Source: Roseivivax marinus (GTDB lineage Bacteria; Pseudomonadota; Alphaproteobacteria; Rhodobacterales; Rhodobacteraceae). From it: DNA of 64,000 nt. The notes under the pieces were generated by a model. It saw only the letters and a program-made list of their open reading frames with translations. It was not told where the DNA came from and ran no database searches. Below, piece after piece: positions 1 to 64,000 of the stretch; the first letter of the stretch is position 1; each line of letters opens with the position of its first letter. A program made the position numbers and the translations under genes. The stretch is from NCBI RefSeq assembly GCF_900109705.1, contig NZ_FOAI01000001.1, forward strand, positions 1-64,000, given 5' to 3'.

Positions 1-227
1 GTGACGCCCTCGCCGCATTCCACCACGACGCCCGCGCCCTCGTGGCCCAGGATCGACGGGAACAGGCCCTCGGGGTCCGCGCCCGAGCGGGTGAACTCGT
101 CGGTGTGGCAGATGCCGGTGGCCTTGATCTCCACCAGGACCTCGCCCGCCTTCGGGCCCTCGAGGTTCACTTCCATGATCTCGAGCGGCTTGCCCGCCTC
201 CATCGCGACCGCTGCACGGGTTTTCAT
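1..227 (-). CDS. frmA: S-(hydroxymethyl)glutathione dehydrogenase (class III alcohol dehydrogenase), N-terminal part
   Basis: Only the first 75 or so residues lie in the window; the gene continues beyond the left edge. The enzyme oxidises the formaldehyde-glutathione adduct with NAD and is cytosolic. Cys40 in GICHTDEFT matches the catalytic zinc ligand of medium-chain alcohol dehydrogenases, and His62 in ILGHEGAG the second ligand. The N-terminal TRAAVA...GKPLEI stretch is typical of class III enzymes. The start is well supported by a full AAGGAGG ribosome binding site about 9 bases before the ATG at 227. Class III assignment rests on the N-terminus only. Confidence 0.88.
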
Positions 228-322
228 CCGCTGTCCCTCCTTGGCTCATATGCGTTTCGCGCGGACGATGCGTCATGGTCGCCGGCGCCGCAACTAGTGA
301 AATCGTCGGTTTCCGGAGCAAT

Positions 323-988
323 TCAGAACTCGGTCCAGACACCGAGCTTCAGGCCCATGCTGTCGTCGCCCACGAGGCCCCAGATGCCGCCCAGTTCGGC
401 GGAGACCGGGCCGAGCAGGGGGATCACCACCGACGGCGCGACCCGCACGAACGCCGGGTCCCCCGCCTGCTGGCCGCTTTGAAGCTGCAGGATGAGCTTG
501 CGATCCCGCGGCAGGTTGAGGCCGAAGGTGATGTCGAGCTTCACGTCGAAGGCATTGCCGTCGAGCGGTTGCTCGACCAGCGCGTCGGCGGCGAGCCAGC
601 CACGCTCCCACCCCATTCCGAGGCTGAGGCCGGGGCGCACCACCTCCGCGCCGTCGATCACGCCGAGGCCGAGCTGCCCCGCCGCCTTGAACGGCGCATC
701 TGGCGCGGTGAGCGGCAGTTGCAGGAACCCCACCGACTTGATCGCGCCCGAGATCGCCCGGCCCAGGTCGAGCCCCGCAGTCAGCCGGTCGGTCAGCCCG
801 TATTCCAAGTAGAGCGCGTCGTAGCGTCCGGTGGGATCGGTGGACTGCCATGTCCGGATGTCCTGCGGCCATGACAGGTGCACCGCCGCCGAGGCGAAGC
901 CCGACCCTTTTTCCTGCGGCAAGGCGCTGGCGGCCGCCGTCGCGGGCAGGCCGAGCGCCGCGACGGCCGTGACGATCCCGAGCCACAT
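323..988 (-). CDS. Hypothetical secreted, outer-membrane-like protein
   Basis: 221 residues with a clear signal peptide (hydrophobic core at about residues 4-20, cleavage near ATAAASA). The mature part is rich in alternating polar/hydrophobic stretches and glycines (GLDLGRAI, LGLGVIDG, GLSLGMGW) and ends in Phe (GVWTEF), as beta-barrel proteins recognised by BAM often do. I do not recognise a family. The start is supported by GGGAG about 6 bases upstream. A perfect CtrA-type box lies 37 bases before the start, so this gene or the divergent ParA-type gene may be CtrA-controlled. Barrel topology is an inference from composition. Confidence 0.6.
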   Translation of the reverse strand: MWLGIVTAVAALGLPATAAASALPQEKGSGFASAAVHLSWPQDIRTWQSTDPTGRYDALYLEYGLTDRLTAGLDLGRAISGAIKSVGFLQLPLTAPDAPFKAAGQLGLGVIDGAEVVRPGLSLGMGWERGWLAADALVEQPLDGNAFDVKLDITFGLNLPRDRKLILQLQSGQQAGDPAFVRVAPSVVIPLLGPVSAELGGIWGLVGDDSMGLKLGVWTEF

Positions 989-1025
989 GCGCGTTCTCCC
1001 GGCACTCAGGGTGGCGACCGGGTGG

Positions 1026-1041
1026 TTAAAGCCGCGTTAAC
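1026..1041. promoter_or_regulatory. CtrA-type binding box TTAA-N7-TTAAC
   Basis: The sequence is TTAA, seven bases (AGCCGCG), then TTAAC, an exact match to the alphaproteobacterial CtrA consensus. It lies in the 155-base gap between two divergent genes, 38 bases from the minus-strand start at 988 and 103 bases from the plus-strand start at 1144. TTAA is rare in DNA this GC-rich, so a perfect double half-site in an intergenic gap is unlikely by chance. Which of the two genes it serves, and whether it activates or represses, cannot be told. Confidence 0.6.
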
Positions 1042-1143
1042 CCCGGTAAGCCCGGGATCGGCGCGGGTTTTTCCCTGCGCGCCGCTGGCCAGTCCCGCCG
1101 CGCCCGTGCAAGATGCCCCTAAGTCAGGTGCAGGGGGGCACGC

Positions 1144-1782
1144 ATGGGATCGGTCATCACCGTCGCGCAGCAGAAGGGCGGGTCGGGCAAGACCACGCTG
1201 GCGGCGAACCTCGCCGTGGGATTCCTGCGGCAGGGCCGCAGCGTCGCCATCGTCGACACCGACCCGCAGGGCAGTCTCGGACGCTGGTTCATGACCCGGA
1301 TCGAGGCCGCGCCGGACGCCGAACCGGACATGGAATTCGCCACCTCCTCGGCCTGGGGCATCACCTACGAGACCCGCAAGCTGGCGCGGACCCACGACGT
1401 GGTCATCGTCGACACCCCGCCCAAGGCCGACAGCGACCTGCGTCCGGCGCTGCGGATCGCCGACCTCGTGGTGGTGCCGGTGTCGATGAGCCACGTGGAC
1501 CTCTGGGCGACCGAGGGCGTCATCGACCTTGCCCGGCGCGAGGGGAAGGAGGCGCTGGTGGTGCTGAACCGGGCGCGGGCCAACACGCGGCTCGGCGCCG
1601 ACGTGGCCGAGCAGGCGCAGACGCTCATGGCGCGGATCGCCGCGACGCAGATCGCCAACCGGGTGATCTATGCCGAGGCACTGGGGCAGGGGCGTGGCGC
1701 GGCCGAGGGCGCGAGGACCCCGGCGCGCGACGAGGTGGACGCGCTGACCCGCGAGGTGGCGGACCTGCTCGAGACCGACTAG
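1144..1782 (+). CDS. ParA/MinD-type P-loop ATPase, orphan
   Basis: 212 residues. It has the deviant Walker A motif KGGSGKTT at about residues 11-18 with the signature lysine of the ParA/MinD class, the switch DTDPQGS near residue 38 and Walker B VVIVDTPP near residue 83. It is shorter than chromosomal ParA and there is no parB next to it, so it is more likely an orphan partitioning or positioning ATPase than the chromosome segregation protein. It starts at an ATG with CAGGGGGG upstream. The following genes on the same strand are a kinase-like hypothetical (37 bases on) and zapE, so a role in cell-cycle-linked positioning is possible but inferred. A CtrA box lies 103 bases upstream. Confidence 0.8.
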   Translation: MGSVITVAQQKGGSGKTTLAANLAVGFLRQGRSVAIVDTDPQGSLGRWFMTRIEAAPDAEPDMEFATSSAWGITYETRKLARTHDVVIVDTPPKADSDLRPALRIADLVVVPVSMSHVDLWATEGVIDLARREGKEALVVLNRARANTRLGADVAEQAQTLMARIAATQIANRVIYAEALGQGRGAAEGARTPARDEVDALTREVADLLETD

Positions 1783-1819
1783 ATCCCCCGTCACAGACAC
1801 TTCCGACGGAGCCCTTGCG

Positions 1820-2662
1820 ATGTCCGAGACCGAAGATCTCGCCGACCTGATCCGCGCCGATGGCGCCGCCCGCGGGCGGACGATCTCGCGCCTGGGCTAT
1901 TTCTGCGCGCCGTTCCGGCCCGAGAGCGGCCCGTATGCCGACCGCGTCATCAAGGTCTACCGGGCGCTGCCCGACCGCGCCGCGCTGGACCGGCTGGCCG
2001 CGGCGCATGACGACTACGTCGCGGCGCTGCACGACGCCGGCGTCCCGCTGCCCGAGACGCGGTTTCACCTCGTCGACATGGGCGAGACGACGGTGCCGGT
2101 GATCGTGCAGAAGGCGCTGCCCGACGAGTCGCTGATGCGCCCGCTGATGCAGGCGGCGACGCGCGACGAGACTCTGGAGATGATGCAGGCGGCCGGCGAG
2201 GTGATCGCGCGGTTCTGGCTCAACACCCGGCAGGCGCAGACCCGGCTGGGCTTCCATCCCTCGATCCGCAACTTCGCGATCATCGACGGCGGCGCGGTGT
2301 TCTTCGACACGTTCCCGCCGCTCATCCACTACAGCCGCGACGAGATGGGCAGGCTGCTGCTGCAATTCTCGGAAAAGCGGCTGATGCGGATCGTCGGGCC
2401 GGCGGTGATGAAGGGGGTCACGGCGATCCAGGACGAGTGGTATTCGCCGCCCGAAACGCTGGTGGGGCTTGTGGGATCGGCCTGCCGCCTGCGGCCCGAG
2501 CTGACGCGGGTCTACCTCGACTGGGGCCGGACCTTCGCGCGTGAGCACATGGAGCCATGGGCCGACGAGGCCGTGGCCGCGCTGGACGTGCCGCCGCGCC
2601 TGCCGGGCTACTGGACGAGCATGCGCCGGATGCTGGGGCTGCAGGGCGCGCCGAATGTCTGA
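1820..2662 (+). CDS. Hypothetical protein, possibly protein-kinase-like fold
   Basis: 280 residues with no signal peptide or membrane segment. I do not recognise it with certainty. A conserved-looking lysine in RVIKVYRAL near residue 48, a helix-rich middle, and an N...D pattern (SIRNFAIIDGGAVFFDTFPP, around residues 150-170) recall the nucleotide-binding core of small-molecule or protein kinases of the aminoglycoside-phosphotransferase type. The full catalytic HxD loop is not obvious. The last 8 bases overlap the start of zapE, implying translational coupling. It is placed between an orphan ParA-type ATPase and the divisome ATPase gene. The kinase idea is an inference. Confidence 0.6.
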   Translation: MSETEDLADLIRADGAARGRTISRLGYFCAPFRPESGPYADRVIKVYRALPDRAALDRLAAAHDDYVAALHDAGVPLPETRFHLVDMGETTVPVIVQKALPDESLMRPLMQAATRDETLEMMQAAGEVIARFWLNTRQAQTRLGFHPSIRNFAIIDGGAVFFDTFPPLIHYSRDEMGRLLLQFSEKRLMRIVGPAVMKGVTAIQDEWYSPPETLVGLVGSACRLRPELTRVYLDWGRTFAREHMEPWADEAVAALDVPPRLPGYWTSMRRMLGLQGAPNV

Positions 2663-3713
2663 GACGCTGACGGACCGCTATGACGCCGGCGTCGCCGCGG
2701 GCACGATCGACGACGACCCGGTGCAGCGCGAGGCGCTTCCCGCGTTCGAGCGCATCCGCGAGGAGCTGGCGAAACCTCAGAAGGGCGGGCTGTTCCGCAA
2801 GGCGCCTCCGCCGCCGAAGGGGCTCTATCTCTGGGGCGGGGTCGGGCGCGGCAAGTCGATGCTGATGGACCTGTTCGTCGACACGCTCGACGTTCCGGCC
2901 CGGCGGGTCCACTTCCACGCCTTCATGCAGGAGGTGCAGAAGGGCGTTCACGCCGAGCGGCAGAAGGGCACCGACGACCCGATCAAGCCGGTCGCCAAGC
3001 GCGTCTCGGACGAGGTGAAGGTGTTCGCCTTCGACGAGATGCAGATCACCGATATCGCCGACGCGATGATCGTCGGGCGCCTGTTCGAACGGCTGATCGG
3101 GGCGGGGTGCGTGGTGGTCACCACGTCGAACCGGCCGCCCGACGACCTCTACAAGGACGGGCTGAACCGGCACCTGTTCCTGCCGTTCATCGAGGTTCTG
3201 AAAGAGAACCTCGAGGTGAAGGAACTCGCAGCCGAGCGGGATTACCGGCAGGACCGGTTGCAGGGCACCGACACCTATTTCTCGCCCAACGACGCCGAAG
3301 CGCGCGCCGCCATCGAGGCCGTGTGGGAGCGTCTTTCGGGCGGGCGCGAGGAGCCGCTGACCCTGACCGTACAGGGCCGCACGCTGGAACTGGCGCGGTT
3401 CTCGAACGGTGTGGCGCGGGCGCGGTTCTACGATCTCTGCGGCAAGATGCTGGGCCCGGCGGACTACCTCAAGCTGGCCGAGACGGTCCGGGTGCTGATC
3501 CTCGAGGACGTGCCGCGCCTGGGGCGGGGCAACTTCAACGAGGCCAAGCGCTTCGTGACGCTGATCGACGCGCTCTACGAGGCGAGGACCAGGCTGATCG
3601 TGTCGGCGGCGGCGACTCCCGATTACCTCTACGTGGAGGGGCCGGGCGCGTTCGAGTTCGAGCGGACGGCAAGCCGTCTGATGGAGATGCAGGCCGAGGG
3701 CTGGGGGGCCTGA
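2655..3713 (+). CDS. zapE: Cell division protein ZapE (AFG1-like ATPase)
   Basis: 352 residues, the usual length for bacterial ZapE/AFG1-like ATPases. ZapE is a cytosolic ATPase that associates with the Z-ring and affects FtsZ polymers under stress; the yeast homologue Afg1 acts in mitochondrial protein quality control. Walker A GGVGRGKS is at about residues 60-67, Walker B VFAFDEMQ at about 124-131, then the TSNRPPDDLY sensor motif and the C-terminal RLGRGNFNEAKRFVTLIDALYE block typical of the family. The ATG at 2655 was chosen because the protein from there aligns with the family N-terminus and overlaps the upstream stop by 8 bases. Confidence 0.92.
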   Translation: MSETLTDRYDAGVAAGTIDDDPVQREALPAFERIREELAKPQKGGLFRKAPPPPKGLYLWGGVGRGKSMLMDLFVDTLDVPARRVHFHAFMQEVQKGVHAERQKGTDDPIKPVAKRVSDEVKVFAFDEMQITDIADAMIVGRLFERLIGAGCVVVTTSNRPPDDLYKDGLNRHLFLPFIEVLKENLEVKELAAERDYRQDRLQGTDTYFSPNDAEARAAIEAVWERLSGGREEPLTLTVQGRTLELARFSNGVARARFYDLCGKMLGPADYLKLAETVRVLILEDVPRLGRGNFNEAKRFVTLIDALYEARTRLIVSAAATPDYLYVEGPGAFEFERTASRLMEMQAEGWGA

Positions 3714-3734
3714 GCCGGGCCGGGAGCGGGACGG

Positions 3735-3757
3735 AAAAAGGGGTCCCGAAGGACCCC
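3735..3757 (-). terminator. Intrinsic terminator
   Basis: Read on the minus strand, a perfect 7-bp stem GGGGTCC/GGACCCC with a stable TTCG tetraloop is followed directly by five T residues. It ends the candidate small RNA and would also stop read-through from folC. On the plus strand the stem is not followed by a T run, so it is not a terminator for zapE. Confidence 0.85.
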
Positions 3758-3949
3758 GCCAGGTGCTGCCCGTCTTTCCGTGGTCTTCCGCCTGCATTGC
3801 ACGGTGCCGACCTGTCCCAGTTGGTCGCCGTTCCTGAATTCGCGAGGACGACACAGCTGGCCCGGTCCCGCAAAACGGGTCGTTCGCTGCGCTGCTTGTC
3901 TTGGTCGTCCCCCGCCGAGGGACATCGCTTGGGACAATGTCTCGGCCTT
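3735..3949 (-). ncRNA. Candidate small RNA, about 215 nt, unassigned
   Basis: The 369-base gap between zapE and folC carries no convincing reading frame but has all parts of an independent minus-strand RNA gene. There is a sigma70-like promoter (3956-3984), a compact 5' hairpin at 3914-3946 whose arms pair GCCGAG/CTCGGC and ACAT/ATGT, a longer-range GGACGAC/GTCGTCC pairing, a small CCCG-TTTTG-CGGG hairpin, and a textbook intrinsic terminator at 3735-3757. I looked for hallmarks of tmRNA, RNase P RNA, SRP RNA and 6S RNA and found none. It could alternatively be a long 3' untranslated tail of folC, but the internal promoter argues for its own transcript. Confidence 0.5.
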
Positions 3950-3955
3950 AACCTA

Positions 3956-3984
3956 AATGTGCCACGCGGATCCGAATCGGTCAA
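3956..3984 (-). promoter_or_regulatory. Sigma70-like promoter for the candidate small RNA
   Basis: On the minus strand a -35 element TTGACC (3979-3984) and a -10 element CACATT (3956-3961, keeping the key A2, A4 and T6) are separated by 17 bases. The predicted start is near 3947-3949, just before the first hairpin of the candidate RNA. Confidence 0.45.
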
Positions 3985-4082
3985 CATCTAGTGATGATTC
4001 GGAACCTTTTTACGTATGGGCTGACGAGTCGCCGAGATATGGGCCTGTTTTTCAGGCGACCTCAACCTTTGGGCGAATCGCC

Positions 4083-5357
4083 TCAGGCGTGATCGCGCAG
4101 GATTGCCCCGGCGAGGTAGAGCGAGCCGCACAGCAGGATGCGCGCGCCAGGGGCAGTGGCGTGGATCGCCTCGACCGCTTGCAGGACGTCATCCGACTCG
4201 GAGGCCGGGAGCCCTGCCGCCTGTGCCGCGCGCGCGGTATCTCCGGGGGGCAGTGTCGCGGCCTCTCCGGGCACCGGCACGGCGGTCAGCGCCTCGGCGA
4301 TCCCCGCGAAGGGGGCGAGGAAGCCCGACACGTCCTTGGTGTTGAGCATCCCGCAGACGAGGTAGGTCGGCCGCGCGGGCAGCGTGGCGAGATGCGCGGC
4401 GATCGCGCGACCGGCGGCCGGGTTGTGCCCGCCGTCGAGCCAGATCTCCGCCCCCGGTGCGGCGTCGATCACCGGGCCCGCGCGCAGGCGCTGCATCCGG
4501 GCCGGCCACTCGGCGCGGGCCAGCGCGGCGGCGCAGGCGTCCTCGCCGGTCTCGAAGTGGCGCAGTGCGGCCAGCGCCATGCCGGCGTTGCCGAACTGAT
4601 GGCGGCCCGGCAGGCGCGGCGGGTCGAGGTCGAGCAGCCCGCGTTCGTCCTGGTAGACGAGGCGACCGTGTTCCTCGGTGACGTGCCAGTGCTGACCGTG
4701 GACGAGGAGGGGCGCGCCGAGGCGTTCGGCGCGGGCCTCGATCACCTCGAGCGCCGCGTCCTCCTGCGGGCCGACCACGCAGGGCACGCCGCGCTTGAGG
4801 ATGCCGGCCTTCTCGCCGGCGATCTCCTCGATGGTCTCGCCCAGGTACTGCTGGTGATCCAGCGCGATTGGCGTGATGACGGTCATGGCGGGACGGTCGA
4901 TGACGTTCGTCGCATCCAACCGTCCGCCAAGTCCGACCTCGAGCAGGGTCCAGTCGGCGGGCGTGCGGGCGAAGGCCAGCAGAGCGGCGCAGGTGGTGAT
5001 CTCGAAATAGGTGATCGGCTCGGAGCCGTTGCGCGCGTAGGCCTCGTCGAGGATCGCCGACAGCGCCTCTTCCTCGATCAGTTCGCCCGCCAGCCGGATA
5101 CGTTCGTGGAACCGCGCGAGGTGGGGCGAGGTGTAGGCGTGAACGCGATCGCCGCGCGCCTCGAGGCCCGCCCGGATCATCGCGAGGGTCGAGCCCTTGC
5201 CGTTGGTGCCGGCCACGTGGATCACCGGCGGGAGCGCACGCTCGGGGTGGTCGAGCTCGGCCAGCAGCCGCTCCACCCGGTCGAGCGTCAGGTCGATGAT
5301 CTTGGGGTGCAGCGCCAGCATCCGGTTGAGGATGTGGTCCGAATGGAACGCGGTCAT
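4083..5357 (-). CDS. folC: Bifunctional folylpolyglutamate/dihydrofolate synthase
   Basis: 424 residues, normal for FolC. It joins dihydropteroate to glutamate and adds further glutamates to folates in the cytosol. The ATP-binding loop [11 protein letters not shown] (about residues 46-56) is diagnostic. The MurD-like core follows with [13 protein letters not shown], the lysine-containing [10 protein letters not shown] region and the C-terminal LDGGHNPAA motif of the glutamate-ligase domain. The start overlaps the accD stop by 4 bases (ATGA), so the two are translationally coupled. The accD-folC pair is common in alphaproteobacteria. Confidence 0.95.
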
Positions 5358-6412
5358 CCCGACTTGGCGGCCGAGCCGGACTTGTTACCCCTGGCCGACT
5401 TGGCAGAGGCTTTCGCATCGGTCTTGCCGTTGCCCTTGGCGGTCGCCTTTCCGGCGGTCGCGGCCTGCGAGGCCTGGGCCGCGTCGTCGGACGCCTCGTC
5501 TTCGGCGTCGAGATCAGCATCCGAGATGCTTTCGGGCGGCGGAAGCTCGCCCCAGACCGCAGGCGGCATGTCCATCATCAGGCGCAGGAGGACGATCAGC
5601 TCGTCGCGCATCTGGCGGCGGTCGGTCACACGGTCGAGCATCCCGTGCTCGAGCAGGTATTCCGCGCGCTGGAAGCCCTCGGGCAGCTTTTCGCGGATGG
5701 TCTGTTCGATCACGCGCGGTCCTGCGAAGCAGATCAGCGAACCAGGCTCGGCGATCTGGACGTCGCCCAGCATGGCGTAGGAGGCGGTGACGCCGCCGGT
5801 CGTCGGGTGGGTCAGCACGACGATATAGGGCAGGCCGGCCTCGCGCAGCATCTGCACCGCGACGGTGGTGCGCGGCATCTGCATGAGCGACAGGATTCCC
5901 TCCTGCATCCGCGCACCGCCGGCGGCGGAGAACAGCACCAGCGGACGGCGTTCCTTCACCGCGACCTCGGCCGCGGCGATGATCGCGTTGCCCACGTACA
6001 TGCCCATGGAGCCACCCATGAAGGTGAAGTCCTGCGCGGCGGCGACGATGGGCAGGCGGCCGATCTCGCCGCGGGCGACGAGCATCGCCTCTTTCTCGCC
6101 GGTGGACTTTTGCGCGGCCTTCATCCGGTCGGGATAGCGCTTCTGGTCGCGGAACTGCAGCGGGTCGGTGACCGGCTCGGGCACCGGCACGTCGGTAAAG
6201 AGGCCGCCGTCGAACAGCGCCTTGAAGCGCTTGCGCGGCACGATCCCCATGTGATGCCCGCAGTTGGAGCAGACATGCAGGTTGTCGGCCAGATCGCGGT
6301 GGAACAGCATGGTCCCGCACGCGTCGCACTTGGTCCAGAGGTTCTCGTGGACTTCGCGCCGGGAGAAGATCGAGTTGATCCGGGGGCGGACGTAGTTCGA
6401 GATCCAGTTCAT
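5354..6412 (-). CDS. accD: Acetyl-CoA carboxylase carboxyltransferase subunit beta
   Basis: 352 residues. AccD with AccA transfers the carboxyl group from biotin to acetyl-CoA, the first step of fatty-acid synthesis. The N-terminal four-cysteine zinc ribbon is visible (CDACG at about residues 28-32 and CSNCG at about 48-52), followed by the crotonase-fold carboxyltransferase domain with GGARMQEG and the [11 protein letters not shown] motif. It is about 50 residues longer than E. coli AccD (304) owing to a low-complexity tail rich in Ala, Lys, Gly and Asp. That tail looks disordered and is probably lineage-specific. AAGGG precedes the ATG at 6412. It is co-transcribed with folC. Confidence 0.95.
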
Positions 6413-6478
6413 CGCTGACCCTTGCGCGCACGTTTCGCGCGGGATCTAGGCCGGGGCGGCGGGAATTGCAATCGGCGC

Positions 6479-7423
6479 TCAGGCCGCGCGCGACGAGGCC
6501 TGCCGCAACACGTCGATATAGCCGGGTGCCGTGGTCATCCGGTCGCCGTGGCCCTTGTCCAGCATCATGCGGTGCAGTTTCGGCAGGTTGTGGGCGGGCA
6601 CGTGCATCACGAGGTGATGCTCGAGGTGGTAGTTGACCCAGTAGGGCGCGACCAGCAGACGCTCGATCCAGTTGGCGTGCGTGGTGCGGGTGTTGCGCAG
6701 CGGGTCGGGCGAGGTCTCGACCGCGCCGTGTTCGGCGATGTTGCGGACGCGCAGGACCACTTGGAACCATGTCAGGAGGGGCAGCGCCCAGAAGGCGAGC
6801 CACGCCCAGGCGTGGCCGGTGATCGCCCAGAACACGCCGAACAGAATGATGTTGGCGAGGATCGCGCGCCCGATCACCGGGCCCGAGAACGCCTGCGCGA
6901 GATCCTGGCTCGACGGCGTGCCCTCGACCTCGTGGGCCATCTTGAAGGCGAACATGATCTGCTGCGCGCGCTGCTTGAGCCCGGTCTGCCCGGTGATGTC
7001 GCGGATCAGCTTGCGCCGCAGCGAGGCCCGCGTGGTCGGGAACGGTTTCGACAGCCGCAGGTCGGGGTCGCGCTCGGTCTGGGTATAGCGGTGGTGGGTC
7101 AGGTGGTAGCGGCGGTATTCCGGCAGATCGGCGATGATCGGGCGGCCGCAGAGCCATTCGCCCGCCCACTCGTTCAGCCTGCGCGACTTGAACAGCGCGT
7201 TGTGCGCGGCCTCGTGCATGAGGATCGCGAGGCCCAGCTGACGCGAGCCGATCACGATGACCGCCAGCGCGAAGGTCAGCACGTTCGGCCAGATGGCGAA
7301 CAGCGCCACGGATCCGAGGATCAGGCCCCAGCAATGCGCCACCAGCCAGACGCCCCAGAGGTCCGAGCGGGCGGACAGGGTGCGGATCTCGTCCGAGGTG
7401 AAATAGGCCTTTCCGGGTGTCAT
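6479..7423 (-). CDS. Membrane fatty-acid desaturase
   Basis: 314 residues, integral membrane. Three histidine boxes of the di-iron desaturase family are present: HEAAH near residue 70, HLTHHRYTQ near 108 and HLEHH near 268. Hydrophobic hairpins lie before the first box (about residues 25-65) and between the second and third (about 190-225). It would introduce a double bond into a lipid or fatty acyl chain; the regiochemistry cannot be read from sequence. A strong GAGGAGG site precedes the start at 7423. It lies upstream of accD on the same strand, 66 bases away, so joint expression with fatty-acid synthesis is plausible. Carotenoid desaturases/hydroxylases share the boxes, so the substrate is open. 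Confidence 0.85.
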   Translation of the reverse strand: MTPGKAYFTSDEIRTLSARSDLWGVWLVAHCWGLILGSVALFAIWPNVLTFALAVIVIGSRQLGLAILMHEAAHNALFKSRRLNEWAGEWLCGRPIIADLPEYRRYHLTHHRYTQTERDPDLRLSKPFPTTRASLRRKLIRDITGQTGLKQRAQQIMFAFKMAHEVEGTPSSQDLAQAFSGPVIGRAILANIILFGVFWAITGHAWAWLAFWALPLLTWFQVVLRVRNIAEHGAVETSPDPLRNTRTTHANWIERLLVAPYWVNYHLEHHLVMHVPAHNLPKLHRMMLDKGHGDRMTTAPGYIDVLRQASSRAA

Positions 7424-7592
7424 GGCGCGTCCTCCTCACGCGCGAAAAGTGTGCCGGGGGCCGGGGCGGGCTGTCAATTCACGCTTGGGCGCGACGCGAC
7501 GGCACACCGCCTTTGCCTCGCCGCCCGCGCGCATTAGACCGTGCCCCTGACGCATTCGACCGACCCGCCAGACCGACGAGGACCAAGGCCCC

Positions 7593-8360
7593 ATGCTGAT
7601 CGTGATCTCCCCCGCCAAGCGCCTCGACTGGAGCGCGCGCGACGTCGCCACCACCCGCCCCGACTTCGAAGACGACGCCCTGCGGCTGGCCAAGTCGGCG
7701 CGCAACCTGACGCTGGCCGAGTTGAAATCGCTGATGGACCTGTCCGACGACCTTGCCAAGCTGAACCGGGACCGGTTCCGGGCCTTCGCGGACGATCCCG
7801 CCGAGGCCGACACGCGGCCCGCCGCCTTCGCCTTTGCCGGCGACACCTACCAGGGACTGGAGGCGCCGTCGCTCGACCCCGACGAGCTGTCCTGGGCCGA
7901 CGACAGGCTGCGGATCCTGTCGGGGCTCTACGGCGTGCTGCGCCCGCGCGACGCGATCCAGGCCTACCGGCTCGAGATGGGTTCGAAGCTGAAGACCCGG
8001 CGGGGCAAGTCGCTGTATGATTACTGGGGCGACGAGATCGCTGAGGCGCTGAACGCGCAAGCCGAGGCGGTCGGGACCGATATCCTCGTGAACTGCGCGA
8101 GCCAGGAATATTTCGGCGCGGTGCCCTCGAAGGCGCTGAAGCTGCGGGTCGTCACGCCGGTCTTCATGGAGGACAAGCCGGGCGGTCCGAAGGTCGTGAG
8201 CTTCTACGCCAAGCGGGCGCGCGGCGCGATGGCGCGCTTCGTGGTGCAGCACCGGCTGACGGACCCGGACTCGCTTCGGGATTTCGACGCGGGTGGATAC
8301 GCCTACCGCGAGGACCTGTCGGAGTCCGACAAGCCGGTCTTCGTGCGCGCGGCCGAGTAG
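7593..8360 (+). CDS. yaaA: YaaA family protein (peroxide stress resistance)
   Basis: 255 residues, normal length for the YaaA (DUF328) family. The N-terminal MLIVISPAKRLDW and central LSGLYGVLRPRDAIQAYRLEMG blocks are highly characteristic. In E. coli YaaA lowers free intracellular iron during hydrogen peroxide stress and is under OxyR control; the fold contains a helix-hairpin-helix DNA-binding element. No OxyR site was recognised here. Only a weak ribosome binding site (AAGGCCCC) precedes the ATG. The gene is divergent from the desaturase and convergent with the hybrid kinase. Confidence 0.9.
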   Translation: MLIVISPAKRLDWSARDVATTRPDFEDDALRLAKSARNLTLAELKSLMDLSDDLAKLNRDRFRAFADDPAEADTRPAAFAFAGDTYQGLEAPSLDPDELSWADDRLRILSGLYGVLRPRDAIQAYRLEMGSKLKTRRGKSLYDYWGDEIAEALNAQAEAVGTDILVNCASQEYFGAVPSKALKLRVVTPVFMEDKPGGPKVVSFYAKRARGAMARFVVQHRLTDPDSLRDFDAGGYAYREDLSESDKPVFVRAAE

Positions 8361-8374
8361 GGCGGTCCGGCCCC

Positions 8375-10921
8375 TCACGGCGGGTCGTTCGGGCCGCCGG
8401 GCGCGTGGCGGTCGATCATGTCGAGCAGCGCGGCCTTGCGAAGCGGCTTGGTTAGGTAGTCGTCGAGTCCCGCGGCAAGGATCGCGTCGCGGTCGCCTTC
8501 CATCGCGTGGGCCGTCACCGCGACGATGGGCACGCGCGGGCCGCCGCCCTCGAGGGCGCGGATGCGGGCGGTGGCCTCCTTGCCGTCCATCTCGGGCATC
8601 GAAATGTCCATGAAGACCAGATCCGGGCGGCGCGCCTCGCACGCGGCCACGGCCTCGACCCCGTTCGCGGCGAAGCGCAGGTCGAGCTCGAGGCCCTTCA
8701 CCATCTTCGCGAACACAAGCTGGTTGGTGCGGTTGTCCTCGGCCACGAGCACGTCGAGGCGCCGCAAGCCGGGGGCGGGCCCCGGCTCGGGCTCGGGCGG
8801 TGGCGGGGGCGTGCGCGGGGGCATGTCGCCGAGCGCCGCCAGCGCATCGAAAAGCGCCTGCCGCGGCGTGGGCGTCTGCACGATGGCACGGACATTGCCG
8901 GGCAGTCCGGCCGGCACGACCTGGTCGCGGGCGCCGGCGATCAGGATGACCGGGCAGGCGATGCCGTCCCGGGACAGCGCGGCCGCGACCTCGCGTCCGG
9001 TGGTGTCCGGCAGGGTCTGGGCGATGACCGCCACGTCGGCCTCTGCCACGCGGGCCATCGCCCCGGCCCCCGTGCCGGCCGAGAGGCAGGTGATGCCGCA
9101 GACGTCGAGCTGCTTGGCGAGGATCGCGCGGTTCATCTCGCTGGCTTCGACCACCAGGGCGGTGCACAGGCCCGGCGGCAGGGCCGGCAGCGCGCAGCCG
9201 GGCGGCACGGCCAGCGGCAGCTCCAGCCGGAAGCCGAAGCACGAGCCTGCGCCCTCGTGAGAATCGACCCACATCTCGCCGGCCATCAGATCCACCAGCC
9301 GGCGGCTGATCGAGAGGCCGAGGCCGGTGCCCTCGAACCGGCGGTTGCGCTCGTCCTCGACCTGCGTGAACTCGCCGAAGACCTCGGGCAGCTTGTCGGC
9401 GGGGATGCCGATGCCGGTGTCCTCCACCGCGACGTGGACCGCGCAGGCGTTGCCGTCCCCGGTGGCGTGGCCGGTCACGCGGATGACGATCCGGCCCTCC
9501 ATCGTGAACTTCGCGGCGTTGCCCACGAGGTTGATGAGGATCTGCCGCACCCGCGCCCCGTCGCCGACGAAACGGGTGGGCAGGAACATGTCGTAGTCGA
9601 TCAGCAGGCTCAGGCCCTTGTCGCGGGTGATCGGCTCGATCAGCAGGTAGACGTCGTGGACCACCCGTTCGAGGTCGAAGACCTCGTGGGCGAGGGTCAG
9701 CTTGTGCGCCTCGATCTTGGAGTAGTCGAGCACGTCGTTGATGATGACCAGAAGCGCCTCGGCGGAGTTGCGGATGGTCTCGGCATAAGTGCGCTGCTCG
9801 GGGTCGAGCGCGGTGTCCATGAGCAGGTCGGCCATGCCCATCACGCCGTTCATAGGCGTTCGGATCTCGTGGCTCATGTTGGCGAGGAAGGCGGACTTGG
9901 CGCGGTTGGCGGCCTCGGCCCGTTCGGTCGCGCGCTCCAGGTCGCGCTGCACATCCTTGATCGCGGTGATGTCCACGCGCAGGCCGACGCGGCCGCCATC
10001 CGAGGTCTCCTTCTCGTAGATGCGCAGCCAGCGGCCGTCGCCGAGCTGCTGTTCCAGCGTGGCGGCGGGACCGTTGTGCAGGCGCAGGCGGTCGCGCAGC
10101 CACTCTTCCTCGCGGCCCACGGCCTCGGCGTACTGGCCGCGCTCGAGGCCGTAGCGCAGGATGTCCTCGAAATGCGCGCCCTCGCGGATCGCCGGGGCGC
10201 TGTCGGCGTAGATCTCGCGGTAGGGCTCGTTGCAGGTCACCAGCCGTCCTTCGGCGTCGTAGAGCACGAACCCGTCCGGCAGTTCCTGCACCGCCGACCA
10301 CAGGCGCATCAGGTCGGTCATGTCGATCACGAGGCTGATGAGCCCGCCCGAGGGGGTGCGGCGGTTCAGGACCTTCACGAAGCTTCCGTCGAACAGCCGG
10401 ATCGTGACCGGCGCGGGGGCGTCGTCCTGCCAGCCGCGCAGGACGCGCGTGCGCCAGGCCTCGGGGTCCGCGCCCTGAAGGTCGGCGATGCCCTCGTCGA
10501 TCATCAGGTCGACGAAGTGGGAGTAGTGCGCGCCGACGGCCGCCGTCACGATCCCGTCGAACACCGCGAGATAGGCGCTGTTGGCGATCTCGAGGCGGCC
10601 GGTGTCGCTCCACATGGCGAAGCCGTCGCGGATCGAGCCGAGCGCGTGCCAGAGCTGTCCCTCCACCAGCGCGATCTTCTGGTTGGCCTGTCCGAGCGCC
10701 GAGCGCACGCGCATGTTCTCGTGCTCGATCGTGGCGGCGCGGGCGCGGGTCTCGCAGATTTCCTCGGTCAACTCGCGGGCGTGCAGGCCGAGCTTGCGGT
10801 TCGCTTCGGTCAGCTCGGCGCGCTTCTGTTCGAGCAGCTGTTCCGCGGCGAGCCGGGCGCGGCGTTCCTGCCGGAGCCGCTGGGCGAGGCTCTCTTCTCC
10901 GGTCCGGTCCGCCAGCGTCAT
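8375..10921 (-). CDS. Hybrid sensor histidine kinase with two PAS-like domains and two receiver domains
   Basis: 848 residues, cytosolic, with no membrane segment. In order: an N-terminal coiled coil (about residues 10-95), two PAS-like sensor modules (about 90-205 and 210-325, each with GF.L/M and a DIT/DMT end), HisKA with phosphorylatable His351 in [10 protein letters not shown], HATPase (about 465-590) with N, G1 (DTGIGIP) and G2 (GTGLGLS) boxes, a degenerate receiver (about 605-715) lacking the usual phospho-acceptor context, a proline-rich linker, and an intact receiver (about 735-840) with AEDN, the acceptor Asp in [10 protein letters not shown] and the KP lysine. The start at 10921 is supported by GGAGGA. 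There is no adjacent response regulator or Hpt, so the downstream partner is unknown. Confidence 0.9.
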
Positions 10922-11066
10922 TCCCGTCCTCCGCGCGCGCCCTGCGGAGGTTTGGCCCGGTGCGGTGAAGATCGGCTTAACGCTCTCTTGCCGACGGCGA
11001 CCGCAGGCGTTGCGCGCGGGCCCGCGGGGTGGGACCATCGCCATCGGACACTGAAGGGAGCGCGCC

Positions 11067-11627
11067 ATGACATCGAACCGCACCGCCGAGATCGCGTGGC
11101 AGGCGCTCGACCGGGAGGGGCGCGACAAGTGCCGGCTGGTGCAGGAGGACGGGGGCTGGATGCTGATCGGCCACGCCCGGTTCCGCGCGGACGGCATGGA
11201 CTGCGCGCTCGACTACGTGGTGCGGGTCGATGCGGACTGGATGACCCGCAGCGCGGACATCTCGGGCCTGTGCGGCCGCGACGAGATGGCGACCCGGATC
11301 GAGCGCGGCGAGGGCGGCTGGACCCGGGACGGCGTGCCGCAGCCGCAGGTGAACGGGGCCACGGACATCGACCTCGGCTTCACGCCGGCGACGAACCTGA
11401 TGCCGCTGCGGCGCCTACCCGAAATCGGCCAGATCGAGGCGCGGGCGGCGTGGCTGCCGTCGCCCGGCGCGGGGCTGGAGCCGCTGGACCAGACCTATCG
11501 CCGGGCGCGCGGCGGGCTGGTGCACTACGCCGCCGCTCAGACCGGCACGGCGGTGGATCTGAAGGTGGACGGAGAGGGCTTCGTGACCCTTTATCCCGGG
11601 TTCTGGGAGGGTCGGCGCACCGGGTGA
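11067..11627 (+). CDS. Putative glycolipid-binding family protein (DUF1089-like)
   Basis: 186 residues with no signal peptide. The overall pattern matches the putative glycolipid-binding family typified by Pseudomonas PA1994: an initial W..LDREG...C.L, a central Y.V.VD..W.TRSA, a D.D.GF.PATN block with conserved Asn, and a C-terminal LDQ.YRR.....Y/HY. This family forms a twisted half-barrel; its ligand has not been settled as far as I know. AAGGGAG precedes the ATG. It is divergent from the hybrid kinase and not obviously in an operon. Confidence 0.7.
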   Translation: MTSNRTAEIAWQALDREGRDKCRLVQEDGGWMLIGHARFRADGMDCALDYVVRVDADWMTRSADISGLCGRDEMATRIERGEGGWTRDGVPQPQVNGATDIDLGFTPATNLMPLRRLPEIGQIEARAAWLPSPGAGLEPLDQTYRRARGGLVHYAAAQTGTAVDLKVDGEGFVTLYPGFWEGRRTG

Positions 11628-11891
11628 GGGGCGTCCGGAGGGACGGGATGTCCGGTCCGGCGCCGCTCGGGTCGCGCCTGTCGGGCGAGACCGCGCGCCC
11701 CCGTCAAAAAAAGAGCAGGCGCACGGTAAGCGGGGCGATTGGTCAGGAGAGGCAGAACGCGCAGGCGTCAGTCTGTCGGACGCCGTGTCGGGCGGGGCTG
11801 TTGCGGATCAGCCTTCTGGCATGGGCGTGAGTCGCTGCCCGGTCCCCGGAAGGGCGGGCGCACCCGGCGAGGGGCGCGCCTGCCGGGCGGG

Positions 11892-13070
11892 TCAGAGGCG
11901 TTCGAACGCCAGCGCGATGCCTTGTCCGCCGCCGATGCACATGGTCACCAGCGCGCGCTTGCCGCCGGTGCGCTCAAGCTCGTAGAGCGCCTTGACCGTC
12001 AGGATCGCGCCGGTGGCGCCGACCGGGTGGCCGAGGGCGATGGCGCCGCCATTGGGATTCACCTTGTCGGTGTCGAGGCCGAGCGCGCGGTTCACCGCGA
12101 TGGCCTGCGCCGCGAAGGCCTCGTTCGACTCGATCACGTCGAAATCGCCGGCGGACAGGCCGGTCTTTTCCAGCAGCTTTTCGACCGCCGGGATCGGGCC
12201 CACGCCCATCACCTCGGGACGCACGCCGGCATGGGCATAGCCCAGCATCCGGGCGCGCGGCTTGAGTCCGGCGGCCTCGGCGGCCTCGGCGCGGGCGAAG
12301 GTCAGCGCGGCGGCGCCGTCGTTGATGCCGCTGGCATTGCCCGCGGTCACGGTGCCGTCCTTCCTGAACGCCGGCCGCAGCCCGGCGAGCTTTTCCATCG
12401 AGGTCTGCTTGGGGTGCTCGTCGGTCTCGAAGGCGACGGTGTCGCGCTTCACCTTGATCTCGACAGGCACGATCTGGTCGGCGAAGCGGCCCTCGGAGAT
12501 CGCGCGTGCCGCGCGCTCCTGGCTTTCCAGCGCGAAGGCGTCCTGATCCTCGCGGCTGATGGTGTTTTCGTCCGACACGTTCTCGGCGGTGACGCCCATG
12601 TGGCCGGTGCCGAACGGGCAGTTGAGCGCGCCGAGCATCATGTCGAGGGTCTTCACGTCGCCCATCTTGGCGCCCCAGCGCTGGCCGGGAACGATGTAGG
12701 GGCTGCGCGACATCGACTCGGCGCCGCCCGCGACGGCGAAGTCCGCGTCGCCCAGCATCAGGGACTGAACCGCCGATACCACCGCCTGCGCGCCAGACCC
12801 GCAGAGGCGGTTCACGTTCATGGCGGGCGTCGTCTCGGGGATGCCGGCATCCATCGCCGCCACGCGGCTGAGATACATGTCGCGCGGCTCGGTGTTGATG
12901 ACGTGGCCGAACACCACGTGGCCGACCTGTCCGCCCTCGACGCCCGCGCGCTCGAGCGCGGCGCGGGTGACGGTCGAGGCGAGGTCGATGGGCGGGGTCC
13001 CCGCGAGGCTGCCGCCGAAGGTGCCGATGGCGGTCCGTGCGCCCGACAGGATGACGATTTCGTCCGACAT
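11892..13070 (-). CDS. Acetyl-CoA acetyltransferase / beta-ketothiolase
   Basis: 392 residues, the standard length for thiolase II. It condenses two acyl-CoA units or cleaves 3-ketoacyl-CoA in the cytosol. The nucleophilic Cys lies in NRLCGSGAQ (near residue 90), the catalytic His in GHPVGATG (near residue 348) and the second Cys in CIGGGQG (near residue 378). Whether it serves polyhydroxybutyrate synthesis (PhaA), beta-oxidation or branched substrates (BktB type) cannot be decided; no phaB or phaC is adjacent. AAGGA precedes the ATG at 13070. It stands alone, 73 bases upstream of the convergently oriented end of no other gene; the cupin gene follows upstream on the same strand. Confidence 0.9.
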
Positions 13071-13141
13071 GGTGGTGTCCTTCCCTCTGGTCTGGCGGGA
13101 CTATGACGCGTGTCCCGGTCGGTGTCAGCCGGGACGGGGCG

Positions 13142-13678
13142 TCAGCCCCAGAGCACCACCAGCGCACCGCCCTCTCCGAAGATCGGGTCCGTTTTCGGCC
13201 GCGAGAGCGCGGCGATCTGGTCGACGTGGTCGGGGCGGCGTTCGTCCGGGGCGCGGATCACCGTGGCGTGCGGCTGGTCGGACGGGTAGCCACCGCAGAT
13301 CTGGAAGTCGTCGCTCTTGTCGCAGCGGCAATGGCCCACGCCGGCCGGCAGGATCATCGCGTCGCCGGCCGAGACGCGCAGGATTTCGCCCGACGGCCCG
13401 CCGATCTGGATGTCGGCCCATCCCTGCGCGACGCAAAGCGCCTCGTGCGCGTCGGGGTGGTAATGCTGGTAGTCGAAGACGCTTGCGGTCCACGTCTCGT
13501 GCCAGCCGTTGGCCTTGTAGAGCGCGCGGATCGCGGCCTCACCGGCGCCGGGATCGACGGCGCCGCGCAGCAGCACCACGGGCAGGTCGGGATTGTTCGG
13601 GACCGTGCCGTCGTCCTCGAAGGTCAGGGTGCGGGCGGCGTCATTGGCGTCGGGATTGGTGCGTGCGGGTGCGGTCAT
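13142..13678 (-). CDS. Cupin domain protein (YjlB-like)
   Basis: 178 residues, single double-stranded beta-helix. The cupin metal motif is recognisable as YHPDAHEALCV (two His and a Glu) and PAGVGH, and the order EALCVAQGWADIQIGG...GDAMILPAGVGH...GGYP resembles the B. subtilis YjlB family. Function is unknown; a metal-dependent small-molecule enzyme or binder is likely. The ATG at 13678 was preferred over an upstream in-frame ATG because AGGAG lies 9 bases before it. It sits upstream of the thiolase gene on the same strand with 71 bases between. Confidence 0.75.
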   Translation of the reverse strand: MTAPARTNPDANDAARTLTFEDDGTVPNNPDLPVVLLRGAVDPGAGEAAIRALYKANGWHETWTASVFDYQHYHPDAHEALCVAQGWADIQIGGPSGEILRVSAGDAMILPAGVGHCRCDKSDDFQICGGYPSDQPHATVIRAPDERRPDHVDQIAALSRPKTDPIFGEGGALVVLWG

Positions 13679-13765
13679 CTGGGCGTCTCCTGTGCCTGTT
13701 GCGGCAGTCACGGGTTCAGCGCGCACATGTTGGCGGGGGTTCCCGCCGACGCCGGGTGCGGGCGA

Positions 13766-15094
13766 TCAGTCCGGCAGCTTGACCGCCGTCTCGCCCAGCA
13801 TCCGCACCTCGCGCTGCGGGAACGGGATCGAGATGCCATGCGCCTGGAAGGCGTCCCAGAGGGCGAGGTAGACGTTGCCCCGGATGTTGGTCAGGCCGCC
13901 CGTGGGGTCGCGGATCCAGAAGCGCAGGATGTAGTCCACGGACGAGTCGCCGAAGCCCACGATGTGGCAGACCGGCGCGCGGTCGGCGAGGACGCGGTTG
14001 GTGCCCGCCGCTGCCTCGATGGCGATGCGGCGCACCAGGTGCGGGTCGTCGCCGTAGGAACAGCCGAAGAAGATGTCGAGCCGCACGAAGTCGTTGGAGT
14101 GGGACCAGTTCACCACCTGCCCGGTGATGAGATCCTCGTTCGGGATCAGGTATTCCTTGCCGTCCCGCGTGGTGATCGACACGTAGCGGGCGCCGAGCGC
14201 GTTGATCCAGCCGAAGGTTTCTCCAAGCGAGATCACGTCGCCCGGCTTGATCGACTTGTCGAGCAGGATGATGATCCCCGAGACGAGGTTCGAAACCACC
14301 TTCTGGAGGCCGAAACCGAGGCCCACGCCGATCGCGCCCGACAGCACCGCGAGGCCGGTGAGGTCGACGCCGACAAGCTTGAGCGCGAGGAAGAAGGCGG
14401 CGCCGTAGAACAGCACCTGAAGCACCTTCACCGCCAGCACCTGCATCGAGGGCGAGATGTCCTCGTTCCGGCGGATACGGGCGGCCGAGGTGGTGGCGAG
14501 GAAGCGCGCCGCGGCGATCAGCACTATCAGCATGGCCGCCGCCTGCACGATCACCCACAGCGACAGGCGCAGGTCCCCGAGGTTCAGCGCAACGCTGTCG
14601 AGGGCGTCGCGCGCCTCGGTGGTCAGACCGAGGATCGACACCGTGACCCAGCCCCAGGCGCCGTAGCGCACCATCGTCTGCAGAATCGGGTTGGCGATCA
14701 GCCGCGTGGCGAAGGCGATCACCAGCCACGCGGTCGACAGCTCGGCAATGATGCCCAGCAGATAGGACCGAGAGGGCCACGTCGCCTCGCGCAGGATCCA
14801 CACCGCGAGCCAGGCGAGCACCACGAAGATCAGCGTCCGCAGCCGCTTGTGCAGGATCAGCAGGAGCCGAAGGCGCCACTTGGGCCAGCCCTCGCGGGTC
14901 CGCATCCATTCGTGGAAGCGCGGACGCAGAGCCTTTGCGGCGACGTGCGCCACGGCGAAGAGCACGATGGCGATGATGACCTGGTAGGCGTTCCACGGAC
15001 GCAAAAGGCCCATGAGGAACAGCTCGGCCTCGCCCAGCAGGCGCGCGGCGATGCTCGCCAGCGTTTCGAGCGTGTCGTCGGTGGTCGGTTCCAT
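13766..15094 (-). CDS. MscS-family mechanosensitive ion channel
   Basis: 442 residues, inner membrane. The N-terminal half carries about five hydrophobic segments. The diagnostic pore and beta domain follows from about residue 255: GAIGVGLGFGLQKVVSNLVSG (pore helix TM3), IKPGDVI, and the IPNE...NWSHSN block. The cytoplasmic vestibule is shorter than in large KefA-type channels. It would open on membrane tension to release solutes during osmotic downshock. Ribosome-binding complementarity before the start is weak, so the precise start is less certain than the family. Confidence 0.9.
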   Translation of the reverse strand: MEPTTDDTLETLASIAARLLGEAELFLMGLLRPWNAYQVIIAIVLFAVAHVAAKALRPRFHEWMRTREGWPKWRLRLLLILHKRLRTLIFVVLAWLAVWILREATWPSRSYLLGIIAELSTAWLVIAFATRLIANPILQTMVRYGAWGWVTVSILGLTTEARDALDSVALNLGDLRLSLWVIVQAAAMLIVLIAAARFLATTSAARIRRNEDISPSMQVLAVKVLQVLFYGAAFFLALKLVGVDLTGLAVLSGAIGVGLGFGLQKVVSNLVSGIIILLDKSIKPGDVISLGETFGWINALGARYVSITTRDGKEYLIPNEDLITGQVVNWSHSNDFVRLDIFFGCSYGDDPHLVRRIAIEAAAGTNRVLADRAPVCHIVGFGDSSVDYILRFWIRDPTGGLTNIRGNVYLALWDAFQAHGISIPFPQREVRMLGETAVKLPD

Positions 15095-15176
15095 GCCGGC
15101 CAGCTTTGCGCGAGGTCACAGTGTCGGCAAGGCCCTGCGACGTCGCGCCCCTCTGGGCGTGGCCGCCCGCCCGCCG

Positions 15177-15329
15177 TCAGTCCGCGTCGTGCGGCCCCTG
15201 CAGCGCCAGCGTGGTCGTTGGCGCGGCGGGCGGTGTCGCGGCGCCGCGACCGCCGGCCTGCACCCAGACGAAGGCGCCCAGCAGCACGACGAGCATGGCG
15301 GCGTTCATGGTGACGATGGGCGGGGGCAT
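15177..15329 (-). CDS. Small single-pass membrane peptide, 50 residues
   Basis: A short frame upstream of the MscS gene on the same strand. It begins MPPPIVTMNAAM, has one hydrophobic segment (about residues 9-24) and a short hydrophilic Ala/Pro/Thr-rich tail ending GPHDAD. A GGAGA sequence lies about 10 bases before the ATG. It stops 83 bases before the channel gene, so the two could share a transcript. I recognise no family; the case rests on the membrane segment and the plausible ribosome binding site, and conservation would decide it. Confidence 0.4.
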   Translation of the reverse strand: MPPPIVTMNAAMLVVLLGAFVWVQAGGRGAATPPAAPTTTLALQGPHDAD

Positions 15330-15676
15330 GGCGTCTGTCGGTCTCCGGACTACGTTGGCTCGCCTTCCATACGCCAGCGGGGCCGGCTTGTTCCCCGCGC
15401 GTCCGGTCGCAGCGACGGAATACCGCAGCGTCGGAGGGGGCGCGGCCGAGATGCGGGTGGTGCTCGGATCTGTTGCGGAGCGCCCGCTCCGGGTGTATTC
15501 CCGCGCCCATGACGCGGATTTTCGACATCGGTGACCGGACGCGCCTGAAAGAGCGGTTCTTCGGCGCGACCCATACGGTCCTCGCCCGCCTATGAGCGTG
15601 CCCGGCGCCGCGTGATCCGCGCGGCCGCCTCAGTGTCGCACGCCCGCCAATTCAACGCTCCAGGAGAGGACCACCC
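15330..15676. other. Intergenic region upstream of leuC
   Basis: 347 bases without a supported gene. It contains a small hairpin (GGAGC-GCCC-GCTCC, 15477-15490) and a 28-codon frame beginning at 15509 with no ribosome binding site and no run of leucine codons, so it is not a convincing attenuation leader. The leuC ribosome binding site AGGAGAGGA is at its right end. No riboswitch or T-box was recognised. Confidence 0.6.
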
Positions 15677-17098
15677 ATGTCCCCCAAGACGCTCTACGAC
15701 AAGATCTGGGATGCCCACCTCGTGCACGAGGCCGAAGACGGCTCGAGCCTTATCTACGTCGATCGCCACCTCGTCCACGAGGTCACCAGCCCGCAGGCCT
15801 TCGAGGGTCTGCGCCTGGCCAACCGAAAGGTCCGCGCGCCCGAGAAGACCATCGCCGTGCCGGACCACAACGTGCCCACCGACATCGACCGCGCGAAGGG
15901 CATCGAGAACGAGCAGAGCCGCATCCAGGTGGAGGCGCTCGACACCAACGCCAAGGATTTCGGCGTCCACTACTACCCGGTGTCCGACGTCCGCCAGGGC
16001 ATCGTCCACATCATCGGCCCCGAGCAGGGCTGGACGCTGCCCGGCATGACCATCGTCTGCGGTGACAGCCACACCGCAACGCACGGCGCGTTCGGCGCGC
16101 TGGCGCATGGCATCGGCACGTCCGAGGTGGAGCACGTGCTGGCCACGCAGACGCTGATCCAGTCGAAGTCGAAGAACATGAAGGTCGAGATCACCGGCAC
16201 CCTGCCGCCGGGCGTGACCGCCAAGGACATCACCATGGCGATCATCGGCCGCACCGGCACCGCCGGCGGCACCGGCTACGTGATCGAGTATTGCGGCAGC
16301 GCCATCCGCGAGCTGTCGATGGAAGGCCGGATGACCGTGTGCAACATGGCCATCGAGGGCGGCGCCCGCGCCGGCCTGATCGCGCCGGACGAGACCACCT
16401 TCGAGTACGTGAAGGGCCGCGCCCACGCGCCGAAGGGCGCCCAGTGGGAAGCCGCGCTTGACTGGTGGAAGACGCTCTACTCGGACGACGACGCGCACTG
16501 GGACAAGGTCGTGACCTTCGACGCCTCCGAGATCGCGCCGCTCGTCACCTGGGGAACCTCGCCCGAGGACGTGCTGCCGATCGACGCCGAGGTGCCGTCG
16601 CCCGACAGCTTCGAGGGCGGCAAGGTCTCGGCGGCCACGCGCTCGCTCGAGTACATGGGCCTCAAGCCGGGCACGAAGCTCAAGGACATCGAGATCGACA
16701 CGGTGTTCATCGGCTCGTGCACCAACGGCCGGATCGAGGACCTGCGCGAGGTCGCGAAGATCATGGAGGGCCGCCGCGTGAAGGAGGGCATCCGCGCGAT
16801 GATCGTGCCGGGTTCGGGTCTCGTACGCGCGCAGGCCGAGGAAGAGGGCCTTGCCGACAAGCTGACCGCCGCGGGCTTCGAGTGGCGCATGGCGGGCTGC
16901 TCGATGTGCCTCGGCATGAACCCCGACCAGCTGGCGCCGGGCGAGCGCTGCGCCTCGACCTCGAACCGCAACTTCGAGGGCCGGCAGGGCCGGGGCGGAC
17001 GCACCCACCTGATGAGCCCCGCGATGGCGGCGGCGGCGGCGGTCACCGGCCGTCTCACCGATGTGCGCGAGCTCGCGCAGACCGACGTATCCGCGTAA
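15677..17098 (+). CDS. leuC: 3-isopropylmalate dehydratase large subunit
   Basis: 473 residues, standard length. With LeuD it isomerises 2-isopropylmalate to 3-isopropylmalate in leucine synthesis, using a [4Fe-4S] cluster. Cluster ligands are visible: the Cys in [11 protein letters not shown] (near residue 347) and the two in [13 protein letters not shown] (near residues 408 and 411). The N-terminal [11 protein letters not shown] and the [25 protein letters not shown] active-site block fit LeuC rather than aconitase. A strong ribosome binding site precedes the ATG. leuD follows after 13 bases. Confidence 0.97.
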
Positions 17099-17111
17099 GG
17101 AGGCCCTGCAC

Positions 17112-17717
17112 ATGGACAAGTTCGACCACCTCACCGGCATCGCCGCGCCGCTGCCCATCGTCAATGTCGACACCGACATGATCATCCCCAAGCAGTTCCT
17201 GAAGACGATCAAGCGCACGGGACTGGGCGTGAACCTCTTCGACGAGATGCGCTATGACGACAACGGCAACGAGGTCCCCGACTTCGTGCTGAACCAGCCG
17301 CAGTACCGCGAGGCCGAGATCCTGGTCGCCGGGGACAACTTCGGCTGCGGCTCGTCGCGCGAGCATGCGCCGTGGGCGATCAAGGATTTCGGGATCCGCT
17401 GCGTCATCGCGCCCAGCTTCGCCGACATCTTCTTCAACAACTGCTTCAAGAACGGCATCCTGCCGATCGCCCTGCCGCAGGCGCAGGTCGATCTGCTGAT
17501 GAAGGACGCCGAGAAGGGTCAGAACGCCCGGATGACCGTCGATCTCGAGGCGCAGACGATCACCACCTCGGACGGCGAGGTCATCGACTTCGACGTCGAC
17601 CCCTTCCGCAAGCACTGCCTGCTGAACGGTCTCGACGACATCGCGCTGACGCTCGAGAAGGCCTCGGCCATCGACACGTTCGAGCAGCAGGCCGCGCAGT
17701 CCCGCCCCTGGGTCTGA
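17112..17717 (+). CDS. leuD: 3-isopropylmalate dehydratase small subunit
   Basis: 201 residues, standard length. It forms the swivel domain completing the LeuCD active site; the substrate-contacting [16 protein letters not shown] loop (about residues 74-89) and [20 protein letters not shown]-terminus are diagnostic. The start at 17112 is fixed by AAGGAGG 8 bases upstream. It is translated from the same message as leuC. A strong inverted repeat follows the stop. Confidence 0.97.
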
Positions 17718-17738
17718 GCCGCCGCGCGACACCATGAG

Positions 17739-17763
17739 GCCGGGCGACACATCCGCCCGGCCG
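17739..17763 (+). terminator. Hairpin after leuD, possible terminator
   Basis: A perfect 9-bp stem GGCCGGGCG/CGCCCGGCC with a 7-base loop begins 22 bases after the leuD stop. The T run comes only later (TTTTTT near 17784), so it is at best an imperfect intrinsic terminator; it may protect the leuCD message end. Confidence 0.5.
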
Positions 17764-18009
17764 AATGTCCCCTGAAAGTTGATTTTTTCGCGTTTCTCGC
17801 CACTTATAGGCGCGAAACATGATGCATTACAGCACCATACCCGGCCCCTCCGCCTCATTTCCGCCATTGTCCGGCGGCCGCGGACTTGTGACCGCGGCAT
17901 CCCCGCGGCAGCATTCTGGCAACAATGAGGCAGGCCGCCCGAACGGGCGGAAATTGGCCGGCGCGCAGGGAAAAAAGAATCACCCCGCCCGGCTCGAGAG
18001 GGTAGAGCA

Positions 18010-18843
18010 GTGATCCACCGGCTGGCCGGAGCGGCGATCCGTGCTGTCATCGTGGCGTTCATCGTCGCGGCCCCGGCGCTCGCGCTGCCGGGTGTCGGCG
18101 CCGAGGTCGCCCAGATGATCGCGCTCATCGGTCTCGTGGCCGCGATCCTGACCTTCGTCGAGTATGTCTCGGTCTTCCCGAGCCTGATCGAGTTCCGCGC
18201 CGCGCCGCCGTTGAACCGGATGCGGGCGGGGCTCTTGGCGATGCTTCTGCTGATGTCGGCGCTGGTGGTGCGGGACGCACTTTTGCCGTCGCTGCCGACC
18301 GGCGCGGCAAGCGGAGTGGCGACGGCCATCGGGCGACTCGTGGACTTCCCGTTCTCGCCGGTGCGGCTCGCGGTTCTGGTACTGCCCGAGGGCGCCCCGC
18401 GCGAGGTCGTGATCCTGGTGCGGGCCGTGGCGGGCGCGGCCTATGTCATCGCCATGGGCGGCGTTCTGGTCTTCGCCGTCTACGTGCGTCTGCTGGGCTG
18501 GCCGATCCGGCGGCAGGCGTTCAACGTCTGGACCAACCTGCCGATGTTCGACCCCACGACCGGGGGCGACGTGCTCTACCGGCTGAAGCGGGACGCGCAT
18601 TTTAACCTCGCCTTAGGATTCCTGCTGCCATTCCTTCTTCCGGCGGCGGCCAAGTCGGCCGCGGCATTCGGGATCGCGCTGCCCTACGGGGCACCGCTTG
18701 CCTTGGTGTGGACGGTGTCGATATGGGCCTTTCTGCCGGCCAGCTTGATGATGCGGGGGATCGCGCTTCTGCGCGTGGCCGACCTGATCGAGGAAAAGCG
18801 CCGCCGCGCCTACGCGCAGTCCGAGCATTTGTCGCCGGCCTGA
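18010..18843 (+). CDS. Hypothetical integral membrane protein
   Basis: 277 residues with about six hydrophobic segments (near residues 8-28, 32-55, 73-92, 133-158, 198-222 and 228-250). No motif identifies a function. It starts at GTG with GAGAGGG about 9 bases upstream. Its position between leuD and leuB recurs in Rhodobacteraceae in my recollection, but a link with leucine synthesis is not evident. Its 3' end overlaps the N-terminal coding part of the next gene by about 120 bases if that gene starts where I place it. Confidence 0.7.
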   Translation: MIHRLAGAAIRAVIVAFIVAAPALALPGVGAEVAQMIALIGLVAAILTFVEYVSVFPSLIEFRAAPPLNRMRAGLLAMLLLMSALVVRDALLPSLPTGAASGVATAIGRLVDFPFSPVRLAVLVLPEGAPREVVILVRAVAGAAYVIAMGGVLVFAVYVRLLGWPIRRQAFNVWTNLPMFDPTTGGDVLYRLKRDAHFNLALGFLLPFLLPAAAKSAAAFGIALPYGAPLALVWTVSIWAFLPASLMMRGIALLRVADLIEEKRRRAYAQSEHLSPA

Positions 18844-19823
18844 TCCTGGTGGCGGCCTGGGCCGCTGCGGCGCGGGCCGATGAAATCCTGCGGGTCGCCA
18901 CCTGGCATGCCGACCTGTCGCGCGACGGTCCCGGACTGCTGCTGCAGGACCTGCTTGCCGATGACGACCCGGCGCTCGCGGCGATCGTCGGGGCGCTGGC
19001 GCGGGTGCGGCCCGATGCCGTGCTTCTGACCGACATCGACTACGACCGGGGCGGTGCCGCGCTGGACGCGCTTGCAAAGCGTATGCGCACGGCCGGTCTG
19101 GACTATTCCCACCATTTCCAGGTCCGGCCCAACACCGGGCGGGATACCGGCGCGGACGTGAACAGGGACGGACGTCTGGGCACCGCGCGTGACGCGCAAG
19201 GCTGGGGACGCTTCGCGGGCGAGGGCGGGCTCGCCCTGCTGTCGCGCTGGCCGGTCGCGGCGGACGCGGCGGTCGATGTCTCGGACATGCTCTGGCGCGA
19301 CCTGCCGGACACGCTCATCGCCGCGAATGATCCGGCCCACGACGTGCAGCGTCTGTCGACCTCGGCGCATTGGGCCGTTCCCGTCGAGATGCGGGGCCGG
19401 CGCGTGACCCTGATGGCGTTTCACGCCACGCCTCCGGTCTTCGACGGCCCGGAGGACCGCAACGGCCGTCGCAACGCGGACGAAATCCGGCTGTGGCAGG
19501 CTTGGCTGGACGGTGCGCTGGGCCAGCCCTCTCCTGCTCTGCCGTTCGTCCTTATGGGCAACGCGAACCTCGATCCTCTCCGCGGCGAGGGACGGCGGGC
19601 GGCGATCCGCGATCTGCTGGCCGATCCGCGGCTCGTCGATCCCCTGCCGGGGCGGGCCACGGTGGACTGGTCCCGCCTCGACCTGGGCGACATGCGGGTG
19701 AGCTACGTCCTGCCCTCGGCGGACCTGACCGTCCGCGACGCCGGGGTGGTGGAGGTCCCCGAGGCCGGGGAGCACCGGCTGGTCTGGGTCGACGTGGCCC
19801 TGTCGGAGGAGCCGGAAGGGTGA
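18723..19823 (+). CDS. Secreted endonuclease/exonuclease/phosphatase family protein
   Basis: About 366 residues from the chosen ATG. The domain has the family layout: ILRVATWHADL at the front, VLLTDIDYD (metal-binding acidic residues), RWPV, FHATPP, LMGNANLDP (counterpart of the GDFN motif) and a final DMRVSYVLPS (counterpart of S.RIDY). Just before it is a signal peptide-like hydrophobic stretch ending AARADE, which points to export. The start is uncertain: the only in-frame standard starts upstream of the signal peptide are GTG 18708 and ATG 18723, both inside the preceding gene and leaving an odd hydrophilic extension; GTG 18849 would cut into the hydrophobic core. The substrate (nucleic acid, lipid or sugar phosphate) is unknown. 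Confidence 0.72.
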   Translation: MGLSAGQLDDAGDRASARGRPDRGKAPPRLRAVRAFVAGLILVAAWAAAARADEILRVATWHADLSRDGPGLLLQDLLADDDPALAAIVGALARVRPDAVLLTDIDYDRGGAALDALAKRMRTAGLDYSHHFQVRPNTGRDTGADVNRDGRLGTARDAQGWGRFAGEGGLALLSRWPVAADAAVDVSDMLWRDLPDTLIAANDPAHDVQRLSTSAHWAVPVEMRGRRVTLMAFHATPPVFDGPEDRNGRRNADEIRLWQAWLDGALGQPSPALPFVLMGNANLDPLRGEGRRAAIRDLLADPRLVDPLPGRATVDWSRLDLGDMRVSYVLPSADLTVRDAGVVEVPEAGEHRLVWVDVALSEEPEG

Positions 19824-20014
19824 TCGGGCGCGCGCACTTGTGGCGCTCCAGGGAAATCCGGGCGGTCGAGGTGCTTGCCGAAGCGCGCGAATACCCGAAA
19901 TGCCCCGGTCGGTCCCGGCAAACCCGTTCTCCGGCGGGGCTTTCTTGACGCGCCACCCCGCTTCGCCTACCGCCGGGTCACCAAGACCCGACGCAACAGG
20001 AGGCTCGTCGACCC

Positions 20015-21118
20015 GTGTCCACCCCCTCGCTTCTCATCCTGCCCGGAGACGGCATCGGCCCCGAAGTCATGGCGGAGGTGCGCCGGATCATCGACTGGTA
20101 CGGCACCAAGCGCGACCTGTCCTTCGACGTGTCCGAGGACCTCGTCGGCGGCGCCGCCTATGACGTGCACGGCGCACCGCTGAGCGACGATACCATGGCC
20201 AAGGCGCAGGACGTCGATGCCGTGCTGCTCGGTGCCGTGGGCGGTCCGAAATACGACAGCCTCGACTTCTCGGTGAAGCCCGAGCGCGGCCTGCTGCGCC
20301 TGCGCAAGGAGATGGACCTCTTCGCCAACCTGCGGCCCGCGCAGTGCTTCGACGCCCTGGCGGACTTCTCGTCGCTCAAGACCGAGGTGGTGTCGGGCCT
20401 CGACATCATGATCGTGCGCGAATTGACATCGGGCGTCTATTTCGGCGAGCCCCGCGGCATCTTCGAGGAAGGCAACGAGCGGGTCGGCATCAACACCCAG
20501 CGCTACACCGAGAGCGAGATCGAGCGCGTCGCCCGCAATGCCTTCGAACTGGCGATGAAGCGCGACCGCAAGCTGTGCTCGATGGAAAAGGCCAACGTCA
20601 TGGAATCGGGCGTGCTCTGGCGCGAGGTAGTGACCCGCGTGGGCGCGGACTATCCCGAGGTCGAGCTGAGCCATATGTACGCCGATGCCGGTGCCATGCA
20701 GCTGACCCGCTGGCCCAAGCAGTTCGACGTGATCGTGACCGACAACCTGTTCGGCGACATGCTGTCCGACCTCGCGGCGATGCTCACCGGCTCGCTCGGG
20801 ATGCTGCCCTCGGCCAGCCTCGGCGCGCCGATGGCGAACGGTCGGCCCAAGGCGCTCTACGAGCCGGTGCACGGATCCGCGCCCGACATCGCCGGGCAGG
20901 GCAAGGCGAACCCGATCGCCTGTATTCTCAGCTTCGCGATGGCGCTGCGCTATTCGTTCGACCAGGGAGACGAGGCTGCGCGTCTAGAGGCGGCGGTCGA
21001 ACGCGTGCTGGCCGCCGGTCACCGCACCGCCGATCTTCTGGGCGAGGAAGGCCGCACGCCGCTCTCGACCTCCGAAATGGGCGACGCGATCCTGGCCGAG
21101 CTCGACGCGAGCCTCTGA
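20015..21118 (+). CDS. leuB: 3-isopropylmalate dehydrogenase
   Basis: 367 residues, standard length. NAD-dependent oxidative decarboxylation of 3-isopropylmalate, the third committed step of leucine synthesis. The N-terminal [14 protein letters not shown], the [14 protein letters not shown] substrate loop (about residues 135-148), the EKANVMES Lys/Asn pair and [19 protein letters not shown] near residue 290 are diagnostic. It starts at GTG with AGGAGG about 11 bases upstream. It is separated from leuCD by two unrelated genes and a 190-base gap, so it probably has its own promoter. Confidence 0.97.
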
Positions 21119-21135
21119 TAGCCACCCCGCTCGGG

Positions 21136-21157
21136 CACCCCGGCAAGCGCCGGGGTG
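21136..21157. terminator. Hairpin after leuB
   Basis: A perfect 9-bp stem CACCCCGGC/GCCGGGGTG with a four-base AAGC loop starts 18 bases after the leuB stop. No T run follows on either strand, so it is a message-end hairpin rather than a canonical terminator. Confidence 0.45.
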
Positions 21158-21457
21158 GCCCCGTTGACGTGATGCTCCCCGCGAGGACGCGGGCCGGGTG
21201 ATCGCGTAGCCAGACGACGGGCGCGCGGTCCTCCCGGCGCACTTCCTACTGTGCAAGCCGAGACGCGCGCCCGGCTTGCCCCAATGGCCCCGCGGAGCGG
21301 TGGCGGCGCGGGCCGCGTGCGCAGGGTGTCGAATTGTGCGGCGGCCGGGCCGATTGCACAGACTTCGGGGCGCCTTGGGCACCCCACCGGCGGCGGATCG
21401 GGTTGCACCCCGACACGCCGCGCGTCTAGCTGGACGTGCATCACGCCGGAGACCCCG
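21158..21457. other. Intergenic region between leuB and the EamA transporter gene
   Basis: 300 bases of very GC-rich DNA with short inverted repeats (for example CCCGCG-AGGA-CGCGGG near 21179) but no supported reading frame, RNA or promoter. An in-frame upstream extension of the transporter exists but is compositionally unlike a protein N-terminus. Confidence 0.5.
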
Positions 21458-22450
21458 ATGGCCCCCAACGCCAAGGCCGCGCTCATCGCGCTCGTGGGCT
21501 TTGCCGCCTTCGCGACCCACGACGTTCTGGTAAAGACGCTGGGCGCACAGTTTTCGTCCGTTCAAATCGTCTTCTTCAACGTCCTGTTCGCTTTCCCGCT
21601 GGTGACGCTCACGCTGATCCGCGACCCAGCGGCAGGGACCCTGCGGCCGGCGCATCCGTGGTGGGTCGCGTTGCGGACCGGGGCGGCGGTCATCACGGCG
21701 CTCTGCGCGTTCTACGCGTTCTCGACGATCCAGCTGGCGCAGGTTTACGCGATCCTCTTCGCCTCGCCGCTGCTGATCACCTTGCTCGCGATCCCGATCT
21801 TGGGCGAGCCGGTGCGCCTGCGCCGCTGGGCGGCCGTGATCGTGGGCCTGACCGGGGTGATGATCGTGCTTCAGCCGGGCTCGACCACCTTGACGCTGGG
21901 ACATGGCGCGGCGCTGATTGCCGCGATCGGCAGCGCCTTCGCGTCGGTGATCTCGCGCCGGATCGGCCGGGACGAGCGGAGCGTGGTGCTGGTGCTTTAC
22001 CCGATGTTGGCGAACTTCGCGATCATGGGGGCGCTGCTGCCGCAGGTGCACGTGGCGATGCCGCTCGAGTCGCTGGCGCTCAATGCGCTTCTGTCGGCGC
22101 TGGGCTTCGCCGGGGCGATGCTGATGGTGCTGGCCTACAAGACCGGCGAGGCGGTCGTCGTCGCGCCCATGCAGTATTCGCAGATCCTGTGGGCCACGGT
22201 CTTCGGCGCGCTGTTCTTCGACGAGTTTCCCGACACTCCGACGCTGGTGGGCGCGGGCATCGTGATCGCCTCGGGGCTCTACATCGTGCTGCGCGAAAGC
22301 GGGTCGACAGCGTCGCGCCTGCGGCCGGTGCTGCGCTCGCGGACGCGGGTTTTCACCGGGACGCTCCCGCGCCTGTCGCCACCCGACAAGGGCCCGCGAT
22401 TTCACCGCAGAAGAGAGGCCGGGGACCCCTTGTCAAAGCCGCACGGCTAG
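21458..22450 (+). CDS. EamA/DMT-family transporter
   Basis: 330 residues, inner membrane, with ten hydrophobic segments arranged as two EamA repeats of five; the first repeat ends near residue 140 and the second runs to about 285, with the usual ILGEPVRLRRW and FFDEFPDTPTLVGAGIVIASG repeat ends. A basic, disordered C-terminal tail of about 40 residues follows. DMT exporters move amino acids, nucleotides or metabolites; the substrate is not predictable. The ATG at 21458 fits the first membrane helix and follows GGAG. The gene ends 20 bases before a tRNA gene. Confidence 0.85.
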   Translation: MAPNAKAALIALVGFAAFATHDVLVKTLGAQFSSVQIVFFNVLFAFPLVTLTLIRDPAAGTLRPAHPWWVALRTGAAVITALCAFYAFSTIQLAQVYAILFASPLLITLLAIPILGEPVRLRRWAAVIVGLTGVMIVLQPGSTTLTLGHGAALIAAIGSAFASVISRRIGRDERSVVLVLYPMLANFAIMGALLPQVHVAMPLESLALNALLSALGFAGAMLMVLAYKTGEAVVVAPMQYSQILWATVFGALFFDEFPDTPTLVGAGIVIASGLYIVLRESGSTASRLRPVLRSRTRVFTGTLPRLSPPDKGPRFHRRREAGDPLSKPHG

Positions 22451-22470
22451 TCTATCCGACGCGCCACGGT

Positions 22471-22547
22471 CGGAGTGTAGCTCAGCCTGGTAGAGCACTG
22501 TCTTCGGGAGGCAGGGGTCGTAGGTTCGAATCCTGCCACTCCGACCA
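22471..22547 (+). tRNA. tRNA-Pro (anticodon CGG)
   Basis: A 77-base cloverleaf. The acceptor stem CGGAGTG pairs with CACTCCG, the D arm is GCTC..GAGC, the anticodon stem CTGTC/GGCAG encloses loop TTCGGGA with anticodon CGG at 22505-22507, the T arm contains GGTTCGAATCC, and the discriminator A and CCA are encoded. C1-G72 is the bacterial proline identity pair. It reads the CCG codon, which is abundant in this genome. Confidence 0.97.
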
Positions 22548-22684
22548 ATTTCTCCCCTATACCCACGAATTCGCCGCAACGCGCTTGCGCGTGGCGCTCC
22601 GCGTTTCGTGTGCTCCTTGCATTGGACAGCGGCCCGCACACGTGGTCTGGTCCGGGCCGGACGCGGCACGGGGAGAGGTCGGAT

Positions 22685-23713
22685 TTGCACAGGCGAACGG
22701 TTCTCGGGGCGCTCGGCGCCGCGGTTCTGGGCATGACGGCGCGCGCCTCGGACGACGATGCGCTGACGGCGGCGTGGCGCGGCTGGACCGCGCGGTTCCT
22801 GCAACCCGACGGCCGCGTGGTGGACCCCGAGCAGGCCGGGATCAGCCATTCCGAGGGGCAGGGCTATGCCCTTCTGCTGGCGCAGGCGGTCGGCGACCGC
22901 GATGCGTTCGAGCGGATCGAGGCCTGGACCCGCGCGCATCTGCTGATCCGCGACGATGCGCTGATGGCGTGGCGCTGGACCCCGGGCGGGGGCGTTGTGG
23001 GCGAGGACTGGCACAATGCCACCGACGGAGACCTCTTCCGGGCCTGGGCGCTGGTGCGGGCCGCGCGGAATTCCGGCTGGCCGGTGGCCGAGGGCACCAT
23101 CGAGGCGATCGCCGCGGATCTGTCGGGCAGCTGCCTGTGGCCCGATCCGCGGGCGGAGACCGAGCTTCTGTTGCGCCCCTCGGCCGAGTCCCTGGCCAGC
23201 GACGACCGGGTGCTGCTGAACCCGTCCTACATCATGCCGCGCGCCCTGCGCGAGATCGGGGCGGCCACCGGCGACACGCGGCTGGTTCGCGCGGCCGATC
23301 ACGGCGAAACCTGCCTGTCCGAGCTTGCCCGCGAAGGTTTGCTGCCCGACTGGATCGACGTGACCGCGACGGGCTACGCGCCGCCCACCGGGCACGACCT
23401 GCGATCGGCCTACGACGCGCTGCGGATCCCGCTTTACCTTGCATGGTCGGACCGGGCCGAGCACCCCGCCGTGCGCCTGGCCGCCGAGATTCTGCCCTCC
23501 GGGGACGAGGTGGCCGTGGCGCGCACCGGCGCCGGGATCGTGACGGCCCGGAGCGATCTTCCGGGCTATCGCGCGCTGGCGCGGCTGGCCTCCTGCGCGC
23601 CGGTCGATCCGCCGGAGCCCGCATCCCTTGCCGGACCTTACTATCCCGCTGTTCTGCATATGCTTGTGGCGTTGGCAGCACGCGAAGGCGCGCCGTGTGC
23701 CGGGTCAAAATGA
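22685..23713 (+). CDS. Glycoside hydrolase family 8 endoglucanase (BcsZ-like), exported
   Basis: 342 residues. GH8 enzymes cut beta-1,4-linked (and mixed-linkage) glucans; in cellulose loci BcsZ trims the nascent chain in the periplasm. The general acid is Glu57 in SHSEGQGYALLLA and the conserved acidic pair is in NATDGDLFRAWAL (Asp114/Asp116), followed by NPSYI and GHDLRSAYDALRIPLYL of the (alpha/alpha)6 barrel. I chose a TTG start at 22685 because GGGGAGAGG lies just upstream and the protein then begins MHRRTVLGAL, a twin-arginine-like signal (RRTVLG) followed by a hydrophobic stretch and an ARAS cleavage site. It lies 98 bases upstream of the membrane-fusion and synthase genes. Confidence 0.85.
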   Translation: MHRRTVLGALGAAVLGMTARASDDDALTAAWRGWTARFLQPDGRVVDPEQAGISHSEGQGYALLLAQAVGDRDAFERIEAWTRAHLLIRDDALMAWRWTPGGGVVGEDWHNATDGDLFRAWALVRAARNSGWPVAEGTIEAIAADLSGSCLWPDPRAETELLLRPSAESLASDDRVLLNPSYIMPRALREIGAATGDTRLVRAADHGETCLSELAREGLLPDWIDVTATGYAPPTGHDLRSAYDALRIPLYLAWSDRAEHPAVRLAAEILPSGDEVAVARTGAGIVTARSDLPGYRALARLASCAPVDPPEPASLAGPYYPAVLHMLVALAAREGAPCAGSK

Positions 23714-23729
23714 CGCCGCGGTTTTTTTG

Positions 23730-23744
23730 TTAAAGAATCGTTAA
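23730..23744. promoter_or_regulatory. CtrA-type box TTAA-N7-TTAA upstream of the glucan synthesis genes
   Basis: TTAA, seven bases (AGAATCG), TTAA: an exact CtrA double half-site in the 98-base gap between the GH8 gene and the membrane-fusion gene, 68 bases before its ATG. It follows a run of seven T. Two such perfect boxes in 64 kb of high-GC DNA, both intergenic, are unlikely by chance. CtrA activates many promoters from a site near -35, but the distance here depends on an unmapped start. Confidence 0.6.
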
Positions 23745-23748
23745 AGCG

Positions 23749-23763
23749 GGCACAGCTTTTGCG
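23749..23763 (+). promoter_or_regulatory. RpoN (sigma54)-like -24/-12 motif
   Basis: GGCAC at 23749-23753, five bases, then TTGC at 23759-23762, matching the conserved GGCAC-N5-TTGC core of sigma54 promoters. Predicted start near 23774, inside a CGTGC-ATGAA-GCACG hairpin (23772-23786) and about 38 bases before the ATG at 23812. It lies immediately downstream of the CtrA-type box. One match of this length can arise by chance in a window this size, so position is the main support. Confidence 0.35.
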
Positions 23764-23811
23764 TCCGCATACGTGCATGAAGCACGCAACTATAGAGAGG
23801 GGCAGAAAACC

Positions 23812-24984
23812 ATGCGCATCGCTCGACTTCTCATCGGCGTCATCGTCATCCTCGTCGCCGGCTGGATCATTGTCGGCGAACAGATGTCGGGCGCCAGCGC
23901 CAACGCCGTGGTTAACGCTCGGATCAGCACGGTGCGCGCGGATGTCGCCGGCCGTCTCAGTCTTCCGGACCGCGCGCTCGGGTCGCTGGTGACAGAGGGC
24001 GAGGCGGTGGCCTCGGTCTCCGACCCGCTGGCGGACGGAGTGCGGCTGGACGACCTGCGGATGGAGCGCGCCTTCGCGGAGGCCGAGATCCAGAGCGCCG
24101 CGTCCCTCATCGAGGAGACCAAGGCGATCCGCGAGACGCTGATGGAGCGCACCGAGATCTACCGCGAGGAGCGGATGGCCGATCTGCGCACCCGGCTCGA
24201 CCACGCCCGCACCCGGCTGGAGATGCTGGAGCAGGGCGGCGCCCCCGACGAGGCCGGGCAGGAGCTGGCAGACGGGTTCGACACCCAGTCCGCCCGCGTG
24301 CCGTTCGAGCCGCTGCGCACCGACCTCGCGCTCGACCATGCGCGGGAGCGGGTGGAGTTGCTGGAGATCGCCGTGCGCGCCGCCGAGCAGAACGTTTTTC
24401 TCGGGGATGGCTACAACGATTCGCCGAATGCCGAGCAGCGTGCAGAGGAATTGCGTAGCGTGCTTGCCGGATACGAGGCCGATCACGCCCGGGCCGAGGC
24501 GCGGCTCGCCGCGGTGGAGCAGCGACTTCAGCGCGAGCAGGTGCGCGTGACGCGTTTCGGCGGGGGCGACCTGTCTTCGCCGGTGAACGGCCGCTACTGG
24601 GAGGTGCTGCAGGCCGACGGCGTGACTGTCCAGCGCGGCGACCCGATCCTGCGGCTGGTGGATTGCGATTCGACCTTCGTGACGCTGTCGGTGACCGAGC
24701 GGGTCTACAACACGCTGCGGATCGGCCAGCCGGCGCGGTTCCGGATGCAGGGCGACGGCCGGGTCTTCGAGGCCACGGTGGCCCGTCTTGCCGGCAGCGG
24801 CGCCGAGACGATCTATCGCAACATCGCGGTGGCGCCTTCGCAGCGGCATCTCGAGCGCTACGACGTGGCGATCCTCGTGCCGGGGCTCAACGACGACGCC
24901 GAGCTGGGCTGTGCGGTGGGCCGCACCGGCCGCGCCTTCTTCGACGGCCGCCCGCTCGACGGGCTGCGCGGACTGCTGAACTGA
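23812..24984 (+). CDS. HlyD-type membrane-fusion protein of a glucan synthase system (BgsB-like)
   Basis: 390 residues. An N-terminal membrane anchor (about residues 5-25) is followed by a lipoyl-like half motif (VRADVAGRLS, about 43-52), a long helical hairpin rich in Glu/Arg/Ala (about 80-245), the second half motif (LSSPVNGRYWEVLQADG, about 258-275) and a beta-barrel. The size and layout fit periplasmic adaptor subunits that work with membrane glycosyltransferases (Alg44 or BgsB types) rather than with ABC transporters, as no ABC gene is near. The ATG at 23812 follows GAGAGGGG. The synthase gene begins one base after its stop, so they form an operon. Confidence 0.8.
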   Translation: MRIARLLIGVIVILVAGWIIVGEQMSGASANAVVNARISTVRADVAGRLSLPDRALGSLVTEGEAVASVSDPLADGVRLDDLRMERAFAEAEIQSAASLIEETKAIRETLMERTEIYREERMADLRTRLDHARTRLEMLEQGGAPDEAGQELADGFDTQSARVPFEPLRTDLALDHARERVELLEIAVRAAEQNVFLGDGYNDSPNAEQRAEELRSVLAGYEADHARAEARLAAVEQRLQREQVRVTRFGGGDLSSPVNGRYWEVLQADGVTVQRGDPILRLVDCDSTFVTLSVTERVYNTLRIGQPARFRMQGDGRVFEATVARLAGSGAETIYRNIAVAPSQRHLERYDVAILVPGLNDDAELGCAVGRTGRAFFDGRPLDGLRGLLN

Positions 24985-24985
24985 G

Positions 24986-26962
24986 ATGTTCTTCTACCCG
25001 CACGTCGGAGAACTGGGATCGGCCTACCTGCAGGTGATGCTGGTGGCCGGTATCGGCCTGATCCTGCCGTTCGTGGTGGATCGCGACCGCCCCTCGCATC
25101 GGATCGTGCTCTACGCGATCACCATCATTCTCGCGTTGCGCTACGCGTTCTGGCGCGCGACCGAAACACTCGCGCCGGTGGGTCTGACGGTGGATTTCGT
25201 AGCGAGCAGCACGCTCTTCGCGCTTGAGATGCTCGCGCTCGCGGGCTCTCTCAGCGCGTGTGTCCTGATGATGCGCCGCGTTGAGCGCAGCGGCGAGGCC
25301 GACGCCCACGCAGGGTGGTGGGGCGCGCACGAACCGCGGGTCGCCATCCTGATCGCCACCTACAATGAGGACATGGAGGTACTGCAGCGCACGATCGTCG
25401 GCGCCCGGTCGCTGCGGCACGTCAACAAGGAGGTACTGGTCCTCGACGACGGGCGACGCGACTGGCTGCGTGACTACTGCGCGTCACAGGGCGTGCGCTA
25501 CATGCGGCGGCCCGACAACAAGGGCTCGAAGGCCGGAAACATCAACCACGCGCTCGAACGGCTGGGCGAAGACCCGGAGGTGCCCGAGTTTATCGCCGTG
25601 CTGGACGCTGACTTCGTGCCGCACCGGGGCTTCATTTCGCGGTCGCTTGCGCTGTTCCACGACCCCACGGTGGGCGTGGTGCAGACGCCGCAGCACTTTT
25701 TCAACGCCGATCCGCTGCAGAACAATCTCGGACTGACGGCGTCCTATCCCGACGAGCAGCGCTTCTTCTTCGATCACATGCAAGCCTCCCGCGATGCCTG
25801 GGGCATCGCGATCTGCTGCGGCACGTCATCCGTCGCCCGCTACTCGGCGCTGTTGGAGATCGGCGGCATGCCCACCGAGAGCGTGACCGAGGACTTCCTG
25901 TTATCGTTGACCATGCAGTCGCACGGCTACCGGACGGCCTATCTCAACGAGGCGCTGACCGAGGGCCTCGCTCCCGAGGGTCTCAAGGAATACGTCACCC
26001 AGCGCGCGCGCTGGTGTCTCGGGCTCATGCAGATCGCGCGGTCGTCGATGGGGCCGTTCCAACGCAATGGTCTGCGTCTGCGTGACCGATGGAGCGTCAT
26101 CGACTCGGTCTTCTACTGGTTGCCGAGCTTCATTTTCCGGATCGCGGTCGTCGTGTTCCCGCTGCTCTACTGGTACTTCAACGTGATCGTGGTGGATGCG
26201 CCTCTCAACGAAGTGCTGATCTACTTCGCGACGTATTATCTGTGGGCTCAGATCGTCATGAACCTCATGGCGCCGCTGATGATCCTGCCGATCCTGCACG
26301 ACGTCAGCCAGCTCATCGGGGCGATCCCGATCAGCCGTGCGGCTATCGTGGGTCTGCTGAAGCCGAAGGGGCACCCGTTCTCGGTGACCGCCAAGGGCGG
26401 CGACCGGTCGCGGATCGTGGTGCAGTGGCGGATGATGGCGCCCTTCGCGATCCTGCTCGCGCTGACGCTGGGGGGGCTGTGCCTGGGGATCGTTTCGGAC
26501 CGTTTCGCCTACAACGACGCAGGCGACGGCAAGTGGGTGGTGCTGTTCTGGACGCTCTACAACGCCGTGGTTCTGGCCGTGACGGTGATCGCCTGCGTGG
26601 AGCTGCCGCGCCGGGAACGTCACATCGCCGACGCCCCCGAGCGGGCGCTGTTCGAATCCGAGGACGGCGCGCACGAGGTGTGGCTGACATCGTTGACCGC
26701 CGACACCGCGCGCGTGCGCGGACGTCGCTATCCGCCGACCACGCGCGGCGTGCTCGAGATCGCCGAGGTCGGAGCCGTCGAGAGCTACGTGATCTCCGAG
26801 ACGCGCGACGGCGCGCGCGTGCAACTGCTGCCGAACGAAGCTCAACGCGAGGCGCTGTTCGTGAAGTTCTACGCCGAGGGTGCGGAGCCGGGTGTGGCCA
26901 ACGTACGGCTTTCCGCAATGATGTCGGACCTCGCGCGGCGGCTGTCCTTCAGCAGCCGCTAG
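24986..26962 (+). CDS. BcsA-like processive glycosyltransferase (GT2), probable mixed-linkage beta-glucan synthase (BgsA-like)
   Basis: 658 residues, inner membrane. Two or three N-terminal helices (before residue 100) precede a GT2 domain with DDG (near 154), DAD (near 207), TED (near 301) and QRARW (near 339), the full D,D,D,QxxRW set of processive beta-glycan synthases. About five further helices (375-550) form the channel, and a beta-rich C-terminal domain (about 555-640) occupies the place of PilZ in BcsA. The PilZ signature is degenerate: RRERH lacks the second arginine of RxxxR and LTADTARVRG departs from DxSxxG. With an HlyD-type partner and no BcsB, this matches S. meliloti BgsA better than cellulose synthase. 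That protein binds c-di-GMP through an atypical C-terminus. The product is inferred. Confidence 0.8.
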   Translation: MFFYPHVGELGSAYLQVMLVAGIGLILPFVVDRDRPSHRIVLYAITIILALRYAFWRATETLAPVGLTVDFVASSTLFALEMLALAGSLSACVLMMRRVERSGEADAHAGWWGAHEPRVAILIATYNEDMEVLQRTIVGARSLRHVNKEVLVLDDGRRDWLRDYCASQGVRYMRRPDNKGSKAGNINHALERLGEDPEVPEFIAVLDADFVPHRGFISRSLALFHDPTVGVVQTPQHFFNADPLQNNLGLTASYPDEQRFFFDHMQASRDAWGIAICCGTSSVARYSALLEIGGMPTESVTEDFLLSLTMQSHGYRTAYLNEALTEGLAPEGLKEYVTQRARWCLGLMQIARSSMGPFQRNGLRLRDRWSVIDSVFYWLPSFIFRIAVVVFPLLYWYFNVIVVDAPLNEVLIYFATYYLWAQIVMNLMAPLMILPILHDVSQLIGAIPISRAAIVGLLKPKGHPFSVTAKGGDRSRIVVQWRMMAPFAILLALTLGGLCLGIVSDRFAYNDAGDGKWVVLFWTLYNAVVLAVTVIACVELPRRERHIADAPERALFESEDGAHEVWLTSLTADTARVRGRRYPPTTRGVLEIAEVGAVESYVISETRDGARVQLLPNEAQREALFVKFYAEGAEPGVANVRLSAMMSDLARRLSFSSR

Positions 26963-27071
26963 GGCGGCGGCTGGCGTTCTGGCGGTCGCGGTGGTCGTCG
27001 GGGCGCGACGGATCTGGCGATCGCCGTTCGAAACGGGCGTTGTGCTTGCTTGGCGAGCGTCTGATCTGGCA

Positions 27072-27096
27072 CCCCGCCGACCGGGTTCGGGCGGGG
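27072..27096. terminator. Hairpin between convergent genes
   Basis: A 7-bp stem CCCCGCC/GGCGGGG with an 11-base loop that can itself pair, about 110 bases after the synthase stop. There is no T run. The rest of the 249-base gap (26963-27211) shows another short stem at 27181-27198 and no gene. Confidence 0.35.
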
Positions 27097-27211
27097 AACG
27101 TCCCTTGGGGTAAGGCGTGGCGTCAGCCGGCCCGCCCGTGTCGATCCTCTCGAAGCCTTCCGAAACGAGGTCGTGACGGACCGCCGGTCGAACGGCGGCC
27201 CGCCCCCCGGG

Positions 27212-28351
27212 TCAGGTCCGCCGGTCGCGCACCCGACGGTCTTGCAGACGTGCCAGAGCGCCGGAGATGCGCGCCGCCTCACGCGTGCCGCCGTATTCCG
27301 GCGGATAGACCGTTTCGCCGTCGGCGATACGCTCGGACAGGTCACCGAGCGCGCCGATGGGCCGGACGAACACCAGGGTGAAGATCGCGGTGAAGATGGC
27401 CACGATGGCCGCAAGGCCCAGTCCCGCGATGAGAATGGTGCCTCGCAGGTCCGACAGGCCCGAGCGGAACGAGTCCGCCGGCAGTCGCCCGACCATCCGC
27501 CAGCCAAAGCTTGGCAGATCGCCGTAGCCCACGCCGTTTACCAGCGACGAGAAGTAATCCTGACCGTCGGGCCAGGTCTCGCGGCCGGCGGTCACCGCGC
27601 CCGAGCGGGCCGTTCTCAGGATCTCCAACTCCTCGGGGGAAGGGCGGCCGCCGTCCGAGGCGACGATGACCTCGCCGTTGGGATTGATGAGGTAGACATC
27701 GAGGTCGAGCGTGCGCGCGGTATCGGCCAGCGCCCGCTCGGCCCAACCGAAATCGATGTGCATTCCGACGACCCCGATCACGTCGCCGTCCTCGTTCCTG
27801 ACGGGGCGGGCGAGGTCCAGAAGACGCAGCGGGCCATCTGCGCTGCGTCCGGGCATGCGCCGTGCGAGCAGCAGTGCCTCGTGCACGTCGCCCGCGAAGC
27901 CGCCCCGCAGGCCGTTGCGGAACCACGGGCGCTCGGCCACGCTCTCGCCTTCGAGCGTTCGGTCGGATGCGGCGATCACGGTGCCCTCGGTGTCGGCAAA
28001 GCCCACCCAGGACAGCCGGCGCCCGTCGCCCTGGAGCCCGTCCAGAAGGCCGCGCATGGCTTCGTCGGACATGGCCGGGATGTCCTCGGCGACCTGTTCG
28101 AGGTCCAGCCAGTCGGAATGCAGCAGGCGCGCGTAGGTCTCGGCCGCGGCTTCGGAGCGCAGCCGGACCGCGCTGTCGAGGGCCGAATCGAGGACACGGT
28201 CGGACCGCGTGACGAACAGCAGTAGAACCCCGGCCAGCACGGCAATCGCCGTCACGAGGACGAAGCCGTAGGTCGCGCCTGCCAGCGACAGGCGGGGCAG
28301 GACCGAGCGGGGATCGGCGCGGCGGCGGTCTTTGGCGGGCGTCTCTGTCAT
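27212..28351 (-). CDS. Membrane-bound periplasmic sensor protein ending after HAMP
   Basis: 379 residues. One N-terminal membrane helix (about residues 24-47), a periplasmic domain of about 255 residues with a tandem-PAS (dCache-like) look (WVGFADTEGTVIAASD, the RPWFRNGLRGG motif near residue 155, GVVGMHIDFGWAER), a second helix (about 305-329) and a 50-residue tail with a HAMP start (RPIGALGDLSERIADGE). The protein then stops, with no kinase, cyclase or methyl-accepting domain. The ATG was chosen because it overlaps the stop of the upstream small outer-membrane gene by one base (TGATG). The neighbourhood suggests a link to glucan synthesis control, but this is inferred. I do not see a frameshift that would restore an output domain. 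Confidence 0.75.
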   Translation of the reverse strand: MTETPAKDRRRADPRSVLPRLSLAGATYGFVLVTAIAVLAGVLLLFVTRSDRVLDSALDSAVRLRSEAAAETYARLLHSDWLDLEQVAEDIPAMSDEAMRGLLDGLQGDGRRLSWVGFADTEGTVIAASDRTLEGESVAERPWFRNGLRGGFAGDVHEALLLARRMPGRSADGPLRLLDLARPVRNEDGDVIGVVGMHIDFGWAERALADTARTLDLDVYLINPNGEVIVASDGGRPSPEELEILRTARSGAVTAGRETWPDGQDYFSSLVNGVGYGDLPSFGWRMVGRLPADSFRSGLSDLRGTILIAGLGLAAIVAIFTAIFTLVFVRPIGALGDLSERIADGETVYPPEYGGTREAARISGALARLQDRRVRDRRT

Positions 28352-28947
28352 CAGAACGTATTGATCGAGAGGCCGACGAACGCTTCCTCGGCGATGAAGC
28401 GCCAGCCGGCGCGCAGGCTCACGTCGCCGTCCCCGACGCGTTTGTTCACGGCGAAGGTTGCCTCGTCGTAGGTGTCGCTGCCGCCCCGCGACAACTCGGC
28501 CGAAACGCCGCTGTTGCCAAAGCTTGTCTGCACCAGAGCGAACCACGAGTTGTCGATCGTGCCCGCCTCGCCCAGCAGGTAGACGGCGCCGAACGACGTG
28601 GGGGTGTAGCGGTCGAGGATGATCTTGCCGCCCCCCCGGAGCCCCTCGTACCCGTCATCGTCGTCGCGGGTCACGGCCAGCGCGGGGCCGAGCTTGAGCG
28701 TCGCGATGTCGCCCAGCGGGAAGGCGTAGGTCAGGCTGGCCCCGGCTTGCGAACCGCCGTCGTAGTCGTTGAAGCTCAGGCCGTAGTTCAGACGCCCGCG
28801 CGCGACGGTGCCCACGGCGTCGGCCGCGGTGGGCGACAGGTCGACTTGCAGGAAGCTGCCGTCGGCATGGGCGGGGGCGGCGGACAGCGTGGCGGCGAGG
28901 GCGAGGATTCCAGCGCCGAAGGCGAAGGGGCGGGCCGTGCGGATCAT
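28351..28947 (-). CDS. Small outer-membrane beta-barrel-like protein
   Basis: 198 residues. The signal peptide (about residues 1-28) ends AHADG. The mature protein has alternating strands (RGRLNYGLSFNDYDGG, GASLTYAFPL, FGAVYLLGEAG, DVSLRAGWRFI) and ends in Phe (SINTF), consistent with a BAM-inserted barrel of about eight strands. I recognise no family. It is translationally coupled to the downstream HAMP-ending sensor through TGATG, so the two are probably one functional unit, for instance a pore or receptor and its sensor. Confidence 0.65.
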   Translation of the reverse strand: MIRTARPFAFGAGILALAATLSAAPAHADGSFLQVDLSPTAADAVGTVARGRLNYGLSFNDYDGGSQAGASLTYAFPLGDIATLKLGPALAVTRDDDDGYEGLRGGGKIILDRYTPTSFGAVYLLGEAGTIDNSWFALVQTSFGNSGVSAELSRGGSDTYDEATFAVNKRVGDGDVSLRAGWRFIAEEAFVGLSINTF

Positions 28948-29166
28948 GGAGGGACGGGTCCTTATTCGGTCGAACTCGTTGTGCCGCGATCATGCCCGAG
29001 CGCCGCACGGAACCCAATCGGTCGCGCGCGATACACACGAAAAGGTGCATGATCGAGACTCTTTAGCAACTAGGCGCCGACTGTGTCGGCACCGTGGTTC
29101 TCGCATGGAAATGCTGCCGCGCGCCTGCCCGGATCCGGGGCTGAGCGAGCCTCCGCCGGTCCCGGC

Positions 29167-30153
29167 TTACGGGGCGACGGGCACCACGATCCGGCCGCGT
29201 ACTTCGCCGTCGAGGAAGCGCGGCGCGGTCTCGATCACCTGCGACAGCGGCAGTTCCACCGACAGGGCGTCGAGCTTGGCGAGATCGAGGTCCGTGCCGA
29301 GGCGGGTCCACGCCTCGATCCGCTCGGGCTTGGGGACCATGACGCTGTCCACGCCGGCCAGCGTGACGCCGCGGAGGATGAACGGCGCGACCGAGGTTGG
29401 CAGATCCATGCCCGCGGCAAGACCGCAGGCCGCGACGGTGCCGCGATAGCGCACCTGCGACAGAAGGTTGGCGAGCACCGTGCTGCCGGCGACGTCGATT
29501 CCCGCCGCCCAGCGTTCCTTGGCCAGCGGGCGGACCTTGCCGGTGAACTCGTCGCGGCTCACGATTTCCGATGCGCCGAGGCCCTTGAGGTAGTCGGTCT
29601 CGGATTCGCGGCCGGTGATCGCGGCGACCTCGTAGCCCAGCCCGGACAGGATCGCGGTGGCGACGCTGCCGACGCCGCCCGCCGCGCCGGTGACCGCCAC
29701 CGGTCCCGCGTCGGGGGTGACGCCGTGGCGTTCGAGCGCCATGACGCAGAGCATCGCGGTATAGCCGGCGGTGCCGATTGCCATCGCCTGGTTCATGCCG
29801 ATGCCGTCGGGCAGGGGGATCAGCCAGTCGCCCTTGACGCGCGCCTCGCCGGCAAGTCCGCCCCAATGCGTCTCGCCCACGCCCCAGCCGTTCAGGACCA
29901 CGCGGTCGCCCTCGGAAAAGTCGGGGTGGCTGCTTTCGATTACGGTGCCGGCGAAGTCGATGCCGGGCACCATGGGAAACTTGCGGACGACGGGCCCGCG
30001 GCCGGTGATCGCCAGGGCGTCCTTGTAGTTCAGCGTGCTGTAGGCGACCGCAACGCGGACGTCGCCTTCGGGCAGGGCGTCGGGTTCGAGCTGCGTCAGC
30101 GACACGGTCTGGTCGCCGTCCTCGGGCTTCTCGATCAGAATGGCGTCGAACAT
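29167..30153 (-). CDS. acuI: Acrylyl-CoA reductase (AcuI/YhdH type)
   Basis: 328 residues, the standard length. AcuI reduces acryloyl-CoA to propionyl-CoA with NADPH; in roseobacters it detoxifies acrylate and 3-hydroxypropionate arising from dimethylsulfoniopropionate breakdown. Family signs: the N-terminal [23 protein letters not shown], the zinc-free medium-chain reductase fold, nucleotide-binding [11 protein letters not shown] (about residues 151-161) and LPLSQVIE near the C-terminus. It stands alone here without dddP, dmdA or acuR, so physiological coupling to DMSP cannot be shown from this window. Confidence 0.82.
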
Positions 30154-30369
30154 GGATCCTCCGCGGTGTGCTGTATCGCGGCCTCCCCGGCGCCGCTCCG
30201 TTCAGGCGAAAGCGTAGAGCAACACGGGCGCGACACAAGCGCGGCAGTCGCAGCCGGCGTCATCATGTTCATGCAGCCTTTTCACGTGGGAGGCGCCGAG
30301 CCCCCCGTGCGCCCGGACGCGGGGATCTGTATAAACCCCCGGAACGACAGCCTACCGGAGTGCCCGCAC

Positions 30370-31412
30370 ATGGCCGACAGACCCGACATCGCCGACGCCG
30401 CCGCGCAGCGCATCCTCGTCCTCGACGGCGCGATGGGCACCATGATCCAGGCCGAGAAGCCCGACGAGGCGACCTATCGCGGCACCCGCTTCGCCGATCA
30501 CGGCAGCGACGTCGCTGGCAACAACGAGCTTCTGAGCCTGACGCAGCCGGACATGATCCGCGCCATCCACGCGGAATTCCTGGAGGCCAACGCGGACATC
30601 CTCTGCACCAACACCTTCGGCGCGAACGCGGTGAGCCAAGCCGATTACGGCATGGCGGACCTCGCCTACGAGATGAACGTCGAGAGCGTTCGCCTGGCGC
30701 GCGAGGCCGGCGACGCGGTGGACCGCCCGGTCTGGGTCGCGGGCGGCATCGGGCCGACCAACCAGACCGCCTCGATCAGCCCGGACGTCAACGACCCGGG
30801 CTTCCGCGGGATCACCTTCGACCAGCTGGCCGAAGCCTATGGCGAGGCCGCACGCGGCCTGATCGACGGCGGCGCGGACCTGCTGCTGGTGGAGACGATC
30901 TTCGACACGCTGAACGCCAAGGCCGCGATCTACGCCATCGAGGCGCTGCGCGACGAGGGGGTGGCGGTGCCGCCGGTGATGATCTCGGGCACGATCACCG
31001 ACCGCTCGGGCCGCACGCTGACCGGCCAGACGCCCGAGGCGTTCTGGACCTCGGTCGCCCATGCGCGGCCCTTCTCGGTGGGTCTCAACTGCGCGTTGGG
31101 CGCGGCCGAGATGCGCGCCCACGTCCGAACGCTGGCCGGCGTCGCGGACACGCGTATCAGCGCCTACCCGAACGCGGGCCTGCCCAACGAGATGGGCGGC
31201 TACGACGAGACGCCCGAGGAAACCGCCGCGCACCTTGCCGAGTGGGCCGACAGCGGACTGGTGAACATCGTGGGCGGGTGCTGCGGCACCACGCCCGACC
31301 ACATCGCGGCCATTGCCCGCGCGGTCGCGGGCAAGGCCCCGCGCAAGATCCCCGCCAAGGTGCGCAAGATGCGCCTGTCGGGCCTCGAAATGTTCGAAGC
31401 AGGGAGCGCCGC

Positions 31413-31416
<4 letters not shown>
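30370..31416 (+). CDS. Homocysteine S-methyltransferase domain protein (N-terminal piece of a split methionine synthase)
   Basis: 348 residues, corresponding to the homocysteine-binding TIM barrel that forms the first domain of full-length Met[13 protein letters not shown] begins the barrel. The three zinc-binding cysteines are present: Cys241 in NCALG and the Cys304/Cys305 pair in [11 protein letters not shown]. It activates homocysteine as the thiolate acceptor. Its last four bases overlap the start of the large cobalamin-dependent subunit (ATGA), so equal production of the two halves is expected. It could also be called betaine-homocysteine methyltransferase-like, but the coupling to MetH domains argues for a methionine synthase subunit. 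No SAM, SAH or cobalamin riboswitch was recognised upstream. Confidence 0.88.
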
Positions 31417-34073
<2,657 letters not shown>

Positions 34074-34078
34074 GGCCG

Positions 34079-34114
34079 GGCGGGTGCCGGGGCTGCTGGT
34101 CCCCGGCACCCGCC
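34079..34114. terminator. Long hairpin between convergent metH and flavoprotein genes
   Basis: A perfect 14-bp inverted repeat, GGCGGGTGCCGGGG and its complement, with an 8-base loop, placed 6 bases after the metH stop and 7 bases before the end of the opposing gene. It lacks a T run, but such a stem in both RNAs would act as a bidirectional end. Confidence 0.65.
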
Positions 34115-34121
34115 GTCCGCA

Positions 34122-35501
34122 TCAGTTCCCGGGCACGATCTTTCCGGGGTTGAGGATGCCGTGCGGGTCGAGCGCCCGCTTGATCGAGCCCATCACCGCC
34201 CAGGCGGGGCCGTGCTCTTCCTCCATGTACTTCATCTTGCCGCTGCCGACGCCGTGCTCGCCGGTGACGGTGCCGCCATGTTCCAGCGCCAGGTGGTTCA
34301 CGGCATGGGCCAGTCCTTGCGCGCGCCGGAGTTCGTCGGGGGCCTCCGGGTCGATCAGGATCGACAGGTGGAAATTGCCGTCGCCCACGTGCCCCACCAG
34401 AGGCGCGATCAGTCCGGCGTCTTCGATGGCGGTCTTGGAGGCCGCGATGCAGTCGGCCAGCGCCGAGATCGGGACGCAGACATCCGTGACCATCGCAGCC
34501 GTGCCGGGCCGCAGCGCCTTGCAGGCATAGTAGGCGTTGTGCCGGGCCTGCCACAGCCGGTTGCGGTCCTCGGTGTTGGTGGCCCAGGCGAAGTCGCCGG
34601 CGCCGAACTCCTCGGCAATCTCGCGGAAGGCGGCGACCTGTTCCTCGACGCCGGTTTCAGTGCCGTGGAATTCCAGGAAGAGGTGCGGCACCTCCGGAAA
34701 GCTCATGTCGGGGTTGGCCAGCGTCATGCCCTGCATCATCACCTCGTCGAGAAGCTCGATCCGCGCCATGGGCAGGCCGGACTGGATGGCGAGGATGACC
34801 GTGTCCACCGCCGCAGCGACGGTGGGGAACGTCGCCGTGGCCGCGGAGATGCGCTCGGGCACACCGTGCAGGCGAACCGTCAGCTTGGTGATGATGCCGA
34901 GCGTGCCCTCGGAGCCCACGAAAAGCCGCGTCAGGTCGTAGCCGGCCGACGATTTCTTGGCGCGCGTGCCGGTCTCGATCACCGTGCCGTCGGCCAGCAC
35001 CACCTCGAGCGCGAGCACCGTCTCGCGCATGGTGCCGTAGCGGACCGCGTTGGTCCCGGAGGCCCGCGTCGCGGCCATGCCGCCCAGCGTCGCGTCGGCG
35101 CCCGGATCGACGGTGAACATCAGGCCCGAGGCGCGCAGTTCGTCGTTGAGCTGCGAGCGGGTCACGCCGGGCTGGACCACGGCGTCGAGATCGGCGTCGT
35201 GGATCTCAAGCACCTTGTTCATCCGGCTGGTGTCGATGCTGATGCCGCCGCGCACCGGGATCACGTGGCCTTCGAGAGAGGTGCCGATGCCGAAGGGAAT
35301 GACCGGGCAGCCGTCGGCGGCGCAGATCGCCACGATGCGCGACACCTCCTCGGTGCTTTCGGGAAAGGCCACGGCGTCGGGCAGGGCGGTGGGCGTCCAC
35401 GCCTCGTCGCGCCCGTGCATCTCGCGCACCGACGATCCGGTGGAAAGCCTGTCGCCCAGAAGCTCGGTCAGGCGTTCGATGGTGCCGCTGCGGTCGGTCA
35501 T
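34122..35501 (-). CDS. FAD-linked oxidase, D-lactate dehydrogenase (cytochrome) type
   Basis: 459 residues. An N-terminal FAD-binding domain of the vanillyl-alcohol-oxidase fold (about residues 40-215; PFGIGTSLEGHV, PGADATLGGMAATRASGTNAVRYG, SSAGYDLTRLFVGSEGTLGIIT) is followed by the C-terminal FAD-oxidase domain with VGHVGDGNFHL (near residue 370) and TGEHGVGSGK. This subgroup oxidises D-lactate or related 2-hydroxy acids and passes electrons to the respiratory chain; GlcD-type glycolate oxidases are the main alternative, but no glcE or glcF is adjacent. The ATG at 35501 is supported by AAGGAG. It seems to be a single-gene unit. Confidence 0.87.
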   Translation of the reverse strand: MTDRSGTIERLTELLGDRLSTGSSVREMHGRDEAWTPTALPDAVAFPESTEEVSRIVAICAADGCPVIPFGIGTSLEGHVIPVRGGISIDTSRMNKVLEIHDADLDAVVQPGVTRSQLNDELRASGLMFTVDPGADATLGGMAATRASGTNAVRYGTMRETVLALEVVLADGTVIETGTRAKKSSAGYDLTRLFVGSEGTLGIITKLTVRLHGVPERISAATATFPTVAAAVDTVILAIQSGLPMARIELLDEVMMQGMTLANPDMSFPEVPHLFLEFHGTETGVEEQVAAFREIAEEFGAGDFAWATNTEDRNRLWQARHNAYYACKALRPGTAAMVTDVCVPISALADCIAASKTAIEDAGLIAPLVGHVGDGNFHLSILIDPEAPDELRRAQGLAHAVNHLALEHGGTVTGEHGVGSGKMKYMEEEHGPAWAVMGSIKRALDPHGILNPGKIVPGN

Positions 35502-35655
35502 GGCGTGTCTCCTTGAGGCTCGCGCCCGGCATAGCACCGGCTATCCTCGCGCGACAGCGGCGGGTCGCGCGCCCGTGACCACCTCGGGAAAGCGTTTGAA
35601 CGGGGCGGGGGGCCGCCTATTCTGCGACCGACCGTTCCAGCAAAGCCGAGGGGCC

Positions 35656-38600
35656 ATGCGCGCCGTCCTGATCCCGTTTCTCTGCCTTCTTGCCCTGCCC
35701 GTCGCGGTCGCCGCCGACGCCCCGCGCGCGCTTTACGTCTGGGGCAACAGCCTCGTGGACTATCCCGACGTCGACCGCGCCAGCGTGCCCTACTGGCTGG
35801 GACGTATGACCGAGGCCGAGGGCCGCGCGCTGTCGATCGACGGGCAGTGGGGCTTCCTGCGCGAGTTTCCCGACATGGAAGTTGCGGCCGAGTGGCAGGT
35901 CGAGGGCGTCGCGCGGCTGGGGTCCGGGGACCTGTCCGACTACGACGCGGCGATCCTCGCGCCGACGAACTTCATCCAGTACCAGCCGCCCGGCGCCGAC
36001 TACCACGAGGGCGACGAAAGCCCTCTCGACGTGACGCTGGCGCAGGTCGACCGCCACCCGGAGGATCAGCCGGTTCTGATCTACGAGGGCTGGGCCGATA
36101 TGGGCGACTACGGCTTTCCGCCCGACCGCCGTGCCGAGCGGAGGTACCACGCGGCAAACCGGGGCGACTATCACGACTGGCACGTGGATTACCTGGCCGA
36201 GCTGCGCGCGGCCCGGCCGGACCGGACGTTCGGGCTGATCCCGGTGGCGCCGGTCCTGTCGGAGCTTCTGACCGGCCCCTTGCAGGGGCTGGAGCCCGAG
36301 TTGTTCTACGTCGACGATGCCCCGCACGGCACCGAGGACACCTACGCGCTGGCGGCGCTGGTGGTCCATGCCTCGCTTTTTGGCGAGGTGCCCGGAGCTT
36401 TCGCTCCGCCCGCCACGCTGGCCGACGAGGTGCGCGCCGCGTGGCCGCAGATCCTCCGGGCGGTGGAGGACGGCGTTGCGCGGCTGGCGGACGTGGAGGT
36501 TGCCGACTGGGCGGACAGGTCTGAGACCCGCGCCGAGAGTGACGAAGCCCCGGAGGACGAGGCCCGGCGCGCGGCCGAGGATGCCCGATCCGGTGCCGCC
36601 GAACCGCCGGGGACCGAGGACGCTGCCGCCGGCGAAGATCCTGACGAGGAAGGCGAACATGTCGCCGCCGCCCTGGCGCGCATCGCCCCCGAGGGCGACC
36701 CGCTGCCGCCCCGCTCCGACGTGACCCTGCCGCCCGCCGGGGCCGAACCGGACGGGGCACCGGCGCTGGCCGTCGGGCTGAACGGCATCTCCGACTGGTC
36801 GACGCAGCACCCGTTCATTGACCTGATGAAGACCTCGCGCCCCTGGATCGGACACCTGCCCGACCAGTGGGGCGGGGTGTCCACCGAGGAGCTGCGCGTA
36901 GGCGGACACCTGGACGCGCAGGGCTGGCCGGTCCGCATCCCCGAGGGCGTGGCGCGTCTCGAGACCTTCATCCTGACCGATCAGCCCGAGGCGGCCGAGC
37001 ATCTGCGCGGGGCCTACCTGCTGACCTACGACGGCACCGGCACGCTCGAGGTCGGGGGGCGCGCCCGGCGCGTGTGGTATCTGCCGAACGAGGTCACCTT
37101 TCACTACGCCCCGGGCGACGGGCCGGTGGGCATCGCCATCACCGAGACCGATCCCGACGACCCGATCCGCAACATACAGGTGGTCCGCCGCGACTACATG
37201 CGGCTGCACGAGGTCGGCGCGCTGTTCAACCCGCTCTGGCTGGACCGGATCGAGGATGCCCGCGCGGTGCGGTTCATGGACTGGATGATGACCAACGGCT
37301 CCACCGCCGAGACGTGGGACGACCGCCCGCGCATGGACGACGCGACTTGGGCCGAGTGGGGCGTTCCCGTCGAGGCGATGGTGCGACTGGCCAACCGGAT
37401 CGGCGCGGACCCGTGGTTCACCATGCCCCACCGGGCCGATGACGGATACGTCCGCGCCTTCGCCGAGGCGGTGCGCGACGGGCTGGATCCGGACCTGCGC
37501 GCCTACGTGGAATACTCCAACGAGGTCTGGAACTTCACCTTCCCGCAAGCTCGTTGGGCGGCCGAACGCGCACGCGAGAAGTGGGGCGAGAGCGACACCG
37601 GCTGGATGCAGTATTACGGCCTGCGCGCCGCGCAGGTCATGGACCTCTGGTCGGAGGTCTTCGGCGACGCGGCCGGAGATCGGCTGGTGCGCGTGGCGTC
37701 CACACAGACCGGCTGGCCGGGGCTGGAGGAAAACGTGCTGACCGCGCCGCTGGCCTTTCTCGAACTCGGCCGCCCGCCGTCCGAAAGCTTCGACGCCTAC
37801 GCCGTGACCGGCTATTTCGGCTACGAGGCGGGAGAGCCGGAGGCGGCGGACGTGATCTCGGGCTGGCTCGACCGGGCCGAGGCCGACGCGCGCGCCGAGG
37901 GAGAGGCCGGGGGGCTAAGCCGCGTGGCGCTGCGCGAATACGTCGACGGCGCCCGGTTCGAGCCCGCCTTCGGCGCCATGGCCCGCGCGATCCGCGAGGG
38001 CTCGCTGGCCACGCTGACCAAAGAGCTTTTCCCCTACCACGCGCGCGTGGCCGAGGCCGCGGGCCTCGACCTCATCATGTACGAGGGCGGCACCCACGCC
38101 GCGGCGCAGGGCGAGTTCGTCGGCGACGCGCGCTACACCGACTTCCTCGCCGCGTTCAGCTATTCGCCGGAAATGGCCGCGCTCTACCAGGAGGCGCTGG
38201 ACGGCTGGCTCGCGGCGGGAGGACGGTTGTTCAACGCCTTCGTGGACGTGGCGCCGCCATCGAAATGGGGATCCTGGGGGGCATTGCGGCATCTCGACGA
38301 CGCCAATCCCCGCTGGGACGTGCTGATGGCGCACAATGCCTCGGCCCCGGTGGACTGGCAGCCGCGGGCAGCCGACGCCTTCGACGGCGGGATGCTGCGC
38401 GCGGCGGGCGAGGGCGGCGAAACGCTGACCGGGCGCGCCGGCCCCGACATCCTGCTGGGCGGTCCCGGCGACGACGTGCTGCGCGGGGGCGGCGGCGACG
38501 ACCGCCTGCATGGCGGGCTCGGCCGCGATCGCGCGGTGCTGCCGGGCGCGCGCCCCGATTGGCGCTTCGACGAGGACGGCCCGCGGCTGGTGGCGACACG

Positions 38601-38682
38601 GGGGGACGAGACCGTGGTCCTGTTCGCGGTGGAAGAGATGGTCTTTGCCGACGCGCCGGACGACGTGATCCCGACGAACTGA
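35656..38682 (+). CDS. Large secreted SGNH-hydrolase/glycosidase-like protein with RTX repeats
   Basis: 1,008 residues. A signal peptide (about 1-20) precedes an SGNH-like domain (about 22-265) with the nucleophile candidate Ser32 in WGNSLVDY and the catalytic-dyad candidate DDAPHG (near residues 220-225). A Glu/Asp/Ala-rich linker (about 290-355) follows. The large second domain (about 375-910) has GLNGISDWSTQHPF at its start and YSNEVWN with a candidate catalytic Glu near residue 623, as in clan GH-A-like barrels. A short block of calcium-binding repeats (about 920-960) closes the protein and fits type I secretion or calcium-dependent folding outside the cell. It sits at the edge of the polysaccharide locus, so modifying or cutting the exported glycan is a reasonable inference; neither activity is proven. 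Confidence 0.72.
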   Translation: MRAVLIPFLCLLALPVAVAADAPRALYVWGNSLVDYPDVDRASVPYWLGRMTEAEGRALSIDGQWGFLREFPDMEVAAEWQVEGVARLGSGDLSDYDAAILAPTNFIQYQPPGADYHEGDESPLDVTLAQVDRHPEDQPVLIYEGWADMGDYGFPPDRRAERRYHAANRGDYHDWHVDYLAELRAARPDRTFGLIPVAPVLSELLTGPLQGLEPELFYVDDAPHGTEDTYALAALVVHASLFGEVPGAFAPPATLADEVRAAWPQILRAVEDGVARLADVEVADWADRSETRAESDEAPEDEARRAAEDARSGAAEPPGTEDAAAGEDPDEEGEHVAAALARIAPEGDPLPPRSDVTLPPAGAEPDGAPALAVGLNGISDWSTQHPFIDLMKTSRPWIGHLPDQWGGVSTEELRVGGHLDAQGWPVRIPEGVARLETFILTDQPEAAEHLRGAYLLTYDGTGTLEVGGRARRVWYLPNEVTFHYAPGDGPVGIAITETDPDDPIRNIQVVRRDYMRLHEVGALFNPLWLDRIEDARAVRFMDWMMTNGSTAETWDDRPRMDDATWAEWGVPVEAMVRLANRIGADPWFTMPHRADDGYVRAFAEAVRDGLDPDLRAYVEYSNEVWNFTFPQARWAAERAREKWGESDTGWMQYYGLRAAQVMDLWSEVFGDAAGDRLVRVASTQTGWPGLEENVLTAPLAFLELGRPPSESFDAYAVTGYFGYEAGEPEAADVISGWLDRAEADARAEGEAGGLSRVALREYVDGARFEPAFGAMARAIREGSLATLTKELFPYHARVAEAAGLDLIMYEGGTHAAAQGEFVGDARYTDFLAAFSYSPEMAALYQEALDGWLAAGGRLFNAFVDVAPPSKWGSWGALRHLDDANPRWDVLMAHNASAPVDWQPRAADAFDGGMLRAAGEGGETLTGRAGPDILLGGPGDDVLRGGGGDDRLHGGLGRDRAVLPGARPDWRFDEDGPRLVATRGDETVVLFAVEEMVFADAPDDVIPTN
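38414..38532 (+). repeat. RTX-type calcium-binding nonapeptide repeats
   Basis: Codes for about four imperfect copies of GGxGxDxLx near the C-terminus of the SGNH/glycosidase-like protein: TGRAGPDIL, GGPGDDVL, GGGGDDRL and GGLGRDRA. Such repeats form a calcium-loaded parallel beta-roll in secreted proteins. The array is short and the last copy is degenerate. Confidence 0.8.
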
Positions 38683-38686
38683 GGCC

Positions 38687-39904
38687 CTAGCGGCGCGCCG
38701 CCACCGCACGCTCGATCTCGGCTGACAGCGCCTCGGCGCCCATGCGCGAGTCGAAGTGCGCCTCGACATGGGCGCGGCCTGCCCGGCTCAGTTCGCGGGC
38801 ATAGTCGGGGTCGGTGGCGAAGTCGCGGATCGCGCGCGCCAGGACGCCGGGGTTCTGCGGCAGCACGAGGATGCCGGTGCGCCCGTCGCGGATCAGTTCG
38901 CGCACGCCGCCCGAATCGGTGCCGAAGACGGGCACGCCGCAGGCCATCGCCTCCATGTAGGCCACGCCCAGCGGCTCGTGCCAGCTGGCCAGCACGAAGG
39001 CGTCGGCGCACAAAAGCTTGTCGCGCACCGCGTCCGCGTCGATCGCGCCGAGCAGTTTCACATGGTCGCGCAGGTGCAGCTGCTTGAGGTGCGCCTCCAG
39101 TTCGCGCCGGTAGCCGGTGCCGCCCTCGTCGTCCTCTCCGGCGATCTCGAGGCGGACGTCCACGCCCATGTCGAGCAGCTGACGCACCGCCGACATCAGG
39201 TCCTGATGTCCCTTCACCACGTTCAGCCGCCCGCAGGAAAACAGCCGCATGGGCCTTCCGTGGCTGACGGGCTCGTAGGGCGTCTCGCGGCGGAAGCGTT
39301 CGGTGTCGACGCCCATCGAGCGCACGATCACACGCTCGGGCAGCGCGTCGCCCAGGGTGGCTTCGGCCTCCTGACGCAGGGTCTCGGTGATGATCGTGGC
39401 GAAGTCCGCGCCGCTCCATTTGAAGTGCTGGCCGGGGCCGTAGTCCGACAGCGGCCCGTGCAGCGTCAGCGAATAGCCCGGTCCGTCCATGCGCGCGGCC
39501 AGCGCGGCGATCAGTGCGGCACGCCCACAGGAATGGACGTGGACGTGGTCGAGCCCCTCGGCGCGGGCGAGCCGGCGCAGGTGCCACGCCGCCGAAAGGG
39601 TCAGGAGCGCATCGCGCGAGAACCCGATGCCGCCGGACAGCATCCACATGTTCAGGCCGCGCGGCAGCAGTTCGGTCAAGGCGCGGGCGGCGGCGACCGG
39701 GTCCACCTGGCCGAGGTAGCGCGTCCGCGCGATGGCGTCGGCGGACCAGTCATGGGAGATCAGGCCGGCGGGGGGCTTGCGGGTGGAGAGCAGACGCACG
39801 TCATGCCCCAGCTTCTCCAGCGCCGCGATCTCGCGCCAGTAGAAGATGTGGGTCTGCCCCGGAAATTGGGGCACAAGATAACCGATCCGCGCGGGTCGGG
39901 TCAC
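38687..39904 (-). CDS. GT4-family glycosyltransferase
   Basis: 405 residues with a GT-B layout. The N-terminal Rossmann half (YLVPQFPGQTHIFYWREIAALEKLGHDV) is linked to a C-terminal half with GRLNVVKGHQDL (near residue 215) and the EX7E donor-sugar motif SWHEPLGVAYMEAMACGVPV (near residue 310), the mark of GT4 enzymes. No membrane segment. It would add one sugar to a lipid-linked glycan at the cytoplasmic face; donor and linkage unknown. It starts at GTG 39904 with a weak ribosome binding site and ends four bases from the stop of the convergent RTX gene. Confidence 0.85.
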   Translation of the reverse strand: MTRPARIGYLVPQFPGQTHIFYWREIAALEKLGHDVRLLSTRKPPAGLISHDWSADAIARTRYLGQVDPVAAARALTELLPRGLNMWMLSGGIGFSRDALLTLSAAWHLRRLARAEGLDHVHVHSCGRAALIAALAARMDGPGYSLTLHGPLSDYGPGQHFKWSGADFATIITETLRQEAEATLGDALPERVIVRSMGVDTERFRRETPYEPVSHGRPMRLFSCGRLNVVKGHQDLMSAVRQLLDMGVDVRLEIAGEDDEGGTGYRRELEAHLKQLHLRDHVKLLGAIDADAVRDKLLCADAFVLASWHEPLGVAYMEAMACGVPVFGTDSGGVRELIRDGRTGILVLPQNPGVLARAIRDFATDPDYARELSRAGRAHVEAHFDSRMGAEALSAEIERAVAARR

Positions 39905-40036
39905 GTGAACCGCCTGTCTTTCACTTCGTCGTGGATGTGCAGCTTCCCCAGTGCCCGGAGCGTTGATGATTTTTCATGAATTGGCCACACTGCCCTGCGA
40001 TCACGCCGGGGCCGGTGTGACCTAAAATCCGCAAGT

Positions 40037-40909
40037 GTGACGTTCTTGAACCACTCGACCGATCCGACGCCGCGGGAGCCGGCGCTGTCCGTGATCCTGC
40101 CCGCGTCGAACGAAGCCGGGCTGATCGGCATGTGCCTCGACGCCGTGGCCGCCTCGACCGAGGTGCCCGGCGGTGTGGAGGTCGTGGTGGTTGCCAATGG
40201 CTGCTCCGACGACACCGCCACGCGGGCGCGCGCCCATGCCCGTCGCTTCGCGGACCGTGGCTGGCGCCTCGAGGTGATCGAGCGGGACGAGGGCAACAAG
40301 ACCGCGGCGCTGAACGCGGGCGACAGTGCGGCGCGGAGCGGGGCGCGGGCCTATCTCGACGCCGACGTCGTGGTGGCACCGACGCTTCTGGCCGAGACGG
40401 TGCAGGCGCTGACCTCCCCGGGCGCGCGGTTCGTGTCCGGGCGGCTGGTCTTCGCCACCCCCGCCAGCGGATGGAGCCGCGCCTACGCCCGGTTCTGGCG
40501 CCGCGTGCCTTTCATGGCCGAGGGCGTGCCGGGCTGCGGGTTCTTCGCGGTGAACGCGGACGGGCGGTCGCGCTGGGGCGCGTTCCCCGACATCGTGTCC
40601 GACGACACCTTCGCCCGCCTGCACTTCGCCCCTGACGAGCGCCGGGCCGTGGCCGCCCCCTACAGCTGGCCGGTGGTCGAGGGGCTGGCGGCGCTCGTCC
40701 GCGTCCGCCGACGGCAGGATCGCGGCGTGAAAGAGGTGCGGCGACGCTTCCCCGAGCTTGTCCGGAACGAGGACGCCCTACCGTTTCCGCCCGCCGCCAA
40801 GGCGCGCGCCGCGCTGGCCGACCCGGCGGGCTTCGCCGTCTACGCGGGCGTCGCGGCGGCGGTGCGCCTGACGCCGCGCACCGATGGCGGCTGGAGCCGC
40901 GGGCGGTGA
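40037..40909 (+). CDS. GT2-family glycosyltransferase
   Basis: 290 residues, single GT-A domain. SVILPASNEAGLIGMCLDAV at the front, VVVVANGCSDDT near residue 50, GNKTAALNAG, and the metal-binding YLDADVV near residue 110 identify GT2. The GCGFFAVN...PDIVSDDTFARL block replaces the usual ED motif. The start is a GTG at 40037 without a ribosome binding site; an upstream TAAAAT (40023-40028) would place the transcript start within a few bases of the GTG, so a leaderless message is possible. It overlaps the flippase gene by four bases (GTGA) and opens the six-gene plus-strand operon with PKS and NRPS. Confidence 0.83.
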   Translation: MTFLNHSTDPTPREPALSVILPASNEAGLIGMCLDAVAASTEVPGGVEVVVVANGCSDDTATRARAHARRFADRGWRLEVIERDEGNKTAALNAGDSAARSGARAYLDADVVVAPTLLAETVQALTSPGARFVSGRLVFATPASGWSRAYARFWRRVPFMAEGVPGCGFFAVNADGRSRWGAFPDIVSDDTFARLHFAPDERRAVAAPYSWPVVEGLAALVRVRRRQDRGVKEVRRRFPELVRNEDALPFPPAAKARAALADPAGFAVYAGVAAAVRLTPRTDGGWSRGR

Positions 40910-42261
40910 TCGCCGCGAGCCTCGTGAACCGGTTCCGCGGCGCCTCGCTGACCGCGCGGGCGCTGCGGTCGTCGATGCTGACCTCGGGCGGCTTCGCGAC
41001 CACTCAGTTCCTGAGGCTCCTGTCGAACCTGATCCTGACGCGGCTCCTGTTTCCCGAAGCCTTCGGCCTGATGGCGCTGGTGTCGGTGTTCATGCAGGGG
41101 CTGGCGATGTTCTCGGACGTCGGCATCACGCCCGCGATCCTGCAATCGCGGCGGGGCGACGACCGCGACTTCCTGGACACCGCCTGGACAATCCAGGTGG
41201 GCCGGGGCCTGATCCTGTCCGCCGTCGCGGCGGCGCTGGCATGGCCCATGGCCTGGGCCTACGACGAGCCGATGCTGGCGCAGCTCCTGCCGGTGGCCGG
41301 GCTGACGCTGGCGATCGCTGGCTTCAACCCGACGCGGCTCGAGACCGCGGGGCGGCATCTGCTTCTGGGACGGGTCACGGCGATCGAGATCGTCACGCAG
41401 CTCGTTGGACTCGCCGTGGCGATCGGGCTGGCCTGGGCCACCGGATCGGTCTGGGCGCTGGTGGTCTCGGGGCTGGTGAGCCAGGCCGCGAACCTCGTTT
41501 TCCTCGACCGCTACCTGCCGGGCGAGCGCAACCGCTTCCGCTGGGAGGGTCCGGCCGCGCGGGAGTTGATCGGCTTCGGCAAGTGGATCTTCCTCTCCAC
41601 GGTCTGCGGCTTCGTGTTCATGCAGGGCGACAAGATCATCATCGGCCGCTACCTGCCGCTCGACCGGTTCGGGGTCTACAATATCGGCTACTTCCTCGCC
41701 TCGGTGCCGATGATGCTGGGCCACGTGGTCATGCGGAAGGTGCTGATCCCGGTCTACCGCGAGGCGCCGCCCAGGCAGAGCCGGGCGAACTTCCTCAAGC
41801 TGCGGCGGATGCGGTTCCTGGTCACGGGCCTGCTGATGACGATGGCCGGGGCGGCGGGACTTCTTGGCGTCTGGGCGGTGGGGCTTCTCTACGACCCGCG
41901 CTACCAGGCGGCGGGGGCCGTGGTGGTCCTGCTGGCGGTGGCGCAAGTGCCGCAGATCGTCGGGCTGACCTACGACCAGGCGGCGCTGGCGGCAGGAGAT
42001 TCGAGGCGGTTCTTCGTCCTCGCCGCGACCCGCGCCACGGTCATTGTCGCCGGCCTTCTGATCGGTCTGGAGCTGGCCGGTCTGCCGGGCGCGCTCTGGG
42101 GGCAGGTGGCCGCGCATCTTGCGACCTACCCGGCGGTGGCCTGGCTCGCCCGGCGCACCGGCGCGTGGGACCCGCTGCACGACGCGGCGGGATTCGCCCT
42201 TGGCGCGGCGGTCGCGGCGCTTGCGCTCTGGGTGAACGCGGGCGCGGTGGCGGGGCTGTGA
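40906..42261 (+). CDS. Wzx-type oligosaccharide flippase (MOP superfamily)
   Basis: 451 residues with about twelve membrane helices and small basic loops. The N-terminal FRGASLTARALRSSMLTSGGFATTQFLRLLSNLILTRLLFP pattern (first helix with Q/R-rich start) and internal GFGKWIF..........QGDKIIIGRYLPLDRFGVYNIGYFLASVP are typical of polysaccharide transporters of the RfbX/ExoT group. It would flip a lipid-linked glycan or glycolipid from the cytoplasmic to the periplasmic face. It starts at GTG overlapping the GT2 stop by four bases. A 147-base gap with AT-richer sequence precedes the PKS gene, which may have its own promoter. Confidence 0.88.
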   Translation: MIAASLVNRFRGASLTARALRSSMLTSGGFATTQFLRLLSNLILTRLLFPEAFGLMALVSVFMQGLAMFSDVGITPAILQSRRGDDRDFLDTAWTIQVGRGLILSAVAAALAWPMAWAYDEPMLAQLLPVAGLTLAIAGFNPTRLETAGRHLLLGRVTAIEIVTQLVGLAVAIGLAWATGSVWALVVSGLVSQAANLVFLDRYLPGERNRFRWEGPAARELIGFGKWIFLSTVCGFVFMQGDKIIIGRYLPLDRFGVYNIGYFLASVPMMLGHVVMRKVLIPVYREAPPRQSRANFLKLRRMRFLVTGLLMTMAGAAGLLGVWAVGLLYDPRYQAAGAVVVLLAVAQVPQIVGLTYDQAALAAGDSRRFFVLAATRATVIVAGLLIGLELAGLPGALWGQVAAHLATYPAVAWLARRTGAWDPLHDAAGFALGAAVAALALWVNAGAVAGL

Positions 42262-42408
42262 GGGCGGCCCGGCACCGTTGCGTGAAACGGGACGATCCCG
42301 CCATCTTTCGACTGTCGTGCCCGGTTGCGGACACGAATCCTCAAATCTGCCTAAATTCACTCCCATTTTACGGGTAAGCCGGTCACTCGACGGATAGGAT
42401 CCGAAGTC

Positions 42409-45400
42409 ATGACTGCACCGGAGAACCATGCCTCGGTGTCCGACACGGACATCGCCATCGTCGGACTGGCCGCGCATCTGCCCGGCTCCGATGGCATCGC
42501 CGCCTATTGGCGGGCGTTGCGCGATGGGGTGTGCGCGATCCGTCCCCTGTCCGAAGAGGACCTGCGCGCCGCGGGCGAGGATCCGGCCCGCATGCGGCAG
42601 CGCAACTACGTTGCCGCCGCCGCGATGCTCGACGGGTTCGAGATGTTCGACGCGGACGCCTTCGGCCTGTCGCAGAAGGACGCGGCGATCATGGATCCCC
42701 AGCACCGTCGCTTTCTCGAAACCGCGTGGGAGGCGTTCGACAATGCTGGACACGCGCCCGAGACCTTCGAGGGTCGCATCGGCGTCTTCGCGGGCTGCGG
42801 CGAGGGCACCTATTACCACCAGAACCTGCGCTCGCACCGCGACCTGGTGGACGAGACCGGGCTGTTCCTGTTGCGTCACACAGGCAACGACAAGGACTTC
42901 CTGACCACCCGCCTCAGCCACGTGATGAACCTCACCGGCCCGTCCGTGAACGTCCAGACAGCGTGCTCGACCTCGCTGGTGGCCGCGCATTACGGCGTGC
43001 AGGCGCTGCTGAACGGCGAATGCGACATGGCACTCGCCGGTGGCGTGACGATCGAGCTGCCGCAGGGGCGGGGCTATCTCCACAAGGAGAACGAGATCCT
43101 GTCGCCGGACGGCGCTTGCCACGCCTTCGACCATCGCGCGCAGGGCACGGTGTTCGGCTCGGGCGCGGGCGTGGTGGTGCTGCGCCGGCTGGCGGACGCC
43201 ATCGCCGACGGCGATCACATCTGGGCGGTCATCAAGGGCAGCGCGGTCAACAACGACGGCGCGGCCAAGGCCGGCTACCTCGCGCCCTCGGTGGACGGAC
43301 AGGCGCAGGCGGTGGCCGAGGCGCTGGCCGTGGCGGACGTGGATGCGGGCAGCATCGGCTATGTCGAGTGCCACGGCACCGGCACCTATCTCGGCGACCC
43401 GATCGAGGTCGCCGCGCTGACGCAGGCCTTCCGCCGCACCACGGATGCCGTGGGGCGCTGCCGCATCGGGTCGGTGAAGACCAATATCGGCCATCTCGAC
43501 ACGGCGGCCGGGGTGGCGGGGCTCATCAAGACCTCGCTCGCGCTGCATCACCGCCAGATCCCGCCGTCGCTGGGCTACGAGGCGCCGAATCCGGCCATAG
43601 ACTTCGCGAACTCGCCGTTCCGGGTGGCCGACCGGCTGACCGAATGGCCCTCGGACGGCCCGCGCCGGGCCGGGGTGAACGCGCTGGGCGTGGGCGGCAC
43701 CAACGCGCATCTCGTGCTGGAAGAGGCGCCGGAGCGCGCGCCGTCGGACGAGTCTGCCTTCCCGTTCCAGGTGCTGACCCTCTCGGGGCGCAGCAAGGCG
43801 GCGCTCGACGCGAACGCCGACCGGCTGGCCGCGCATCTGCGCGCCGATGCCACGCAGCCGCTGGCGGACGTGGCCTTCACGCTCAAGGACGGACGGCGCC
43901 CGCTGGAGCGGCGGCGGGTGGTGGTGGCCGAGTCCCACGCCGAGGCCGCGCGCCTGCTGTCCGGGGGCGATGCCGCACGCGTTCATGATCACCGGGCGCT
44001 GTCCGATCCGGACGTGGCCTTCCTGTTTCCCGGCGGCGGCGCGCAATATCCCGGCATGGCGCGCGACCTCTACGAGACCGAGCCGGTCTTCGCCGAGTGG
44101 ATGGATCGCGGGCTCGACCACCTCGCGACGCTGACCGGGACCGATCCGCGCGACGACCTGTTCCCCGAGGACGACAGCGCCGCCGCCGAGGTGCGGATGC
44201 GGCGCCCGTCGGTTCAGCTTCCGCTGATCGCCATCGTCGAGGTGGCGCTGGCCGAGCTGTGGCAAAGCTGGGGCGTGGTGCCCGCCGCCCTCGCCGGGCA
44301 CTCGATGGGCGAGAACGCCGCGGCCTGCGTCGCCGGGGTGATGGGTTTCGAGGACATGATCGGCCTCGTCCATCTGCGGGGCACGCTGTTCAACCGGCTC
44401 CCGGGCGGCGGGATGCTGTCGGTCCCGCTTTCCGCGGCGGCCTTGCGACCGCTCCTGGGGGATGACCTCGACCTTGCCGCCGAGAACGCGCCGGGGCTGT
44501 CCGTGGCCTCCGGTCCGTCCGGGGCGCTCGACCGGCTGGAGGCAGAGCTGGCAGCCGAGGGGATCGAGTGCCGGCGGATTGTCATCGACATCGCCGCGCA
44601 CAGCCGAACGCTGGAGCCGATCCTCGGCGAATTCCGGGAGCATCTTCAGACCATCCGGCTCAGCGCCCCGCGGATCCCGCTCGCGTCGAACCGCACCGGG
44701 ACGTGGATGACCGACGCGCAGGCGACCTCGCCCGACTACTGGGTCGAGCATCTGCGCCACGCGGTGCGCTTTGCCGAGTGCGTCGGAACGCTCGCGCGGC
44801 CGGACCGGGTGTTTCTCGAGGTCGGACCGGGGCGCGCGCTGGCCTCGCTCGCGCGGCAGCATCCCGAGGTGGATGGACAGGCGGTGGTGTCGAGCCTGCG
44901 GCACCCGGACGAGGCCATCGCCGACGACCGGCACCACCTCGAGGTCGTGGGACGGCTCTGGGCGCTGGGCGTCGAGGCCGACTGGGCGCAGGTCTGGGGC
45001 GAGGGGCGGCGCAATCGCGTGGTGCTGCCGGGCTACGCCTTCCAGCGCCAGCCCTACTACATCGCCCCGGCCGAGCCCGAGGCCGCCCCGGCGACCCTGC
45101 CCGCCCGCATCGACGACGTGGCGCGCTGGGGGTGGGTGCCGGCCTGGCGCCCGCGCACCGCCCCGGTCGAGATCGACGTGGAGCATGGTCTGCACGAGGC
45201 CGAACCGGAAACGTGGCTGTTCTTCGTGGACGGGTGCGGGGTGGCCGAGGCAGCCGCCCGCCGCCTGCGCGCGGTCGGTCACGATGTGGTCGAGGTGCGT
45301 GCGGGCGACGTCTTCGCGCGGACCGCGCCCGGACGTTACACGCTGGCCCCGGAACGCGCGCGGGACGAGCTTGAGCGGCTGTTCCGCGATCTCTCGGCCC

Positions 45401-48400
45401 GGGGGACGCGGCCCGACCGCATCGCGCATTACTGGCTGGTCACGGGCGACGAGGGCCACCGTCCGGGATCGAGCTTCTACCACCGGGTGCAGGAGCAGGG
45501 CTTCGAGACGCTGCTGGCGCTCGGGCAGGTGCTGGCCGAGGACGCGCCGTCGGGCGCGCTGCCGCTCACGGTCTTCACCAACGGTGCGGTGCGCGTCCGG
45601 AACGAGGCGCTGCCGCATCCGGCCAAGGCCACCATCGCCGGACCGGCGCGCGTGATCCCGCGCGAGGTGCCGGGCGTTCGCGTGGCTGTCCTCGACCTCG
45701 ACCTGCCGGTTGCGCCGCGGCGCCGCCCGCGCGATCTGCCGGTGCGCGACGTGCTGGAGGAGCTGCTGGCCGCGCCTGGCGATCGCTGGGCCGCCCTGCG
45801 CGGCGGTCGCCGCTACGAACAGGCGATGAAGCCGCGCGCGTTGCCCGAGGCGCCGCTGCCCGAAGCATCCTGCGTTCTCCTCACTGGCGGCTTCGGCGGT
45901 ATCGGCCTGACGCTTGCCCGCGCGCTGGCTGCCCGCGGCGCGCGCATCGCGCTGGTCGCGCGGGGGGAGGTGCCGGAGCGTTCCGGCTGGGACCACTGGC
46001 TGCGGACCCATGCGCCACAGGACCGTGTCTCGCGCCGGATTTCCGCGATCCGTGCGCTCGAGGCGGCCGGGGCCGAGGTCATGTGGCTCTCGGCCGACGT
46101 CTGCAACGAGGCCGACATGCGCGCGGCCCGGACGGCGGTCGAGGCGCGCTTCGGTCCGGTGGACGGCGTGATCCACGGCGCCGGCGTGATCGCCGACGCG
46201 CCGCTGCTGTCGAAGACGCCGGCGCAGGTCGAAGAGGTCTTCACACCGAAGATCCACGGCACAGACGTGCTGGCCCGCGTGTTCCCGGACGGCGACGTGA
46301 CGTGGATGGCGCTGTTCGCCTCGTCCTCCACGGTGACCGCGCCCGCGGGACAGGTCGATTACGTCGCCGCCAACGCCTACCTCAACGCCTGGGCCGAGGC
46401 GCGGGCCGGGGGTCGCACGCGGGTCGTCGCCCTGAACTGGGGCATCTGGTCCGAGGTGGGCATGGCCGCCGAAGCGGTCGCCGCGCGCACCGGCTCTGCC
46501 ACCGACACGCTGCCCGAGCCGGTCGCCGCACCGCTGCTGGACACCGCGCGCTTCGACCGGGACGGGCGCCGCGTGATCGAGACGCGCATCGCCGCCACCG
46601 ACTGGATCGCCGACGAGCACCGCCTGCGCACTGGTGAGGCGCTGCTGCCCGGGACCGGGACGCTGACGCTCATGGTCCACGCGCTCGCCGCGCAGGGCGT
46701 AGAGACGCCGGTGGAGCTGCGCGACGTGACCTTCCTGCGTCCGGTGACCATTCCCGAATCCGGCGCGCGCGACCTGAGGGTGCGGCTGACCGGTTCAGGG
46801 GCGGGGCACCGCATCGAGCTGCTGGCCGATGCGGACGCCGGGGGACGCGCGGGCCACGTCCTCTGCGCGCAGGGAACCGCGGCGCCCGGCCCGCACGCGG
46901 CCCCGATCCCGCTCGACCTGGCGTCGATCCGAGGTCGCCTCCGTCCGTCGAAGGACACCGCCCCCGGCAACACGTTGACCATTGAGCAGGAAGCGCACCT
47001 GGCCTTCGGGCCGCGCTGGCGGGTCCTGACGTCGCGCGCTCTGGGAGAGGGCGAGGGCCTGGCCGAACTGGCCCTGCCCGCGGCAGCGCGCGGCGACGCG
47101 GGCTTCGTCCTGCATCCCGGGCTTCTGGACATCGCGACCGGGTGGGCGATGGAGCTGGTCGCGGACTACCGCCCGAGCCACCTCTGGGCGCCGCTGTCCT
47201 ACGACCGGATCACCATCCATGCGCCGTTGCCCGCGCGCCTCGTCAGTTGGGTGCGGCTGTCCGGCGGCGACAGTGCGCACGAGGGTGCTACGCGGTTCGA
47301 CGTGACGCTGGCCGCGCCCGACGGCGCCGTCGCCGTAGAGATCGAGGGCTTCGAACTCCGTCGTCTCGCCGATCCCCAGAGCCTCGCGCGGCCCACGCCG
47401 CCGACGCCCGCCGAGATCGAGGTCGAGGCCACCCCGGGCGACGCGCCCCTGTCCCCGGCGGAAGAGCGGCTGGTGCAGGCGCTCGACCAGGGCATCCGGC
47501 CGCAGGAGGGCGCCGACGCCTTCGCCCGCGCCATGGCGCTGGGCGTGCCGCAGGTGGTGGTGTCGTCCATGGACATGGGCGCGCTGACCCGCGCAACCGC
47601 CGAGGCCGCGCGCCCCGAGGCGCAGGGCCACACCTTCGAGCGCCCGACCCTCGACAGCGACTATGCCGCCCCCGAGACAGAGGTGGAAAAGGCCCTCGCG
47701 GGGATGTGGGCGGAGCTTCTGGGCGTGGCAAAAATGGGCGTGGACGACGACTTCTTCGACCTTGGCGGCCACAGCCTGATCGCGGTGCGGCTGTTCTCGC
47801 AGGTCCGCCGGGCCTTCCGGGTCGATTTCCCGATCTCGGTGCTGTTCGAGGCACCGACGATCCGCGCCTGCGCCGCGCTGATAGAGGGGCGCCGCGGCGC
47901 GACGGGGACCGGGCCGGCGGCGACCTCGGAACCGGCGCGACCGGCCCGCGAGCCGCGGTTCATGCATCTAGTCGCCATGCACGAGGGCTCGGGTGGCCCG
48001 AAGGCGCCGCTGTTCGTTGTGTCGGGCATGTTCGGCAACGTGCTGAACCTGCGGCACCTCGCGCATCTCGTCGGGCAGGACAGGCCGTTCTGGGGCCTAC
48101 AGGCCCGCGGCCTTTTCGGCGACGCCGCGCCGCACCGCACGATCCCCGAGGCGGCACGCGATTACATTGCCGAGATCAAGCAGGTCTGCCCGGATGGCCC
48201 CTACCTGATCGGCGGGTTCTCGGGGGGCGGGATCACCGCGTTCGAGATCGCGCGGCAGCTCGAGGCCGCGGGCGACCGGGTGGCGCTGGTGGCCCTTCTC
48301 GACACGCCGCTGCCGCAGCGCCGGCCGCTGCTGGCGCGGGACCGTGCGCTGATCCAGCTGCACGAACTTCGGCGCCGGGGTCTGACCTATCCGCTGACAT

Positions 48401-48828
48401 GGGCCAGGAACCGCGTCGCCTGGGAGATCGCGAAGCGTCGTGCGCCGGTCCGGACCGCGGAAGAGACGCGCTTCCACGATGCCGAGATCGAGGCCGCTTT
48501 CCTCGAGGCCGCCGCGGCCTACGAGGTGCAGCCCTGGGACGGGAGGCTGGCGCTGTTCCGGCCACCGCTCAAGGGCCACTGGAAGGTGTCGGGCGGGCGC
48601 TGGGTGGACAGCCAGCGCGCCTACCTCTTCCACGACAACGACTGGGGTCGCTTCGTTCCCTGTGTCGAGGTGCACGAGGTTCCGGGCGACCACGATTCCA
48701 TGGTGCTGGAGCCCAACGTCCGCGTTCTCGCGCGCACGCTGGGACGCGCGATCGCCCGCGCCGAAGCCGAGGAGCGTGATGCCGCCGGGCGGGTGGTGCC
48801 GTTCCGGCGGCTGGAGGCCGCGGAATGA
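42409..48828 (+). CDS. Type I polyketide synthase, KS-AT-KR-DH-ACP-TE
   Basis: 2,139 residues, one complete module with release domain. Ketosynthase (about 12-440): Cys186 in TACSTSL, HGTGT near 322, NIGHL near 362. Acyltransferase (about 535-830): Ser near 631 in GHSMGE. A structural half-reductase (about 885-1140) then the ketoreductase (about 1150-1370) with TGGFGGIG and the Ser/Tyr/Asn active site (LFASSSTV, VDYVAANAYLNAW). Dehydratase-like double hotdog (about 1400-1660) with His in DEHRLRTGEALLPGTG and Asp in LHPGLLDIATG; the first motif is one residue longer than usual. Carrier (about 1735-1810) with Ser near 1788 in DLGGHSLIA. Thioesterase (about 1835-2115) with Ser near 1937 in GFSGGG and GDHDSM. 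KR lies before DH, the reverse of the common order. It overlaps the next gene by four bases. Confidence 0.92.
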   Translation: MTAPENHASVSDTDIAIVGLAAHLPGSDGIAAYWRALRDGVCAIRPLSEEDLRAAGEDPARMRQRNYVAAAAMLDGFEMFDADAFGLSQKDAAIMDPQHRRFLETAWEAFDNAGHAPETFEGRIGVFAGCGEGTYYHQNLRSHRDLVDETGLFLLRHTGNDKDFLTTRLSHVMNLTGPSVNVQTACSTSLVAAHYGVQALLNGECDMALAGGVTIELPQGRGYLHKENEILSPDGACHAFDHRAQGTVFGSGAGVVVLRRLADAIADGDHIWAVIKGSAVNNDGAAKAGYLAPSVDGQAQAVAEALAVADVDAGSIGYVECHGTGTYLGDPIEVAALTQAFRRTTDAVGRCRIGSVKTNIGHLDTAAGVAGLIKTSLALHHRQIPPSLGYEAPNPAIDFANSPFRVADRLTEWPSDGPRRAGVNALGVGGTNAHLVLEEAPERAPSDESAFPFQVLTLSGRSKAALDANADRLAAHLRADATQPLADVAFTLKDGRRPLERRRVVVAESHAEAARLLSGGDAARVHDHRALSDPDVAFLFPGGGAQYPGMARDLYETEPVFAEWMDRGLDHLATLTGTDPRDDLFPEDDSAAAEVRMRRPSVQLPLIAIVEVALAELWQSWGVVPAALAGHSMGENAAACVAGVMGFEDMIGLVHLRGTLFNRLPGGGMLSVPLSAAALRPLLGDDLDLAAENAPGLSVASGPSGALDRLEAELAAEGIECRRIVIDIAAHSRTLEPILGEFREHLQTIRLSAPRIPLASNRTGTWMTDAQATSPDYWVEHLRHAVRFAECVGTLARPDRVFLEVGPGRALASLARQHPEVDGQAVVSSLRHPDEAIADDRHHLEVVGRLWALGVEADWAQVWGEGRRNRVVLPGYAFQRQPYYIAPAEPEAAPATLPARIDDVARWGWVPAWRPRTAPVEIDVEHGLHEAEPETWLFFVDGCGVAEAAARRLRAVGHDVVEVRAGDVFARTAPGRYTLAPERARDELERLFRDLSARGTRPDRIAHYWLVTGDEGHRPGSSFYHRVQEQGFETLLALGQVLAEDAPSGALPLTVFTNGAVRVRNEALPHPAKATIAGPARVIPREVPGVRVAVLDLDLPVAPRRRPRDLPVRDVLEELLAAPGDRWAALRGGRRYEQAMKPRALPEAPLPEASCVLLTGGFGGIGLTLARALAARGARIALVARGEVPERSGWDHWLRTHAPQDRVSRRISAIRALEAAGAEVMWLSADVCNEADMRAARTAVEARFGPVDGVIHGAGVIADAPLLSKTPAQVEEVFTPKIHGTDVLARVFPDGDVTWMALFASSSTVTAPAGQVDYVAANAYLNAWAEARAGGRTRVVALNWGIWSEVGMAAEAVAARTGSATDTLPEPVAAPLLDTARFDRDGRRVIETRIAATDWIADEHRLRTGEALLPGTGTLTLMVHALAAQGVETPVELRDVTFLRPVTIPESGARDLRVRLTGSGAGHRIELLADADAGGRAGHVLCAQGTAAPGPHAAPIPLDLASIRGRLRPSKDTAPGNTLTIEQEAHLAFGPRWRVLTSRALGEGEGLAELALPAAARGDAGFVLHPGLLDIATGWAMELVADYRPSHLWAPLSYDRITIHAPLPARLVSWVRLSGGDSAHEGATRFDVTLAAPDGAVAVEIEGFELRRLADPQSLARPTPPTPAEIEVEATPGDAPLSPAEERLVQALDQGIRPQEGADAFARAMALGVPQVVVSSMDMGALTRATAEAARPEAQGHTFERPTLDSDYAAPETEVEKALAGMWAELLGVAKMGVDDDFFDLGGHSLIAVRLFSQVRRAFRVDFPISVLFEAPTIRACAALIEGRRGATGTGPAATSEPARPAREPRFMHLVAMHEGSGGPKAPLFVVSGMFGNVLNLRHLAHLVGQDRPFWGLQARGLFGDAAPHRTIPEAARDYIAEIKQVCPDGPYLIGGFSGGGITAFEIARQLEAAGDRVALVALLDTPLPQRRPLLARDRALIQLHELRRRGLTYPLTWARNRVAWEIAKRRAPVRTAEETRFHDAEIEAAFLEAAAAYEVQPWDGRLALFRPPLKGHWKVSGGRWVDSQRAYLFHDNDWGRFVPCVEVHEVPGDHDSMVLEPNVRVLARTLGRAIARAEAEERDAAGRVVPFRRLEAAE

Positions 48829-49820
48829 CCGGGACCTCCCCCCGCCTCCTGGTCGTGGTGCTGAACTGGCGCACCGCAGACATGAGCCTGCGCGCAACCC
48901 GCGCCGCGGCGACGGCGCTCGCCGGTCTGGATGCCGAGGTGGTGGTCGTCGACAACGACAGCGGGGACGGGTCCGAGGCGCACCTGCGCGCGGGCCTCGC
49001 CAAGGGGTCGTGGCCGGTGCCTGTGCGCGTGGTCCAGAGCGGGCGCAACGGCGGTTTCGGCGCGGGCATGAATGCCGGCATCCGGACGGGCCGCGCCGAT
49101 GGCATGGCGCCGGACTACATCTACATCCTCAACTCCGACGCCTTCCCCGAGGCGGGCGCGATCCGCGCGCTGGTCGATCACCTGGAGGCGCATCCCGAGG
49201 CGGGGTTCGCGGGAAGCGCGATCGTCGGCGAGGACGGTGCGGTGCATCAGACCGCCTTCCGCTTTCCCTCGGCGCTGTCCGAGTTCGAGGGCGCGGTGCG
49301 GTTCGGCCCGGTCACGCGGATGTTGTCCCGGCGCCGGGTGCCGATGCCGGTCCCGCGGGAGACAGGTCCGGTGGACTGGCTGTCGGGCGCGTCGCTGATG
49401 ATGCGGACCGCCGTGCTGGACCGGATCGGCCTCTTCGACGAGGGCTACTTTCTCTATTTCGAGGAGACCGACCTGTGCCGGCGCTGCGCCGAGGCGGGCC
49501 ATGCCGTGCACTACGTCGCCGAGAGCCGGGTGATGCATCTCGGATCGGTCTCGACCGGCATGTCGACGTGGTCGCAGGTGCCGGACTACTGGTTCGACAG
49601 CCGCTGGCGGTACTTCGAGGCTCGGGGCGGGAGACGCGCCGCCGCGGGCGCGACGCTGGCGCACCTCGCGGGCGCCGCGCTGGGCCGGGTCAAGGACGCG
49701 GTGAAGGGCGTCGCCCCGCCACGCGGCCTGCCGGGCGGCGTGCGGATGGCGCGCCACGCGCTGCGCCGGATGCGGACGCCGGTCCACGCCGCACCATCCG
49801 TGAAGGAGCCGGGGACATGA
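48825..49820 (+). CDS. GT2-family glycosyltransferase, rhamnosyltransferase-like
   Basis: 331 residues. The GT-A fold begins RLLVVVLNWRTADMSLRAT, with VVVVDNDSGDGS near residue 40, RNGGFGAGMNAGI, and YILNSDAFP near 105 in place of DxD. The later WLSGASLMMRTAVLDRIGLFDEGYFLYFEETDLCRR stretch (written here in part: FDEGYFLYFEETDL) is characteristic of rhamnosyl- and N-acetylglucosaminyl-type GT2 enzymes. It lacks membrane helices. The start overlaps the PKS stop (ATGA) and its stop overlaps the NRPS start (ATGA). This wedges it between the two assembly-line genes and suggests that it glycosylates their product or works in the same step series. Confidence 0.87.
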   Translation: MTGTSPRLLVVVLNWRTADMSLRATRAAATALAGLDAEVVVVDNDSGDGSEAHLRAGLAKGSWPVPVRVVQSGRNGGFGAGMNAGIRTGRADGMAPDYIYILNSDAFPEAGAIRALVDHLEAHPEAGFAGSAIVGEDGAVHQTAFRFPSALSEFEGAVRFGPVTRMLSRRRVPMPVPRETGPVDWLSGASLMMRTAVLDRIGLFDEGYFLYFEETDLCRRCAEAGHAVHYVAESRVMHLGSVSTGMSTWSQVPDYWFDSRWRYFEARGGRRAAAGATLAHLAGAALGRVKDAVKGVAPPRGLPGGVRMARHALRRMRTPVHAAPSVKEPGT

Positions 49821-52800
49821 GTGCCTTCGTCGCGATTCTCTGGGGCAACGACACCCTGACGCTGGAATGCGGCCGCACGATGCTGGCGCGCGGGCATCGG
49901 ATCGCGGCAGTGGTGACCCGCTCGGACGCGGTGCGGGCGTGGGCCGCCGACGCGGGCCTCGCCGTCCGCGCGCCCGAGACGCCCCCGGCCGATGTGCCCT
50001 GCGACTGGCTGTTCAGCATCGCGAATCTCGACCTGATCCCCGAGGCCATGCTGGCGGTGCCCCGGCAGGGCGCGGTGAACTTCCACGACGGGCCGCTGCC
50101 GCGCCACGCGGGCCTCAACGCGCCGGTCTGGGCGCTGATCGAGGGCGAGCGTCGCCACGGCATCACCTGGCACCTGATCGAGGGCGGCGTGGACGAGGGC
50201 GACATCCTCGTGGAGCGCGCCGTCGACATCGCGCCGGACGACACCGCGCTGACCCTCAACCTGCGCTGTTTCGAGGCCGCTCTGGGATCGTTCGACGCGC
50301 TGCTCGCGGCGCTCGGGACCGGAGCGGCCGAGCGGGTGCCGCAGGACCTGTCGCGGCGCAGGGTCCACCGCCGCGCGGATCGTCCGGACGGGCAGGGTGT
50401 GCTGGACGTCACGCGTCCCGCTGATGAACTGGAAAGGCTGGTGCGCGCGCTCGATCACGGCGCGTACTGGAACCCGCTCTGCCTGCCGAAGCTGAGGATC
50501 GACGGGCGGGTGCTGGTCGTGGCGTCCGCCGAGATCACGGAGGGCGACGGGTCCCCCGGCGCCGTGCTTCGCACCGGGGACAGCGCGGCTGTCGTCGCCT
50601 GCGGAACCGGCGCGCTCGCGCTTCGGCTGGAAGAGATGGACGGCAGGGCGGTCGACCCGGCGACGCTCACCGGGCCGGCCGAAGCGCCGGATGGCAACGA
50701 ACCCGACGTGGCGCGACACGAGCCGTTCTGGCGCGACCGGCTGGCGGAGATGGTCCCGGCGACGGTCCCGGGCGCGCGGCCCGGGGACGGAGAGCCGATC
50801 ACGCTGACGCTCGACCCGCGCGTTGATGCGGCCTGCCTTGCTGCGCTTGCCGTGCACCTCGCGAGCGATGCGGCCTGTGACGTGGCGTGGCGTGCGTCGG
50901 GCGTGGCGCGCTTGTCCCAAGATGGCCTCGTCGCCGGATGGGTGCCGCTGCGCGTGGCACCCGCGCCGCTGGGCACGATTGCCGGAACGCTGGCCGACGC
51001 GCGGGTCGCGCTGGCCCGCCGCGGTGCCATCGCCGCCGACCTGTTCCGGCGCGCCCCCGAGCTGCGGGGCGCCTCGACACCCGCGATCGGCCTGTCCGAA
51101 GACGGGCCGGTGCCCGGCTGCGCGGTGACGATGGAACTGGGCGACGTCACCCGCCTGCACGCCGATCCCGCGCGGATCTCGCCCGAGCACGCGCGTCTGC
51201 TGGCGCGGCGGCTCGAGGCGCTGGCCGCCGAGGACCCGACCACCCCCTTCGCCGAGCTGCCCCGCCTGTCCGAGGCCGAGGCAGAGGCAATCCGCGGCTG
51301 GAACGCCACCGAAACGCGCGTCACGCCCGCGACCATGCACACGCTGTTCGAGGCGCAGGTGGACCGGACCCCGGAGGCGACCGCGCTGATCTTCGAGGAC
51401 CGGCGGCTCGACTATGCCACGCTGGACGCCCGCGCCAACGCCGCCGCGCACATCCTGCGTGGCATGGGCGTGGGGCCGGGCACCGTCGTCGGACTTGCCT
51501 GCGCGCGGTCCTTCGACCTCGTGGTCGGCGCCTACGCGATCCTCAAGGCCGGTGGCGCGTACCTGCCTCTCGACCCGGCCTATCCCGAGGACCGGCTGCG
51601 CCACTACCTGTCCGACAGCGGCGCGCGGATGGTGGTCACACAGTCGGCGCTGGCGGACGGGCTGCCGGGCCGGGGCCTCGCGACGCTCTGCCTCGATACC
51701 GATCCGCGTCTGGCGCGGGCTCCGACGACACGGCCCGTGCCGCGAGCGGTGCCGGGGGACCTCGCCTACCTGATCTACACCTCCGGCTCGACCGGCGTGC
51801 CCAAGGGCGTGATGGTCGAACACGCGCAGGTCGCCAACTTCTACGCCGGAATGGACGCCGTCGTGCCCGAGCCGGACGGAACGTGGCTGGCGGTGACGTC
51901 GCTCAGCTTCGACATCTCCGTGCTCGAGCTCTTCTACACCACGGCCCGCGGCGCGACCGTGGTGATCGCGTCGGACGCCGACCGCAGCACCGTCTCGCGC
52001 GGGCCGGTGCGGCGGCGGGGCATGGACATGTCGCTCTATTACTGGGGCAACGACGACGGCATCGGGCCGGACAAGTACCGCACCCTGATCGAGGGCGCGC
52101 GCTTTGCGGACAAGGCCGGCTTCTGCGCGGTCTGGACGCCGGAGCGGCACTTCCACGCCTTCGGCGGGCCCTATCCGAATCCCTCCGTCACCGGAGCGGC
52201 GGTCGCTGCCGTGACCGACCGGATCGGGGTGCGGGCCGGGTCCTGCGTTGCGCCGCTGCACCATCCCGCGCGGATCGCCGAGGAATGGGCGGTGATCGAC
52301 AACCTCACCGACGGGCGCGCGGGACTGGCCATCGCCTCGGGCTGGCAGCCGGACGACTTCGTGCTCCGCCCCGAGAACACGCCGCCCGCGAACAAGCCCG
52401 CAATGATCGAGACCATCGACACCCTGCGCAGGCTCTGGCGCGGCGAGGCGGTGGCCTTCCCCCGTGCCGACGGCAGCTTGCACGAGGTCGTCACCCAGCC
52501 GCGCCCGGTCTCGCGCGAGTTGCCGGTCTGGGTGACCACCGCCGGCAACCCCGAGACATGGCGCGAGGCCGGCCGGCTGGGCGCGAACGTCCTGACGCAT
52601 CTTCTGGGGCAATCGGTGGCCGAGGTGGGCGAGAAGATCGCGCTCTACCACGCTGCGCTACGCGAGGCGGGGCACGATCCCGCCCGGTTCAGCGTGACGC
52701 TGATGCTGCACACCTATCTCGCCGACAGTCGCGAGGCCGCGCGCGAGATCGCGCGGGAGCCGATGAAGGACTACCTGCGTTCGGCCGCGGGACTCATCAA

Positions 52801-54445
52801 GCAGTACGCCTGGGCCTTTCCGGCGTTCAAGCGGCCACAGGGCGTGGACGCCGCACACCAGCTGGATCTCGGGACGCTCTCGGCGGACGAGCTGGAAGGC
52901 ATCCTCGACTTCGCATTTGAGCGCTACTTCACCGACAGCGGGCTTTTCGGCACCGAGGATGACGCGGTCGCACGGGCCGAGGCGCTGTCCGCGATCGGCG
53001 TGACCGAGATCGCCTGCCTGATCGACTACGGCATCGCGCCAGACGCGGTCCTGGACGGCTTGCGGCCGCTGGCCCGCGCCCTCGACCGGATGGCGGCGCA
53101 GCCCGGACCCGCAAAGGACGACTTTTCCATCGCCGCGCAACTCGTGCGGCACCGGGTCACCCACCTGCAATGCACGCCCTCGATGGCGCGGATGATCGCC
53201 ATGTCCGACGACGCGCGCGACGCGTTGTCCGGCCTGCGTCACCTGTTCCTGGGCGGAGAGGCGCTGCCCGGTCCCCTGGTCGAGGAGTTCGCGGCCCTGA
53301 CCGGTGCGAGCGTCACCAACATGTACGGACCCACCGAGACGACGATCTGGTCGGCGACCTCGGCCGCGCGGCCGGGGGCGGGGGTTGTGGACCTGGGCTA
53401 TCCCGTCGCGAACACCGCGCTGCACGTTCTCGACGACGACCGCGTGCCGGTGCCGGTGGGGGCAGAGGGAGAGCTGTGGATCGGCGGCGCCGGCGTCACG
53501 CGGGGCTACTGGAACCGGCCGGACCTGACCGCCGAGCGTTTCGCGCTGGACCTTTCCGGACGGGGGCGGATGTATCGCACCGGGGATCTGGTGCGCCGCC
53601 GCGCGGACGGGCGGCTCGATTTCCTCGGACGCGCGGACGGACAGGTCAAGCTGCGAGGCCACCGCATCGAGACCGGAGAGATCGAGGCCGCGCTGGAGGC
53701 CGATCCGCATGTCCGGCAGGCCGCCGTGGTCGCGCGGGAGGATCGTCCGGGCGACTTGCGGCTCGTGGCTTACGTTGCCGGGCCGGGGATCGACGCCGGC
53801 GCCCTGAAGGCGCGGTTGGGCGCTCGTCTGCCCGCCATCATGGTGCCGTCGCGTTTCGTGGTGTTGGACGCGTTGCCGCTGACGCCCAACCGCAAGGTGG
53901 ACCGCGGGGCGTTGCCGGCTCCGGATAAGGCGGCTCCGACGGAGCGGGCCGAGGCGTACAAAGATCAGAGGCTGCCCGAGGGCCGCGGTGCCCGTGCCAT
54001 TGGCATCGCCGCACCGAAGGCGCGCGCCATTGCTCCTGCGCCGTCTCGACGTGGGGCGGCCGCCACGGTCGCGCACGCCGCCGGGAACCACGCGGATCGC
54101 GACGGCGCGCAACCGCGCATCGCGACGATCTGGGCCCGCATCCTCGGGGTCCCGACGCCCTCCGGTGGGGACAGTTTCTTCGATATGGGCGGCCATTCCC
54201 TGCTGGCGGTGGAGGCCCACCGCGCGATAAGGGACGAGCTTTCGGTGCCGGCCCTGTCGATCACCGACATCTTCCGCTTCCCGATGCTTGCCGACCTTGC
54301 GCGGCGGGTCGATGCGCTGGCCGATACCGTGCCCGGCCCGGCCGTCGCCGCAGTCGATCCGGCCCGCCCGCAGACCGCGGGAGCCGGGACACGGGCGGAC
54401 ATCATGGCCCGGCGCCGCGTCATGCGCGCCCGGCGGCGGGCCTGA
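49817..54445 (+). CDS. NRPS: formyltransferase - degenerate C - adenylation with inserted luciferase-like monooxygenase - PCP
   Basis: 1,542 residues. Domain 1 (about 1-290) is a methionyl-tRNA formyltransferase-like domain with the complete catalytic triad Asn88, His90 and Asp126, at exactly the 38-residue Asn-Asp spacing of E. coli Fmt (108/146). A shortened condensation-like part (about 300-490) keeps a VPLRV-type strand but lacks HHxxxDG. The adenylation domain starts near 500 ([15 protein letters not shown], then FDISVLELF), is interrupted at about 735-1095 by a flavin luciferase-like monooxygenase ([45 protein letters not shown]), and resumes with [15 protein letters not shown] and [12 protein letters not shown] carrier follows (Ser near 1461 in MGGHSLLA). 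This is the MupA/Atu3671 layout. Expected action: load an amino acid, formylate its nitrogen and oxidise the tethered acyl chain. Confidence 0.9.
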
Positions 54446-54457
54446 AGGAGAACGGAC

Positions 54458-55774
54458 GTGACTGCATTCCAAAGCTCCGACGAGGTCTTCGCGGCCCTGC
54501 GCCGGCGGGCTTTCCTGATCGTGCTTCTGACCGCACTCGGCTGCGCGGCGTCGGTCTGGGTCGCGTTGCAGCAGGACAAGCTCTACGAGGCGACCGCCGT
54601 AGTGCAGATCGAGGACGCGCGCATCCCCGACCGGATGACCGGTCAGGCCGCGCCCGAGGTCGATCCGGGCCGCCGCGTGCGACTGATCGAGCAACGCCTG
54701 ATGGCACGCGACAACCTGCTGTCGCTGATGGAAGAATACAGTCTCTTCCCCGATGAGGACTCGATGAACGAACGGATCTTCGCGCTGCGTCAGGCGGTGT
54801 CGCTCGAGGAGATCCGCGGCAACGCGCAGCCCTGGCAGACCGACATCGCGCCCTCGGGGCTCAGGATCACCGTGCGGCTCGACGATCCCTCGGACGCGGC
54901 GGCGGTAGCCAACGATCTCATGGCATCGGTCATCGCCGAGGCCGAGACCCGGAGCGCCGCCCGCGCCCGCGAAACCGTGGCGTTCTTCGCGTCGGAGGCG
55001 GATCGCGTCGCCTCCGAGATCGCAGAAGCGGAAAGCGCCATCGCCGCCTTCAAGACCGAGAACTCCGAGGCGCTGCCGGAAGGTACCGTGGCGCTGCGGG
55101 ACCAGCTGTCCACGCTGCAGGAGAACCTGCTGGCTCTCGACCGCGAGATCATCGCGATGCAGAACAATTCCAGCCGTCTGCGTCAGGACGAGCTGACGCG
55201 TCAGGTGGCGCTTCTGCGCGAGCAGCGCACGCTGGTGGACGAGCGTATCACCCGGCTGGAGGCGAACCTTGCCCGCGCCCCCGAGGTCGAGCGCGCGCTT
55301 GGCGCGCTCGAGCGGGACCTGTCGCAGTTGCAGGAGCGATACGGCGTGGTGAACCGCCGCCGCGCAGACGCCGAGATGGCGCAGGTCCTGCAAGACCAGG
55401 AGGCCGCCGACCGCTTCGAGGTGCTGGAAACCGCGCTGGAGCCCGAGACCGCGATTTCCCGCAGCAAGCGCAAGGTCGCGGCGGCGGGCGGCTTGGTCAG
55501 CCTGTTCCTCGCCGTGGGGATCGCCGTGCTGATCGAGCTTTTGAACCCGGCGATCCGCACGGCGGGCCAGCTCGAGCGGCAGCTCGGCGTGTCTCCGGTG
55601 GTGGCGATCCCGGTGATCCGCACCCGGCGCGATCGCGGGCGGCGGGGCCTTCTGTGGCTTGGCGGCCTTGCCGTGGCGATTGCCGCCGCCTGGCTGGCGC
55701 TGCGGACCTTCGGTGGTGCCATCGTCGACAGCGGCGTTCTCTCCCGACTGCCGTTTCCGCGCGGCGGGTCCTGA
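54458..55774 (+). CDS. Wzz/Wzc-type polysaccharide co-polymerase (membrane part only)
   Basis: 438 residues. An N-terminal helix (about 17-37), a Wzz-type periplasmic domain (about 40-160), a long coiled coil (about 165-340), the second helix (about 350-372) followed by LLNPAIRTAGQLERQLGVSPVVAIPVI, and unusually a third helix near the C-terminus (about 398-418). Such proteins set chain length and couple polymerisation to export. The cytoplasmic tyrosine kinase normally fused to it (Wzc) is encoded separately on the opposite strand just downstream. It starts at GTG with AAGGAGA upstream, 12 bases after the NRPS stop, and closes the plus-strand operon. Confidence 0.88.
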   Translation: MTAFQSSDEVFAALRRRAFLIVLLTALGCAASVWVALQQDKLYEATAVVQIEDARIPDRMTGQAAPEVDPGRRVRLIEQRLMARDNLLSLMEEYSLFPDEDSMNERIFALRQAVSLEEIRGNAQPWQTDIAPSGLRITVRLDDPSDAAAVANDLMASVIAEAETRSAARARETVAFFASEADRVASEIAEAESAIAAFKTENSEALPEGTVALRDQLSTLQENLLALDREIIAMQNNSSRLRQDELTRQVALLREQRTLVDERITRLEANLARAPEVERALGALERDLSQLQERYGVVNRRRADAEMAQVLQDQEAADRFEVLETALEPETAISRSKRKVAAAGGLVSLFLAVGIAVLIELLNPAIRTAGQLERQLGVSPVVAIPVIRTRRDRGRRGLLWLGGLAVAIAAAWLALRTFGGAIVDSGVLSRLPFPRGGS

Positions 55775-56022
55775 GCGGCCGGATCTGCCAGCGGGGGGGT
55801 GTTTGCGGTGAGACTGCTCGGAACGTCGGGGAATGGCGGCCGGCGCGGCTGTCTGCGCGGTACTCAGCCCATGCTTGTCGGCAGACGTCTTCCGCTCCGA
55901 TGGTCGCGCGGTGTCAGGCGCAGGTCGGGCTTTGTCCCGATGCGTCGCGCTCGATCATGGGCGCGGGAAGTGGGGGGCGCTTTCAGACGCAGCGCATCCG
56001 GCGGCTCCGGGTGCGGCGCGTC

Positions 56023-57723
56023 TCAGTAAGCGTATTTCTTGCTGTTCGCGCCCTCGGCACGGTTCAGGACGATACCGAGCAGCGGCGTCTCCTCTCCCAG
56101 CCGCCGCTCGACCTCTCGGATTTCCTTCTGGTTCGTCAGTCCGCCGCCCACAACCAGCAGCACCGCGTCGAAATGCGGACGGAGCGCCAGCACATCGTCG
56201 GCGGCCAGCGCCGGGGGCAGGTCGAACAACATGACCGAGGGCTCGTAGATGGCTTCCAGTTCGTCCAGTGTCTCGGCGGTGCGGGGATCCTGGAGCAGCT
56301 CGGCGGGGTAGGGCTCTGGCGTGTCGTTGAAGCCGAAGGCGATGCCCCGCCCCGCGTTGAACCCGTTCGGGCCGAGCTTTTTCAGATGCGTCTCGGGCGC
56401 GGTGCGGCCGCGAAGCATGTCGCCGATGGCACCGCCTTCGCGCCGGCCGAATACCTTGTGCAGGGACGGACGACGAAGGTCGAGGTCCAGCACCAGCGTG
56501 CGGACATCCGATTGCCGCGACAGCGCGATTCCGAGATTGGCGGCGGTGAAGGTCTTGCCGCAGCCCTTGGTGGGCGAGGTGATCGCGACACGGCTCCAGT
56601 TGCGCTCGGCCAGCGCCTGCACGAGCCGGGTGCGAAGAACGTCGAACTGGACATGTGCCGGGTCATAACGGCTGGCGCTGACGATCCGGTTGCGGTCCAG
56701 CGCGCGCTCGTCGACCGGGATGGCCCCGAGCCGGTCCCACGCCGCGTCGCGCGGGTCGGAGTGGTCTCCGGTCCGCGCGGGGAGGATGCCGGCGGGCGTG
56801 TCGGTGAGGGACGGAAATGCCGTTGCGGCGTCCGTCGCTGTGGGATCCGTGTGCGTCAGTTCATCAACGGAGCGCGATGCCGGAGCGTCCGGTAAGTCGG
56901 GCCGGGTGCCGGATGTCTTGCCGGGCGCATAGGTCTTGCCGCGCACTTCCCTCGCCACGTCCGCCGGGGTCCGGCGCGCGGTTGCGTCGGCGGCTGACCG
57001 GGACAGGTCCGGGCCGGACAGGCCTGCGGAGGAGGTTTCGTCCTCCGACGTTTCAGCAGGTGCATCGAGCGTCGCGTGGGGGATGTTCGTTTCGGTCGCG
57101 GACGTTGGTGTGTGCCCCGAGGTTTCGGAGGTGCGTGCATCGGATTTCGCGCCGGGGAGGACCGTTGCGGGGGACTCTTCTTCTGACGTTTCAGAAGCCA
57201 GGGCATCGGACGTCGCGTAATAGAGGTTCGGCGCCGGGACGGTTGCATCATGGGTTGTCGCCGAGTCGTCCGGTGCGGCCGAAGGTGTCGGTTCCGGTGG
57301 ATCTGACGCGGCCAATGCGGTTGCCTGCTCAGGAGATCGGCCTTCTTCCCGGCTGTCGCTGTCGCTGTCGCCTGAATGCGAAGTCGCGGTCACCCGATCA
57401 GTGGGCCCATCCGTCTCGATCGGTGCCGGCCGAGGGGCTTCCGGCTCCGCCAGCGCCCCTCGGTCCGGTTCATCGGGGGGAGTGTCGGGCGGACCGGACG
57501 CGCGTTCCGAGGGCGTCTCGCCAAGCGCTTTCGCTGTCGATCTGCCGGCATCCCGCACCGGATCGAAGGCCGTGTCCGCCCCGGCCTCCGCCGCGTCCGT
57601 CCCCTGCACATCGAAGCCCGTTTCCGGCCCCGTCGTGCGCGAGGGCACGCGGGCGCCGTCGTCCCAGCCGGTTGCGGCGGGGCGGTGGCGACGACGGAAT
57701 TTCGGGCGGTTCGCCATGTTCAT
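56023..57723 (-). CDS. BY-type tyrosine kinase/CpsD-like ATPase with long disordered N-terminal region
   Basis: 566 residues, roughly twice the size of a typical CpsD. The first 330 or so residues are low-complexity, rich in Thr, Ser, Ala, Pro, Glu and Asp, with imperfect repeats around SETSEEESPA and AETSEDETSS. The ATPase domain follows: Walker A SPTKGCGKT (about 381-389), Walker A' LVLDLDLRRPSLHKVFG (about 405-421), Walker B VMLFDLPP (about 494-501), and a C-terminus KKYAY with two tyrosines that could be autophosphorylated. It should work with the convergent Wzz-type protein to form a split Wzc. The start is uncertain among three ATGs (57732, 57723, 57717); 57723 has GAGAGG at good distance. 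Confidence 0.82.
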   Translation of the reverse strand: MNMANRPKFRRRHRPAATGWDDGARVPSRTTGPETGFDVQGTDAAEAGADTAFDPVRDAGRSTAKALGETPSERASGPPDTPPDEPDRGALAEPEAPRPAPIETDGPTDRVTATSHSGDSDSDSREEGRSPEQATALAASDPPEPTPSAAPDDSATTHDATVPAPNLYYATSDALASETSEEESPATVLPGAKSDARTSETSGHTPTSATETNIPHATLDAPAETSEDETSSAGLSGPDLSRSAADATARRTPADVAREVRGKTYAPGKTSGTRPDLPDAPASRSVDELTHTDPTATDAATAFPSLTDTPAGILPARTGDHSDPRDAAWDRLGAIPVDERALDRNRIVSASRYDPAHVQFDVLRTRLVQALAERNWSRVAITSPTKGCGKTFTAANLGIALSRQSDVRTLVLDLDLRRPSLHKVFGRREGGAIGDMLRGRTAPETHLKKLGPNGFNAGRGIAFGFNDTPEPYPAELLQDPRTAETLDELEAIYEPSVMLFDLPPALAADDVLALRPHFDAVLLVVGGGLTNQKEIREVERRLGEETPLLGIVLNRAEGANSKKYAY

Positions 57724-57818
57724 CCTGCCCATCCTCTCGGGTGCCCGGTCGGTGCGGGTCTGTCGGGATCTGCTCCGAGCCGTTTCACCACGAAACTCCG
57801 TCAGAAATGGGACCTTTT

Positions 57819-57839
57819 CGCGGGGATTGTAGCCCCGCG
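57819..57839. terminator. Hairpin between oxidoreductase fusion and tyrosine kinase genes
   Basis: A perfect 7-bp stem CGCGGGG/CCCCGCG with a 7-base loop in the 141-base gap downstream of the fusion gene. There is no T run on the minus strand. A GTTTC-ACCAC-GAAAC palindrome at 57782-57796 lies between it and the kinase start and could be an operator. The kinase may therefore be transcribed separately. Confidence 0.4.
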
Positions 57840-57864
57840 CGGCCCTCGCGCGCCGTCCCCGCGA

Positions 57865-59967
57865 TCAGAACCCGAAGAGACCGGCCTCGTCCACCGCGCG
57901 CCGCAGGAAGGCCTCTCGGTCGGTTTCGGGCGTCCAGCCCAAGACCTCGCGGGGCTTGTCGTTGGCGAAGGGCGACAGGTGCGCGCGGCTCTTCCAGTCC
58001 CGCAGGGAGGGCCGCAGCGCGTCGCGCCGTCCCAGCGCGTGGCGCTTGAGCGCGGTCTTGACCGCGTCCGCCGCCCAGAACGCCGTGAGGTTCCCCGGCG
58101 CCACCCGGATCCGCGCGTTGAGCCGGGCGTGGATCGCGTCGAAATAGTCACGCGCGCTCAGCATCGGCGGGCCGACGAGGTTGAAGTCCTCGCCCACCGC
58201 GCCGGGATGCGCGGCCATGCGGATCAGCCCGTCCGCCACGTCGTCGTTCAGCACGAAGGGCAGGCGGTTGTCGCCCCGCCCCCAGAGTCGCACCGCACTG
58301 GCGCCGTGCCATCGCCCGATGCCCCAGTGCTGGAGCGGCCCGCCCGGACCGACCACGATGCCGGGCCGCGCGATGGTCAGGGGCAGGCCCCTCTCGCGGT
58401 GCAGCGCCATCAGCTGCGCCTCGCACTCGGCCTTGGAGCGGGCATAGAGGTTGCGATCGGTCATGTCGGCACCGAAGCCCGTGGCCTCGGTGATCGTCGC
58501 GGACGGGTCCGACATGTCGTAGCTCGCGATGGTGCCGGTATAGACCAGCCGCGCCACCCCCGCCTCGAGCGCGGCCTCGGCCACGGTCACGGCCGGGCGC
58601 ACGTCTCTTTCCAGGCAGTCGTCCCAGCTGGAGCCGAGCGCCCGGGCGAGGTTGTAGACCTCGCGCACGCCGTCCATCGCCGCGACCAGCACCGCCCGGT
58701 CGGTGAGCGAGGCAGACACGGTTTCGACGCGGTCGGGCAGATCGGGGAACGGTCCGTGCCGCCCGCGCGAGAGAACCCGCACGTCGCGGCCCTGCGCCAC
58801 GAGGGTCCGTACCAGAGTGCGGCCGATGAAACCGGTCCCGCCGATCACCAGCGCATCCGGTTTCGGAGCGCGCGTCCGGACGGCGGGTGCCTTGGGGGTC
58901 AGCTCTGCCGGCGACAGTTTCGCCAGCGCGTCGTCGAGGGCTTGCATGACGTGCACGGCCGCGTCGGCGGCGAAGCGGGGATCGGGCGCGGGCGTGTCGG
59001 CCCTGCCGTGGATCGCCGCGCACATGCCTCGGAAGCTGCGGGCGTAGGGGCTCTGGCGGTTGAGCGACCGGCTGTGGACAGCGGCATTGGTGACACCGGC
59101 CCGGAGATGCTGACCGGCAAGGTCGAGCTGTCGGCGCAGCGGGTTCAGGATCAGGTCAGAGGTGTTCTCGCGGTCCACGACCAGCGTGTGGGCGGCGTAG
59201 TCGAGGCGCGCCCGGCCGGAGGAGCCGCGCAGGGTTACGGCGCGGTCGTCCACCGTCTCGACCAGCGACAGCCGCAGGGTGACGTCCACGTGGCCGGCGC
59301 GGGCGAGGATGCGCATCCCCTGCGGACGTGGATCGCCGCCGGGCAACTCCACAGGGTGCGACAGCACGGTCGCCTGCACATCGAGCGGGCCGAAGAGGTC
59401 CACCGCGAAGGCGGCCAAGTGGGGGCCGATCTCGAGCAGGAGGTTCTTGGGCTCGCGCAGCGGCCAGATGCCGTAGGGACCCGACCGCAGCGGTGCGAAG
59501 GGCAGCGCCCAGCGGATGTCTGCCTCGGCGATCCGGCCGAGCGCGCCCTCGGCCACCAGCCGCTTGAGCCGCAGGTAGGACGGCAGGCCGAGGAAGTTGT
59601 GCCCCGGGTGAAACCGGACCCCCGCTGCGCGCGCGGCCTCGGCCAGCTGCCGGGCCTCGTCGGCGCTGGTGGCCACTGGCTTTTCGATCAGGGTATGCAG
59701 CCCGGCGCCGAGACATGTCAGACCGAGGTCGAGGTGCAGGTGCGGTGGCGTCAGGACGTGGACCGCGTCGCAGGCCCGCGACTCGATCAGGGTCTCGAGT
59801 GCGGAGAAGATGCGTGCGCCATGACGATCGGCCAGCGCGCGGGCGGCGTCCGCGTTCGGGTCGCAGACCGCCGTGATCTCGACCCCCGGCGTGGCGGCAA
59901 GGGCGGCGGCGTGCCAGTCGGCGATGTAGCCGGCGCCGATCAGTCCGACGCGGGTGGGGATGGGCAT
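57865..59967 (-). CDS. Fusion of Gfo/Idh/MocA oxidoreductase and NAD-dependent epimerase/dehydratase
   Basis: 700 residues, two Rossmann enzymes in one chain. The N-terminal half (1 to about 360) is MocA-like: VGLIGAGYIADWHAAAL at the start, the EKPVATSADEA lysine motif near residue 95, and a beta-sheet domain with LLLEIGPHLAAF. A short linker leads to an extended short-chain dehydrogenase (about 370-700) with GGTGFIGRTLV (near 373) and the catalytic YARSKAE (Tyr near 507), probably acting on a nucleotide sugar or lipid-linked sugar. The same two families occur as separate genes in the same order at 62197-64000. It follows the GT2 gene after 11 bases, in a minus-strand operon of polysaccharide genes. 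Confidence 0.85.
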   Translation of the reverse strand: MPIPTRVGLIGAGYIADWHAAALAATPGVEITAVCDPNADAARALADRHGARIFSALETLIESRACDAVHVLTPPHLHLDLGLTCLGAGLHTLIEKPVATSADEARQLAEAARAAGVRFHPGHNFLGLPSYLRLKRLVAEGALGRIAEADIRWALPFAPLRSGPYGIWPLREPKNLLLEIGPHLAAFAVDLFGPLDVQATVLSHPVELPGGDPRPQGMRILARAGHVDVTLRLSLVETVDDRAVTLRGSSGRARLDYAAHTLVVDRENTSDLILNPLRRQLDLAGQHLRAGVTNAAVHSRSLNRQSPYARSFRGMCAAIHGRADTPAPDPRFAADAAVHVMQALDDALAKLSPAELTPKAPAVRTRAPKPDALVIGGTGFIGRTLVRTLVAQGRDVRVLSRGRHGPFPDLPDRVETVSASLTDRAVLVAAMDGVREVYNLARALGSSWDDCLERDVRPAVTVAEAALEAGVARLVYTGTIASYDMSDPSATITEATGFGADMTDRNLYARSKAECEAQLMALHRERGLPLTIARPGIVVGPGGPLQHWGIGRWHGASAVRLWGRGDNRLPFVLNDDVADGLIRMAAHPGAVGEDFNLVGPPMLSARDYFDAIHARLNARIRVAPGNLTAFWAADAVKTALKRHALGRRDALRPSLRDWKSRAHLSPFANDKPREVLGWTPETDREAFLRRAVDEAGLFGF

Positions 59968-59978
59968 CTCGGGCCCTC

Positions 59979-60953
59979 CTACTTGTATTCGATCAGGCGC
60001 ATATCGGCGCGTGTGAGCCGGCGCAGATGAAACCGCGCCATGCCGATGAGGTTCGGACCTTTCGACAGGACGAGCAGCGCGCCCATCGCCCGGGCATCAC
60101 CCGGCGGCACCCCGTCGCGCAGAAGCGCGCGGGTCGAGCCGCGCCAGTTCCACGCCCAGGCGAACGGGGCGATCAGCAATGCGGCGGGATGCAGCGCCAT
60201 CGCAAGGACCAGCGCGACCAGCGGCACCGCCAGTGCGTAGACCAGCGCGCGGCGGCGTTCGGTCACGAAATAGTCCGGATGGAGGTGGCCCACCTGCGCG
60301 AAGCCATGGCCGGTGCGTTCGGCCCGCCGCCACCATTGAGCGAATCGGGTCATGGCGGCGTCGTGATGCGTCATGTCCCGCGCGATCCGCTCCAGTCGCC
60401 AGCCGGCCTTGCGCAGGCGGGTGCAGAACTCGTCGTCTTCGGCGGCAATCACGGTGGCGTCGAAGCCGCCGACCGCGCGGAACGCCTCGGCCCTCACCAG
60501 CATGTCGCCGCCGCAGGCCGCGATTTCTCCCGCCGGTCGCCGCCATTCCCAGTCGCAGAGACGGTTGAGCAGGCTCGCGCCCGGATGCCTCTCGCGGCGC
60601 CAGCCGGTGACGAGGGCAAGGGACGGGTCGGCGTCCAAGTGCGCGGTCGCGACCGCGATCCAGCCCGGTACGAGGGCACAGTCGCCGTCGATGAACTGCA
60701 GGTGGTCGGGGGGCGGCTGTTGAGCCAGTGCGCGACGGGCCCCGGCATTGCGGGCGCGGGCCGCGGTGAACGGCGTTTCGGCGTCGAGAATAACCACCTC
60801 GGCCCCCGCCGCGTGCGCGGCCGCGACGCTGTCGTCGGTCGAGCCAGAGTCGACGTAGATCACGCGCCGCGCCTCACCCTGCGCTGCATCGAGTGCAGCA
60901 CGCAGCCGGGCGCCCTCGTTGCGGCCGATGAGGATGAGATCGACGACGCTCAT
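59979..60953 (-). CDS. GT2-family glycosyltransferase, membrane-associated
   Basis: 324 residues. GT-A domain (about 1-215) with LILIGRNEG, YVDSGSTDDS near residue 35, the metal-binding DGDC near residue 90, and IAAEDDEFCTRLRKAGW near 170. Two hydrophobic segments near the C-terminus (about 233-265) anchor it to the membrane, as in enzymes that use polyprenyl-linked acceptors. Its start overlaps the stop of the GT4 gene (ATGA). Donor and acceptor cannot be predicted. Confidence 0.85.
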   Translation of the reverse strand: MSVVDLILIGRNEGARLRAALDAAQGEARRVIYVDSGSTDDSVAAAHAAGAEVVILDAETPFTAARARNAGARRALAQQPPPDHLQFIDGDCALVPGWIAVATAHLDADPSLALVTGWRRERHPGASLLNRLCDWEWRRPAGEIAACGGDMLVRAEAFRAVGGFDATVIAAEDDEFCTRLRKAGWRLERIARDMTHHDAAMTRFAQWWRRAERTGHGFAQVGHLHPDYFVTERRRALVYALAVPLVALVLAMALHPAALLIAPFAWAWNWRGSTRALLRDGVPPGDARAMGALLVLSKGPNLIGMARFHLRRLTRADMRLIEYK

Positions 60954-62200
60954 CTCGTGGGCTCCGGGCGTTTGCGGGGCGTTTCACCGTTCTCGTAGGC
61001 CCGGATCAGATGCGACAGGCGCCGTGCCTCCCGGCCGGCATCGAAGCCCGCCGCGACGGTCGCGCGGCCGGCGTCGCCCATGCGCTTTCGCGTCCCGGGA
61101 TCGGCCAGCACCTCCGCGACGGCGGCGCGCAGGGCGTCGGCGTCGCCGGGCGGCACGAGGCGTCCGTGGGTGCCGTCCTCGACCAGTTCGGGGATGCCGG
61201 CGATCCGCGTGGCGATCACCGGGAGGCCCGCGGCCATGGCCTCCATCAGAACCACCGGCACGCCCTCGGCAAAGCTCGGCAGCACGAAGAGGTCGGCGGA
61301 TTTCAGTGCCTCGGCAACCTCGGCCTGCCCGCGATAGCCCGCGAAGGTGCAGCGGTCGGCGATCCCCAGCCCGGTCGCGCGGGCCTCGAGAGCCGCGCGG
61401 TCGGGCCCGTCGCCGATCAGGGTCAGGTGCAGGTCAGGATGGTCTGCCGCCAGTGCCGCTACCGCCTCCAGCAGGAGAGGCACGCCCTTCGCTGCCGCCA
61501 TCCGCCCGACGAAGAGCAGCCGCGCGCCGCCGCTCGTGTCACGCGGTTCTGCGTAGCGGTCCGGTTCCACGCCGCAATGGATCACGTGCAGGCGCGGCCA
61601 GTCGGCTTCTGTCGCAAAGCACATGGTTTGCGCCCGCGCATAGTCCGAGATGCAGGCCACGAACCGCGACCGGGCGGCCTTGGCGTCGATGCGCCAGTGG
61701 TCGGGCGCGAAGAAGATGTCGGGGCCGTGGATGGTGAAGCTGAAGGGAATGCCCGACAGCGTCGAGGCCAGCATGGCCACCGTGCAGGAGGCCTTTGCGA
61801 TATGGTTGTGCAAGTGCGCGACGCCGTTCTCCGCGAGGTGTTGCGCCAGTACGGCGGCCTCGGCGAAGTAGATCAGCTGGTATAGATGTCCCCGCCAGCC
61901 GGGTGGCGCGGTGCGCCACGCGAGCGCCAGAGCCGCGAAGTAGCGGCGGGGTGCGCGCAGCCAGCGCAGGTGGGCGCGCAGGCTGGTGCCGGGTCGGGCC
62001 GTGGTGGCGAGAACGTGGAAGGTCGATGCCTGCTCGGCGCGCTGTTCGGGGCCGACGAGATGCTCGGGCCCCGTGCGCCGGATCGAGCAGGTCAGTACCT
62101 CGTGCCCGGCGGCGCGCAGGCCCGCCACCTCGCGCTGGACGAAGGTGTCCGACGCGCGCGGATATTCCCCGGTCAGAACGGCGACGCGTGGCAGGCTCAT
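60950..62200 (-). CDS. GT4-family glycosyltransferase
   Basis: 416 residues, GT-B fold. The N-terminal VAVLTGEYPRASDTFVQREVAGL fits colanic-acid-type (WcaL/AmsK-like) enzymes. The acceptor-side LHNHIAKASCTVAMLAS and FTIHGPDIFF stretches and the donor-side GRMAAAKGVPLLLEA (near residue 240) and SFAEGVPVVLMEAMAAGLPV (EX7E, near 310) are clear. The ATG at 62200 was chosen for family fit and the four-base overlap with the upstream epimerase stop. It lies mid-operon on the minus strand. Confidence 0.88.
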   Translation of the reverse strand: MSLPRVAVLTGEYPRASDTFVQREVAGLRAAGHEVLTCSIRRTGPEHLVGPEQRAEQASTFHVLATTARPGTSLRAHLRWLRAPRRYFAALALAWRTAPPGWRGHLYQLIYFAEAAVLAQHLAENGVAHLHNHIAKASCTVAMLASTLSGIPFSFTIHGPDIFFAPDHWRIDAKAARSRFVACISDYARAQTMCFATEADWPRLHVIHCGVEPDRYAEPRDTSGGARLLFVGRMAAAKGVPLLLEAVAALAADHPDLHLTLIGDGPDRAALEARATGLGIADRCTFAGYRGQAEVAEALKSADLFVLPSFAEGVPVVLMEAMAAGLPVIATRIAGIPELVEDGTHGRLVPPGDADALRAAVAEVLADPGTRKRMGDAGRATVAAGFDAGREARRLSHLIRAYENGETPRKRPEPTR

Positions 62201-63168
62201 GTCGCCTCCGACCGGCAGGCGACGGCGATCCGGTCCTCGAAAGACCCGCGGTCGCGGTCGGGAAAGGCCGCGCGCAGGGCGTCGTTCGGCCAGCGCAGAG
62301 GCATGTAGCGGGCGCGCAGTGTCGCTGCACGCAAGAGGCCCGGGCGGCTCTCGATGCCCGACAGCGCGCGAGCGACCGGCAGCAGGGCGCGCCAGGGGGC
62401 GGACACGGCCGGGCCGCAGGCGCCGTGTGTCCGGAGAGCGCGGACCATTCCGGCCCGGTCGGGCAGCGCGTCGTCGAGCAGGTTGAGATCGCCAAGGCCG
62501 CCCGGGGGCGGCGTTTCGGCAGCGTCGAGGCAGGCGCGGGCGACGCGCTCCACGTCGACCACCGGCACCTCGCCACCTCCGCCGAGGCGGAGCGTGAGCG
62601 GCCCGAGCCGCGCTCCGAGATGTGCGGTCCAGGTGCGGCCCGGCCCGTAGATCGCGCCGGCCCGGAATAGCCACGCCTCCGTGCCCGAGCGCTTGGCCCA
62701 GGCGCACAGGTCGCGGTCCTGGCGGGCCTTCGCCGCGGCGTATGCGTCAGGCGCGGTCTCCCCGGTGACGAGCGGGGTGGCCTCGGTCACGAGGCCCGAC
62801 CCGTCATCGGCGAGCGTGCTCACGTCGTAGACCGCCACGGAGCCCAGCAGGACCACGCGGGCGATCCCTGCCTCTTCGGCCGCAGCCAATAGCGCCCCTG
62901 TCGCACGGTGGGTGTCGCGGTCGTGGGCGCGCGCGTCGTTGCCCATGTGTCCGGCGGCGTGGATCAGGGCGTCGGCCCCGTGGAGCGCGCGGGCTAGGGG
63001 GGCGCCTCCCTCTGCAAGGTCGAGGCGATGCACCTCCCCCTCGGTCGCGCCCTTCGGTACTGCGCCGCGCCGCAGGATCGCGCGCACAGACAGGCCGCGT
63101 CGCTGCGCTTCGCGCACGATTCGCTTGCCTATGAATCCGCCGGCGCCGGTGATCGCGATGGTCCTCAC
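62197..63168 (-). CDS. NAD-dependent epimerase/dehydratase (extended SDR)
   Basis: 323 residues. TIAITGAGGFIGKRIV holds the nucleotide-binding GxxGxxG (about residues 9-15); LLGSVAVYD supplies the catalytic Ser region and YAAAKARQD the Tyr-x3-Lys pair. The C-terminal half is substrate-binding and differs from standard sugar 4-epimerases, so the substrate is open. The start is GTG at 63168, overlapping the stop of the adjacent MocA-type gene (GTGA). Together they mirror the domain order of the 700-residue fusion 2 kb downstream. Confidence 0.82.
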   Translation of the reverse strand: MRTIAITGAGGFIGKRIVREAQRRGLSVRAILRRGAVPKGATEGEVHRLDLAEGGAPLARALHGADALIHAAGHMGNDARAHDRDTHRATGALLAAAEEAGIARVVLLGSVAVYDVSTLADDGSGLVTEATPLVTGETAPDAYAAAKARQDRDLCAWAKRSGTEAWLFRAGAIYGPGRTWTAHLGARLGPLTLRLGGGGEVPVVDVERVARACLDAAETPPPGGLGDLNLLDDALPDRAGMVRALRTHGACGPAVSAPWRALLPVARALSGIESRPGLLRAATLRARYMPLRWPNDALRAAFPDRDRGSFEDRIAVACRSEAT

Positions 63169-64000
63169 CGCGCCCACGGCATCGGCTCCATCGGAGGGCA
63201 GGTCACCTGCATGGTTTGGGCGCCCGAATGCTCTCCGGCGTTCTGGATCGCCAGCGTCACCTCGGTCAGGTGCACCGCGAAGGTCCCGGAAAGGCGGCTT
63301 TGGCGGCCCTCGCGGACGGCGTCGAGCATCTCGACGGGGCCAAGGAGGAAATCCATCGCCGCCGCGCCCCAGCGTTTCACCTTCGGAGGCGTGGGGCCGG
63401 TCAGGCGGATGCGGCGGGGCAGGGGCCATTCCATGAGGCGTCGCCGCACCGTCACACGCCGGGCGAAGCGCACCGGTGCCCCGTTGTCCCACGCGGCGTT
63501 GCAGCTCAGGACTCCCGCATCCCCGATCACGCGGATGCGGTGATCGTGCGGCGCGACGATGGAGCAGGTCAGCCGCGCGACCATGCCGGTGTGGAAGAAC
63601 AGCGTCGCGACGGAGAGATCGGGTGCCATCGGACCGGCGCCGGTCTTGTCGGGCACGGTCTCGGCCGAGGCCGCCACGACCGTGCGGACCGATCCGAACC
63701 ACGCGATCAGCCACGCGAGGTAGTAGCCCGCGTGTTCCAGCGTGCAGCCCGTGCGGAACTCGTCCTCGAAGGGCCAGGGCGCGCCGCTTTCCGAGATCCA
63801 CTTGCGGTAGGCCGCTTGCGACACGAAGCCGTCGTCGAGCTCGGCGTAGATGGCACGCGGCGTACCGGCGATGCCGGAGCGCAGCGCGTGGCCCAGCGTC
63901 TGAGCCGCCTCTCCCAGCACCGAGCAGGGGGCCGACCCGAGTTGCAGGCCCTTCTCGCGCGCTGTCTCCGCCAGCTCGATCGCGTCCTCCACGCGAAGGG
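63165..64000 (-). CDS. Gfo/Idh/MocA-family oxidoreductase, C-terminal part
   Basis: The gene runs off the right edge; about 278 C-terminal residues are visible and the N-terminal NAD-binding fold is outside. The visible part begins with the segment after the catalytic EKP region (ELAETAREKGLQLGSAPCSVLGEAAQTL as the helix over the active site) and contains a GCTLEHAGYYLAWLIAWFG metal- or substrate-contacting helix with His, typical of the family. It probably oxidises or reduces a sugar or cyclitol for the glycan. Its stop overlaps the epimerase start by four bases. Confidence 0.78.
   Translation of the reverse strand, partial: LRVEDAIELAETAREKGLQLGSAPCSVLGEAAQTLGHALRSGIAGTPRAIYAELDDGFVSQAAYRKWISESGAPWPFEDEFRTGCTLEHAGYYLAWLIAWFGSVRTVVAASAETVPDKTGAGPMAPDLSVATLFFHTGMVARLTCSIVAPHDHRIRVIGDAGVLSCNAAWDNGAPVRFARRVTVRRRLMEWPLPRRIRLTGPTPPKVKRWGAAAMDFLLGPVEMLDAVREGRQSRLSGTFAVHLTEVTLAIQNAGEHSGAQTMQVTCPPMEPMPWAR

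Follow-up and report, generated by a model that had tools for sequence, protein, structure and literature searches.

Our analysis points to a dedicated two-enzyme PKS/NRPS assembly line in Roseivivax marinus whose short acyl product is destined for one particular Wzx-dependent exopolysaccharide, a reading to which we assign a probability of about 0.6. There is good support for a coupling of the assembly line to one glycan pathway; that its acyl product is attached to this glycan is the inference we consider most likely. The case was built from what the sequences themselves establish, namely the domain sets, the intact catalytic residues, the gene order, the co-inheritance of the genes, and the co-occurrence of Wzx, GT2 and a secreted protein.

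The window, i.e., the whole stretch of 64,000 nucleotides that was analysed, contains six plus-strand genes in a row (40037-55774): GT2, Wzx, PKS, GT2, NRPS and Wzz-like. Coordinates and domain matches confirmed this order as originally predicted, and the predicted gene overlaps proved exact (GTGA at 40906, ATGA at 48825, ATGA at 49817). The locus extends beyond the six genes: an RTX protein and a GT4 gene stand to their left, and to their right follow BY-kinase-like, sugar-nucleotide and GT genes; the last of these, a WecB-type GT (contig C24, 64508-65269), lies outside the window. The features are as follows:

35656-38682, plus strand: secreted-type protein with an SGNH-like N-part, a glycosidase-like middle (weak fold matches) and RTX repeats
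38687-39904, minus strand: GT4 glycosyltransferase (Glycos_transf_1, E 3.1e-34)
40037-40909, plus strand: GT2 glycosyltransferase (Glycos_transf_2, E 1.2e-15), GTGA overlap with wzx
40906-42261, plus strand: Wzx-type flippase of a subfamily tracking the NRPS (Polysacc_synt_3, E 1.2e-50)
42262-42408, plus strand: 147-nt gap between wzx and PKS, containing a short element (weak)
42409-48828, plus strand: type I PKS of 2139 aa, one module KS-AT-KR-DH-ACP-TE (Pfam)
48825-49820, plus strand: GT2 glycosyltransferase between PKS and NRPS, ATGA overlap at both ends
49817-54445, plus strand: NRPS starter module of 1542 aa with formyltransferase, linker, Gly-like A domain with an inserted FMN luciferase-like monooxygenase, and PCP
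54458-55774, plus strand: Wzz-like chain-length protein (Pfam Wzz)
56023-56946, minus strand: BY-kinase/CpsD-like P-loop protein (CbiA, E 3.2e-9; BLAST label in relatives)
57865-59967, minus strand: fused Gfo/Idh/MocA oxidoreductase and NAD epimerase
59979-60953, minus strand: GT2 glycosyltransferase
60950-62200, minus strand: GT4 glycosyltransferase (domain scan on a longer frame)
62197-63177, minus strand: NAD-dependent epimerase/dehydratase (domain scan on a longer frame)
63165-64000, minus strand: Gfo/Idh/MocA-type oxidoreductase, continuing beyond the window to about 64295

The prediction of an export operon stood in part: the single strand and the overlaps are as described, but because of the 147-nt gap between wzx and PKS a single six-gene operon is not shown. 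A scan of this gap for sigma-70 promoters and terminators gave no match. Several close relatives also have the short element of this gap (42344-42360), at 63-69 nt ahead of their PKS gene. Outside the seeds, it scored at least 14 in 12 of 104 PKS genes vs. 5 of 491 unlabelled genes; we did not retain it as evidence, as it is a weak, by-eye pick from nine loci that most other genes of the locus lack.

The Wzz-type co-polymerase, likewise predicted, did match Pfam Wzz, but weakly (26.0 bits vs. a cut-off of 25.5), and its best NCBIfam match, the XrtA chain-length family TIGR03007, fell below the cut-off. The flippase expected for a Wzx/Wzy-dependent pathway is present at the locus (Polysacc_synt_3). 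Within contig C24 20001-104000, BLAST labels revealed neither a Wzy nor an initiating sugar transferase or Wza; relatives possess Wza-type and sugar-transferase genes, as well as weak Wzy_C ones.

The NRPS comprises a formyltransferase (F), an A domain interrupted by a luciferase-like monooxygenase (LLM) and a PCP. The LLM domain matches TIGR04020 with 467.8 bits (cut-off 244.45) over model positions 1-339 of 341, and the formyltransferase has Pfam and fold support, its Asn-His-Asp being intact in 32/32 relatives. No condensation domain was detected in the NRPS at E ≤ 0.001; the idea that a C domain survives as a relict between F and A was considered and rejected, the trace of its C-lobe being weak (hhalign E 0.0049, probability 7%). 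Judging by the A-domain code, the amino acid is probably glycine. The PKS is a single module ordered KS, AT, KR, DH, ACP, TE, with no ER domain, and its checked catalytic residues, including those of KS, AT and ACP, are intact in all 32 relatives. Its AT motif is IAAHS, neither HAFH nor YASH, motifs that we take to be indicative of the AT substrate. The suggestion that the NRPS precedes the PKS in biosynthesis is supported by the lack of a C domain in the NRPS, by the location of the TE at the end of the PKS, and by the domain order of an Aliiroseovarius cousin, F-A(LLM)-PCP followed by KS-AT-KR-DH-ACP-C-A-PCP-TE.

Linear gramicidin synthetase LgrA also starts with F-A-PCP lacking an upstream C domain, and LgrA chains were the best solved matches; the present NRPS differs in its A domain, which an FMN monooxygenase interrupts and which has a Gly-like code, in handing over to a PKS, and in its place within a polysaccharide locus. 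By its score, the LLM domain belongs with the MupA/Atu3671 family (TIGR04020), with PuwE as the solved match for this region. It differs from other members in that the plasmid sequences form a clade of at least 64% LLM identity, with the next relatives at 55% or less; this clade stands beside polysaccharide genes in the 7 of 16 records where the context was examined. The PKS, at 80% or more of its length, was found in 17 plasmid records, 16 of them among the 20 listed NRPS records; the plasmid record of Tateyamaria omphalii has the PKS (at least 80%) and is absent from those 20.

The PKS-GT2-NRPS order was conserved in 78 of 80 named loci; this set, the 80 best-scoring among at least 569 matches to genome contigs, leans towards close relatives. 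Since this three-gene block recurs across the family, the arrangement is more than chance. A glycosyltransferase between the two synthases is usual in the family but not universal: in Shinella, Aminobacter and Neorhizobium the synthase genes are a divergent pair, and the loci L168 and L201 have no GT at this place, and the idea that the interleaved enzyme is essential was therefore rejected. Homologues consistently away from glycan genes would have contradicted the original prediction; instead, 31 of the 33 wide-context loci (G036 and G030, on short contigs, left out) carry Wzx, Wzz, BY-kinase, sugar-transferase or Wza-type genes. Within about 10 kb on each side, the same markers occur in 57 of the best 80 of at least 569 matches, rising to 70 when WecB-type GTs are counted and to 75 with Wzy-like proteins; an own PPTase gene accompanies 72 of these 80. 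No polysaccharide marker was found in the stretch examined for L145, L157 and L177.

The NRPS is present in 64 of 149 genomes sampled from the order Rhodobacterales. Among 101 relatives, in which the NRPS, the Wzx subfamily, GT2 and the secreted protein were profiled, 28 have an NRPS ortholog. The Wzx subfamily and the interleaved-type GT2 (E ≤ 1.3e-89) were each found in 28/28 NRPS-positive and 0/73 NRPS-negative genomes, and the secreted SGNH/glycosidase-like protein in 27/28 and 0/73, the NRPS-positive genome where it was not found being G031. As a control, PF13440 flippases, i.e., those of the same Pfam family as Wzx, occur in 29 of the 73 NRPS-negative genomes. The Fisher values for this comparison ignore relatedness. 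Of 27 genomes with 77 PF13440 flippase matches between them, 24 have one at a distance of no more than 17 kb from the NRPS. With rpoB removed, the distance correlations were 0.85 for PKS-NRPS and 0.86 for PKS-Wzx (G035 and G040, with broken rpoB, left out; a separate set of correlations leaves out L007-L009). Some of the co-occurring genes are far from the NRPS (unlinked in G042, G048, G055, G034 and G045), and this persistence of Wzx, GT2 and the secreted protein even when unlinked supports the predicted place of the assembly line in a polysaccharide pathway.

The same data bear on whether the product is a free secreted metabolite (a signal, metallophore or antibiotic) that has only its address and inheritance in common with the polysaccharide genes. 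PKS/NRPS enzymes usually yield free products, the TE is capable of hydrolysis, a related F-A(LLM)-PCP and PKS system stands outside polysaccharide genes in Aliiroseovarius L009 (and, judged by sequence, in G030), and LLM relatives below 50% identity occur in Streptomyces, Nostoc and others. Nevertheless, we regard this explanation as unlikely in view of the tight co-occurrence with one Wzx subfamily, unlinked cases included, the polysaccharide context recurring across several orders, and the lack of any match to a small-molecule exporter among the genes called at 34122-63992.

In the preferred reading, a product for the exopolysaccharide, the NRPS would load glycine and N-formylate it, and the embedded FMN monooxygenase would oxidise the formylated glycine, perhaps at the alpha carbon. 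The PKS would then add one unit, which is reduced and dehydrated, and the TE would release a product like 4-formamidobut-2-enoate, possibly oxidised further. As the least certain steps, the acyl unit may be placed on a repeat-unit sugar before Wzx flipping, the acceptor perhaps being the sugar added by the interleaved GT2. The genes called at 34122-63992 include no recognisable transferase that would place the acyl unit on a sugar. A GNAT/FemAB protein was rejected for this role: it occurs only in Deinococcus L207, and by BLAST it is not matched by the genes of similar size in Methylobacterium L206 and Rhizobium L204. The tie of the assembly line to one specific flippase suggests that the product joins a cell-surface polysaccharide. 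Of the roles originally proposed, that the product decorates, primes or anchors a glycan, anchoring is less likely because the product of one module is short.

A lipid anchor or primer of the polysaccharide would have a parallel in what has been proposed for RkpA of Sinorhizobium; the RkpA-type PKS of rhizobial K-antigen loci is a lipid-related enzyme encoded in a surface-polysaccharide locus. The PKS here also lies within a polysaccharide locus, and a second NRPS in Hydrogenophaga L140 has an FAAL-like domain, but the present system is one extension module with a formylated glycine starter and no ER, from which a short polar product is expected unless the PKS is iterative, and we hold this role to be distinctly improbable. 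That GT2 glycosylates the acyl product and Wzx exports a small glycoside instead of a polymer would suit the ATGA overlaps coupling GT2 to both synthases and its co-occurrence with the NRPS, but is very improbable given the Wzz, BY-kinase, Wza-type, WecB-type and Wzy-like genes of a polymer pathway in relatives and the absence of GT2 between the synthases in Rhizobiales, L168 and L201.

PKS and NRPS genes have already been reported from roseobacters, with no polysaccharide context in the parts of that report available to us (PMC4062626). There, Inhi_1972 and Inhi_1974 of Phaeobacter inhibens, from the same clade and one gene apart, are handled as secondary metabolism, separately from polysaccharide genes; they are probably the present cassette. 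In the open-licence PMC literature, we found no paper linking such a cassette to a polysaccharide.

In the Dlt and AlmEFG systems, a surface glycan or glycolipid receives its amino acid from an A domain working with a carrier protein. The present system differs in being a complete NRPS-PKS line that includes formylation, oxidation and extension of the chain, and at 34122-63992 no called gene was recognised as a dedicated transferase of the Dlt/Alm type beside the A domain and carrier.

Taken more broadly, the data leave about even odds that there is a widespread class of bacterial polysaccharides whose repeat unit carries a formamido-acyl group made by PKS/NRPS and which is matched to a Wzx subfamily of its own. 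This class would span a large part of Rhodobacteraceae and, as a related form, would extend to Rhizobiales, one Hydrogenophaga and one Deinococcus. Such genes are currently filed as orphan NRPS/PKS natural-product clusters. The surface-polymer reading is directly testable in laboratory roseobacters and, if it is true, purified exopolysaccharide, rather than culture extracts, is where to look for the product. The aminoacyl decoration of surface glycans would then reach beyond single A-carrier pairs and include full assembly lines, and an orphan cluster that is common in an abundant marine family would turn out to be a glycan-modification system.

Six genes on one strand of the window belong to the locus, in which a PKS-GT2-NRPS block (the cassette) has the Wzx gene on its left and a Wzz-like gene on its right:

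40037-40909, +, GT2 glycosyltransferase
40906-42261, +, Wzx flippase
42409-48828, +, PKS
48825-49820, +, GT2 between PKS and NRPS
49817-54445, +, NRPS
54458-55774, +, Wzz-like gene

This order was borne out as originally predicted, and the gene overlaps (one GTGA, two ATGA) were all exact, but the claim of one operon was not, since 147 nt separate wzx and the PKS gene; because of this gap, the stretch may comprise two or more transcription units. A short element lies at 42344-42360, 65 nt 5′ of the PKS start; several close relatives have a similar one at a distance of 63-69 nt, with modest enrichment elsewhere. GC3 is 0.87-0.92 across the six genes, and the window (GC 70%) opens a contig of 545,681 bases in a 4.0 Mb genome. 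The left flank holds a GT4 gene and an RTX protein of 1008 aa; the right flank holds a BY-kinase-like gene, sugar-nucleotide and GT genes, and a WecB-type GT. The last is followed by HslV-like and HslU-like genes (L094:1333-3269, i.e., 65333-67269 of the window's contig C24), and equal-length genes follow it in the related genomes G002 and G006, which marks the right edge of the locus. A cellulose-synthase-type membrane GT2 (24986-26962) lies apart.

The strongest evidence for the polysaccharide link is co-occurrence over 101 related genomes, a pattern that adds to the observation behind the original prediction. Twenty-nine of them have the NRPS (8/9 within the genus). The specific Wzx passed the threshold of E<=1e-50 in 28, with no match worse than 1.3e-126, and the GT2 was likewise present in 28 genomes, at E 1.3e-89 or better, besides weaker matches (31-33% identity) in G019 and G030; at E<=1e-40, 27 genomes have the RTX protein. 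Every genome with Wzx, GT2 (E<=1.3e-89) or the RTX protein was NRPS-positive. The one NRPS-positive genome without the specific Wzx and GT2 is G030, whose NRPS belongs to the Aliiroseovarius type, sharing 64-66% identity with that type and 45-53% with the window NRPS; the counts among orthologs are therefore given for n=28. Within these, Wzx and GT2 were each present in 28/28 and the RTX protein in 27/28 (it was not found in G031 at E<=1e-40), and each in 0/73 of the remaining genomes; the Fisher values for co-occurrence leave the relatedness of the genomes out of account. As a control, PF13440 flippases (E<=1e-10) occurred in 57/101 genomes, comprising 28/28 with an NRPS ortholog and 29/73 others: flippases in general are not restricted to NRPS-ortholog genomes.

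Moreover, on one contig of G042 the NRPS lies 1.49 Mb from Wzx and 0.58 Mb from the RTX protein, and Wzx and the RTX protein in G055, Wzx in G048 and the RTX protein in G034 and G045 lie off the NRPS contig, which in these unlinked cases extends at least 14 kb on either side; the tie to the NRPS is therefore more than a shared address. In 24/27 genomes, the NRPS has a PF13440 flippase no more than 17 kb away (77 matches across the 27; distances worked out by hand). With rpoB removed, distances correlate at 0.85 for PKS-NRPS and 0.83 for PKS-GT2 (n=24 genomes each), 0.86 for PKS-Wzx (n=21) and 0.86 for NRPS-Wzz (n=14), rpoB itself giving 0.59 with both PKS and NRPS. Physical linkage alone could explain part of the correlation among these proteins.

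The one-strand PKS-GT2-NRPS order was found in 29 of 33 wide-context loci (27 genomes, the window's included, and six plasmid records). The exceptions are G017, where PKS and NRPS were each called as two pieces in unchanged order, Shinella (L007) and Aminobacter (L008), where they are divergent, and Aliiroseovarius (L009), which is without polysaccharide genes. Wzx, Wzz, BY-kinase, sugar-transferase or Wza-type genes accompany 31/33; these strict markers are absent in L009 and in G048, the latter having a WecB-type GT. On the Aliiroseovarius M344 plasmid (L009:17992-31731), the F-A(LLM)-PCP and PKS/NRPS proteins lie beside nos genes, LLM being an FMN luciferase-like monooxygenase.

Furthermore, in the best 80 of at least 569 named loci, whose stretches are shorter than in the 33, a script recovered the block in 77, or 78 with L166 (NRPS called as two pieces); L168 and L201 run PKS-NRPS with no GT between. 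Strict markers were seen in 57/80, rising to 70 with WecB-type GTs and to 75 with Wzy-like proteins, whose Wzy_C matches fall under the Pfam cut-off. Outside the 75 are L158 and L162, each with seven GT or sugar genes, and L145, L157 and L177, where no marker was seen in the stretch examined. A PPTase gene is present in 72/80. The set includes Hydrogenophaga pseudoflava L140, whose 8624-26762 region carries PKS-GT2-NRPS-PPTase, a gene for a sugar transferase and another NRPS that starts with a FAAL-like domain.

In wider draws, which overlap with the 101 relatives and each other, the NRPS was found in 64/149 genomes of the order and 9/249 of the phylum, 7 of the 9 belonging to the family. Among plasmid records, LLM identity is 64-80% in 16 and at most 55% in the next. 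Polysaccharide genes adjoin the cassette in 7/7 of the 16 read for context (Ruegeria conchae, Parasedimentitalea marina, Paracoccus marcusii, Shinella zoogloeoides, Aminobacter MSH1, Rhizobium BG6, Neorhizobium SOG26). In Deinococcus (L207), the neighbours are CapK-like, polysaccharide biosynthesis and UDP-glucose dehydrogenase genes. This capsule-like locus of a Deinococcus actinosclerus plasmid (L207:12738-26570) has a GNAT/FemAB-like gene, a separate formyltransferase, A(LLM)-PCP and PKS.

The NRPS comprises a formyltransferase, a linker, an A domain interrupted after the FDIS motif by a TIGR04020 LLM, and a PCP. A predicted model (residues 1-510, pLDDT 90.1) gives the formyltransferase region an ArnA/Fmt fold; for the linker behind it, a weak match hints at the C-lobe left over from a condensation domain. 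The closest solved structures are LgrA chains for the NRPS and PuwE for its LLM region. Hand alignment to GrsA numbering gave, for the nine A-code residues of 32 relatives, D, I, L, Q, variable, G, M (31/32), I (31/32) and W, a pattern that resembles glycine codes. The PKS consists of KS, AT, KR, DH, ACP and TE. The presumably catalytic residues were present in 32/32 sequences (26 genomes, the window's included, and six plasmid records): formyltransferase Asn/His/Asp, KS Cys/His/His, AT Ser, KR Ser/Tyr, DH His/Asp, ACP Ser and TE Ser/Asp/His. In 7/32, the KR cofactor motif has another residue in place of its final Gly.

The NRPS is without a C domain, and the TE is on the PKS. In Aliiroseovarius M344, the F-A(LLM)-PCP protein is followed by a single KS-AT-KR-DH-ACP-C-A-PCP-TE protein, and Methylobacterium bullatum and Deinococcus actinosclerus likewise have the NRPS gene ahead of the PKS gene. 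These features support an NRPS that acts before the PKS. Because of the domain order, a tentative and rather doubtful product would be N-formylglycine plus one unit, reduced and dehydrated, e.g., 4-formamidobut-2-enoate; as drawn, it would include LLM oxidation at an unproven position, and the PKS may act iteratively.

The model of the RTX protein (35656-38682) shows an SGNH-like domain, matched best by DUF4886 (target TM 0.64), then a middle part that has conserved SNEVWN and MYEGG motifs and resembles glycosidases weakly, and RTX repeats, to which its Pfam coverage is confined. A second SGNH-like protein, so called by eye, adjoins the cassette in many relatives, e.g., L004:23309-24247 and L005:22608-23504, which gave no Pfam or NCBIfam match; its profile matched in 46/115 loci, partly within RTX-labelled proteins. 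Both proteins fit an acyl-bearing glycan, but domains of this kind serve many roles.

No paper linking such PKS/NRPS genes to a polysaccharide was found in the open-licence PMC literature searched. For Phaeobacter inhibens T5, PMC4062626, which refers to a 2007 study, places PKS Inhi_1972 and NRPS Inhi_1974 one gene apart, and because of this spacing the pair is probably the same cassette. The enzyme types are known; their combination and likely role are not described in the literature searched.

The PKS TE could transfer the acyl unit directly to a sugar. Alternatively, it would free an acid, which another enzyme would then use; no acyl-to-sugar transferase was recognised among the genes called at 34122-63992. 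Taken together, the results indicate that the cassette is very likely (probability about 0.9) coupled to one polysaccharide pathway. On balance, its acyl product would probably be covalently incorporated into the glycan, most likely as a substituent of the repeat unit placed before Wzx export.
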